A DNA stretch of 64,000 bases, taken from assembly GCA_021209875.1 (NCBI GenBank), contig JAGYVD010000010.1:434001-498000 (forward strand), written 5' to 3'. This stretch comes from Rosellinia necatrix. Taxonomy: Eukaryota > Ascomycota > Sordariomycetes > Xylariales > Xylariaceae. Below the pieces are notes generated by a model that had not been told where the DNA came from, searched no databases, and was given only the letters and a program-made list of their open reading frames with translations. Both the position numbers and the translations under genes were made by a program. This document shows positions 1-64,000 of this stretch, in pieces; within the stretch, counting starts at the first letter, position 1, and the number at the start of each line of letters is the position of its first letter.

Positions 1-1210
1 TTGCAGCTATGAAAATAAAAACAAATAACATTTAACAAATGAAATTTATATAAAGCCATAAAAAGATGTTTATTTTAAAAAAATAAACAAAAAATAAATA
101 AATAACATAAAAATTAATTATAATAAACATATAATTACTTAAAGAAATTAATTTTATATTACAGTTCACTTTTAGTTTTTTTTATAAAATTTCAAATAAT
201 TTATTTTACATAATAAATATTGAAAATAAAATAAAGTTATATATTTCAGCTAATTATTAATAATAACTATTATAATTAATATATAATAAAAGATATTATT
301 TTAATATTTTAAAAATATATTAGAAACTATAAACGTTTATTATTTATAACTTTTAAAATAAAAATATTAATCTTTTAAATATAGAATTAATCGGCAGAAA
401 TTATTAAAAAATTAAAACTTATTATAAAATTATTATAATTGTATTATATTATTATAATAGCTTTTATTATTAAACTTTTAAAAGTTTTAATAATAAATAT
501 CTTTTAAAAAATAAAAACTATATGATTTGTAACGTTTTTATGCCGGTTATTTCTAAATTCCCTTAAAATTATTATATATAAAGCTAAAAAAAAAAAAAAG
601 TTTTTAAATTTATATTATTGTTATATAATTCAAATATATTAATAAAAATTATTTTATCTGGACCATTGTTGTTTATATTTATAACATCGGTAATATTTTG
701 TGATTAATTAAATATATTAAAATCAAAGTTTAGTTTATTCAATCTATAATATATTTATAAATTATTCTATAACAAATATATAAACACGTTAACTTAGCAT
801 TTGTTTATATAATTTATAAATTCATTATTAATCCTAATTTAGTTTCATATATTTTTATTATTAAATAATTAATTAAAAACCTTTTAAATTCATTAAGGTT
901 TTAGTGATAATTTATAAACGTTAATATATTTAAACTATGCAAGCTATTTTTGCTTGAAAATTTTTATTTTTATTTTTAGTTATAATGTTTCATAATTTAA
1001 CAATATTATTCATAATATTTATATTTTTAAAATTATTAAAGTTGGTTTTTATATATATTTATTTTTAATATAAAATAATATTATTATGAAGCTTTCTTTT
1101 ATCAAGCTATTTATTTATACATATAATATTTTTATAAAATTATAATAATAAAATATAATATATACACAGATCAAATTTTAAAAAGCTTTAAATAATTTTA
1201 TTTTATCTAT

Positions 1211-1459
1211 TGTTGCACCAGTCACAAATAAGAAGTCAAGGCTCCATCAATAAGTGATATATTGTACGAAAATCTACAGATGAAAAAGGAAAGAGTAAGT
1301 GGGAGGAATTAGCCCACTAGAATTCTGGCTAAGTGCAGGTGTGTGGGGTGGGTCCAGTTTGTGCGCCAGAACTGGTCTGTGCGCTCCAGTTGGCAACAGG
1401 TGTACGGATGTCCCGCGCGTGCCACGCACGCTACAGGAAGGACCAGTCATCTGTAACTG
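1211..1459 (-). mobile_element. Solo LTR-like copy of repeat E
   Basis: This 249-bp segment of normal composition sits in AT-rich DNA. It is an inverted copy of the sequences at 2,830-3,054 and 23,575-23,825. On the minus strand it starts near AGTTACAG and ends GCAACA. It is the least mutated of the three copies, so it approximates the ancestral LTR. No internal retrotransposon region can be attached to it, hence the solo call. The flanks are TCTAT (1,206-1,210) and GCTAT (1,460-1,464 or one base earlier), which is not an exact duplication. A non-LTR dispersed repeat is the alternative. Confidence 0.55.
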
Positions 1460-2829
1460 CTATAATTAGTTTAAAATATATAAACTAATAATATATTTAA
1501 CATGAATTATACTTATTAATTTTAGATTGTTTATTTTATCTTTTTTATTAAATAACTTTATTTTATATCTTTATACAAGTTTTATGATTTTAATATAATA
1601 TAATAACAATATGTAGAAAAAATTTATATTTTTGAATATTGGTTTAAAGCTTTTAATGAATTTAAAACCTCAAACTTTTTTAATACTGCTGGTTGTTTTT
1701 TTATTATTACTAAACTTAAAACGTTTATTTCAAAGCTTAATAATTTAATAAATAAATCTATAATAAAAGTTTTTTAAAATAAACAAAAGTTTTTTACTAA
1801 ACTATATAAAAATATCATATAAATAAACCAAATAATTTATTTTAATATTTAAAAAATAATATTATGATTAATAAAGATTTTATAATAATACTTATAAAAA
1901 TAAAACAATTAGTTTATAAAATATTAAATATATGTAAACATATCATAAAAATTTATTAAAGCGATTATTAATTATTTTAGTTTTCAAAATTTTATTATTA
2001 TAAATTTATTTTAAAAATTAAAATAAACTATAAATTAATAAAAAATATAGTTATATTAATAATAATCAAACAACTTTTTTTAATGAAAATAATAATTATA
2101 AATTATAATAATAATCAATAGTTATATAAAACAGCTATTTTATTTAAACCTTACAAATTAACGATTTAATATACATATAGTTTTTGTTATTTATAAGCTA
2201 TATATAAAAATTAAATATATAAATAAATAAAACTGTCAATTTATTTTATTTTATTTTGTTTATAAAGCTTATTAATTATTATATTAATTATTTTTTGATT
2301 GTATGTGGTAAAAAATATAATTAACAGTTCAGTTTTATTTATTATTAATTCTTAATTAAATCTTTTTTTATAACATATTAATAATACCTTAGTTTCCTTA
2401 AATATTTTTATAACAACTTAAAATTTCTTAACCCTATACTATTTTTTTTATATAAATAAACTGTTTATTTAAAACTTTAATTATAATTTCATTATTAGCC
2501 TTTTTTATATTTAATATTAATAAGATCTTTTAAATTTGAAACTTTAGCTGGTTATTTAACTGTTTGTTTCTTTTTATTATAAATATTTTTGTGATATAAA
2601 TCACGCTAGTTATATTTATTGCGTTAATTATATCTGTTATATTAGTTATATTAGCTATATTAAAATTTTTGTTAAGAAAAAAGACTGTGTTATAATTTAC
2701 ATATATATTATAAATGAACATAAAATTTGAATTTAAAAATATGATGAAAAATATAATCGGGTAGGACTAAAAACCTGTGTGCGTATTAAAAAATTTAATA
2801 TAAACTTTTAAAAAAAATGAAGCTAATAT

Positions 2830-3054
2830 TAGTTACGGATGACTGGTCTTTCAACCGTGGCATATGTAGCACGCGCGGAACATCTGTACACCTGTTGCTA
2901 ATTAGTGCGTATAAACCAGCTGTAGCATATAAACTGGACCTACTATATATACTTATACTTAGCTAGAATTTTAATACGCTAATTTTTTTCTTCTTTTTAT
3001 CATATATTATTTATTATTAAAGCTTTATTTTTTTTATTTATAACTAACATAATA
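2830..3054 (+). repeat. E element left LTR
   Basis: This is the inverted relative of 1,211-1,459. The outer half (about 2,830-2,940) keeps normal composition (for example GATGACTGGTC and ACACCTGTTGC). The inner half is converted to A+T by apparent C-to-T and G-to-A change, down to the terminal GCAACA reading CATAATA. The alignment with the intact copies stays in register to the end. Confidence 0.6.
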
Positions 3055-5581
3055 ATTTGTAAATTATTTAATTTATTTTTAAAGCATTAAAACTATTGTT
3101 TTTAAATATTGTTTATTAAAGCGATTTAAAAATAGGTTTTATTATAAAAGCTAGAAGTAGTTAAAAATTCACTAAAATTTTAATATATTAAAAAATCATT
3201 TTGTTTCATACAGCGTTTAATTTTTTTAATTATTCCGTTAATAAATCTTTTAATAATATATATCAAACTAATATTCACGCTTAAAAACTATTAATAAAAC
3301 TTGTTTTAAAATTCTTTTTATAAATTTAAACCTTTAAATTTCAAAATATATTAAATAATAAAATAAACGATTTTTTTAAAAACTGTTAATTTATTAATAT
3401 AGTAGTTTATAAGCTTATCTGTTAAAATAAATACACTATTTGTTTATAAAAACTAATCATATAAAAAATATTTTAGTTTAATTAAATAATAAATACCAAT
3501 TAATTTTTAAATATTTATTAATTTAGCTTAACTATTTTTATTGCTGCTGTTTGATTTAATAAAATCAAAATTTAAATATATATATTAATAATATTTTACT
3601 AAATAATAATAAATTATTATATTTTTATATAATATATTATAAAATAAATACAAATTGTTTTTAAATAAAGCAAAAATTTAAAACATATATAATTTAATAA
3701 AACAAAAATATAAAAAACTTCAAATAATACTATAAAACCAAAAATAATATTAAGTTATTTTATTAATTAACAAAATAATTATATAAAACCTTAATAAAAA
3801 TTAAATAAACTATATTAAGCTGCTTTTTATAAACTTTTTATATTTAAATTAAAAAAGTTATAATAATGCTGCTATAAACTATGTTGTAATTAAAGTTAAA
3901 ATAATAATTAAAAAATAAAACTGTTTATCAAATGTTTTATATAAGTTAAATTAATAAGTAATGGATTTATTTAATTAAATATAAAATATATTTTTTAAAG
4001 GCTTTTAAAAAATCTTATATTTTATTAAAATTTTAATAAATAAATTTTATAATAAAATTATAAAAAGTAATTTTAATTACAAAGTTTAATATTATAATAT
4101 AATAAATTATTTAAACGTTAATATAACCTTTTTATAAATAACTATATAAAATAAATAATATTAAATCTTATTTTAATAAAAAGCTTTAAAAACCTGATTT
4201 TTATTTTTAATATAAATATTTTAATATAATTATAATATTTAAAAACTTAATATAATACTTATAAAAATATAAACATATTAAACAAATAAAAGCTAATTAT
4301 AAAGCATTAAATTTTAATAAATATTTTTTTTAAATTTATGTAATTTAAAATAAACTTTATAAAACATATTACAAAAACATGTTTTAATAAAACTAAATAA
4401 ACAAAAGTTTAAAACTAAATTGTTTTTATAATTAATAATTAAAACAATTTCTAAATCTTTTAAAAATTAATAAATTTTAACGCGTATATAAAATATTATA
4501 TATATAAATACTTTATTATTTATTAATTAATAATTAAACGCGTATTAATATTTATAAATTAAAAAAACATTTGAAAATATAATTTATATTTAAGATAATT
4601 ATATATTTATAACCCTTGTTAAAAAATAAATATTAATTTTATTAATATTATGAAAAAATTTAAACTAAATGTTTAAATTATTAATGAAAAAATAAAACAG
4701 CTGATCAGACGGAAAACATATTTTTACTTTAAACAAAAAAATATATTATGAAAAATTATTTTTTAAAACTTTTTAATTAAATATGACATGACGTTAATAT
4801 TAACGTTATTATAAATAAATATATACCAGCTTTTATTATAATATTAAAAAAACATGTTCATTATTAAAAACAAAACAAAATAATTTTAAAATAAATAAAC
4901 TTTTTTATTTCTAACAAGTTATAATATATTTAAAAATATAAAAACAAATATATATATATATATATAGATATACTTTTATTAAAAAACTAATAAAGCTATT
5001 TAATTTATTAATAATAAAAATTAAATTAAAAATTAATATAACATTATAATTAAGGTTGAAAATATATAATAAAAATTTGACAAATGTTTTTATTAATATA
5101 TTAAATATCAACTATATAGTTATAATTAAAAAAATTTTAATTTAAATAATATAATATATTAGTAAATATAAAATAATATCTTTTAGTTTTTTTAATTTTT
5201 AAAAGATTCTAAATATAATTATATATTAAGTATAAATAAAACAAAATCTCAGTTATAATTTTTAAAATATTAAAAAAATATTAATTCATAAAACTATAAT
5301 ATTAAACTTAATAAAAAAAATGCTGCAGTAAACATTTTTAAAAATATGCTGTTAGAAAAAAACAACTTAACATAAAACTATTTAAAAAAGTTATTAAAAA
5401 TATTAATTTTAAACCTATTTAATATAATAAATTTTATTATATAAAAACCATAATATAAGCTAATATGAAAAAACTTAATATTTAAATTATTATTTGTAAT
5501 ATTATTATATTTATACTTTTAATAAACAACAACAAAAGCGCTAAGAAAATACAAATTATTAATATTTATTAAATTAATAAA

Positions 5582-5828
5582 CTAATAAATAAAAATAAAT
5601 AAAAATAAATAAAAATAAATAAAAATAAATAAAAATAAATAAAAATAAATAAAAATAAATAAAAATAAATAAAAATAAATAAAAACAAATAAAAATAAAT
5701 AAAAATAAATAAAAATAAATAAAAATAAATAAAAATAAATAAAAACAAATAAAAATAAATAAAAATAAATAAAAATAAATAAAAATAAATAAAAATAAAT
5801 AAAAATAAATAAAAATAAATAAAAATAA
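5582..5828. repeat. 10-bp A/T minisatellite
   Basis: About 25 head-to-tail copies of the decamer AAAAATAAAT occur here. Two variants have C in place of T (near 5,686 and 5,746), spaced 60 bp apart, which suggests block duplication within the array. The minus-strand open frame across it (alternating F, I, Y, L) is only a product of the repeat. Confidence 0.95.
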
Positions 5829-6316
5829 AAACAAACTTGGAAAAAAACGCGAGAACTTATATTTTTAAAATATTATAACTTTTTAACATGTTTAATAAAC
5901 TAAAATTAAATAATTTACCGGTTTATTAATTTTATACAAATTATAAAATGAATTAATTAAAAGCTTAAAATATATTTTTTATATTAAATATTATTTGATG
6001 AATTATGGGCTGCATAGAAATATTTAATTGATAACTTATAAAAAAAATTTATTAAGCTTAATATTATATTATATATATTGTTTATATTATTTATAAAAAA
6101 GCTGGTAAAAATTATACTTTCCTATAAATTTTAAAAATTAAATAAAATTATAAAAAAAGGCGGTATTTTTATTATTTATTAAAAAATTTTGCGTTATATT
6201 TTGAATATTAAACTTTTATAAAAATTGATATAAAACCAGCATTTTAATATATTTATATATATAAAAATAATAAAAGTTTAATAAGTTTTTATATAAAACA
6301 AAAAATATATTATTAT

Positions 6317-6503
6317 TGTTGAATAGGCTTTGTACGTGCGATGCACGTACTGTTTACGCGTGAAACAGAATACAACTTTTTATTATACGATGTTTATTAT
6401 ATTTAATTATTTTATTTTTGCGCGGTAGCTACATGCTTTTATGCAAAAGTTAAACACGTTTAATAATAGCTATAGTTTATAACTAATTATTAGAATTTTA
6501 ATA
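6317..6503 (-). repeat. F element left LTR
   Basis: This copy is 187 bp. The outer part (6,325-6,366) retains normal composition and holds a perfect hairpin at 6,332-6,350. The inner part is AT-converted but aligns with the intact part of the right copy (GTAGCTACATGC against GTAGCTACACGC, and so on). Confidence 0.6.
6332..6350. other. 8-bp perfect inverted repeat in F LTR
   Basis: GTACGTGC, a three-base loop GAT, then GCACGTAC. It lies in the unmutated outer part of the F LTR. The corresponding site in the right LTR (about 20,790) is degraded and partly deleted. Confidence 0.75.
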
Positions 6504-7140
6504 TTAGCTTTTTTTTTTTTTTAGTTATAGCTGCTTTTATTATATATATTTATTTGCTGTACAGCTAATAATTTCTTTTATGCTGTAGAAATATATATTT
6601 CTTAAATATTATATAGTTATAACTTAGCTGTACGTTGTTTTTATTAAATATTATAATTGCTTTATATAATAACGGCTTGTTTATATTTTATATAATAATA
6701 GCTGTTTTTTTATTATGTAAAAATAATTTAATTAAGTGTTATATAATAGTAACCGATTTTTTTGTATAATATTAAAACAAATAACTTAATTTTTATATAA
6801 TAATAGCTTGTTTTTTATATTATATAGAAATAACATGCTTATCTTCTGTACAGCCGTAGTTAGTTTTTTTGTATTATATAATTATATTTAAGCTTTATAT
6901 AGTATAAAAGCTTTTTATTTATTTATATGCTGTATAATTGCTGCCTGTTGTTAAATCTGCTGGCGTGCTTTTTTTTCTGTTTTATATACCGGTATAATTG
7001 CCTTTTGTTGCCTGGCTTGCTTATAGTATAAATTCTGGCCTAATCGTTTAAGTTTTTTTTTTTTATTCCCTGTCTGTTTTTATATACGGTTTATATATGT
7101 ATATATATTTTATATAATATTTATATTTTTGCTAACATTT

Positions 7141-7179
<39 letters not shown>

Positions 7180-7200
7180 TATATATAAACATATATATAA
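7141..7200. repeat. AT dinucleotide tract
   Basis: Nearly uninterrupted AT alternation with a few AAA breaks. It lies inside element F and is probably of slippage origin. Confidence 0.85.
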
Positions 7201-7267
7201 CGTTTTATTTTTTATACGATCTGTTTTTATATAATATATTTGTTAATTTTAAAATAATATTGTTTTT

Positions 7268-7345
7268 TGCTGCTGCTGCAGCAGTAATAATAATAATAAT
7301 AATAATATCTGCTGCTGCTTTTGCTGCTACTTCTGCTGCTTTTCT
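7268..7345. repeat. CTG/TAA triplet tract
   Basis: A run of TGC triplets turns into GCAGTAATAATAA and then back to CTGCTGCTG. The TAA triplets look like the CAG/CTG repeat after C-to-T and G-to-A change, so this may be a partly mutated glutamine or leucine codon repeat of the F internal region. Confidence 0.6.
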
Positions 7346-8236
7346 AGTCTGTTTCTGCTTTACGCTACTTTTAATAAAAAATATTTTGTAGTTTATAAAC
7401 TTTATTTATATAAAAAATAATAAGTAGGTAAAAGTTTATTACTTTTTATAAAAACTTTAATTTATTAAGCTTTAATATAGTTTTTATTTATTAATATATA
7501 TAACTTTTAAGTTTTTTTATAAATAATTATTTATATGTTTTATTATTTTTATTAATAAGTTTTTTTATATAATAAAATGCTAAAAATATTATTGCTGTTA
7601 TTTTTTTGTATAATATTATATTTTAAATAGCTGCTTTAAACGTTTTTATTAACGTTTAAGCTAAGCTTGTTTATTATAAAAGCTACTTCTAGGCTTTTTT
7701 AGTTTAAAGCTAGAGGTTTATATATTTTCTGTTGTGCGTAAACAGACTATATAATAGTTGCTGCTTCAATTAAAATGCGCTGTTTAATACGTGTTATTAA
7801 GTCTTTAGTTTTTAAAAAAGCGTTTACGCTTTTTATATCTAACGCTTATATAAAACGCGATGTTTTAATTATAATTAAAAGAGGGGAGGAATAAATAAAT
7901 AGGTTTTTTTTATTATATTTTTGTCATTTTTATCCATAAATAATTATAAAAATAAAGTAATTTTTTCGACTTTTTTTTAAAAAAAAAATTAATTTAATAT
8001 CGTGCATAAAAAAAAAAAATTACAAAATTTAAAATCTATTATATTAGTCCACTTATAGACTATAAACTTTAAATTTTCCTGGCTTTAGTTGAAAATTAAA
8101 CCTAAAACATACAATAGTTAAATATTATATATGTTGCTATTATATTACTAAGGCCTGCTTTTTAAAAAGTCAGCCTTTTAATAATAGTTATACGCTTTTT
8201 TTATACGTATAAAATAAAGTTTAGGCTATTATTATA

Positions 8237-8237
<1 letters not shown>

Positions 8238-8268
<31 letters not shown>

Positions 8269-8286
8269 AATAAAAAAATAAAAAAT
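8238..8286. repeat. A-rich (A6-7 T) repeat
   Basis: Seven to eight copies of a short A-run followed by T. It is a simple repeat within the AT-rich block. Confidence 0.8.
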
Positions 8287-9518
8287 TAACAAGATTTAAA
8301 GTTTTTAATATTTTATTATAAACTTTAAACTTTATAAGCTTTAGCTAAAAATTAAACTTAAAATATATAATAATTAAATATAATATATGTTATTATTATA
8401 TTATTAAAGCCTGATTTTTAAAAATCAGGTCTTTAGTAGCAATTATATATTTTTGTATAAATAGAATAAAGTTTATATTATTATTATATAAACTTTATTT
8501 TTTATTGTTTTTTTCTTTAGTTTATTTTATAAACGTTTTAATTTATATAATAAGCTTGTTTATAAATATTAAGTTTTTAAAAGTTTAATTAAACTTCTGC
8601 TTTATAAATATATTTGCTTAATTATTTATGCTATTAATTTATTATATTTTAAAATTTCTTGTTTTTATATAATTTTTAAAATAATATAATATTAATTATA
8701 AAACGTTTTTTTATATTATACTAAGCTTAACTAAATAGTTATATAATAACTTTAAGTATAAGCATAATATTGCTAAAATTAAAAAAATACTTAACGTAGC
8801 TAAGATTTTTTAAATTATTATATATAAAACTATTACGTTATTAAATCTATCAATTATATCGTATTGTTTGCTTGCTAATATATTTTAAATAACTTTTTAT
8901 ATTTACTCAAGTTTTAATATACAATGTTTTTAAAAATTTTAAAACTTAAGCTTTTTTTTATATAATTTTTATTATAAATATAATAAAAATCTAAGTTAAA
9001 ACTTATGTTAATATTATTTATAAAAATCTATTAATAAAAATAAATAGTTTTATATATATTAAGTCTAATAATACAAAAGTTAGACTTTATTTAAAATTAT
9101 TTATTTATTATTAGAATTTTAGTTTAAGTTTTAATATTGTTTAATATAAGGTCTATTATTTAAATAGCAGTTAATAAATCGTATAAAGCTTTTAGTTAAT
9201 ATATATTATTAATATATGTTTTTTTTGCCTGTTGTAAAATATAGTTTTAAATAGTATTTATTATATAAAGGTTGATTAAAGCTAATTGTTTTTTTGTTTT
9301 TTTATATTAAAATAATAATTTTTTATTTAATAATATAATCCTGCTTTCATTAAATTTAATTAAGTAATTTAGTCGAAATATTTCTTTTAATTTTATATAA
9401 AAATCAGCTTGTTTTAGTTTATATATTTTTTAATTAAAAAGTTTAATATAATATTTGTAGTAAGGTTTACTAGGGGTAGTGTGGTTAAGTCTGTAAAAGT
9501 GTGATGTAGATTAGATGG

Positions 9519-9549
9519 AGGCTTCTGGTCCCGCAGGGACCAGAAGCCT
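9519..9549. other. 14-bp stem hairpin in family A LTR
   Basis: AGGCTTCTGGTCCC and its exact reverse complement are separated by GCA. The stem is also present in the copies at about 54,569-54,600 (one G-T mismatch) and 62,525-62,555. Confidence 0.85.
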
Positions 9550-9582
9550 TTTAGGCTAGGTTACCTTATCTAAGCTACACAA

Positions 9583-9617
9583 TCCTTATCTAGCTAGCTC
9601 CGCTAGCTAGATAAGGA
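9583..9617. other. 16-bp stem hairpin in family A LTR
   Basis: TCCTTATCTAGCTAGC and its exact reverse complement are separated by TCC. The same hairpin occurs at about 54,508-54,536 and 62,462-62,492, with a loop reading GCA. In the last copy one arm has mutated G to A. Confidence 0.85.
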
Positions 9618-12477
9618 GCCCCCCCCTTTCCTGACTGTGTCAATTTGTTTATAAACTAATAATATTAAAATTGTGCGATTGTTTTATTATATATAATAAG
9701 CATAAGTTATATATAAATATAAACATGTTTAGTTTTTTTTTATAGTGTTAATAATAAGTTTTAAATTAATATAGTTTTAATTCTGCTAGCTTGTACAGCA
9801 GTTATATAATTTTTAAAATATTTTATTTTAAGTTTGCTAAGTAGTTATATAAAGATTTTTTTTGCTAGCTCATTTTTTAATTATATATATACTTAAATAA
9901 TATTTTAAAGTTTGTTTAAAGCGTTATAAACGCGTATTAATAAAAGTCTAAGTATTAATAACAGTTTTAGTTTATTTATTAAATAATTAAAAATTATATA
10001 AATATTATTTTTTTCAATATTATTATATTTTTATATAACAAGTTTTAATTTTTATATAGCTTAGTTGTGTTATTTTTAATTTTTATATAAATTTAAACTT
10101 AAAAATTTAAATTTTGCTATATTTAGCTTTAATATATTTAATAAACTAAAACATTTTTTGTATAACAAAGTTGTTAATTTGTATAGGGTTTAACTTTTTA
10201 AATAATGTTTTAGGTATATTAATTATACCGTCTTGTTAGAGTTTCATTGCTAGTTTATACGCTTGTTATTTTTTGTTGTTATAAATATAAAAATAGGTTG
10301 TTATATAAAAATAACATATATAATAGCATTTATTTTTAGTCTGCTATGCTTTTATATATTAAATAGTTAGATAATTTAAAATATTTTTTATTTATCGATA
10401 TATTATTTTTTATTATATAATAATATAGTTTATCTTATATATATCGGAGTTATATAAAATTATTAATTAAATTAATAATAAAGTTAGATTTTTTAATTAA
10501 TTAAATTTTATATAACTTTAGCTAGCTTTTTTTTTTTTTTTAAATTAAGATTTTGTTTTTTAAAAATAATAAAAATATATTATATATAACTAGGCCGTTA
10601 TGTTTATTAATCGCGTGATTAACTTTAACTTTAGCCCGTTTTTCGCGCAACATTTTTGTAGCTTTTTTTATTACTTCTGTTTTTTATACGATATTTAAAA
10701 AAAAAGGAAGTTTTAGTTAATTCTAAGCTATGCTTTAAAAACTAGTAAAATAAGTATAAGTTTATTTAAGCTTTAATTATTATTTATAAAATTAATTTTT
10801 GTTTTATATAGTATTTAATTTCTGTTTTTAATATATTATATATATAGCAACATAGTTTATATATTTATTTAATTTTGCCGATTATTTAATAAGCTTTAAT
10901 AAATATTCCGCGATATTATATACTAATTATTTTTATTTAGTTTTAGAATTTTTTAATAAAAACTTTATATTTAAGTTATATATAAAATAGTTAAAAGGTT
11001 TTTAATATATGTTAATCTAGTATTTATATAATATTTTTAAATATTATATATAAATATAAATTTTAGAAATATTATAGCTTAAAATAATGTTACAGCGTTA
11101 ATAATATAAAATACTTGTTTATTATTTATTTATATAGCATTAATTATAACTTTATAGTTAAAATTATAGCTATTTTTAATTAAAAATTTAAACTATTTCA
11201 ATATTTAATTATATAACTAATAATAACAACAGAACTTTTAGATTTTTTTTAAAATTAAATAGTTTATATTATATTTTGCACGATTTAATAGGTTATATAA
11301 TTTTTTCGTATAAAAATATTTAAAACGTTTATATAGCCGTTTAAGTTTTATTTTAATAAAATTAAGCTTAATTTTTATAAACTTATATTAAAAATAAATG
11401 TTTTTATTTATATATAACAAATATAGTTTTTCTGTTTTATTATATAATTATATTTTTCATATTATTAAAATAGGCTTATAAATAGTCGGCGTTTTTAAAA
11501 AATAAAAATAAAAACAGTATTAAAATATTAAAAATATAATATATTATTATATTTAAAACGGTTTTTTATTTTAATTATACTAATTAATATAATAGTTTTT
11601 TACTTTCAAATTTTATAAAAGCAGCTTTTTTATTTATTTAACTTATATATAAAAGTTTTTATAAATATATATTTTTAGTTATATTTTATTTACTGTTAAA
11701 TAATTAAAAACATTTATATTTTATAGTTTATTTTAATATTTTATATAATACTAGTTGTGTAATATAAACTAGTTAAATAAAATATTAACTTTTAATTTTA
11801 AATATTTGTTTTATTATATAATATAGAAATATATTATTTATAAAAAACTAAGTTAACTATATATCTTATTTATTATTATCTTTTTTTTCCGTTGTTTAAA
11901 TTTAATTTAAAATATTTTTATATTTTATAAAATATATTGAAAAATTGTTTAATCATAAAAATAATTCAAAATTGTTTTCTATAAGTTAAAATATATGTTT
12001 TTTGCACAGGCTTTTTTTTAAAAAATATATAGTTTATTAACTAGCAGCTTGTTTTTTTATATATAAAACATTTTTTTGTTTATATAAGCATTATAATTAA
12101 ATTGCTTTTTAAATTATAAAAAGTTTTATTATATGTTAAACTAACTTAAAAATCTATATATATTTTTAAATTAAAAGTTTTTTATGCGATTGCTTTAGTT
12201 ATACTTTTACTCTGTAAAATAAACGTTATTTATTTTTTATATAAAATATTTTGTTCTATTTTTGTTTATAACGCGTAAACATGCTTTTAAATCGGCAAAA
12301 AAGCTTTTATATATAAATTTTTAAAATATAAAAGCTGTTATTAGTTTAAATATGCTTTAGCATGTTTATATAATAATTATATTTAATTAAACCTTGCTTT
12401 AATAGCTTGCTTTTAAAACTTGTTATATTTTTGCAAGCTTTATAATTATAAAATCTAAAACTTTATATATTATATAA

Positions 12478-12742
12478 TAGCTGCAATAACAGCAGTTAAA
12501 ACAAAGTCCAACTATACCTATATATTAGGAAAAAAAACTAAAGTTAAGAAAAAAAAAGAGCTATATATAAAGCCGACGGCCAGAATTCCTATTTATATAT
12601 ACTACTAGTTATTTATTATATAACTGGCCTACTATATTTACTACTTTATACTTGTACCTATTTAACCGGAGAATTAATCAAAGGCTGCCAGGTTATTTAT
12701 TTGTTTAGCTAATCAAGGTTATTATAACTATAGGTTATAATA
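12478..12742 (-). repeat. G element 3' LTR
   Basis: Moderately RIP-mutated, more strongly in the inner (right) half. It keeps the central GCCGACGGCCAGAATTC and the CTTTATACTTGTACC stretch, which align with the other copy. Confidence 0.8.
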
Positions 12743-15700
12743 ATCCTTGTTTTATAAAAAGATTTAGCCCGAGTTTTTAGCCGCGCAGAATTAAAAATAT
12801 ACTAAGCTAATTTTTTTTAAAGCTGTTTATATTACGTTTAAAGCTTAAACTAAAAACTTTTAAATTAACATTTTTAAACAGTAGAAAAATACTTTTAATA
12901 TATATAATTAATTAAAATCTAAAAGTTTTTAATTCTTAGTTTTATATTTATTACGTTAATTAATTAATTTTTACTTAATTTATTTTTTAATTAAGCTATT
13001 TATTATATTATTTATATTTTACTTTTAATTTTAGCTGCGTTTTATTTTTTAATATATTATTATTTTTATACGCTTTAGCAAATATATTTTTTTTAGCCGC
13101 TTTAATTTAGTTTTATAGCTGTTTTAATAACTTTATTTTTTTTTAAATATTTATTATAATACTTTTTTAGTTTAACTAAAACGTTTTTTAAATCAGCAGC
13201 CAAATATTAATTATTATTATACTTTTAGCTTTTTAAAATATTTTATAAAACAGTTTTTTTGATTTTTAATAACAGGATTTTTTACTTTTTATTTTTTTTT
13301 TTCTAACGTTTTATTAACTATTTTTTTTAATCATAGCATTTTTGTTTAAATAAAAATTATTAATATATTTTATAATTATTTAGCATAAAATTAATAATTT
13401 TTTGCTATACCATTAATAATTTTACTTTAAATATATTAAAACAGTCGGCTTTAATATTAATAATTTTATAAGCTTATTATATTATTAAATAATCTAGCTT
13501 GTCGCTAAATCTATCGGTTTATTTTTTTTTTTTTTATAATATAAATATATAGTTTTTAACCGTAAAATCCAGGTTTTATTAATATTTATTAGCTTATATA
13601 ATTATTTATTATTATATTTTCTATATTTATATTTTTACTTTTTAATATAATTACAGACTTTTTTTACAAACGTTTAAGCTTTTCTTTTAACTTATTTTTT
13701 TTATAGTTACTTTGTTTTTATTTAAAACTTTTAATCAAACGTTATATTTTATTAGCTTTTTTATTAGTATTTTTTTAAAAAACAGCTTTTTTAAAGCTTT
13801 ATAAAATAAAAACGCTAATACAGCGTTTAAAACTAAAAACGTTTTAAACTAGTTTTTTAAAAATAATTAATATATAATTATAGCCGCTAATTTATTTATT
13901 AATATATTATTTTTATTTATTTTATTAATTAATAATGTTCTGCTACAGAAAAGTCCAGCTTTATATTATAAATTTTTAACAGTTTATTTATAAAATCAGC
14001 TATAAACTGGCTTTTTTATTACTAACTATTATTTTTAACTATTTATATATTTAATAAAAACTTTTATAATATATTTTAACAATATTTTTACTGTTATTAA
14101 TTTTTATATATAATTGTTTATATTAGTTTTAATAGTTTATCGATTATATAAAATATTATATTATTTTTATATTTATTTTTAAAAAGCTTTTAAAATTAAC
14201 TATTATATATTGTTATATATATTTTAATATTAATAAAAAAATTAGCTTTTTTAATATTTTGTCGTAGAAGATTTTTATAAAACAATAAAAACAGTTTGCT
14301 ATATATTAATCGATTTTATAATATAGTTATAGCTATTAATAACGTTAGAACATCAGTCGTTTTAATTTTTTACGGCCTAAATATGCTGTTCCTAGCTTTA
14401 CGTAAGCTTTTTTTAATTATTTAAGTTTACAGATTATTTAATTTTAAAACAACTAATTTTTTTTTATATAATGGGATTTTTTTTAATATTAATTAATTAA
14501 AGTTTTTATTAGCTCAGGCTTTTTTTTAATATTTATTTAAGCTAATATTATATTAATTAGCTTTAAATATTACGTTTATAAGTATTATTTTTAATAGCAG
14601 TAAAAATATAATATTTTTATAATATATATTTTATTTACGTTTTTATTATTTTAAAATTATTAAATCAAAAAAAGCTATAGTTTTTATTTATTTTTTACTG
14701 TTTTTATATTTTTAAGTTTTTATTAATTTAAAAAATATCTATTATTATATTTCTTAATTTTAAACAATATATAATAAGCTTAGCTTATTTAGCTTATTTT
14801 AAATTTAAAAATTTTTATATTAAAATATTTTAATACCGCGGAATTTATAATAACTAAAAACAATTGCAGCTATCATAAGCTTATTAGTTTTATTTTTTAG
14901 TAAAACAGTTTTTTAACTACTGCTAATATTTTTTTGTTATAAATACTATAATTTAATTTTATGTTATAAAATTTTTTAAATAAAATATAATTAGCTGCTA
15001 AAAATATTTATAGTTTTTTTACAATAAAACGCCGGCGGCTATATTATTAAATATATTTATTTTTATTAAAGTTTTATTTTATAATTAAAATGTTTTAGCT
15101 CTAGCACACTAGTTAGTTTATTTTTAACGTTTTAAACACTTTTTAATAAAAGTTTAACTAAATTAAATTAGCTTTAATATAAATTAAATTATTTAACAGC
15201 ATAACTATTTGTTTATATTTATAAATAAACTTTATATAAAAGTTATAAAAACTTAAAAATAACTATACTGTTTTTAATAATACTTTTTTTTTTTTTTAAA
15301 TATTTTTAATTATAAATAATTTTAACTTTATTAAAATTACCTTTTATATTTTTAATTTTAATAATAAATTTAAAAACTTAGTTTTTTATATAAAACTTAT
15401 ATTTTTTAAAACGTAATAATATTTTATTTATATAATATTAATATTTTAGTTTATTATTTAAATAAACTAAAATATTATTAATATAAACTATATAAAAATA
15501 TCCAGCTATTTTTGCAATATATTATTAATATATTTTAAAAAGCTGCTAGCCTATTAATTAATTTAAAAGCAGCACTTTAAACTGATAAGCTTTATATCGC
15601 GTTTAAAAAACAATTAACTTTTTATTTTTTTTTACAATATAAATATAATAAAATACTTATTTAATATTAATTTGAATAAATATTTTAGCTTATATTATAT

Positions 15701-18700
15701 AAACTAATATTTTTAAATTAATAACAACAAGTATTAATTTTTTATATTAAAACGTTTAGCTTTTTATAATTAATATATAAATATAATAATTTATTGTTTT
15801 TTATATAAACAATATAAAAACGGCTTAAAAAGCCAGCGTAAGCTTTATAAATTTTTATTAAATTATTACAAATATATTATCGGCAGGTTTTAGCTTTTTA
15901 AATTATATTTTATAAAAAAATTATATTTTAATATTTCTAGGTTTTAATTTAAAATTAAACAGTAATCTATTCCCGGCTTTTATAAAAACAGGTTGTTTAA
16001 AACAGCTTTTAAAAAAACATTTAAATACTTGTAATAAGGTTTTAAAATAATTTATCGCAAGTTTTTTTTTTAATTTTATTTTATTTTTAAATAATAGTTT
16101 ATTTTAAGTTTTTTATCATTTATTATTTATTATTTTATTAATTTTATACAGCGTAATTACGTTATAATATATTATATTATTTTATTATAATATTATATTA
16201 AAAGCTGCAGCTTTAATAGTTATAATTTTTATTAATCAGTATTTATATTATTTAATAATATTTTACCGAAGTTAATAAAAGCTTTAGACGTTTTTTTCTA
16301 GCAGAGTTTCCGTTTTAAACCTAGTTTTTACTACTTTAAAAACTAGTCCAGCTTTTTAGCTTATTATTTTTTTTATTTTATATATTGCTTGCATAGTTTT
16401 ATTTTTTATTTAAAGCATCCGGTGGTTCTAAAGTTTTAAAACTTATATTAAAATAATTTTAAAAAATAAAGATTTTTAAGCTTACGCTTTTAATAATCGG
16501 AATAGTTTTTAGCTAAATAATTTTTACTATATTTGATTTAAAATATTTCGAGCTTATAATTTTTTTTGCTATATTTAATTAAATTAATTATTTTTATACT
16601 TTTTATTTTTTCAGTTTATGAGCTTTTTTTAAGCAACATTTTTTAATATTTAAAATATTTTAATAAGTTTTTATTTCGTTTATTAAAATTTTAAAATTTA
16701 ATATTTAAGTTTTTAATCGCTTAAAAATAAAAGTTGTTCATATAAAAATTTACTAGCACGTTATAATAATTATAATACTTTTTTAATAATTACATTATAT
16801 TTTATATTAATAATTATTAAAAAGCTTTTTGCACAGTTTTTTTACACTTTAAAATATAATCTTAAAACTAAGTCTACTTATTAAATTAAATTATTATTAT
16901 ACTCAGCAATAATAGCTAGTTTAAAATTTATTATAATCTTAAGTTTTAAATATTTTATTATTTAAGCAGCAAAAGTTACGCTAATTAAAATATATACGTT
17001 TATTTTTATATTAGCTAAAGCTTTAATAAATAATATAAGTTTATTATTTGCTACAATATAATTTATAAAAAGCGGGTTTTTTTTAATATATTTTTTAAAA
17101 AATTAAACAGGATCTTCTTATATTATATTATATTAAATGCTAACATTTTTGCTTAAAAAAGTTTAATTGTTTTAAGCTGTTTTTTTTTTATATTTACTTT
17201 TTTATATAATTTGTTTTTATAGTTTTTATAAAAATAATATTAATATATATATTATTTAATCGGTTAAAATCGCTGTTATAAAAATAATTATTGCTATAAT
17301 ATTTTTATTTATAATAAATAAAACATTTGCTTTTTAAAATAAAAATTTTAAATTAATCTAGTTTTAATTTAACGCAAATTTTTATTTTATTTTTATTTAT
17401 TTAATAGTTATAATTTTTTATTGTTGTTTTATAATTAATAAATACTTTTAATTAAAAACTACTTTTAATAGCTATTACTAAAACTATTTCTAGCTTTTTA
17501 TTTTTTTATATTTTGCTTTTTTTTTTAAGTTTTATTTTAAATAAAAATTTTTATTATTAATAGTTATATAGCTACATATATTTATAATAAGCAGAAAAGT
17601 TTACTATATTATTATATAGCTTATTTACGTAAAATTTATTTTAACGTTTAAATAATTTATTATATATATTTTATTTAAAGTTTTTAAGTTAACTTTTGCT
17701 ATGCTAGCTTAACAAGTAAACTTAATATAAAATAAAATAAACTTATCGCTTGTTATTATTTTTAAATCTTAATATTTAACTTTAGTTTTTTATACTTATT
17801 AAAATTATTATAAAACAAAAATAAATAGTTTAATATTTCTTGACTAATTTTCCATATTAATTTATTATAATTATTAATAATAAACAGCATAAAATTTTTA
17901 AAAGCTTTATTTTTTATATAACTAGCAATATAATTAAATTTTTTAATTTATATTAAAAATAGTTGCTATTTTTAATAAGTTTATTTTTAAAAACATAAAT
18001 TAATATTTAAACTTTATTTTTAATTTATTTTTATTAGTTTTTATTTATAAATATAAAAGTTTAGCTGCTTTAAAAATTAATTTTAACTTTTTTAATATAT
18101 TATAAGTTTAAAGTTTTTAAATTAAGTTCTAAAATAATTTTTAAACAACTATTAGGCCTGCTTAATTAAACCGATATTATAACAATCTAGTTTTTTAAAC
18201 TTTTAATTTTTCGTTAGCCTTAATTAAAGCTTAGTTTAAATTAGCTTTAATTTTTTGCTTTTACGCCGCATTAATTTATTTAATATATTATTTATATAAA
18301 ATTATTATTAATATTATTAATTATATTAACAACATTTTTAAAATATTTTAAACAACGTTTATAAACAAAAAATCATGTTTAAACTTATAATATATATTTT
18401 TAAAATAGTTTTAAACTAGTTTTATAAACTATTAAAAATTTATAAAGCTGTTTTATAAAAAAAACGCGCGTTTTTTTATTATTTATTATTGCTATAAAAA
18501 TTATTTTTGTTTATTTATTTATAATAAAATAAACAGCATTAACTTTTATTTATTTTATAAAATTTTTATAAAGTTTTATAAAAGCTAGCTGTACGTATGT
18601 TTTAATTATTACTACTAATAGTATAATTTTAGTATAAAAGTATTAATAAGTTTGTTTTTCTGCTTTTTTATCTCTGTTGTATTTTTTAATTTTTTAATTA

Positions 18701-18984
18701 AAACGTCCAGCCGTATTAATATTATTAGCTTACGTTAACAACTTTATAAACTTTAAAAACTAACGCTAAAGTTTATAATAGTTATATTAAATACTATTAT
18801 ATAAAGCTAGTTTATTTAAGTTATTTTTTTTAAAACGTACTTATTGTTTAGTTTCTGCTAAAAAAATTAAATTATTTTTTTTTGCTGTAACGTTTTAACA
18901 AATTAATTAATTAATTAGTTGTTTAATTAATTAAAAGAATTTAATATTTTTTTAAACAATAAAAAATAAACTTTAGTTTTATAA

Positions 18985-19249
18985 TAGCTGCTATAGTAGT
19001 AGTTAAAATAAAGTCTAACTATACCTATATATTAAAAAAAAAAAACTAAAGTTAAAAAAAAAAAAAGCTATATATAAGGCCGACGGCCAGAATTTCTACT
19101 TGTATATACTACTAGCTATTTACTATATGACTGGCCTACCGCATTTACCACTTTATACTTGTACCCACTTAGCCGGGGAACTAATCAGGGGCCGCCAGGC
19201 CACTTATTCGTCCAGCCAATCAGGGTCATCATGACTGTGGGTCATGACA
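18985..19249 (-). repeat. G element 5' LTR
   Basis: The inner (left) 90 bp is AT-converted. The outer part, 19,080-19,249, is close to unmutated and gives the best view of the original LTR. Confidence 0.8.
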
Positions 19250-20777
19250 TATAACTAATTTAAAATTATTTTATTTTGTTTATATAAATATAATATTAAT
19301 TTAATCAGCTTAATATTAGCTATAATTTATATTTATACTGAAATAAATATTTATTATATAATCGATTTTGCTCTAGGTTTTATTTAGTTTAATATTATAT
19401 TTATAAAATTCTTTAGCTGGACTTTTTAATATAGTTAGAAATACAACGTAATATTAATTTCTTATTATTTTAAGTTATTAATATAAATTAATAAATAATC
19501 ATGTTTTATTATATAATAAATTATATAGCTTGCTCAAATAGTTTTTTTTTTATATTTTTTAAAAAATAACGTAGTTATTTAAAAATATGTTTCTGTTTTA
19601 TACGTTTTAAAAAAAATTAAAAAACATGTTTATTATAATTAAGTCAGAGGTTATATATATATATAATAATTATTTAAAAATTTATAAAACATAATATATA
19701 ATAAATTATTTATAAACTAATTAAACATTTAACCTATGTTTCATAAATATTATATACCTGTTTATTAAATTAAAAATATATTTATACTTAATTATTAATT
19801 ATATAAATAATCTATTAATTTTTTTAAAGTTTAAAAATATATGTTAAATATTTGACCTAGTTATAATATATTAAATAATATTTCAAGCTATAAAATACTT
19901 ATATTATTTATATTTATATAAAATTATTAGCTTAAAATATATAAATTAAATGTTTATATAAGTATTAATATAAATATAAACAAAAACGTTCGAATTTATT
20001 TAATATATATTATTTTTATATAATTTATATAAGCCTAACTGCTTTTGTAAAACTGTTGTTGCTGCTAAATTATACGGTTTTTTTTTGTTTAATATATTAA
20101 GCAGCTTTTATTAAATCAGCTTATAAAATTAATTTTATGTTTTATACGTCTATAATTTAAAATCTTTAACATGTAACTTTTATGATAGCTAGCCGGTTAT
20201 ATTTAAATATTTATATTCTAAAATATAATAAGGTGCTTATATATTAAACATAATCAAAGTTGCAGTTATAACATTAAGCTTTTATTTTTAATATTACATA
20301 TTAATAACGCCTTATATAATACGTTTATTAATTCTATAGTCTGTTATAATTTTATTATATTATTTAATATTATTATATATAATAAAAAGTTTTTTACTAT
20401 ATGATGATTCTAAAGCTTTTATAAAAATACATTAAAAAATAAATAAACAAGTTTTAATAATAAATTAATAAACAGGTTTTAAAAGTATATTTATATATTG
20501 CATAGCTTTTATATAATAAATAGTTTTATATAATTATATATTATTACTTTTTAATATTTAATTTTTATATTATAACTTTAAAATATAATAAAACATATAA
20601 AAATATAAATATTTAAAATTAATTCTTTTTAAGCTTTTATGATATAAAAATAACTTGTTTATATAAAACAAAATCTTTAAAATATAATTTAAAAACTTGT
20701 TTAAGTTTATTAAACTTTAAGCGCGCTTTGTTTTTATTTTTATTAATTTATATTTACGTTCTACAACTATTAATTAA

Positions 20778-21033
20778 TATTAAATAAGCTTTATATATAA
20801 AATAAAAACAACTTTTATTATATAATATTTATTATATTTAATTATTTTATTTAAAACTTCTATATATAGCAGGATTTTTATATATAAATATAAAAATTCT
20901 GCTAACGTATAAACTAGCTAAATAATAAAATAACACGTATCCTGTTCTTGCGTAGTAGCTACACGCTTCCGTGCAAAAGCTAAACATACTTAATAACAGC
21001 TACAGTCTGCAACCAATTGCCAGAATTCCAACA
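20778..21033 (-). repeat. F element right LTR
   Basis: The inner part is AT-converted and carries an extra segment of roughly 80 bp (about 20,860-20,944) and a deletion relative to the left copy. The outer 100 bp (20,934-21,033) is unmutated and ends GAATTCCAACA. Confidence 0.6.
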
Positions 21034-21166
21034 ATTATAAAATATTATTATTTAAACTAATAAATAGTTTATTTATATTTTAAAAACATATTAAGAGTAT
21101 AGTATTTAATTTTCTAAATAATTTAAAAATATATAAAAATATATAAAAATATATAAAAGAAAATTT

Positions 21167-21377
21167 TAAAAATTATATAATATTAGTTTATAAACTAATT
21201 AAAAAATTAAGGTGTTATATAATAAATTAACCTTTTAAATTATATAATATTAGTTTATAAACTAATTAAAAAATTAAGGTGTTATATAATAAATTAACCT
21301 TTTAAATTATATAATATTAGTTTATAAACTAATTAAAAAATTAAGGTGTTATATAATAAATTAACCTTTTAAATTAT
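21167..21377. repeat. 67-bp tandem repeat, three copies
   Basis: Three copies at a 67-bp period are identical as far as I can see, followed by a partial fourth. Each unit contains the perfect 16-bp palindrome TTAGTTTATAAACTAA and the segment TTAAGGTGTTATATAATA. It lies in the E internal region just right of the F insertion point. Identity between copies in otherwise decayed DNA suggests the duplication happened after the AT conversion. Confidence 0.9.
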
Positions 21378-23574
21378 ATTATTAATATTAAAAATACATA
21401 AATTAATTTAATGAACATTAAAGCTATAATAAATTAAAAACTTTGTATTTTAATAAAAATATATAATTTTTGAAAAATTTTATAACTTTTATTAAAAATT
21501 TATTAATTAATATAAGTATATTATAATTTTTATAAATTATTTAATATAAAACAATAAAGCTTTTATTAATTAAAAAACTTTAATAATGGTTTTTTATTAA
21601 CATATTATTAATATAAACTATTTATAAAAATTAAAACTAACTTGTTTAATAAAATTATGATAATAATATTATGGCAGCTATATAAAAAATATATATATAT
21701 ATCTTTTATACCTTATTTTTGAAAATATTATATAATATTAAATGCAACTATAATATTTTTAATCAAAAAATCCTAGTTATTATTATAACGTTAAACAAAT
21801 AAAAGCTAAAATTAATAAATAATTAGAAAAAACTTTTTTATAATTATAAACTATGAAATATTAAAATATTTTAATATAAAATAATATTGAAATTTAAAAC
21901 AAGTTAAATAAATTAAACTATTTTTAAAATATAATTTGTTAATTATTTTTATTTTTAAAAATAAACGTAGTAGCAAATGTTTTATTATATGAATAAAAAA
22001 CTTAATAATATAAAAAGCTAAAAAAGATGTAAAAATATTTAATAATTTTTAATTTATTACTAGCAAAATAAAACCTCAACAAAAACTAAAAAAGCTTTAC
22101 TATAAAATTTATTAATAAAAATTAATATTAAAAAATATTTATAGTTTAAACAAGCTAATAATTATAATATATATATAATAAACTATATAAAATACTGACC
22201 AGCAAAAATATTTTATAATAAAACTTTAAAGTTTTAAAATTATTATTAATTCTAATTATATATAATAATATTGAACAATAAATTTTAAATAAATATATAA
22301 AAATAACTATAAATATAATAATATCTTAATTATAGTAAACTATTCAAAAAAACATAAACAACTTTTTATATAATATAAGCTATAATAATTAGTATAATAA
22401 AAACATGTTATAAAAGTTTATTTAAAATATTTAAAATATTTATAATTATAATATTAAATCAAAAATATAATTTATTTCTGTTTTTATTAATAAATTAGAT
22501 AAATGAACAAATGTAAAATATATATTAGCTTTTATACAACATTATAAAATTATTAAATAAATAAAATAATAAAAATTATTTTAATTAATAATTAAAACTT
22601 TATATTAATTATTATTAAAATAATTATTTTATAAGTTTATAAAACCATTACTATATAAAATAAAAATAAAACAGCTGCAAAAAACTCAAACAATTATTAG
22701 TTACAAAGAAATATGTAAAATAAAAGCATAAAATAGGCCAATAAAAATTGTTTATTTTATAAATTTTGTTAAAAACATTTAAAAAATCTAAATATAAATA
22801 ATAAAATAAGCTAATTATAAAGAATAAAACTTTAATTTTAATATAAAAACTATATATTAACATGAAAAAAATAATTCTAAAAATGAACTGTTCATTTAAT
22901 AAATTAAACTATTTTATAATATAATCAAAGTTTAATATAATTATTAAAAATAAAAACATATTTATTTTAAAAATATTATTTAATTAATAAATTAATAAAT
23001 TAATATTTTGCTGACCGTTTATAATTAAATTTAAATAATTTATTATTAAAATTAAAAGCTAAACACTTAAATAAAAAACTAGTTAAATTATAAAAAAAAT
23101 TATTGTAAAAAAATTAAACCTTTAAAAATATATTATAAAAAGCTTTAATATTAAATTAATTAAAACAGTTAAAAATTTAATAATATATAATACTTAATAA
23201 AAACTTTAAAAATAATATAAAGTTCTTAAAAAATTTATTAATATAAATTTAAAAGTAGCAGAACTTTTAATAAAATTAAACAATTAATTATAAGCTATAA
23301 AGATGTTTTTAATATAAAATATAAAAATAATAATAAAGCTATATAAAAAATGTAATAAAATGAAAATAAACAGAAATATAAACTAAAATAAATGTAACAA
23401 AAATAATATAATATAAAAAATTTATATAATAATTTAATAATATAAAAGCTTAACAAATATTATATAAATAAATATTTAACGCAATTTTCTTTTATTAAAA
23501 AATATTATGTAACAATTATATGTTTAAAACTTAAACATATTTTATAAACAAGCTATTTTTTTTTAAAAAAAAAA

Positions 23575-23825
23575 TAGTTATAAATAACTAGTTTTTTAAC
23601 CGTGGCATATATAATATACGCAGAATATTTATATATTTGTTGCTAACTAATACATATAAACCGGCTATAGCGCATAAACTAGACCTATTTTACACACCTG
23701 CACTTAGCCAGAATTCTAGTGGGCTAATTCCTCCCACTTACTCTTTCCTTTTTCATCTGTAGATTTTCGTACAATACATCACTTATTGCTGAAGCCTTGA
23801 CTTCTTATTTGTGACTGGTGCAACA
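23575..23825 (+). repeat. E element right LTR
   Basis: The first half (23,575-23,690) is RIP-like and aligns with the intact outer half of the left LTR. The second half (23,691-23,825) is almost unmutated and matches 1,211-1,345 in inverted orientation. It ends GTGCAACA. Confidence 0.65.
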
Positions 23826-23830
23826 AGCTA

Positions 23831-26800
23831 TAAGTTTATAATATATTAAAAAGCTTATATGTTAAAGTTGTTTTATTTTTAATAAAAAATTTTTTAATTA
23901 TATTGCTAAATGTTTAATTTATAAACATTGATTAAAAAATTTAAATATAGCTAACAACAGATCTTACGCTTATAAAACAAAGAAAAAGCCGATTTTTTTA
24001 ATAGTAAAACAAAAAATAAATCGGTTAAAATAATCGGCTATTATTAATATATATTTCGACACGTTTAAGCTAATAAAAAAATTAGTTTAATATACTTTAT
24101 GCTGACTATATTTTACAGCCTGAATATTATAACTTATTGTTTAATTATAAGTAGTAATTTTAGTTTTATTTTTTTATAAATATAATAATAGTTATAATAT
24201 TTATTAATATTTATATTTTTTAACAGATATTAAAACCGTTTTATTAAATTTTTTTAAATAATAATATATCTATAGTGTTTATATTTATTATATGCTTATT
24301 TTAATACTACTAGTACTTTTTTTAGCAGAACATATTTAGCTAAACTTTTATTTTGTTTAATTTAAAATAAATAGCTATTTTAAATATAATATTATATTAA
24401 TTATTTTATTATTATTTTTTAATTAATAATTAACAAAAAACTATTATTAGTTTTTTATTATATACTATATTAAGTTATTATATTATTTATTTAATTTATA
24501 TTATTTAATTAATAAGTTAAAATTAACTTTTTATTACTAAAAAAAAAAACAATAATATATTTATTTTAATAGGCTTTTTTTAAAATAAAAACGTTTAAAG
24601 TAATAAAAAGTAATTTTTAATATTTATTTATTTAACAAGTTTAATAATAAAGCTTTATAACTTAAAAGTTTATTTATAATTTAAATAATATATATTATAT
24701 TAAGTTGATAACGCACGACAAACTAATATTTATTTAATTTTTTTTTAGCTATATTGCAATTTTTTTTAATATTTTTAACTCCGGTTTAAAAATAAATAAT
24801 AAGTTTAAATGGTCTGTATAAAATATCATAAAATAAAAACCTTTTAGCATTAATTATTAATATTTTATTAAATATTTAATTAAGCTTAAAGCTTTTTTTA
24901 TATAAAATATCGAGTTTTTAAATCTAATAATTAAAACAATATAAATATAAAAATTTTTATAAATATTATAATTCTATTTAAAAATTTAATTTTAACAGGT
25001 TAAACCGCAAATTAAAAAATACTTTTTTATTTTTATTTATAAAACGTTAATAGCTAGACAATATTAAAAAGTAAAGTTTAGATTTTTATTATTTAAGTCT
25101 GGATTTTTAATAAATAATAATAAAAGCGTGATTTTATTTTTTAATTTATATAAAAGTTTTTATACTTTTTTTAGCATTAAAAGTTTTTAATTAAAATAAT
25201 AATAAGCGCTAGTTTTATATAGGCTTTTTAGTATTTTTATTAAGTCTGCTTTTTAGCAAATAAATTTTTAAATAAAAAACTAAATAAAGAAATTGTTTTA
25301 ATTTTTTTTATTTAAAAAATGGTTTTTCAGTTCTGCTTATTATATAAAATAAAACTTATAGTTAATAAATAATTTAACTTGCTTTTTAATAATTTAAAAT
25401 TTAAAGCTATAACGTTATTTAAAAAAAAGTTGTTTTTTAAAATAATTTAATTACAATAAAAATAATTTAAAAAAAATAAAAAGTATAAAAAAATTAAACA
25501 AATTATTAAAAGCTTTCTTTAATATATTATAATTATTTATATAAATATTTAAAAATATTTTGTAATTTAAATAATAATTAATAAAAAAAAGCAAAACAGG
25601 TTTTAAAACTTTTATTAAGCGGTTATTTATTAAATCTTATGTTTTTAAAATATAATAAATATATAAAACTTTTATAAAGCTTTAAAATAATTTTTTATTT
25701 AAATATTATTTATTTAATATGATAAAAGCGGGTTTAAGTTAAGTTTATAATTTATTTTAATTATTTAAAACTTATAAGCTATATTTTTTAAAAAATATTG
25801 CGTAATTTTTAAATTAAAACATTAAATATTTTGTTGCGTTTATAAACTAGTTATTAAAGTTTTATTATTGCTTAATTAATAAAAATATAATAATATACAA
25901 ATTATTTATTTTTTAGTTTTAATTTTAATAAATATTTTATTTATGTTTTTAAGCTGAAATGTTTAAATAGATTAGCTCGGCTGTTTTTAATTAAAAAAAG
26001 ATTTTTTTTATAAAGTTTTTTTTGTTTATTATATATTTTAATTAACATAGTTTATAAAGTTTAATAGATTTGTTTATTATCATAATATACTTTATTAAGT
26101 TTGTTATTTTTATATTTTTTAAGCTGCTAATAAAACAGTTTTTTTATATATAATAAAGTTTTTAAGCTTAAGCTTGTTGTTTTTAAATAACAGCTTTATT
26201 TTTAATAATAAGTTATAATGTTTTAAACTACTAGTTAACTATTTATTAAAGTTTATTAAATAATAACTATTGTTTAAATTGCTTTATTATTTTAAGTTTT
26301 TTTGATTTTTTCTGATTTAAAAGCCTGTAAATAAGTTATATATTTATTATAAATATTTATTAATTTAGCAGTTGTAAGCTTTTATAATAAATAAACGTTT
26401 AAATTATTTTTAAAAGCTATTAAATAAATTTAATGTTTATTGTTATTTTAGCTTTATATTTATTAAATATTTTAACATTTTAGCGAAAAAATTTGTTTTG
26501 TTTAATAAACGTTAAAGCTAGATCTATATTAAATTAATTATTTAATTTTAAAACAGTTATTTTTTAATTATCGCAAATATTTATTTTAAGCATTAATATA
26601 TTAAAATTATTTATTATTTAAAAGTAATAAACAACGAGGTTTTTTATTTTCAGGATTTTTAGCTAATTTATACGGTATTAATAAAATAATTTTCTAAAAG
26701 TTCTGCAGACTTAAAATTAAATTTTTTTTTTAAAATAAACAATATTATATATTCTTCCAACCTTTTTGTTTTAAAAATATAATTAAATAAAATTTACTAG

Positions 26801-29800
26801 GATTAATAAATATAATAAATAAAAAGCTTATAAAAAATTTAATTATATAAATTATTAAAAATAGTTTTTATAATAATAAACAGTTAATAATTTATAAATT
26901 AATATTTAAAAGTTTTTTTACCGGGATAAAAACAATTTTATTAATATTATAAATTTAATATGCAAGCTTAAAAGATAAAATTAAGTTTATTAAAACAAAA
27001 GAAATAAAAATATTATATTTAATAAAAGTTATTTTTTTTAAAAAGGTTTTAAGTTTTTTATAGCTTAGTTAGTTTTTGTTAAATTATTATAGTCCTGTTT
27101 TAAAGCTTAATTTAAATATAAGCTTTAATTTAGTTTTTTAATTTTATAGTTATTAATGCTTTAGTTTTTATTAAAATTAATTTAGCAATATTAATTGCTT
27201 TTTAGTTATATTTTAATTATAAATGTTTATATAATAGATTTTTTTAAATTATATTGTTTAAATTTAAATCGTTGTTGTTTTTTTTAATGAAGTTTTAATG
27301 CGTTAATTATTTATTTTTAAACGTTTTTTTAAAATATTAAGCTTAATTAGTATTATTTTTATTATTTAAAAAATATATTTAGCTTTTTTAATGTTTTTAA
27401 AAGTAATCTAGTTAATAATATAGTTAATTACGGTAATATTTTGTTGCAGCTAAGCTTTTTTTAGTAATAAATTATAAGTTTAATTTTAGCTTATAATATA
27501 AGCATATATAACTAATATAACTTTTTTAAATAATAAATAAAAATATTATATAGCAGTATATAAAAAAAATGCTGTTATTAGCTATTTTTAATTTTAGCGG
27601 TTATAATACTGTTTTTAATTTTAGTTTATAGCGTTTAATATAATTAAAGCTAATAAGTTTAAATAAAAAGGTATTATTAATTAAACATTTTTTTATTTAA
27701 ACTAAACTTAGTTTTTTTTTAAATATAGCTAAAATATGTTTTTTTATTATTATTAACAGCTTGATTAATATATATAGCTTAAGCTAATATAGCTAAAAAA
27801 CTTATTTTTATTATTATTAAATAGTATTTTTTTTTTAAACTTTTATAGTTGTTTAAGCTTTATAATAAAAAATAATTTTATTTTATAAGTAAGCTAGGCT
27901 TAAATAATAGAAAATTTATTTAATAATTAGTTTTAAGTAATATTAACAAACAAAATGAATTTTAATAATTAGTTAATATTTATATAATTTTTACGGTTAT
28001 TTTATAAGCTTAAATAAAAATAGTGTTTTATTTAGCTATTTATTTTAAGCTTTAATTAATTATTAAATAAGTTTTTTTTATAATTTTTTATTAACCTTGC
28101 TTAGTTGTTTTATTTATAAAATTAAATAAAATAACAGTAGTTTAAATAATATAATTTTTTTTAACTAAAAAAGCATTATATATTTTAATATTATTATTTT
28201 TGTTTTAAATAAATATTCCATCTGCTAAAAAACTTTTTATAAATCGGCTTTATTTATAAAGTTAAACAGAAAAAATATTTATATAATTAAGTAATATTTA
28301 AGCAGTTTTAGCTTTATAAGCTTAAAAAACGTTAGTTTTTGCTTTATATATAAATTTATTTTTTTCAATATTTAAAAGTTGCGATTTTTTATTAAAATTT
28401 ATTATTATATTTATATTTATATTAATAATAGCTGGTTTAAAAGCTTATAAAGCTAAAAAATTTAAAAAAGCAGAAAAAGCTGCAGAAATTATATTCTGTT
28501 TTTAAACAACAGCGTTTAATAAATTATAACAAAAGTTTGCTAGCAACAGTAATTTTTGTTTTATTATTTTATAAATATAAGCTTATTTTAAATACAGCTT
28601 TTGTTTTTTTAAATATTTATATACTTTCTGTTTTTTTATATTATAATTTTAATAAATTAAATTTAAGCAGGGTTAATTTTTATATTTTTATATTTTTATT
28701 ATATTTTTACGTATATTATATTTACTGCGTTTTTAATATATTTTATAGTATTCTTTTTTAAAATGTTTTACGCGGATTTTTTGTTTATTTAAAAACTATT
28801 GTTTTATTATGTTTTTTATAAAATTTAAATACTTAAAATAATAGTTATTATTTTAGTTTTAAATATATTTATATTTTTAGCTAAAAGTTATAAAAATATA
28901 TATAATTAATACTAGCTTAATAAAAGCTGTTTGAACATTTTATAATAAGTTTAGTTATAATAGTTTATTAAGTATTTATATACGTTAAATTAGAACTAAA
29001 ATTTTAAAAAAAACCGGAGTAATATATATATTAGTAAAGCAGGCATAATAAATAATAACATTATTTTATTTTGTTTAAACGTAGTTTTAATAGCTTCATT
29101 TATTTTTTTAATAAAATTATTATTGTTTGTTTCAAATAGTTAAAATTTTATGCTTACTTAGTTAAAAAATTTAAATTTTTTATTAAATTTTAAAACATAT
29201 GCTATTATAATATCTGCTATATATTAATATATATAAACGTTTATAAATTTTTTAAATCTAATTATTAATTTTTAACCTATTAATTAGTCGGTAATTTGTT
29301 TATAAATTTAATTATTTTTATTATAGCTTCTGCTATATATATTATAATATAAATTTTAACGCAAATTTTTTAGTTAAGCATTATTAGCTTTTAAAAATAA
29401 TTTATTAGCACGATTTATTAACTTAGCTAAAAATTTTATTAATAGTTAATTAAAATTTTTAATTTAAGCTTTTAATTTTAAATTTTAGTTTATTATTTTT
29501 AAAAAATTAGTTCATAAAACTTTTTTAAAAGCTGTTTAATTTTTCTGCAAGTTAGCTTTTATATATTAATATTATTTTTAAGCTTTTTTTAAAACTTTTG
29601 CAAAAATAAATTTTATTTTATTTTATAAAATTAAATTATTATTAAGTAAACCTAGATTTTTAAAACTTTTAAATATAAAAGATTATATTTTTATATATAT
29701 TTTTAAGTTTTATTTAAGCTTTTTAAAAAAAATTCTTAATAAATATTTTAAAAATCGCTTATTTAAATAAATAATTAAAAGCTTTAAAAAGTTAAGCTAT

Positions 29801-31060
29801 AAACTATATAAAAAATAATATAAATTTATTTAACTAGAAAAATTATAATATATTAAAAATTTTTAGTTAAGATATAAAAAATTAAACGCGTTTTTTGTTG
29901 CTAATAAAAAATAAATTAAATAATTTGTTTAAATTAGCTTAAATCTAAGTTTTAAGTTTTATATAAGTTTTTAAACAGTTTAACGCTATATGTTTTTTAA
30001 GTCTAAGTTATTTTAATATTTTAGCTAGCTTAAAATTTTTTGTAAATTTTACGATTTAAAGTTTTATATTAACGTTATTAAATAAAAAAATAAAATAATT
30101 ATATTAAAATTAATATTAAATAATAAATCGTTATTATATAATAATAAAAACGGTTATTAAACCAATAATAGCAAGTATTTTTATTTTTTAAAGCTAATTT
30201 TATAGTTTTAATTAACAAAATTTTATTAAATAATAATAATAAAAATTAAATAAAATATATATATATATATATATAAGTTTTAATTTGTTTAAAAAACCTG
30301 TAATTTAAATTAAAGCTTTTAATAAAATATTTTAGCTTTATAGTTTGTAAATATATTGATCTGTTTTTAATTTTTAGTTTTGTTATTATTGTTTTTTTTA
30401 TTTAATTTTTTTAAATAGCTACTACTAGACTAAAAAACTTTTTAGCAACTTTATTCACTAATAATTTTAATAATAAACAAATATATAAGTTATATTAAAC
30501 CACAGTAAAAAAAAACTACGCCGAAGAAAATTTAAATAGCTGCAGCTTTTATTAATTTATTAAGTTTAAAATAAAAAATAATATTATATTAGTTATAAAG
30601 CTATTTCTTAAGCTATGGTAAAAGGTGGATTAGTCTTAGGTCTTATGTGCACGGACCACCATACACTACATAATTTAACACAGCTTATTAAATAAATTAA
30701 TAAATTTGTTTATTATATTAATAAATCTAATATAAATTTTTTTTTAAATTTATATATTTTATTCAGCTTTTATAAAATAACTTATAATTATTTTTATAAA
30801 AACAGTTTATTTTTAACAGCTTATTTTTAAAAATATTATAAATAATAATAAAATATTATTAATTTTAACTTTGTTTTATTAAAAATTAGCAATAAATTAT
30901 ATAAATAGCTTTATTTATTTAATAAATTAAAAATTAAATGTAATAAATAAACATTACAGCGTTAAAAATCTTTTTATTAGCATATTTTAACACATAAATA
31001 TAAAACTTTAATATTTTTTATAAAATTACGCTAATTTAAAATAGTATTAATATTTTTAAT
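23831..31060. other. AT-rich stretch without identifiable gene
   Basis: The + strand is T-rich, with no convincing coding frame. It is probably further decayed transposon sequence, but I could not delimit LTRs or inverted repeats in it. The only patch of normal composition is at 30,611-30,672. Confidence 0.7.
30611..30672. other. Unmutated 62-bp patch in AT-rich DNA
   Basis: This short segment (GGTGGATTAGTCTTAGG to GTGCACGGACCACC) has normal base composition and is surrounded by nearly pure A+T. By analogy with the other patches it may be the unmutated outer end of a transposon or LTR whose partner lies outside the window. No second copy is visible here. Confidence 0.4.
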
Positions 31061-33119
31061 ATAAAGCACGCCTATATACTAATAGTTCCAGGCGCACGGA
31101 CAATAAATAGGAGAGAAGGTACTCCTATGACATATGCTCCGTGGAATGGCGGGCCAACTAGCCTCGCAGTATGCTTCTCAGATCTCGTCATTATGTCGCA
31201 AATACAGACATACGATCCTACTGACTTAGGGCCTGGTATAATCTGTTCCTTCTTCTATCGGCACCAACGTGTACGATTCTGTAGAAGAGAGTGGCTGAGG
31301 CCCAGGAACACCGGTGCCTTGTTGATTCCGATGATGGAGGGATCTTTAATGGTCAACCGTTTACCGACACGGCCTCGCCGTAACCGCCTCGGGGAGTGGG
31401 ATTCGTCGACGTAGGCATCTACGCCCAGGTGAGGAGGAAGGGGGGGGTTTGAAGAGGTATTAATTATACTAGCATGAGAAAAGCTTGTATATCTGCTGGT
31501 ACTGCCAGGGTCGTCGCGTATTCTAAACTTTTCGTGGCAATCTTTCCGAGAGATGTCTGCATAGCTGGACTCAGCCCAGGGAAGTAAATGGCCCCAGGAA
31601 TACTTTTCCCACGAACCAACACGAACCTACTATCCGCATGATAGCCATCCAGCCTGTGGGATAGCACACCAATAATAATACTAATACTTATACTTCCACT
31701 ACTACTTCCACTACTAAGAATGCAACGGACATGCTCTGATATACTCATTAACTAGGATTTCTCTTCGTTTATATAAGCATGTGTGTGATAGCGGCGCATA
31801 TCCCCTGTGCCTGTCTCGATTCTAACTGTAGGTAGTCCTAGGAATGACTTACGTTGCTGCACAAGGAGAGATGTTCTCTTTCCCCGGGTGGTAGCAACGG
31901 CTACGTCGTCTATGTGAAGTGTACCATGGGGCGTTTCCGTTGGCCATGGCTCATTGCAAGATCACACCCATTTACATGTCAATTAGCCTCTTTCAACATA
32001 ACCTCTCTTTGGGGGCTTATCTCAGGAGCAGGTTAAATGGTCCATGCCCGATGTCTTCATGCCTGCTATTTAATTCAGCGGGCAAGATTTATATTGTCTT
32101 GGGCATCTTCCCGTTGAGAACTTGCCACCCTGGCTCTCACCTATAGCCAATAGGATATGTCGTCAGGGCTGCGCCATGATTTTTGAAACTGTCTTCAGAT
32201 ATGGGTGCATGATGGCACATTCCCATGCTAATACGTGAAATGGGAATATGGGAATATTCTTCGAATGGCCACCGCTCTCGTTTCTGGTGAGGGAAGAGGG
32301 AAACCAGGCACTGCATCTGTTGTTTTAGTAACAAGATTTTTGCCAACCCCCGGGTTAGCCACACTGAGCCACCCCTGCGCGTGCACCTAGTCGGTATAGG
32401 TACCCAGTGGAACCATTCTATTTTAGAATGTAGTCAGAAAACCGGGCAAATAATATCTTAATAAAAGGATGATGCACGGACCGCACACGCGCGAACCTTG
32501 GCTTGCTTGGACGCACGAACGGCAGACGCACAGACTGCGCGATTCATGGGTCGCAGGACTCCACATCCTAATCAGGACAGAAACCATGCCCAAACCATGT
32601 CCATACCACCCCCAAACGAGAAGAAAAAAAGGGAAAAAAAAAAACCCATTGCAAGCGTGGCAAGATGCTTGGTTTGTACCAACCAAGAGACTGGTGAGCA
32701 TCGATTTAGTCAAAGCGTTATAGAAACTAGTTACGTTATTGTTATCAGAAAGATTCATTCCACAACCTGTCGTAGGATTTGCTCCGCTGTGTGGAGGATA
32801 CCTAGGTACCAAGGAGGTAGCAGGTTGTGTCCTGCCTGTCACTTACATGATCACAGCAACTTTGGTAGGTAGGGCCATATTGGGACAGGTTCAAACTATG
32901 CTGGGGTGTACAAACACGATTAGTTTCACAACCGACTAGCGTGGCGGCTTCCCATCGGATGCTCCATTTCATCTATAGTGTACAGTATGAGTGCAGCTCG
33001 TGGTCATCTCTCTGATTCCGATCCCTGCGAACCTACCTAGTGTAGTACCTAGTGTAGTGTATAATCGCCCAAACATAAAACGTCGCGCCCACAGCTAACC
33101 CGCGCGCGGCCCCGTTGAC
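31061..33119. other. Intergenic, no supported gene
   Basis: Base composition changes abruptly from AT-rich to balanced near 31,060. Several overlapping open frames of 60-139 codons lie on both strands, but none shows a recognisable domain, a plausible splice structure or consistent codon use. An A-rich tract (about 32,618-32,645) is the only obvious simple sequence. I see no gene here. Confidence 0.55.
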
Positions 33120-34940
33120 TCATGAGAGCTCGTACTGGGCGATGAGTTTCTCTGCGCACGCCACGCCAGCGACGTAGGCCACGGCCTGGACATGGCAGCT
33201 CGGCAGGACGGGGACGACGCTCATATCGGCGACACGAAGGCCCTCGAAGCCCACGAGCCTGAACGCGTTATCCACCACGGCATCCGCGTCCCCGGGCCTG
33301 CCCATCCTGAGCGTGCCCGTCATGTGCCAGCTGGACCCGATATTCTGCCGCCAGTAGTCGAGCAGGTCCTCGTCGGACTCGGACTCCGGGACCGCCAGGC
33401 TGGCCGTGGTGTCCTTCGCGTAGGCCTCGGTCCTCGCGAGCGCCAGGACCTCGCGCAGCGCCCGGACGGCCACGTGGCGGTCGAACGCCGTACCCAGGAA
33501 CCGCGGGTTGAACCTCAGCGGCACCGCCGGGTCGGACGACTGCAGCGTCACCTCGCCGCGGCTCTGCGCGTTGTAGTAGAACACCAGGAAACACGAGTAG
33601 TGCGCATCCGGCGCGACGTGGGGGATGAAGTAGTGGACGGGAAAGTGCGTGATGACCTCGTAATGGGGGACCGTCTCCTTGCGTAGTAGGCTCTGCTCGT
33701 CCGGGGGCAGGCTCTGGAATTCCGCCGAAGACTCCAGCCCCTCGAGCTTCTTCCATCCGATGCCCAGCTCCGACGCGTACTTCGACCAATCCCCGGTGCC
33801 GTCCTTCTTCCACTGCTCGAGGGCGGCGTCCATGGCCCGGGGGTTGCCGTAGAACGACGCGCGCGAGGTGCTGCCCTCCGTCCGCTGGTAGACCAGGGGC
33901 ACGAACATGTGATCTCGTAGGTTCTGCCCGACTGCTGGGATGTCGCGGACGACGGGGATGTTGAACTCCTTCAGCTGCCTGGCCGGTCCAATGCCGGAGT
34001 GCATGAGAATGCTGGGCGAGTTCAGCGACCCCGCCGCGAGGACGACTTCCTTGGACGCGAAGTAACGGGCTTCCTTCGTCTCGACGCCGGCAATCTTGGC
34101 TCCCTCCACAATCAGCCGCTGGACCGCCGCATTCGTCACAACCGTTAGGTTTTCGGGCCTGGGCGTCAATAGGTCGTTCGCGGTGGAGCGCAAACCGCGC
34201 TGGGCCGAATTGATCACGGTTGCCATGCCGATAGGGTTGCCGGAGTTATGGTCGGGGTTCAGCGGCCAGCCGGCCTTCTCGAATACATCAAGCATATGAG
34301 GAAAATCGTCCTCGAATTCGCTGGCATACCCAAGCTTCAGAGGCCCCGAGAGGCCGTGATCCGATGCCTTGGGTGCGGCATACTTGGCACTGATGTTAGC
34401 GGGTAGCGTTGGATCAAAAGATTCGAGGTCCTTGAAGCGTTGATGCATGCGATCCCAGCCGAATGAATTGTCGTCGACGATGCGGGCCCATGCCTCGTAG
34501 TCGTCGCGTGCGCCCGTGCTGTAGACTCCAAAGTTGATGGCACTCGATCCACCGAGGCCGAGACCGCGGGAGTAATCCAGCTCCCGGCCCGCACAGTCAG
34601 TCTGCGGTGTCGTCTTGTAGCCCCAATTCAGATCGGGGTTCATAAAGGTTGTGAAACGCTGTCCGTTGACGCGGAGGTCACGATCTGCGTTCTCGCTTCC
34701 GGCTTCGAGCAGCAGGACGGATGGCCTTTTCGGCGATTTAGCGAGGCTGGCGGCCGCGGCACAGCCAGCGGGGCCGCCTGCCAACCATTAGTCTTGGGAG
34801 CTGGATAAACGAAGCACATGGCGTGACTAATGGAAAGGGGGTGTGTTCACGCGTATGCGAACCCTAGTCCGAGGACGCGAACAGTGCTCTGAGCCGGACC
34901 TACCTCCAACAACGACAAAATCGAACGTGTTCGGTGCCAT
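33120..34940 (-). CDS. GMC-family FAD oxidoreductase
   Basis: Two exons: 34,904-34,940 and 33,120-34,777, with a 126-bp intron (GTAGGT...TTGGCAG). Splicing gives 564 residues and completes the FAD-binding start VVVGGGPAG at about residues 9-17, which supports this ATG. Other family landmarks are LLLEAGS, the GMC signature around GLGLGGSSAINFGVY, the second signature SLNSPSILMHSGIGP, and a C-terminal catalytic pair: His497 in WHMTGT and His541 in SCHVQAVAY. The spacing resembles the His pair of glucose oxidase. GMC enzymes oxidise alcohols using FAD; the substrate cannot be told from sequence. There is no signal peptide, so an intracellular enzyme is likely, unlike secreted lignocellulose-active members. 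The body is markedly GC-rich. The next gene right is divergent, 1.2 kb away. Confidence 0.92.
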
Positions 34941-36140
34941 AATTGATGACTACGTGTAATTCTGGATACCTCAAGGATAAAGGAAATTGAAAGTCATCTG
35001 CAGTCTTGGATTCGGTGATTGACCTGGGCACGGGGGCCGGGGCTTAAGTTATATCATATGCCATTCGGCTGTTAGGTCGGTCGAGTATCATAATGGAACC
35101 CCGGAGAGCATTATCTATATAGCTGCTGAAATATGCTCTCGAAGCTTCTACACATGGCATTGATACCGGGCTGTGTGTGTGTTTGTGTGCCTTACATCAA
35201 TACATACATAACTATTACTTGTAAGCACCGGGGTTATGGATTGTTAGCTTCGGAAGCTTGGCAAAGGACCCTGGGAGGGGGGAGTCTTACACGTGTAGAC
35301 CCAAGGCATGCGCATTCATACCGGAGATATGTATGTGCATGGCTATGTGGGTTCGACGACGTGGGTGCATTAAAACATGCTCCACCGTCATTTGTATGCA
35401 ATGATCCACGGAGTTACATCGATATCTCTGCTGTAACTTGACCTGCATATAATCCTGGATCCTTCCTGGATCCTGCCCCCCCCTCCCTCCCCTCCTCCCC
35501 CTCAACGGCAAACGGCAACGACGAAGTCTGTCAGCCGAGGTGGTGGTTATAGTATTCGAGGGGCACCGTTCCGTCCTGCACGAATACCGGGCCTACGGAA
35601 TTTGGTCTCGCAAGCATATCCATGTGGGCTCTAGTTGTCATGCCACCGAGCAACTTGGGCTCCGGCATACGGTGTAGCACACCATGTCCGACGTTTTCTT
35701 ATCACACACCTTATTCCCGTCCGAGACGTTGCAGTCCCCTGTATCCTCATTCTGGATTATGAAAGAGGCCAGGACAATGGTAGCTGATGGGCCGCTGATG
35801 GTCTGTCACAGTGCACACCGCTGCTTGTTCCGGCATTGGCTCTGATCATTGCCCGAGGGAGAGAGTCTCGTACTGTCATGTAGAGTTGTATTGCTGGTAA
35901 AGATATACGCGGGCCATGGGTCCGTGCTCAAGACTCCTAGCGTCCGTGAATCCTTCCGTGGCAAACCGTCTCACGGCCTCTCTATACATCTCAGCTTCGG
36001 CTCCGCCATCAAGACCTGCCGTCCAGACCTGCCGTGTGTGTCTTCTTCCAACGGGCGTTTCAATTTCCACTTTATTGATTACATCCGCGGGCAGCTTACT
36101 ACGGTATCCTGTGAACAAACCTTCAGACCTTTCATGCGCG
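34941..36140. other. Divergent intergenic region
   Basis: This 1.2 kb separates the GMC gene (-) from the rhodopsin-domain gene (+) and must hold both promoters. It contains a long C/T tract at about 35,470-35,506 and a short TG-rich run near 35,172. No further gene is supported. The frame of the downstream gene happens to stay open upstream to about 35,916, but that part has no family resemblance. Confidence 0.6.
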
Positions 36141-37563
36141 ATGACTGTGGATGCGGAGCCGTGGGTGCTCTTGTCGTTGGGGATAGCCTTCGTCCTCCTT
36201 CGGCTTTATGCGCGATGGTCTAAAGTTGGATTTCGGGAATTTCAATTGGACGACTATCTCATGATAGTGTTTATTGTAAGCCATTCCAAGCCAGAACGAT
36301 CCCTATCGCCGGTAGCACTCATCTAATACCTGTTTACGCTTGCAGCTTGGCTTTGCGGCAGACAATACATTAGCCTACACCGTCGGTGCGCTATTCCAAG
36401 GCTTAACGAACAGCTACATGACCGATGCACAGCGTGCATCACTGGCGCCCGACTCGTTAGAATACAATAATCGCCAATGGGGGTCTAAAATACAGGTGGC
36501 GGGCTGGTCCGTCTATGTCTTTAACCTATGGGTTGTCAAGTTCTCCTTTGCTGTTTTCTTCAGCCGCTTAACGTGAGTCCATGCCGACTGGTAGCATCCT
36601 AACGAAGCCATATGCGGCGAGACAAAACGACTAACGTGGGCATCCGGCAATAGATCGGGTATTCGTCATTTGCGTATGCGTGTTTATATAGCGTACGCCT
36701 TGCTCGCTGCCACCTATCTCTTTGTCGCGCTAGGCTTGCTGCTGAGCTGTCAACCATTCCATCACTTTTGGCAGGTAAATCCTGACCCTGGTGGTATGTC
36801 CTCCCAGTAGTGAAGAATGTTCCTGAATAGGGAAACCTATCTGACCAATACATAGCACTTTGTCAACCAACGAATTCGCCATTTTATGTTCTGGCGGTCC
36901 TAGTTTCAGATGTCGCCACTGATCTCTATTTGGTATCGATTCCTTTGTCCGTGAGTATTGTACATTTTCCCGTCTAATTTCCATCAACTAATTGATCTCA
37001 GCTTCTCTGGGGGGTTCAAATACCAATGAGAAAGAAGGTTATATTGCTCACACTTTTCGGTGGTTCTTTCTTCGTCATCGTCGCAGGAGTCATCCGAGGA
37101 ATCGTTATCTTGACGGTATGTTGCAGTACCGTAACTCTTTCTCGGAAAGCGCAGAGTCTAACTTGCCTTTGGTGGATAGGCTGGCGAAGAAGGGGCCGTA
37201 TCGGGGAGCCAGTGGGCAAATCGCGAGACCTTTGTCGCCGCCATCATCGGAAATCTTCCGGCCTCTCAACCGCTCTTCCGAAAATGGGCCGCCAGGGTCG
37301 GTTTAAGTGGGATATTCTCAAGATCCGACCCAGCTAGGGGTCAAAGCCACCCCCTGAGTAGCATGGACAATCTCAACGAGAGGCGAGCGGCTCCAGACTC
37401 GCATTACAGGGGGACTGCTTGGGCAAGAGATGAATCCCCCAGCGGAGACACGGAGTCGCCACCCGCGACTAAGGCGTTCGACAAAAGTCCGAACAATATT
37501 GTTGTCACACATGACTTCACAGTGAAGTCGGAATACTTAAGAGGTAAACAAGCTCCACGCTAG
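36141..37563 (+). CDS. Fungal rhodopsin-domain integral membrane protein
   Basis: Six exons: 36,141-36,275, 36,346-36,572, 36,654-36,793, 36,856-36,950, 37,002-37,115 and 37,180-37,563. All joins keep frame and use GT-AG introns of 51-81 bp, giving 364 residues. Landmarks of the fungal rhodopsin-domain (PTH11-related) family appear in order: an N-terminal helix, FQLDDYLMIVF, LLLSCQPFHHFWQ, an NPDPG-ALCQPTNSPFYV segment, SDVATDLYLVSIPLSLLWG, and FFVIVAGVIRG. About seven hydrophobic segments are expected. The last 100 or so residues are hydrophilic, Ser/Pro-rich and probably cytoplasmic. Relatives sit in the plasma membrane and some are surface sensors; ligand and role here are unknown. The start fits the short N-termini of the family. 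The exon 3 donor at 36,794 was chosen because it restores the conserved Cys-Gln-Pro segment. Confidence 0.85.
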
Positions 37564-40500
37564 CGTGTATGTAATATAACAGGGCACTTTTTAATCGGCA
37601 AACTTCGTGTTGGGGCCTCTCGTCTCTAAAATTGCGGTCGGACGAAGCCAAGCGAAGGTAACGGCGTATAATCCAGTTTCTTGCTATATAATATACCATT
37701 TACAACAAGATTGGTCCATATTTCCCGCTTTGGTGAGCTAGTAAAACATGACGTTGAAGTTGGCATTGCGGCCATGGATGCACAGGGTACTACTAGAACC
37801 TAGTCTTGTTTTAATGGCCATTGTAATCACGATATTAAGATGGTAACGAAAGATCACGTAAGTGTCATATAGATGTGTCGCGGAGTAAAGCCTCGTCACC
37901 GTCGGGTAGCGTCTGGGTCGCATTGCGGATGGGAAGCCGTAGTATATGGTTGTTGGGGCTCAACTGCATTGATTCCAGGGCCCCTCTCCTTTGTGAGAGG
38001 CCCGTTGTCCTTCTGTATACCAAAATTCCACCAAATAGCAGCAGCTGAAGGACTATGTAACTTGTCTACTTTACAGTAAGATACAGCAAATCAATCGTAA
38101 AATGCCTCGCGTATGATGTTTTATCATTTTATGACTTTCCTTTCTCACACTTGATAATAGTAACTAAGTCATCTTCCTGGAAAATTTTTCATTCTTGTAT
38201 GTGATGATATAGAAGAGTTACGTTGGGGTTTAGCGTAGGGTGGGTGATTGTGGATAAAAGGGAATGAATGAATGAATGAATGTATTTTACATCATGAGGA
38301 TAACTGCGTAGCAGTGATCCAAGCCTCCCAAGGGGCATCAGATGTGACGAGCCGTCCTGCTATGTGTATACTATATCCGGGTACATAGTGGCCACTGCTG
38401 TCAGATTTAAGCCTTTTGGACTTGCCGTGTCATGACTCCGTGTCCACTCCAACTAGGACTGCCGGGCCTCGTGGGTTCGTTGACTTCAAAGGTGAAGTAG
38501 GTAGGATCTATATACTCTAGCATCTACATGTGTGGATAAAAGGGGTACATGCGGATGACGTATATTTTCGGGAAACATCACGAAGGGTGCCTCGTCTAGT
38601 GAGTATCTCGTATAGTAGAATATATAAATCAGTTCTATTTGGCGCTAAGGACCGCATGGGGTAATCAATTAATCCCTGAGCTCTTTGAGACCTCGGAGGT
38701 CTTGAAAGTCATGCATATATAGCCGATCCCAGCAATACAATTGACCTGGAAATTGAACGGATTCATCTGATACATCTCTAGGATTCGTTATCATGGAGAT
38801 AAACCGCGAACCCAAGCCCAATACGGTTATAAGCCTTGATACGCTTTATCGACTTGTGCTACTACGATAAAGTGAAATACGCCTCGATCGTATCTACATC
38901 GGCATCGGGAGGCCTATGGAGGAGAATTTGAAGTCTAATGGTGCGGCTCCCACAAGCGATGGATTGTTGTACTAACGAAATACGTTTATCGTTCTCTGAC
39001 CCGCGCTTAGCTCAGGTGCTAGGCAATGTAGGGGCACTTTTATTACGAACAAAATTGCCCAAGGCTATCGAAAATATCGTAGGGGTTGGGGGGTAGCCAG
39101 GGTGAACAGAGTGAGTAGGGAGCTTTTTAATCAGTTTGAATTGGCATTTTAAGATCGAGTATGACCGAGCCCCCCCTCTTTCCCCGGGAAAATACTGGGC
39201 CTCATTCTCCCGCTTGTACGGAGCCGTGGTCGCTAAAGCGTATTATAGTGTCATGGGGTGGAAAGGTGTTTTAAAGTCAAGCGAAATATAGTGTATCTCT
39301 AGTCTTAATGTTTGGGAGTTGGCAAAATTAAATCTTAAAGAAGAGAAGGATTCCATCTGAAACAGACATGGGGAAATTACCCCATTTACTGAGCGTGAAG
39401 TTTTCTTCACGTCTAATGCATACTTGTCACAGTACAGCTCAACGATTAACTTGGCAACTTTTTACTTCTCCGTCTGGGTTGGTAGCGCTATAGTTGATGC
39501 TATGGTACTGTTCCGTGATAGTAGAGATCGGGCTTGGCGATATGTGGAACTCTCCTTACGGCACCAAGCGCTTTGCGATATTGCATCATCTCGTCATAGA
39601 TAGATATCTTACTTTTCATAAGAATTAACTTGTTACTGGTGTAAATGGAAAGGCTTTCTGCGGACCTCGTGGGAATAATCAATCGATTGTTAGATCCTCC
39701 TTTGATTGATTCGAACGTCACAGCGATAATGGTAAGGCACTGATATTGTCACAGTCCGTACTGCTGGTAGTTCGAGAAATGATTTATGTTATTGCAAAAG
39801 GAGCGAAGTTTCCCATCTCAAGCAGTCGTTAGTTATCTCGGCTTATATACATGGTCTTCAGGTCCGTTCCCGGCGGAGGTCTAGAGGCTGGACTTGGTTC
39901 CGTGACAAGAATAATGTACGCTGCTGAATTAAAAGCAAATATCATGTATCTCTTCGCCACTGGCGTGGGTCGTAAAAGGGATTTACATGGTCAGTTATAA
40001 TATCTATGTTAATGCAGGTATATATACACGGGTAGCCTCTTTGTTGCTGCATTTTACATAACGAGGCGAATATCGATAGCTATCCTAGTGACTGATTTGC
40101 GCAGAAATCGTGACATCTATTGTCATCTCGTGATAATTTGTGTGCGCGTTCGTGCGTGCGCTGTAGGGGCCGTCTGGTATCACTACAACTATATCTATGG
40201 GGTGGCGTAGCAATTAGACCCATAATTCGTTGTAGGGAACCTACAAGTAGCGCAGGTAGTTTAGTGAATCGAACGATTGGTTGCGAGCCTTGTCCCGTTG
40301 GGTGTTGTTCCAGCATGTAAGGGATAAAACCTTTTGTTTATTTATATTTTTATCCTTGAAGTGTCACCTAGGTAACCAGGGAGCTAAAATGTTATATATA
40401 GCATTATTTATGTTTAGTGAGTACCTACCGTCTCTTTTATTTAATTTACTTTAATGAGCATATAAAGAAGTTCTTCTACCGCTTACCATCCTCTTGTCGC

Positions 40501-40700
40501 CAGCAATTCATATTTATGGCGGCTATAAATGTCCTATAACAACCATATCCCGACTTCCAAGCCTTGACTCGCAAACCATTAGGACGCGCCAGTCTAAGTC
40601 TTGTTTGAACCTCGTCGCCGTTCAAGAGACCAGCACAGCTGCAAACAGTAAAGCAAAGTTGCGCCAAGATCCGGCTTAAAGTGTGGCCCGATTGACACAA
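37564..40700. other. 3.1-kb gene-poor stretch
   Basis: I see no supported gene. Open frames are short and lack recognisable motifs. A GAAT microsatellite occurs at 38,262-38,282. Composition is ordinary. It could contain unannotated non-coding RNA or strongly split exons that I cannot recognise. Confidence 0.5.
38262..38282. repeat. GAAT tetranucleotide microsatellite
   Basis: About five copies of GAAT, uninterrupted. Confidence 0.9.
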
Positions 40701-41305
40701 ATGACGATGGATCAGCCTCGTAAGATGAATCAACCTAACGAGATGAGTCAACCTGGCGAGATGGATCAATCCAGTGAGATGAACAAGCTTTTCAACGAGC
40801 GCTTCAATGAGATGGACAAGCGCCTAGACGAGCGCTTGAAAAAGATAGAGACGCGCCTCGACGAGCGATTGGGGGAGATAGATACGCGCCTTCAGGCATC
40901 CCTTGACAAGGTGGGCAAGAGTGTAGAGGCCATGTAAGTGAGCCTGCTTTTATGGATCCATCTTATAGAAGGGCTAACACCAACGCAGCGATTACAACTG
41001 CAGAGCACGAGGATATAACTCTCTGGTCAATCAATCACAGCTTCCTCTCCGCCCGCTGAAAAACACGACCACCGGCGCAATAGTTGAGCTTCATAAAACA
41101 TTGGGAGAATTTCTCGAACTCGACTGTGAGTTATCCTAATCGTTTCCCTTTCCCCGGTGTTTCTGACGCCCCTGGACTTTGCTGACCTAATTTCAACTTA
41201 GCGACCGATGCCAGCGCCCTTCTCGAGGCGTGGGGCAATCCGACCCCTACATCTCCACATGATGACGAGGTGGCGTTGCTGAGGTCGTTTGTCAGGATTG
41301 TTTAG
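40701..41305 (+). CDS. Small coiled-coil protein of unknown function
   Basis: Three exons: 40,701-40,933, 40,989-41,125 and 41,202-41,305. Introns are GTAAGT...GCAG (55 bp) and GTGAGT...TTAG (76 bp, with a CTGAC branch site), giving 157 residues. The N-terminus has a degenerate Met-rich repeat (DQPRKM, NQPNEM, SQPGEM, DQSSEM). A heptad-like coiled coil follows (NERFNEMDKRLDERLKKI, then ETRLDERLGEIDTRL). After a DYN...NSLV link comes a C-terminal part with LPLRPLKNTTTGAIV and LGEFLELD...ALLEAWG. This layout resembles widespread Pezizomycotina hypothetical proteins; that is from memory, with no known function. The reading frame opens after an in-frame TAA at 40,677, so the first ATG is 40,701 (40,707 is also possible). 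The stop TAG is followed directly by an in-frame 12-bp repeat. Confidence 0.75.
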
Positions 41306-41400
41306 AGCAAAGCCACGAGCAAAGCTACGAGCAAAGCCACGAGCAAAGCTACGAGCAAAGCCACGAGCAAAGCTACGAGCAAAGCTACGAGCAAAGCTAC
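41305..41400 (+). repeat. 12-bp tandem repeat, eight copies
   Basis: Unit GAGCAAAGCYAC, eight copies, starting on the last base of the coiled-coil gene's stop codon. In that gene's frame it reads Ser-Lys-Ala-Thr eight times, and the frame stays open to a TAG at 41,450. Copies alternate mainly between GCC and GCT, which suggests growth by a 24-bp unit. Confidence 0.95.
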
Positions 41401-41850
41401 AAGTAGACTAGAAAAGCTTGATTTGACGGAGAGGTTGGTCGCAATTAGTTAGTTACCTGAAGCGTAGTCAGCAATTGATCCCTTACATCTTTCAACCTCG
41501 CGCTCCCTAGGTACCTATTGCTCTTGGCTTATCGCTTGGAACTGTGCAAGTGGGTAGGGTAGGTAATACGGTGGACTCCATGTCAATTACTAGATCCGTC
41601 CATCTACAACATCGCTTTCCAATCGTTACAGGAACGACTAATTTCTCGAAGCTAGTACTTAGCTATGCATCTAAAACTGCTGACTGGGTACCTGCCCAGG
41701 TACCTAGAGTTAGGTTCCGATCGGAGCCTGGCGAGGTACGTCGATGCTCAGTATTTGCTCTATACTTGTCGGTAGGTATTGATTGTATTACTATTACCTA
41801 CTTTGTAGGTACTTCGCCATCCATACCAGATTCTTTAGTTCCAGTGCGCC

Positions 41851-42003
41851 ATGCCTTCGGGCCATGTCCTCGGGTCATATGTCCTCGCGGTTGTATCCTC
41901 GGGGCCGTGTCCTCGGGTCATACGTCTTCGGGGCCGTATCCTTGGGGCCGTGTCCTCGGGCCATATGTCCTCGGGTCATGCCCCGGGTCATGTCCTCGGG
42001 TAG
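41851..42003. repeat. Degenerate 11-16-bp minisatellite
   Basis: About eleven imperfect copies of a unit like GTCCTCGGGTCATAT, with variants GGGGCCGT and GGGCCATAT. Copies vary in length. Confidence 0.85.
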
Positions 42004-42607
42004 CGCTCTGAAGTCGTCGCCACGACACCTATCTAACTAGGCAGGTGTTGTTCCCAAGATCAATTCCACGCCCGAGCCAGACTTGAGTCAGGCTCTCGCG
42101 TCTCTGCCATATCCTGACCAGGTGCTGACTTGCGTGCCGAGATCGCTGCGCAGACGATAATCATGGCCGATGACGATGGTGATCTGGTTGCCAAATTGGG
42201 GATGGCTGGCGAGTATCGACCGTTGACGTCCTTCCCGAGAGGGGGATGATTGACAGGTCCGAAGCTCCCACCAAAACCCACCAGAGGCGCTGATCAACTC
42301 CCGCGCCTAAAGCCGTTTTAGGTAGGTCCTCGTCGCAGCTTTTACAGCGTACTCTATCCCGCTCCATCCTGCCCATGGCATGGAAGAAATAAGCTTTCCA
42401 TCCACGATCTTGGCTACTTGGCTGCAGGGCCAAGCATCTTTCCGTCTTGGCCTGGTGCCTCGATGCACGATGCCGTGTGAAGTTGAACCTCGGGCCGCAT
42501 ACGGCATATCGTCATCGGCATATCTCGCCATTAACATATATTGTCACTGACATATATTGCCATTGGGGAGGATGTCGATAAGGGCGGCATTATGCATAAG
42601 TTGCCAT

Positions 42608-42646
42608 GTCCAACGGCCGTGTCTAACGGCCGTATCCAATGGCCCT
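42608..42646. repeat. 13-bp repeat, three copies
   Basis: GTCCAACGGCCGT, GTCTAACGGCCGT and ATCCAATGGCCCT lie head to tail. Confidence 0.85.
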
Positions 42647-43007
42647 GCCGATCATACTGTGTCCGTCATCTACCTAGTGTGTAATGCGTGATACGAGTTG
42701 CGTACTATACCTAAATCATCCCACGGCGAATAGCCTGCGTGAGAAATAGGTGGTCCTCTTGACCGTGTGCCTGGTTTATTCCATCTCAGACTTACAAAGC
42801 CGCGGCTGTGGTACATTACGGGTCCTTATAATCTCATCGACATTCCCTCTTTAGCCTCGCGGATCGACAACCTGATAATCTGCGTACAGCGTCGATCGGT
42901 GAATCCCCTCTCAAACCGACGATCCCGAACTCGTGTAAGGACCAATCCTGTTGCATAGACGTCGAGATATTATTGGAATGAACCTGTCGATATACAGCCT
43001 CAAGGAG

Positions 43008-43013
43008 TATAAA
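43008..43013 (+). promoter_or_regulatory. TATA box of deuterolysin gene
   Basis: TATAAA lies 132 bp upstream of the ATG and is followed by a C/T-rich leader (about 43,018-43,095) typical of well-expressed fungal genes. Assignment is by position and sequence only. Confidence 0.55.
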
Positions 43014-43144
43014 GCTGAGCTTTCCTCGCTGCTGAACAACTTCTTTTCGTCTCATCATCTTCATCATCCATCGTCTCGTTCCTCCCCATCTTATCGTCGC
43101 CCGTAAGCCTCTCTCAAATCACGACCTATATTAAACCCTTCAAA

Positions 43145-44260
43145 ATGAAGTTCCTCGCCAGCGCCACTCTTCTCGCTTCCGTAGCAAGCGCTGCCTCTAT
43201 CAACAATGCTAAGCGCAGCTCACCTCTCGATGTGAAGATCGAGATGGTCGGCAACTCTGGCATCAAGGCTAGCATCATCAACACCGGCTCCTCCGACTTG
43301 AAGGTGTTTAAGACCGGCACCCTTCTCGACAACGCTGCCACTGAGAAAGTCAAGGTCTACCAAGGCAGTAAGTTAAACACGCTCCTACTCACATGTAGCA
43401 TGGTGCTTGTTGTGATTACGTACGAGGCTACTAACCATTTCACAGAGGACAAGGTGGGATTCTCTGGCGTTCGTCTCAGGGTCGCATCTAGCAACCTACC
43501 TGGGGCTGCCTTCCAGACCATCAAGGCAGGAAAGACTGTCTCGGCGACGTTTGATGCCGCGGAGCTGCATGATCTCAGCGCAGGAGGTGCCTATGATATC
43601 GTCTCGAAGGGCACCCTACAATATGCCGCTGCCGGCTCCAACAAGATAGAGGGCTCCATTCCGTACAGCAGCAACGTTCTGTCTGCTAAAGTGGATGGCA
43701 CCCAGGCCTCGGCAGCTTTCAAGAGTTTCCACACGAAGCGCCAGACTGTGCAGAGCGATTGTTCAGGGGACGAGCTCACGGCCACAGTCAACGCCATCAA
43801 GGGTGCCGCAGCCCTCGCTCAGGCTGCTGCCAGCGTTGCTAGCAGTGATGACGACAAGTTGAATGAGTACTTCCACAGCACATCGGTGCGCGACCAAGTC
43901 GTCGACGTTTTCAACAAGGTGGCGCAGGAGACAAGCAGCACGTCGAGCGGTGCTGCCTACTACTGTACCGACGTCTACAACAGCTGCAGCGACGGTGTTT
44001 TAGCTTACACTCTGCCGTCAGAGGACTACATTGTCAACTGCCCGATTTTCTTCAGCGATTTGCCTGCTGTGTCCAAGCAATGCCATGCCCAGGACCAGCA
44101 GTCGACTGCGCTTCACGAGACTACTCATTTGTCGGAGATCGCGGGCACGGCTGACAATGGTTATGGCTACGATGCCGCTACCGCTCTTTCCACGCAGGAT
44201 GCGTTGAACAATGCTGACACCTATGCGCTATTCGCCCAGGCCGTTTACGCAGGCTGCTAG
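43145..44260 (+). CDS. Deuterolysin (M35 neutral metalloprotease) precursor
   Basis: Two exons, 43,145-43,367 and 43,446-44,260. The 78-bp intron (GTAAGT...CACAG) is a multiple of three with no stop, so an unspliced reading would add 26 false residues. Spliced length is 345. A signal peptide (MKFLASATLLASVASA) and propeptide precede a Lys-Arg site at 172-173, leaving a mature enzyme of about 172 residues, close to known deuterolysins. HETTH (298-302) with GTADNGYGY (Asp311) forms the aspzincin zinc site: two His plus Asp. Six cysteines in the mature part match the three-disulfide fold. Deuterolysins are secreted, heat-stable proteases active on basic proteins. A TATA box and pyrimidine-rich leader lie upstream. 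It is convergent with bioDA, 365 bp away. Confidence 0.93.
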   Translation: MKFLASATLLASVASAASINNAKRSSPLDVKIEMVGNSGIKASIINTGSSDLKVFKTGTLLDNAATEKVKVYQGSKLNTLLLTCSMVLVVITYEATNHFTEDKVGFSGVRLRVASSNLPGAAFQTIKAGKTVSATFDAAELHDLSAGGAYDIVSKGTLQYAAAGSNKIEGSIPYSSNVLSAKVDGTQASAAFKSFHTKRQTVQSDCSGDELTATVNAIKGAAALAQAAASVASSDDDKLNEYFHSTSVRDQVVDVFNKVAQETSSTSSGAAYYCTDVYNSCSDGVLAYTLPSEDYIVNCPIFFSDLPAVSKQCHAQDQQSTALHETTHLSEIAGTADNGYGYDAATALSTQDALNNADTYALFAQAVYAGC

Positions 44261-44625
44261 AATGGTCAGGTGATGAGGAAGAGACTTTAACATGACTCAA
44301 TGATGAGATGATCCTTGGTTCCTTGGTATTTTTAGTTACATCTATATGTATATACCCACCACCCGCATGCACACACACGCTCATATATATATATTTATTA
44401 TATATATACAGCAATTTACATGTTACCTATGAACTCTTTTCGCCTTGGTTTAACTATAGTGCTAGCCTGTCTCACCTGGTGGGTTGGACTTCCTCCGCGC
44501 CCCTTATACTACCGCCAATACGACTCTAAATGCCTTTACTTAACTATGTCTCTATATATAGATAGGGGCATTCTCTCTATATAACATAAGTAGATCAACA
44601 AGCAGACCAACCTACCACGACGCCA
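44261..44625. other. Convergent intergenic spacer
   Basis: The shared 3' region of the deuterolysin gene and bioDA. It has an AT-rich TATATATA patch around 44,382-44,409 and no gene. Confidence 0.7.
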
Positions 44626-47266
44626 TCACAGCTCCCTAATAGCTGCCCGTAAAAAGTCGGATATCTCTCTTACTTCATCCTTCGTTGTTCCTTGGCTTCC
44701 CATGATATACAGAACGTTACCAAGCACCCTCGAGTGCACGTTCCAGGCCAACCCTTCTGCATTGTTCTGACCAGCCAGAAGTTTCTCTCGGAGGCCTTCG
44801 GCGGCCATACTCGCGTATCCGCTCCCGTCAGCCGCCTGTAGGTGAATGGCCAGCACGCTGCCGATGGCCCAGGCACCTGCTATGCTATTAGTTTGGAACG
44901 ACATCCACTCAACCAAAGGTAACGGCCAGATAGACCAAATGCACTCTCGTGCTTCGGCTACGCCCCCAGCACGAGTCGCATCGTTGGCCACTGTCCAACC
45001 CTCCGATTTCGCCCAACTCCACGCATCAGTCTTTTCCATAAATTGCAATTGCTTCAGAGATTCAATTGCCACCTGGCACCCAACGGGGTGAGCCGTGTAA
45101 CTATGGCCATGGAGCAACGCGTCTGACTTTTCTTGGCTAGCGAAGGCATTGAAAATGAGTTCGGATGCGAGAGTGACACACAGCGGAACAAGCCCGCCAG
45201 TGAGTAACTTGGCGTGAACCGATATGTCCGGCTGTACACCAAGGAAGGAGGCCGCCGTGAGTCTGCCTAGGCGGTAAAGTCCCGTAAAAACCTCGTCAAA
45301 GACAACGGGCAGTCCTCTCCACATGTTGGGGTCTTCGAGGGGACTTTGCAGTGTATCTTGGCCGAAGAGCGACGCATTCTGCCTCACAACCTCTACTAAT
45401 GTCTGCTGAAAAAGGGGGTCGCTAACGCTGGGTTAGCACTCGTTGGACATTGTCAATAAAAATGCTTAGTGCCGAAACTTACACCATAACCATGCCTCCT
45501 GCACCTAGTACTACGGGTTCTAGTATCAAGGCCCCAAACTTACGACCTTGTTCCAAGTGTCGTCGTACGGTGGAGAGTATATACCTCTCGTAGTATTTAT
45601 GCTCACCTCGAGCTATGCGCCCTCGAAGGTCAAAGACATCTGAAATATTCGAGAAACTCAAGCCTGATTCTGCCACAATCCCAGGTGGTACCTGAACCTG
45701 CCACTTTCCTGCAACACATAAGACTTGCGGGTAGTCTAACCAGACACCCTTACCTTCATACCACTCCACCTTCTCGTTATATATATTTGGCTCGGCGCAG
45801 CTCATGGCGCCGATGGTGTCGCCGTGATAGGAGCCCTTGAGTCCCAGGATATCAATCTTGGTATCGGGCGACCAGCCATACCGCACACGGGCCGCGCGCA
45901 GGGCCATCTTGACCGCGACCTCCATGCCTGTGCTCCCGTTATCGGAGAAGAAGACGCGGCTCAACCGTGGGTTCCGGACGCTCTCGAGCATCACGGTCGC
46001 CAGCTTTAGTGCCGGCTCGTGGACGGTCCCGGCGAACATCACATGCCCATAGCGACCGGCGGCGTATGCCGCAGCCATGGTTAGCGTGGAATTGCCATGA
46101 CCCAGGCCTTGTGTCCACCACGACGCAGATCCATCGAACGACGGCCGTAGTAGAGACTTGCTAGTAGGCGTTGGCGACGAGCTAGAAGCTAGAGTCTGGA
46201 AGTGGTTCCCGTGAGCGCTGTCGATAGTTACGATGTCGGGCACCTGAAGTAACTCCTGTTGTGTAAATGGATACCAAATTCTCTTGTGAGCTTGTGGCGC
46301 CATGTCCTCCAAGGCCTTGATGCGGGAGCTGTGTCGATCGTCGAGACGAGTGAGTATATCTCGTACCCCTTTCGCTCTACTCTTCTCCAGGTAGTATTTG
46401 AGCATGGATTTTTCGTCCTTATCTTTGCCATCGTCACGATTTCGAGCAGGGGGCATAGGTAAAGCTGCGACCGTAACGCCGTATCGCTCTCCAAAGTATT
46501 CTTTGAGGTACTTCGAGTTGCCGTAGCTGTCGTCCTCAAACAAGATGATGCTTTCTACGTCATACCCTCTCATCCTAAGTGACTCGAACGCGGAAATTGT
46601 AGACGATATTCCGCCTAACTTCCAGTCTCCCACGAGCACCACCGGACATCTTAGGACAGAGTACAGATCAGCTTGTGTGGTGCCGGAAGGAGCTGGAGAA
46701 TGAACGCCACCGGCGGTTTCGATAAATAGCCAGCCCGGACCAATAGATGCCCTTCGGGAGGCGAAATCGTGGACCGATTCCAGGATACGACCGTTAGACA
46801 CAACCTATGCGGGATTTTAGTTACGTCCGGCGTTTTTATTTTCTTCTACACAAGGTCTAATACATTTCCTTGGGCGGCAATATGCGGGCTCACAGCTTGG
46901 CTGTATTGGTATAAAGTCTCATATGCAACGCCTTTGGTAAACTTCCTGATATGGCTTTCAATCCCAATAGTATCAGCATGAGACCCTTCGCTTCAGACGA
47001 TCTCGGCTTCTTGTGCTTCTTCTTCTTGAAGGTTAGGATAGGATTCAAAGATGGAAAAAGGTGATGCAAGACAAACACTGGTCATCTGCCTCATCTTCCG
47101 CCCCGGTGGAGACAGGCTTTAAATACGCCGTCGACTCGTCCTTCCAGATCTGCTTCGAGGCATTGCAGAGTATTGAGGTGATAACGGTTTTCCCTACATC
47201 GGTACTGGCGCCATATATCTTATAAACGCGTAGGTTCCGCCATAGCAGGGATCCGACCGGGGACAT
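44626..47266 (-). CDS. bioDA: Bifunctional dethiobiotin synthetase / DAPA aminotransferase
   Basis: Four exons: 47,079-47,266, 46,864-46,990, 45,483-46,804 and 44,626-45,421, giving 810 residues, close to other fungal BioDA proteins. The N-terminal BioD half has P-loop GASTDVGKT (19-27), YLKPVSTGAEDEADD, SPHIAAQGN and FIETAGGVHSP. The BioA half starts near WYPFTQQ (282) and has GHGNSTLTMA, FFSDNGSTGMEVAVKMA, KGSYHGDTIGAMS, FDEVFTGLYRLGR (Asp588) and PLP Lys617 in HAKLLTGG. It converts KAPA to DAPA (normally with S-adenosylmethionine) and DAPA to dethiobiotin (ATP, CO2). Fungal relatives are thought to be mitochondrial; an Arg-containing N-terminus would allow that. It is divergent from bioF. 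The first intron (donor GTGTTT, acceptor CTGAAG) is the least certain boundary; the intron 2 donor could be GTATTA or GTGTAG. Confidence 0.93.
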
Positions 47267-47664
47267 ATTCGATATTCGATATTATCGTAATTATAAGTAA
47301 CAGCAATGAAACATCACAGAAAATTTTCACGCGAACCTATAATGTGTTTGGAAGCCATCGTAAAGGCGAGGGGAAAGCCCTAGTAGCGGATAATACGTCC
47401 TTATCCGGATAAATGCCGAACTCCCCGAAGCATGCATGGCTGTCACGTAGTGCGGAGTGAGTGGTATGGATCTGCCGAGGCACCAGTTCCGAATATATCT
47501 CGTACATGCTTCTGCACTAGGATGGGAAAATTCTACGCCGAAAGCCGTCGTTGGCAGCTGTGTTGCATATAGTTAGGAATGGAGAAATGGTGTAGGCGTT
47601 TAGATTCGAGGCTCTGCACAATGCGGTTTGTATCCTCAGGGTCAATCTTAGTCACCAACAAACC
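47267..47664. promoter_or_regulatory. Bidirectional bioDA-bioF promoter region
   Basis: 398 bp between two divergent starts of the same pathway, so co-regulation is likely. It holds CGGATAA at 47,387-47,393 and the palindrome TTATCCGGATAA at 47,401-47,412. A repeated ATTCGAT lies just upstream of the bioDA start. No classical TATA box is evident on either strand. Confidence 0.6.
47401..47412. promoter_or_regulatory. 12-bp palindrome, candidate regulator site
   Basis: TTATCCGGATAA is a perfect palindrome. A third half-site, CGGATAA, lies 13 bp to its left (start to start 19 bp). CGG half-sites are typical of fungal Zn2Cys6 regulators, but no regulator is known for this site. Confidence 0.35.
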
Positions 47665-49139
47665 ATGGTTCCCATTGTTCAGCATGGAAGCTTGGAATCG
47701 ACTCTCCAGAGGCGCTTGGCACGACGCGCATCTCAGGGTCGATTGCGGTATTTAGAGATCCCCAGATCAAATTTAGTCGACTTTTCATCGAATGACTATC
47801 TATCACTCTCACAAGATTCAGTCATCCGTAACGCCTTGATATCGCATCTAAACAATGCGGATGGGGGGCTCTCGGCCGCCCCCTTAAACCGGCGGGTGAT
47901 TGGTTCTGGAGGCTCCCGCCTACTAGATGGGAATTCAGCTTTTGTTGAACACCTCGAACATAAGATTTCTGGTTTTCACGGCTCGGAAGCGGCACTACTA
48001 TTTAATTCCGCCTATGATGCCAACGTTGGCCTCATCAGCTGCGTTCCAGAAGCGGAAGATATCATCGTATATGACAACCTCATTCATGCGAGCATTCACG
48101 ATGGGATGCGGCTGTCCCGTGCTACTCAAAAGATTCCATTCGCACATAATTCCATTGTTCAGCTAAATGCTGGACAGAGTGTGGTGCGGGGGAACGACGG
48201 CATTGATACTACGGCATCCAGAGGACGACCTCAAAGTTTGGAGTTTGCGTTGAAACAATTGATACACCATAACCAACGGGTTCGATCGGGGATATCAAAT
48301 GTGTTCATCTGTGTCGAAGCTCTCTATAGCATGGACGGCGATATGGCGCAGTTACAGTATATCTGTGATCTAGTGGAGAGTTTGCTTCCAAAAGGCAACG
48401 GCTACATTATTGTGGATGAGGCGCACTCTATTGGCCTCGTAGGGGACCGCGGCCGGGGCCTCGTCTCTGAACTTGCATTGGAAGATCGCGTGTGGGCACG
48501 TGTTGTCGGCTTTGGCAAAGCTATGGGATGTGCTGGTGGTTTGTACATCTATACACATCCATCATACTACTCTTACTGACTTCTTTGTCTTGAGCTGCAG
48601 GTGCCGTTCTCTGTTCTTCCATCGCGCGTCTCTACCTAATCAACTATGCCCGAACCCTTATATATACAACCGCAATGTCGTTTCCATCACTTGCTAGTAT
48701 AAGTGCAGCATACGATTACATGATTATCGAACCGGCCGAACAGCGTCGACAGCAACTAAGAACACTAATACAGCGTTGTCACGTTCAACTACAAGGTCTC
48801 CATGAACGCCTGAGACCGACCGCTGATATCCTTCGCTTACCCGGAAATGCATCTAGCTCCCCCATCATTCCGTTATTCACCAAATACTCTAGTAGCCTAG
48901 CTCAGCACTGCCAGGCGTCTGGGTTCATGATCCGTCCAATAGTTGCGCCGACTGTTCCCAAGGGCGAAGAAAGAGTTCGGATCTGCCTCCACGCTGGAAA
49001 TACAATTGAACAGATTGACGGGCTTTGTCAAGCCATCGAATCATGGTTAAACGATATAGAAAATAGACGCGGCGTTAGAGAGGATGATAGAGGGAGCTCG
49101 AACCAGACACTGGTAGAAATGGTCAAGGCCAGACTCTGA
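47665..49139 (+). CDS. bioF: 8-amino-7-oxononanoate (KAPA) synthase
   Basis: Two exons, 47,665-48,538 and 48,601-49,139. The 62-bp intron (GTTTGT...CTGCAG, branch site CTGAC) splits a Gly codon in FGKAMGCAGGAV. Spliced length is 470. Family motifs: VDFSSNDYLSLS, RVIGSGGSRLLDGNS, NLIHASIHDGMRLS, CVEALYSMDGDMA, IIVDEAHSIGLVGDRGRG, and PLP-binding Lys285 in GFGKAMG. It condenses pimeloyl-CoA (or pimeloyl-ACP) with alanine to KAPA, the first committed ring-building step. The C-terminus is Ala-Arg-Leu, fitting the peroxisomal PTS1 consensus; BioF is peroxisomal in some Aspergillus species, so the same is likely here. About 35 hydrophilic residues precede it. It is divergent from bioDA and tail to tail with bioB. 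Confidence 0.93.
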
Positions 49140-49182
49140 AAATATAGATCGAGGAACTCTGGGTCTGCCCATGTATTAGGAC

Positions 49183-49540
49183 ATCTACATCACCAACAGG
49201 GCACACCGCGCAGTATAAATAGCATGTATTCTAAGGGGGAGCGTGAGCCTAATATAGGTCGCTTTTAGTACGAAGCCGCAGCTAAAAGTGTAGCAAACGT
49301 ATGCTTATTTTTTAGCGTTAAATTTAATATGTAGTCGGGCTTAAAAAGCTAGCCGGAAAAATATTTTATATTATATATATTATTTATTAATTAAAAAAAA
49401 CTTAATTTTTTTTTAGTGGCCTGTTGTTATTAAATAATAAATAAAATAAATTTAAAGCTATTTTAAGCTTAATATGTTTAAAAATTAAAGTTATAAAAAA
49501 AAATTAAATAATAAAGCTTTAATTTTAATAAAATTTAATT
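49183..49540. repeat. Tandem duplication of bioF 3' spacer, unit 1
   Basis: This 358-bp unit starts 44 bp past the bioF stop. Its left half (to about 49,370) has near-normal composition, and its right half (49,444-49,540) is AT-converted. The left half matches 49,541-49,727. The right half matches the intact 3' flank of bioB at 63,211-63,312. In both alignments nearly every difference is C-to-T or G-to-A toward the inner copy. Confidence 0.75.
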
Positions 49541-49727
49541 ATTTATATTATTAATAAAATATATTATATAATATAAATAATATATATTTTAAAAAAACGT
49601 AAGCTTAATATAAGTTGTTTTTAATATAAAACTATAATTAAAAATATAATAAATATATGTTTATTTTTAATATTAAATTTAATATATAATTAAATTTAAA
49701 AACTAGCTAAAAAATATTTAAATTTAT
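49541..49727. repeat. Tandem duplication unit 2, left part (RIP-mutated)
   Basis: An AT-converted copy of 49,183-49,370, in register from the start (ATTTATATTATTAATAAAA against ATCTACATCACCAACAGGG) to about 49,727, with a 2-bp deletion. The match then stops, where inserted AT-rich DNA seems to begin. Confidence 0.75.
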
Positions 49728-50637
49728 ATTTTAAATATTTATTTTATTTATAAATAAAATAATAAAAATTAAAAAATATAATTAATTTATAAAATAAAAA
49801 AGTTAAAAATATATAATTAAATATAATTAAATAAATTTTTAAATAAAGCTAGCTAAATAAAATAAAAATATAATTAAATTTATAAATAAAAGCTTTTTTT
49901 TAGCTTTTATAATTTTTTTAATAAATATAATAATATAATATAAATTTGTTTTAAATTTAAAATATTAATAATATATTAACGCCTGGTTTTTAATAAATAA
50001 TAATATTTTTAATTTTAAATAAAAACGCGTTAATTTATTATTAACTTTTAGCCTGCTATTATTAAAATTATATAATAAAAATAAATTTATTAATAAATTT
50101 TTTAAATTTAATATTAATTTATTATAAATTAAAAGCTTGTTATAATAATTAAACGTTAAATTTATTATATTTATTATATATTTTATATTATAAAAATTAA
50201 TAGTTATAATTTAAAACAAATTTAATATTAATTTATATAAAATATAAACGTTTTTATATAAATAATATTAATATATAAATTTTTAATATATATATTATAT
50301 AAAAGCTTAAAAAAAACCGTTTAAATAAATGTTTTAATATAAATTATTAAAACTAATATATAATAAATTTAATATTAATTTATTATTAAATTAATATAAA
50401 CAATATAAAAATTAAAAATAATAAGATTTATTTATATAAGCTTAAGCGGCCGCCTGTTATAATTATATTGTATTAAATATTTATAAAATGTTTTAAAACG
50501 TTAAAAATAAAAATCTGTTGTAAATTTATAATAAATTTAATATTAATTATAAAGTTTTATTATATAAAACTATTAATAAAATTTAAAATTAAAGTTTAAA
50601 ACAAAAACAAATTAAAAAACTGCTGTAATAAAAGCTT

Positions 50638-50677
<40 letters not shown>

Positions 50678-53600
50678 CAATATAAACAATAATATAAATA
50701 ATAATAAAAATAATAAAAGTTATAATAAAAAAATATAAATTTGCTTAATAAAATTTTTTTTAAATATTTTAACGCTAAAAGCTGTTAATAAATAAATTAA
50801 TTATAAATTAAGTTTAAATTTAATACGTGATAACTTAAATATTAAATAAAAATATATAATATAAAATATTTTTAAATAGTTTAATTATTTTATATTTTAT
50901 TATAAACTTAATATAAATTTAATATATAATAATATATATTTTTTTTATTTAATAGTCTAGAGCAAATTTGCTGCAAATTTATTATATAATTAATTAAATA
51001 TATTACTGCTAGATTTTATTAAAATTAAAAGCAAATTTGCAACAAATTTAATATTTATATTAAATATATTTATTTATTTATTAATAAAAACAAATTTAAT
51101 ATAAATTTAATATTAAATAAGCTTTTAAAATAAAATAATAAATATATTTAAAATTTAATTTTTATTAGTTTTTATAATATAAAATAGTTTAAGCTTATAT
51201 TAAATATAAAATATTTATTAGTTTTTAATATTTTAATTAAAAATATTTTATAATAACGTTTTATTATATTTAATATTTAACGGTTTAAAAGTTTTATATT
51301 ATTTTTATTTATGCTTATATTATATATATATTAAACAGCGCTTTATTTAAAACTATAATTTAAATATAATAAACAGTTTTATAAAATTTAAAATATTTTA
51401 GTTTTTAAAAAACGTTATATATAAAATAAAAAATAGTAATAAATAGTATATATATATTAAAATAATACTTTATTTTAAAAATTTACTACGTAAATAATTA
51501 AATATAATAAGCTATTTATAACGTTTATTATTATATTTATTTTAAAGCGTTTTTATTTATTTTTATTTTATATAATAATATTTAAAAATAGTTTTTATTT
51601 ATTAAAAATTAAATTAATAATTTTAATAAGCTTAAAGCAGCTTATTTATAAAGCTTTTATAAGTTGGATTTATTATATATAATTTTATTTAATTATAAAA
51701 AGCTGTGCTAAATTATTATTAAAGCTGCGTTAGCTATTAGTTTATTATATAAGTTTTTATTTGTTATAATTTTATTTAATATTAGTTTAATTAAAAGTTG
51801 TTTTAAAATTAAAGCTTTAATAAAGTTGTTTTATTTATAAAAAAAAATATACTGCTTTTTAAATTAAATATTTAATATATAAATATTTAAAAATTTATAT
51901 GTTTAAAAATAAATTAATATAAATTAAATATAATATAAATATATATTTATTTAAAGTTAAGCTTTAAACAAGCTGTTATAAAAACTAAATATATAATTAT
52001 ATATATATAAAATAAAAGTTTATATTAATATAAACTAAGCTAGCTTGTTTTAATAAAAATATTAGTTTTTATATAAGTTTATTATAACATTATATATTTT
52101 TAAGTTAAATTTATTAAACTTATATATAATAAATAAATATAATTATTTTTAAAACAGAATAAATTACTGCTTTAGATTTTGTTTAAAAACATAAAATTAA
52201 ATTATTTTTAATAAAAACTATTAATTAAAACATAAGTTAATAATTATTATAAATTTAGCTTAAAATAAAATATTAGTTAAATTATTATTTTATAATATAA
52301 TCTGTTTAATTTAAAAATAAATATTGTTTTATATAATTAAAATAAATATTTTATAAAACAAATATAATAATAAAAAGTTTTTATAAATATATTAATTAAA
52401 CTAGCTTATATAATTATATTATTTATATAAATAATTCTAATATTAAATATTTAATATATATATTAATATTAAAATATAATTTAAATTATTATAATTTTAA
52501 AATATTAATATTTTATAATGTTTTATTTTTAAACGTAAATAATTATAAGCTTAGTTTTTAAAAATAAATAACGCTATATATTAATTATAAATATTTATTT
52601 TTATTTTAAACTAAAATTTATAAAGTTTTAATTTTAAAACGTTTATAAATAAATAATAAATTAAATAGTTGTTTATATTTAATATAAATATTTTATTAAA
52701 ATTTTTAAAACGTTAAGCTATTAAATAAAGTTTTATATTATATATTTAAATAATAGTTAAAGCAGCTATAAATTAAATTTAAATAGTAATGCTTACACGT
52801 TATAAAAAAGCTCTGCTAATTAAAATTATTATAATATAAAAGCTTAAATAGTTTACAACTTTTTAGTTTTTTATAAAATATTTATAGTTTTAACATTATT
52901 TTAAATATAATTTGTTTTATTTTTTATTTTTTTATTAATAAATTATATTTATATTAAAAACGTATTAATTTTAATATTAAAAACTTTTATATAAATGTTT
53001 TTATAGTTTTTATTATAGTTTAAAATTAAGTTTAGCATGTTTAAAAAACGGTTATATTTTTAATAAATATTAAATATTTTTAAATATATAATATAAATAT
53101 TATAAAAATAAAGTTGTTTAAATAATATATTATTAATATAAATAGAAAAAAGCTTTTAAAATTTAATATAAACTTTTAATAAATAAGTTAAAAATAAAAA
53201 AGCTGTATATAAGCTAAACAAAAATAATTTTTATAAAAAACTTTAATTTTTATTTAAATTTAAGCAGTATTTATTATAAAAATATAACTAAAATTAATTA
53301 AAACATGTTTTTAAGTTTTTTTAATAAAATATATATTTAAACCTGCGGTTTAAACTAAATTAAATATTTATTATATTATTAAATATTTAAGCGCTATTAT
53401 TTTAAATTAAATTTAATTATTAATTAAGCTGTTTTTAAAAAAACAAGTAGTATATTTAATATTATTTTTAAAATTTTTAAAACTAAGCTTAAAAAAGCAA
53501 ACTAAGCCTGCGGAGCTATTTTATTTTATAATTTAATTTTATATTAAATCTGCTTTAATTTATTATTTAATTATTAAATAGTTTTTATTAGCTAATTTTA

Positions 53601-54484
53601 AATTATTTAAGCGGCTTAAATTAAAATAGTTTTTATAATTTAAATAAATTTTATAATATAAAATATTAATTAATAGTTTTTTAAGTTATTTAAATAATTT
53701 TATAATATTTTTATTAAAATTTAAATCAAAAAAAATAAAAAGCTATAAATAAAAATCTATTTAATTAAAAACTTTAAACTTTAATATTATATTTACTACA
53801 GGTTTAAATAATAGTTTTAAAGCTAATATTATTATTTAAATAATTAATAATATTTTAGGTTGTTTTAAAATAAATATAAGTTAAGTTTTAATTAAATTAT
53901 TAAGCTATAACTAGGTTATAAAACAGCTGATTTATTTTAAGTTTTTTTTTTAATATAAGCTGGTTTTTTATATATGTTTTTATAATAATAGCATATATGC
54001 TTATAGCAATATAAAATCGGGCTAATTTTAATATAGTTATAATTATTTTATTTATTATAAAGTTTATTTTTTAATAAAATATATTTAAACATAAATTATT
54101 TTTAGTTTAATTTATTATTAAATTAACGCAGTTTATTATTTTTAAAGCTATAATTAATAAATAGCTAAATTTTTATTTTTAATTTTATTTTAATTATAAA
54201 GCAGCTATATATAAAGTTATTAAATAATGTTTTATATAAGCTGTTATAAAAAATTATTATTTTTAGTTTATATATTAAATTTAGTTTATATATTATATAA
54301 ACAAAATTGTTTATAACTAAAGCTATATATAATTATAATTTAAATAATTATATATAAATTATTATAAAAGTTAAAAATTTTATATTTAAATAAAATATTA
54401 TTTTTATATATTTTAATTTAAAAATATTATTTATATTATAATATTTTTTTTAATTTATATATAAAACTATAGCTATATTTAAAA
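49728..54484. other. AT-rich stretch without identifiable gene
   Basis: Almost pure A+T. A short motif resembling AAATTTAATATTAATTTA recurs irregularly between about 50,100 and 51,110. With 62,628-63,210 it may be the remains of one roughly 5.3-kb insertion interrupted by the element at 54,485, but I found no terminal repeats. Confidence 0.55.
50640..50673. repeat. AAT trinucleotide microsatellite
   Basis: About eleven copies of AAT, followed by looser AAT/AAC/ATA sequence to 50,720. Confidence 0.9.
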
Positions 54485-54600
54485 TGACACAGTCAGGAAG
54501 GGGCTCTTTATCTAGCTAGCGCAGCTAGCTAGATAAGGATTATGTAGATTAGATAAAGTACTAGCCTAAAGCTTCTGGTCCTTGCGGGACCAGAAGCTTT
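54485..54600 (+). repeat. Left LTR (partial) of family A
   Basis: Begins TGACACAGTCAGG and retains both hairpins with little mutation. Homology to the other copies ends in a T-run after the second hairpin, so the inner 70 bp is deleted or replaced. Confidence 0.75.
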
Positions 54601-57600
54601 TTTTTTTTTATGCCGGCAGATAAAACACGCTTAGTTTTTTAACGTCCGCGTATATTTAAACCTTAATACAGCTTTTTTTTATATTTTAAGCAGCGCTGTT
54701 TATAAAAAAAGTAGAATTGCTAGCTTTTAAGCTTAACTGTTGCTAGCAAAATCTATTAATATTTATTTTATAGATTTAATAGTTCGATCGATTTAATAAA
54801 TCTTACGTTAGCTAATTAATTAATTATTATATTTTAAAACAACAGCAGCTAAATTTAACTCTGCATTATATTTTAGATAATACTACCGCATCCGGCTATT
54901 AACATATTAAAATGATCTGTTGTTTTTTTTAAACTTTAATTATTTTAGTATTAAATATTTAATAACTATAGTATTACGATTAGCTGTTTTTTTAAACTTT
55001 AATCAGCATTATATTTAAATAGTAAAAATTATAACTTATAATTAACACTAGCTTTACTCTTTTAAAAGCCTGCGTTAGGTTTTTTAACAAGCACGCAGGT
55101 CTTTAATACTACCTGATTATACTTTTTATTTTATTTTTAATTTTAAAATTTAATTTTATTTTAAAATATATATAAATATAAATTTATAAAACAGCTAATA
55201 ATATTTGTTAGCTTAATTATAAAACAACTTATATATATTTATTTTACTACTAATTTATTTAATAATCGTTAATATGTTAGAGCGTAAAATTAACCCGGAA
55301 TTTTTAACATTTAAAAAGTTCAAAGTAATTTTAATAATTAAAAATTTAACTTTAAAGCTTATAAAAACAGAAAAAATCTTTAGCTTTAGCATAATCTAAT
55401 TTAAGCTATTAGTTTTAAAAATAATGCAGAAAAAACGTTATATTTTGCCGGCAAAACTTAAGTTTATTAAGCTAGCATTTTTTTAATTTATGCAAAAATT
55501 AAAAACTAGAACTATAAATATTAAACATTTTATATTAAAAAAAAAATATAGTTTAAAATAAGTTTAATAATAAGTTTAAACTAAGCAATAATAAAAAATT
55601 ATAAGTTTATATTTTAAACTTGTTTAAAAAACAATATAAAATTAATAAAAAATTTGATAAAAACTTTAAAATTATTGCTTAGTTTAAAACCGAAAAAAAC
55701 AACGTTTAATAATTATAACAGTTTTTCGATTTTTTTTAAAAAAAAATAAATAGTTTTAAAAATTATATCGCTAAAAATATAAATAAATTGTTATAATAGT
55801 AGCAATTTAAATTATAAGATTAAAAATCAGAATTTAAACCGAACAAGCAAGCTTTTAAATTATTTATTCCAGCTATAAACTTTTTATAAAATTAATATAA
55901 CAAATTAAAAAATAATATAACTAAAATAAAAAAAATATGCTAAAAATATTAAAGCAGCAAAAATAATTAATTAATTAATATAATAATTAAAAAATACTAG
56001 AATATTAGCCGATATAAGGACTTTAGCCTTTAAAGCATTTTATTGCGCTATTAATTAGTTATTTAAAGCTGCATTAAATGCAACTAAATATATAGCAGTA
56101 CTACTTGTTTAATTTTAACATTTTAGTTATTAATACCTAACCGCAGCTATATTAGCCTTAGAATTATTGCTTAGATCGTTTATTTTAATAGTTTTAATAA
56201 AACTAGTATAAGTCTTAGTAATAGCACTAGCACTTGTTATTCCAACAGTTTGTTTTAAAATATAAACTATATACCTGTTAATAAAAGCTTTATTTATTAA
56301 AATAATATAACAGCATATAAAATTCTTTATTTTATATTAGTTTAAATATAATATACTTGTAATATTTTTTGTTATAACATTTTTAAAACTATAACATTTA
56401 ACAAGTAATAAAAACTTATTAAAACTATTTTTATTAAATAACAACTTCAGCAATTTAAATAGCTCAGATATAAACGATAAAAAAAAGCGGCAGAAAAAAA
56501 CCTTTAAAAAGACTTTTTAATTAAAAAAGTTAAAATAGCAGAAATAACTATAAATATAAATAAAAAAACTAAAAAAAAAAATATTAAACGTTTAACAGCT
56601 TTGTTTTTTTATTATATAATAATTATATAAAACAGGCTAATATTAACTAGTTTAACTTAAATAAAAAAAATAAAAACGATATAAAAATAATAGCTAATAA
56701 AAATAAGTTTATTTTTATTAACGTATTCTGTTTCGCAGAAAAAGTTAATTTATTTTTTAAAGATTTAAAAGTAGCAGAACAAAATATTTAATAAATTTTA
56801 ATTATATTTTAAACATTGTTAAAAAAACTAGCAGTTTTATAATAAAATAATAAACTAACTATTAATAAACAACTTAAGCTTAAAATATAAAAATTAAACG
56901 TTATTTTAAATAAAATAATTATTTAATTTAATATATAACCTGCTGTAATAATAAAACGTTTTATTTAAACTAAATTATTATTAAAAAACATTATATAACA
57001 AAATACTGCTTTTATTACGTTTATATAAAAAAAACTAAAATATGTTTAAACTATAAAAACTTTAAACGCCGATAATAGAAATTAATATAGCGTTATAATT
57101 ATAATATAAACTAGCATAAACTTTAAAATTAAGTAATATTTTTTTACGCTTAATATAAAAAATATTTTAGTTAAATATATAATTTAAATTGTTAAAACAA
57201 AACTTTTTTTAATAGCAGCAGTAAAAAATAAATATTTACAGGTTAAAAAAAGCAATTAAAACTATAACAGAAAATCTAATTAAAAAAATAAGCAACAGAA
57301 GAACGTAGATTAAAATAAAAATAAAAAAAAGTAGTATAATAAAAATAAAAAAAAAAGCCGTAAGCCCGAATAAAAAAAAAAAAATAATAAGAAAAAAAAC
57401 GGCCGAAATAAACGTAAAAATAAATACGATTGCTATTAAAAAAAAGCGCGTTAATACAGCTAAATTAAACTTGTTAATATTAAACGCAACATTATTTTAT
57501 ATTTTATTTAGTTTTAAATTAAATAACAATAGAGCGTTTATTATAATCGATTATAGCTAATTATATAAATATTATGATCAGGTGTTTAATTTAACATGTA

Positions 57601-60600
57601 ATTAAAGTTAACACGTTATATGTTATATTAAACGTTTAACTAAATATATTTAAAACATGTTATTTTTAATTAAATATATTTGCAAGCGATATAATATATT
57701 ATTTATATTATATAATATATTGTTTTAATATTTATATAAGTGCAATTATTTTAATACTATATTAAAGAATTATATAAAAATTGTTTTTTTTTTAGCAGAA
57801 CTAATTAAAAATATAGTAGTAAAAAAAATTATAAATTTTAAATAAAAAAATGAATCGATTATACTGTCGGTTTAAAAAACGTTTAATAAGTTATATAATT
57901 TTAAAAAAGCAAAAGTAAAAACAATAATTTTTATATTTTAAAATTATTATTAAAAATTTATAAATAATAAAAATATTATTATAAGCCTAAATATAAGTTA
58001 TATTTGCTTAATAATAATAAAATAATTATTAAGCAAATTTAAACATATTTTTAAAAATAAACAGGCCAGATTTAAAAAGTTAAAAATAATAAAATTAAAT
58101 ATAAACAAAAAGCTATATTAAAATTTTATATATTAAGCAATAATAATTATAAATTTTATAATTATTAAAATTTATAAACACGGCTTAAGTTATAAAAAAA
58201 AAAATAATATTAAAATGCTATTAAAAAGCAACTTTTTAAATATTCGCGAAATATTAATCGATTATAATTTAAATGTAGTTATTTTTGCTAATATTAAAAA
58301 TTTTAAAATACTTTTTTAAATGTTTTTTAAAGCAAATTTATGCGTTTATAAAATAATTTTAATATAAAAAGTTATTTTAGCGCCTAAAACATTAATGCTA
58401 GCACCAGCTAAATATAAACTACTACTTAAAAACCAAAATTTTATATTTAAACTATTATAAAAAAATAGTATAGCAGCTTTAATTAAATCTACGACTTTTT
58501 TAAGCGTAATAATTATTAATCTGTTTTTTAAAACTAAAACTATTTTTAAAAACATTTAAATAAATATAATTTAAAAACAACTATATTAAAAATCAGGTAT
58601 TAAAAATATATAAAAAAAATCTTTAAAAGCTGTAATAATAACTGCAGGCTTAACAGCAGCTAAAGCTGTAAATATAGCTAATATATTGCTAATTAACACT
58701 AGTTTATTATTTAATACGTTTTTAAATATTTTATTAGCTATTAATCTTAGTATTTTTATATTTAAAAATATATATATTTAATAATTTCAAATTATTAAAT
58801 ATATATTTATTAGCAGACCTTATATTAATAACTTTTATTATCGCCGTTATTACTGCTAACATGTATTAAAGTTATAACGTAACTTAAAACTTGGACTTAA
58901 CTATAATAAAAACTAGTGCTATCGCTAAAATAATTAATACGTTAAAATAACACGGTATTTTTTTAGCGGGCTTTTTTTCTAACAAAATTTTTAATATAGC
59001 TAACGCGATTAATATAATAAATATAACTAACGTAATTTATATAACAGAAATGCCTGTAGCAAAAACAGGCAAAAAGTTAAACAAAGCATTAAAGCTTAAA
59101 ATTTAAAAAGTCCTGTTAATACTAAGTATAAAAAAGCCTAATAAAAAAAACGAAGTTAAAGCCTTAAATAAACAGTTTATTTATATAAAAAAAGATATTA
59201 TAGCACTAGAAATTTTTAAATAGTTAAAAAAAATACCGGATATTTAAAAAAACTAAAGTATTATTAATATATTAAAAAAAAGAACAAATAAAAATCCTTT
59301 TAATAAACAATTAGCAATAAATAAAGCTAAATTCTTAATTATATTTTTTTAATATATGCGATTAAAAAGCAGTTAATATAATATTCGATAGATTTTATAA
59401 GCAAAATAAAATAAAATAAATTAATAGTTTTTTTATTTGCATACTTAACTTTTATTATATAGCTTATATATAAAAAAAATTATATTTACGTTTAGTAGTT
59501 AATTTAAAAGTTTTAAATAAAATCGCTGTTTTAAATAATTATTTATTATTATTATAATTTATAATTATCGCGTTAATTAAAAAAAAAATATTTAATTATA
59601 GTAAATATAACCGTATTTTTTATTAATTTATAATTTATTTTAATTATTAAAACCGATTTATAATAATAAGTCCTTAAAAACTGGAGCAATTAATAATAGC
59701 TTTAATAAGATTTTATAACACGTTTACATATATTTAACGTTTTATAAATAAATTGCTTCGTTTTTATAAACATTATTATAAAACTTTTATTAATAATATT
59801 ATTATTTTTTAGATATTAAAACAAATTATTTAGCTTATTTATATAATATTTTTATATTATTTAATAAAAATTTTTTTTTTTTTTAAAAAAACTTTTATTA
59901 TATATTTTTTATAAAATTATTAAGCTTTTAAATAAACGTTTTAAATATATTAACAACAGAAAAACAGCTAGCAGTATTTAAAAACTTTAAGTTTTTAAAT
60001 TAATTAAAAACTTTAAAGCAATACTTAAAAAGTATAAAATTTTTTTATATATTATTGCTATATTATATTAAAGTTGCAGAACTTTTATAAAAGCGTAAAA
60101 CAGAATTATTTAATAAAAAACATAAAATAAAACAATATAAAGCTAACAATTATAGCAAGTATTAAACATATTATCAATTTATATATTTTAAACTAACTAT
60201 AGCTAAAATAAAATTATTTAAAGCTTTTTAAAACTTAATCTGTTTATATATTACGTTTTATTATTATAATCCCGCAAAAATATTATATATATAAATAAAT
60301 AACTTATTAAAAAAGCTTTAAAATAATATTATTTTATATTAAAAATAAATATATATAAAAACCAGGATTAATAATTTTAAATATATAAGTATTACTAATA
60401 ATATTTTTAAATTATTATATATTATAACTAAAAATAAAATATAAACTTTTTAAACTAAAAATAGCTTGCGTAGTTTAAGCATATTGTCGCTTATAAACTA
60501 TAATTAAAGCTTTAATTAACCTAGTAGTTTTTTTTACTGATTATTTAACAATAAAAAATATATTAAACTAAACTAAGCTTAATAATAGATCTACGGACTA

Positions 60601-62437
60601 TATAAACAAACATTTAATTAACGCGTTTATATATTTATTATAATATAAATTATAAATATATTATATTTTAAACAGACTAAACTTTGTTTTAAATATATTT
60701 AATTAATTAAAAATATTATTAATTTAATAAATATTAAAAAAATAGTCTGAACAAATAAAAAACTAGTACTAAATAATATATAAATAATATATTTAAAACC
60801 AGTAATAAAAAAACAGTAAAAGCTAAAATTATAATAGATTATATTAAAGATCTTAAGTATTAAAAAGTTCTAAAAGCGATCTATAAAAATAATAAAAACG
60901 TTATAAACTTTTTAAGCTTAAATATTTTTTGTAATTATAAACAATTTATTATATAACGTTAATTAAAAAATAAGCATAGATTATATATATTTAAAAACAA
61001 ATAATTAAATTTTTAATAATAGCATATAATAATAAATACTATTTTAATAAACAGCGTATAATAAAAAAATTAAAGCTTTATATAATTAAATTAAAAACTT
61101 ATAAAGTAAAAGCATACCTAGATTATTACAACAAATATAAGTTATATAATACTAGCAAAAAAAAGCTGCATAATAATTATTAACCTATTTAACTAAAAAA
61201 TATTAAGCTAATAAAAACAATTATAATAAACTTTATTATAAGCTTATTTAAAATATTATTTTTAGCTATATTATAATAATTAAAAAATCTAACTATTATA
61301 ATATATTAATAATAATAATATATATTATATTAAAACGTTTATTATTTATATTTAGCAACAAAAAATACTTTGCTAAAAACTAGGCAAAAATATTAGCTAA
61401 ATAATTCCTGTTATTTAATTAAAACGTATTAAGCGGCATTATTTTTAATTAAAATTATAAATTTACTTTTAAATTTTAAATAAAGCTTTAAAAAACTATA
61501 AAAGCAAAACTTTTAATAACAACTTTTTATTATTTATAAAATAATAAATTGTTTAAATAAAAAATTAAATAATAAAATTGTTATTTAATACTATATATAT
61601 ATATATTTAAACCGCAAATAAGTAAATATGTTGCTATTTTTTACAGTAAAACTTAAATAAAACATACTTAGAATTTATTAAATTATTAGCTTATAAACAG
61701 CTTTTTAAATTTTAGCTACTTAAACTAAATAAAGTTTTTGCTAATATAAAAATAAGTATAACTATTAAAAACATTTAATTTATATAAAAATATTTTTATA
61801 AAAATATAAAATTAGCTATAAATTTTGCAGCAGCACATATAAAATAATACTATAATAACAAGCATAAATTAATAAAATTTAATATAAAAAATAAAATATA
61901 TTTAAAGCTTTATTTAAAATATTATTTTTTTAAAAAGCTATTTAAAAAATATTTTTAATAACGCGCAAAGCTATAAAAAATTAAAAAAAAAGTTAGTAAA
62001 TTAGCTTATAAATTAAAATTATTAAAAACTTTTAATATTTACTTTATTATTTTAGTCGCGCACTTATTACTTAAAAAAACAGATAAGAATTTTTTTTATC
62101 GAAAAATACTAGTACTAGGCCCGGTGTTTAAAAAGCAGGACTTAAAAAAAAAATAATTTATTTAAGATTAAAATAATTTTTAAGCATTAAATAAACCGTA
62201 CTAAAAACAGATTTAATTATTTTATTAAATAAAAAAAAATATAGTTATAAAAACAACTAGTAAAAATCGGAGTAATAACTGCGTAGCATTAAAAAACTAA
62301 TTAAAAAATATTAAAATTAAAAAAAAATAGACCTCGGCTAGAAAAATTAAAAAAAAGCTGTAGCTGACCTTATAAACAATAAAAAAAAAGTTATATAGTT
62401 ATTAAAAACAATAACGCTTTATTATAGCCCCAGCACT

Positions 62438-62622
62438 TAATATAATTAAAAAAAGGGGCTTTTTATCTAGCTAGCGCAGCTAGCTAAATAAAAATTGTGT
62501 AGATTAAATAAAGTATTAGCTTAAGGCTTCTAGTCCCTGCAGGACCAGAAGCCCTTCCTTCTTTAATTTTATATCACATTTTTACAGACTTAATACTACA
62601 CTACCCTTAGTAATCCTTACTA
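62438..62622 (+). repeat. Right LTR of family A
   Basis: The inner (left) end is RIP-mutated (TAATATAATTAAA against TGACACAGTCAGG). The outer part is closer to normal (GGCTTCTAGTCCCTGCAGG, CACTACCCTTAGTAATCC). Both hairpins are still visible. Confidence 0.75.
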
Positions 62623-62627
62623 TAAAA

Positions 62628-63210
62628 TATATATATTATTTATTTATAGCTTAATTAAATTTATTAATTTAAAATTGCTATAAAATATTATTATAATCTA
62701 TTTTTAATTAATTTTAAAAACTAGCTTATTATTAATTAAATTATAAAAATAACTTATATATTTTAGCAGACTTAAAATTTAAGTTTAAGCTTTTTAAACA
62801 AGTTAAATTTAATTTAATTTTAAATTTAAATCGGTTTAGCTAAAGTTTTTTTTTTTTTTTTACGTTTAAAATATTATAAGCAAAAATATAGCTTGCGTTA
62901 AGCGATTTTTTTTTTTAAAAATAAAAAAATGTTTATTATATTAGCTCTAGCTTGTTTTTTTAAAAAAAGTTGCAGGTTTAATTTAATATAAATATAAGTT
63001 AATAGTAAGCTAAAAATTATAATATTATTTATATTATTAAAAAATTTAGTTTATATAGTTATTAAAAATAAAGTTTTAGCTTATATATTTTTTGCTACGT
63101 TATTAGTTTTAAAACAAAAAAATATTATTATAAATATAATATTGTTATAGCTTTTAAACGTTTTTTTAATATTAAAATGTTTAATTTATTATTTTTTCTT
63201 TTGTTCTAAT
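62628..63210. other. AT-rich edge next to bioB
   Basis: About 580 bp of AT-rich DNA with no gene. It changes abruptly to normal composition near 63,211. Confidence 0.6.
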
Positions 63211-63312
63211 AAACAAATTCGGGGCTATTTCGAGCTTAATATGCTTGAGAGTTAGAGTTGTAAAAAGGGAAGTTGGGTGGTGGAGCCCTGACCCTAGTAG
63301 AACCTAATCATT
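63211..63312. repeat. Tandem duplication unit 2, right part (intact)
   Basis: The unmutated 3' flank of bioB, ending 30 bp from its stop codon. An AT-converted copy in the same orientation lies at 49,444-49,543, with a 2-bp difference in an A/G run. Nearly all other differences are C/T or G/A. Confidence 0.75.
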
Positions 63313-63342
63313 AATAAATATCTACGCATCCTGCTCTAGAGC

Positions 63343-64000
63343 CTAGACCTGCGCACTGACCCTTCGTCCTTCATTATCTCCCAGGATGATGTCGTCGCAA
63401 TGCAGAAGACCAGAGTCAACCAGGGTATTGCTTTTACCTGTGCGAAGAGGCTCCAGACCCCATCGACTGAACATTGCCTTGTCCTCATCCCAACCGTTGC
63501 AATCCGTAGTCAACATTTTCTCCCCCGTAAAAATGGCGTTCGCGCCGGCCATGAAGCACAACATCTGCTCGCTCTCGGGCATCGTCACTCTCCCAGCCGC
63601 CAATCGAATGATCGTCGCGGGCATCACTAGTCTGGCCGTGGCTATACAGCGGACGAGGTCCTCCAACTTGACGGGTTCTTGGCCGAACATAGGTGTCCCC
63701 TTGATGGGAACTAATTTATTCACGGGGAATGATTCGGGGTGCTCTGGAAGCGTAGCCAGAGTGTGGATCAGTCCGACGTGGTCGGTCTGTGGCACTTCCC
63801 CAAGGCCCAGAATGCCGCCGCTACAGACGTGGATGCCCGCGTCTCTCACATTCTCCAGCGTCTGAAGCCGTTCATCGTATGTCCTCGTCGTGATGACTTT
63901 CGAGTAATGTTCTCTTGATGTGTCAAGGTTGTGATTGTACGCGGTTAAACCTGCCTCCTTGAGCTGCTTGGCTTGCTCTTTGTCGAGCACTTTGGTGTCC
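63343..64000 (-). CDS. bioB: Biotin synthase, C-terminal part
   Basis: The frame is open from the right edge to a TAG at 63,343-63,345, giving about 218 residues of the C-terminal part. The N-terminus, including the CxxxCxxC motif that binds the radical-SAM cluster, lies beyond the window. Clear BioB motifs: YNHNLDTS, SGGILGLGE, NKLVPIKGTPM, IRLAAGRVTMPE (this Arg region holds the 2Fe-2S ligand in bacterial BioB), QMLCFMAGANAIFTGEKMLTT, and NGWDEDKAMFSRWGL. It inserts sulfur into dethiobiotin to make biotin; fungal BioB is normally mitochondrial, which cannot be checked here. No intron interrupts this part. It converges on bioF across a 14-kb AT-rich block, and together with bioDA it completes the late biotin pathway. 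Confidence 0.95.
   Translation of the reverse strand, partial: DTKVLDKEQAKQLKEAGLTAYNHNLDTSREHYSKVITTRTYDERLQTLENVRDAGIHVCSGGILGLGEVPQTDHVGLIHTLATLPEHPESFPVNKLVPIKGTPMFGQEPVKLEDLVRCIATARLVMPATIIRLAAGRVTMPESEQMLCFMAGANAIFTGEKMLTTDCNGWDEDKAMFSRWGLEPLRTGKSNTLVDSGLLHCDDIILGDNEGRRVSAQV

What the first reader, a model, noticed from the sequence alone, without database searches (positions are those of the whole stretch)
49183..63312. RIP-scarred tandem duplication of the bioF-bioB spacer, later split by transposons
Directly seen: the intact left edge (49,183-49,370) has an AT-converted copy at 49,541-49,727, and the intact right edge beside bioB (63,211-63,312) has an AT-converted copy at 49,444-49,543. 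The order is therefore L intact, R mutated, L mutated, a 13.5-kb insertion, R intact. The simplest history is that bioF and bioB were once tail-to-tail neighbours about 0.4 kb apart. The 358-bp spacer duplicated in tandem, RIP hit the duplication, and transposons then opened the second copy. This would be a recent, traceable break-up of a metabolic gene cluster.
Basis: partly seen in the sequence, partly recalled or inferred. Interest (0 to 1): 0.8.

Follow-up and report, generated by a model that had tools for sequence, protein, structure and literature searches.

The report
Transposon insertion with mutation-spared ends
The matching edges between the biotin genes bioF and bioB are the ends of a common fungal transposon that jumped in between them, and the fungus's repeat-mutating defence (RIP) has wrecked the inside of this transposon while largely sparing its outermost hundred or so bases.

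Summary
The reported sequence matches are real and RIP-like (L1 to L2: 62 C>T/G>A, 1 other; R2 to R1: 35 and 0). The "duplicated bioF-bioB spacer" is not. L and R are the ends of a dispersed repeat, element A (40 of 40 scored candidates match for each end, window included). Full copies share one layout, L1-M-R1.L2-body-R2 (split direct repeats); 361-bp L-M-R "solo" units also occur. Element A fills 49184-63310 and holds a nested 8.1-kb LTR retrotransposon (54485-62622). Without A, the bioF and bioB stop codons lie 76 bp apart.

The interesting part is where RIP stopped. In 18 full copies L1[1-100] keeps 766/918 C/G, its inner twin L2[1-100] only 199/893. A sample picked by body rather than by ends agrees, somewhat weaker. 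One LTR pair in each of two other families in this window is also mutated on its inner sides only. So RIP here seems to reach poorly into the last ~100 (right) to ~180 (left) bases of a repeat. The class of A stays open: no target duplication (n=28), no recognisable protein. The layout suggests a tyrosine-recombinase retrotransposon.

The parts
49184..63310 (.). Element A with nested element B; about 5984 bp of A without B and its duplicated target
   Evidence: Ends placed against a solo copy; dispersed copies
49184..49368 (+). L1, outer left repeat, mostly unmutated
   Evidence: 43/51 reference C/G kept in the first 100 bases
49369..49443 (+). M, middle piece found in the solo unit; not detected in the body
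49444..49541 (+). R1, inner copy of R, mutated
   Evidence: 8/43 kept in the last 100 bases
49542..49727 (+). L2, inner copy of L, mutated, directly joined to R1
   Evidence: 7/49 kept in the first 100 bases; junction
63211..63310 (+). R2, outer right repeat, mostly unmutated
   Evidence: 40/43 kept
54485..62622 (+). Element B, nested LTR retrotransposon of 8138 bp (orientation by LTR reading only)
   Evidence: LTRs about 54485-54670 and 62438-62622
54480..54484 (.). Target duplication TAAAA, left of B
62623..62627 (.). Target duplication TAAAA, right of B
47596..49139 (+). bioF, two open stretches (47596-48579, 48594-49139); start and intron not worked out
   Evidence: TIGR00858 is the best model for both pieces, each below the whole-protein cut-off
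63343..64000 (-). bioB, 3' part, runs off the window
   Evidence: TIGR00433, 226.6 bits, cut-off 225
45479..47281 (-). bioD-bioA-like fused gene, exons only partly worked out
   Evidence: bioA and bioD models, below whole-protein cut-offs

Best explanation
A copy of a dispersed transposable element with split direct repeats (element A: L1-M-R1.L2-body-R2) inserted into a 76-bp tail-to-tail spacer between bioF and bioB. RIP-type mutation then made its interior AT-rich but left its outer ends mostly untouched, about 100 bases on the right and up to about 180 on the left. Later an LTR retrotransposon (B) inserted into the already mutated body and was mutated in turn, again mainly on the inner sides of its LTRs. 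Shown: dispersal, layout, lack of a detectable target duplication, nesting, direction and position of the changes. Inferred: the order of events, RIP as the agent, and the reason for the clean ends, for which I think it most likely that a base is mutated efficiently only if paired homology continues on both sides of it.
For: L and R dispersed: 40 of 40 scored candidates each, of 152 and 108. Layout L1-M-R1.L2 in 18 of 40 L copies (L2 scores 119-184 against 40-64 in the rest), L upstream of R2 in 0 of 35 right ends (scores 46-59). No target duplication in 28 copies, with 14 of 14 in the LTR-B control. Nested B with TAAAA on both sides. L1[1-100] 766/918 kept against L2[1-100] 199/893, outer better in 18 of 18; R2 0.58-0.94 per bin against R1 0.09-0.43 and solo 0.71-0.96. 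Picked by body: R2 found in 32 of 35, 1012/1372 kept, 31 of 32 at 50% or more; L1 found in 22 of 27, 876/1122 kept, 22 of 22 at 50% or more. Families B (12:2 left, 5:19 right) and E (9:2 left, 1:34 right).
Against: The edge is not a sharp wall: retention falls gradually on the left, and one right end of 32 (L112) keeps 12/43. Right ends not picked by their own sequence keep less, 236/383 in nine found of twelve. The GC fall at 100 bases on the left is partly composition, since solo units dip there too. B and E rest on one LTR pair each, and the split points for E were chosen after seeing the data. L074, a unit without L2, has a mutated second half, against the rule that short units escape. CpG, not CpA, leads among mutated sites in the 60-185 zone.
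Confidence: 0.88

Rival explanations
1. One reading: the 358-bp bioF-bioB spacer duplicated in tandem here, was RIPed, and transposons then opened the second copy.
For: The order L, R mutated, L mutated, R intact fits it, and the changes are RIP-like.
Against: The same unit and the same order occur at many other places, without bioF or bioB; both edges coincide with the ends of the dispersed element.
Confidence: 0.02
2. Element A is not a tyrosine-recombinase retrotransposon but another element without target duplication, such as a rolling-circle (Helitron-like) element in a fixed short-plus-long tandem form, with the solo unit as its short derivative.
For: No target duplication; base before the left end A in 15 and T in 12 of 28, base after the right end T in 21 of 28. 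M is found in the solo unit and was not detected in the body. No tyrosine recombinase (0 matches) and no protein family in six frames of one copy.
Against: No Helitron_like_N match over the cut-off (one, E 0.144); the right end ...AATCA lacks the CTRR end of canonical Helitrons (recalled); rolling-circle tandems should vary in order, yet all 18 full L copies have L1-M-R1.L2.
Confidence: 0.4
3. The clean outer ends are not spared but restored (gene conversion from clean solo units), or come from a mutated circle recombining into a clean solo unit.
For: Solo-like units are common (19 of 40 L copies; 18 without L074), and a circle recombining into R of a solo unit would give the same order.
Against: R1 and L2 have the same sequence and were not restored. 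Retention falls off gradually. LTR pairs of two other families show the same outward polarity.
Confidence: 0.07

Closest known systems
Repeat-induced point mutation (RIP)
   Same: Almost only C>T/G>A changes in long repeats; most short solo units stay clean, as reported for solo LTRs of crapaud in Podospora (PMC10787394, sections 6 and 11 read).
   Different: Outer ends are spared. For N. crassa, leakage into flanks is reported (PMC7296669, passages); a parallel is that about 130 distal bases escape in one construct (PMC4858203, section 11). RIPCAL reports one family mutated mainly in its central regions and one slightly more towards its ends (PMC2621366, passages).
Split-direct-repeat tyrosine-recombinase retrotransposons (PAT, Ngaro)
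   Same: Outer ends plus an internal junction of both ends, direct orientation (layout from passages of PMC4157794); no target duplication found (that this is typical of the group is recalled).
   Different: No reverse transcriptase or recombinase recognised. In fungi the group is reported from a single Ascomycota genome, as one remnant (PMC3783388, passages).
LTR retrotransposons (elements B and E)
   Same: B: LTR of about 186 bp, 5-bp target duplications in 14 of 14 solo copies. E: direct repeats of about 290 bp some 6.5 kb apart.
   Different: The two LTRs of a pair differ mainly by which half is mutated, outer halves being cleaner.

Membership tests
Split-direct-repeat (PAT/Ngaro type) retrotransposon | Terminal repeats matched by an internal junction of the two ends, direct orientation | tested here: met
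   18 of 40 L copies with R1.L2; L upstream of R2 in 0 of 35 right ends
Split-direct-repeat (PAT/Ngaro type) retrotransposon | No target site duplication (recalled feature) | tested here: met
   28 copies, 3- to 5-base matches within the shuffled range (3-base maximum 5, equal to the 95% point); control LTR-B 14 of 14
Split-direct-repeat (PAT/Ngaro type) retrotransposon | Encodes reverse transcriptase and tyrosine recombinase | tested here: inconclusive
   Nothing in six frames of one mutated copy; PF00589 0 matches in the genome; the 17 RVT_1 places lie outside the stretches I fetched as A, one about 15 kb from an R end not examined. Heavy mutation could hide both.
LTR retrotransposon (for element A) | Identical complete repeat at both ends | tested here: not met
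   No L upstream of R2 in 35 right ends
LTR retrotransposon (for element B) | Direct LTRs and a short target duplication | tested here: met
   TAAAA on both sides; LTR pair 54485/62438
LTR retrotransposon (for element B) | gag-pol with reverse transcriptase and integrase | not tested
   Body of B not translated
RIP | C>T/G>A changes in repeats, few others | tested here: met
   Window pairs 97 of 98 changes; full copies against a solo reference 1170 C>T/G>A of 1395 differences, 155 the other way, 70 transversions
RIP | Preference for CpA | tested here: inconclusive
   Positions 1-60: CpA 0.18, CpG 0.01; 60-185: CpG 0.45, CpA 0.27; core: CpG 0.88, CpA 0.82, near saturation
RIP | Acts before meiosis, needs a RID/DIM-2 type methyltransferase | not tested
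   No search for the enzyme was made; the timing cannot be seen from one genome

The most novel reading that the evidence does not exclude
RIP in this fungus has a built-in edge exclusion: a base is mutated efficiently only if paired homology continues some 100 to 180 bases on both sides. One rule would then explain the clean outer ends of full-length elements, the escape of most units of about 360 bp or less (two exclusion zones nearly touching), and clean solo LTRs: a crossover between the LTRs of an already mutated element keeps the clean left part of one and the clean right part of the other. In addition, element A is an abundant split-direct-repeat retrotransposon in an ascomycete, where the group is almost unreported.
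Probability: 0.3. Interest if true: 0.65.

Novelty: new variant of a known kind. Interest (0 to 1): 0.42.

Why it matters
Element A carries the same sequences outside and inside, in many copies, so position and sequence effects on RIP can be told apart without an experiment. If RIP reaches poorly into repeat ends, its length threshold and its homology search gain a measurable scale, and the question left open for Podospora (why solo LTRs are clean while full copies are mutated; PMC10787394, section 11) has a simple candidate answer. Ages read from LTR pairs in such fungi would be wrong, because the two LTRs differ by position and not only by time. For the biotin genes the insertion looks ordinary: it widens the gap, and neither open reading frame examined is cut by it.

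Tried and rejected
Tandem duplication of the spacer: rejected. Ordinary LTR element for A: rejected, no L at the right end in 35 of 35. SINE, tRNA-like or known RNA: no Rfam match at E up to 1 in 3 loci with solo units, no tRNA in 4. Second copy of M in the body: 8 copies, forward scores below the shuffled maxima; reverse slightly above in one (L036, 36 against 35). Reverse-complement L or R in the body: 4 copies, rcR below the shuffled maxima, rcL slightly above in two (L030 64.5 against 59.5; L031 62 against 61); I take these as chance. Selection artefact: copies first picked by clean ends; a body-picked sample shows the effect smaller but present. In one search five left ends were matched to L2 by mistake; one search replaces its left-end numbers. 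Solo classes: one search lists 19, one search leaves out L074 and, for the rates, L076 (identical to the reference), so 17 were used.

Literature: ten searches, seven of them on RIP and repeat ends. In what I saw (listings, passages, three sections) no paper describes LTR pairs with clean outer ends; RIPCAL comes nearest. Most subscription journals are not held, so this is no proof of absence.

Full report
Observation. The four blocks exist at the stated places. L1 to L2 differs by 62 C>T/G>A changes and one transversion; R2 to R1 by 35 C>T/G>A and nothing else. A solo unit from another contig aligns to 49179-49543 at 100% in a two-letter alphabet, score 361.5 against 135-144.5 for five shuffled versions.

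What it is. L and R are dispersed: for each, all 40 scored candidates match, of 152 and 108 candidates, the window's own copy included. Full copies run L1-M-R1.L2-body-R2. Of the 40 L copies 18 are of this kind, 19 were classed as solo-like and 3 as other. One of the 19, L074, has a mutated second half and was left out of the solo class. In none of 35 right ends does L precede R2 (scores 46-59, against 119-184 for real L2). The junction R1.L2 is the two element ends joined without a gap. Read on the other strand this is A1...B1.A2-M-B2, the split direct repeat layout of PAT-type elements (passages of PMC4157794). No target duplication was detected in 28 copies; the same script gave 14 of 14 for LTR family B. 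No protein was recognised in six frames of one copy, the genome gave no Phage_integrase match and no Helitron_like_N match over the cut-off, so the class of A stays open.

In this window. Element A fills 49184-63310. Element B, an LTR retrotransposon, lies inside it at 54485-62622 with target duplication TAAAA. A without B is about 5984 bp; the full copies L030, L031, L033, L034 and L037 are about 6.0-6.1 kb. A's body is AT-rich right up to B (GC 3% in the 150 bases before it), so A was probably mutated before B arrived. Between the stop codons of bioF (ends 49139) and bioB (ends 63343) only 44 + 32 = 76 bases do not belong to A. bioF and bioB are the best family models for the flanking genes; bioB passes the curated cut-off even as a partial protein, the exon pieces of bioF and of the bioD-bioA-like gene do not. 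A biotin gene cluster is known from Aspergillus nidulans (title in the reference list of PMC3713238); I did not test relatives.

Where the mutation stopped. In 18 full copies L1[1-100] keeps 766 of 918 C/G, L2[1-100] 199 of 893, and in all 18 the outer copy is better kept. L1[101-186] keeps 357/539 against 163/529 in L2; R1 keeps 169/772 in its last 100 bases. R2 in 34 right ends (35 less L038) keeps 0.58-0.94 per 17-base bin, nearly as solo units (0.71-0.96), while R1 keeps 0.09-0.43. Against solo units, retention on the left is mildly lowered from about 60 to 180 bases and drops strongly between 180 and 210 (0.48 and 0.23 against 0.82 and 0.74). On the right GC falls from 33% to 10% between about 80 and 120 bases. 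The GC fall at 100 bases on the left is partly composition, because solo units dip there too.

Control for picking. Copies had been chosen by clean ends, so I took the first 35 of the 40 scored matches to the body (1059 candidates; the last 5 were partial). R2 was found in 32 of 35, 1012/1372 kept, 31 of 32 at half or more. Left ends were held or fetched for 27 of 35; L1 was found in 22, 876/1122 kept, all 22 at half or more; of the other five, one was cut off by the stretch fetched and four had no L at the expected place. The right ends not seen before keep 236/383 (nine found of twelve), so picking inflates the effect but does not make it. Seven full copies in AT-rich surroundings and eleven in normal surroundings give similar curves (0.90, 0.81, 0.62 against 0.95, 0.89, 0.75 in the first three 40-base bins), so the state of the neighbouring DNA is not the main cause.

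Other families. For B, sites kept only in the 5' LTR against only in the 3' LTR are 12:2 in the left half and 5:19 in the right half (Fisher p 0.00015). Two further B 5' LTRs (L091, L098) lose C/G towards their inner end. For E, an LTR pair at about 12448-12738 and 18959-19245, the right copy is mutated at 9 sites and the left at 2 in alignment columns 121-240, and 1 against 34 in columns 241-400 (ranges chosen after seeing the data). One pair per family is little, but both point the same way as A.

Mechanism. I think it most likely that efficient mutation here needs paired homology on both sides of a base; this is an inference. It would also account for the escape of most 361-bp units. In N. 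crassa about 130 distal bases escape in one construct (PMC4858203, section 11), whereas leakage into flanking sequence is reported there too (PMC7296669, passages). RIPCAL gives one family mutated mainly in the centre and one slightly more at its ends (PMC2621366, passages). The edge effect is thus not wholly new, and it is not universal.

Against a simple rule stand the gradual fall on the left, the mutated right end of L112 (12/43), the mutated unit L074, and the CpG lead in the outer zone.

Verdict. The finding as told, a local tandem duplication, is wrong. What lies there is a transposon insertion in an ordinary gene spacer, which happens to show, with an internal control in every full copy, how far RIP-type mutation reaches towards the end of a repeat.

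Noticed in passing
12448-12738 and 18959-19245: Direct repeats of about 290 bp, 82% identical, 6.5 kb apart: probably the LTR pair of another RIPed element (E), with the outer halves cleaner.
   Followed up: partly
9461-9642: Clean copy of LTR B in reverse orientation inside the AT-rich island, 88% to a solo LTR over 189 positions.
   Followed up: no
1210-1366 and 23670-23826: Inverted pair, 93.6% identical over 157 bp, GC-rich within AT-rich surroundings; related stretches in several fetched loci.
   Followed up: no
5521-5836: Overlapping direct repeats, offset about 140 bases and less, 78-94% identical: a short tandem array.
   Followed up: no
14646-15461 and 21282-22071: Long inverted match, 67% over 859 positions, in AT-rich sequence.
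   Followed up: no
L030, L031, L033, L036, L037, about 850 bases from the left end of element A: A spot of about 50 bases keeps 32-52% GC although most of the body is near 10%; the cause is unknown.
   Followed up: no
45479-49139: bioD-bioA-like gene (minus) and bioF (plus) are divergent neighbours with bioB beyond the insertion: the biotin genes are still in one row.
   Followed up: partly
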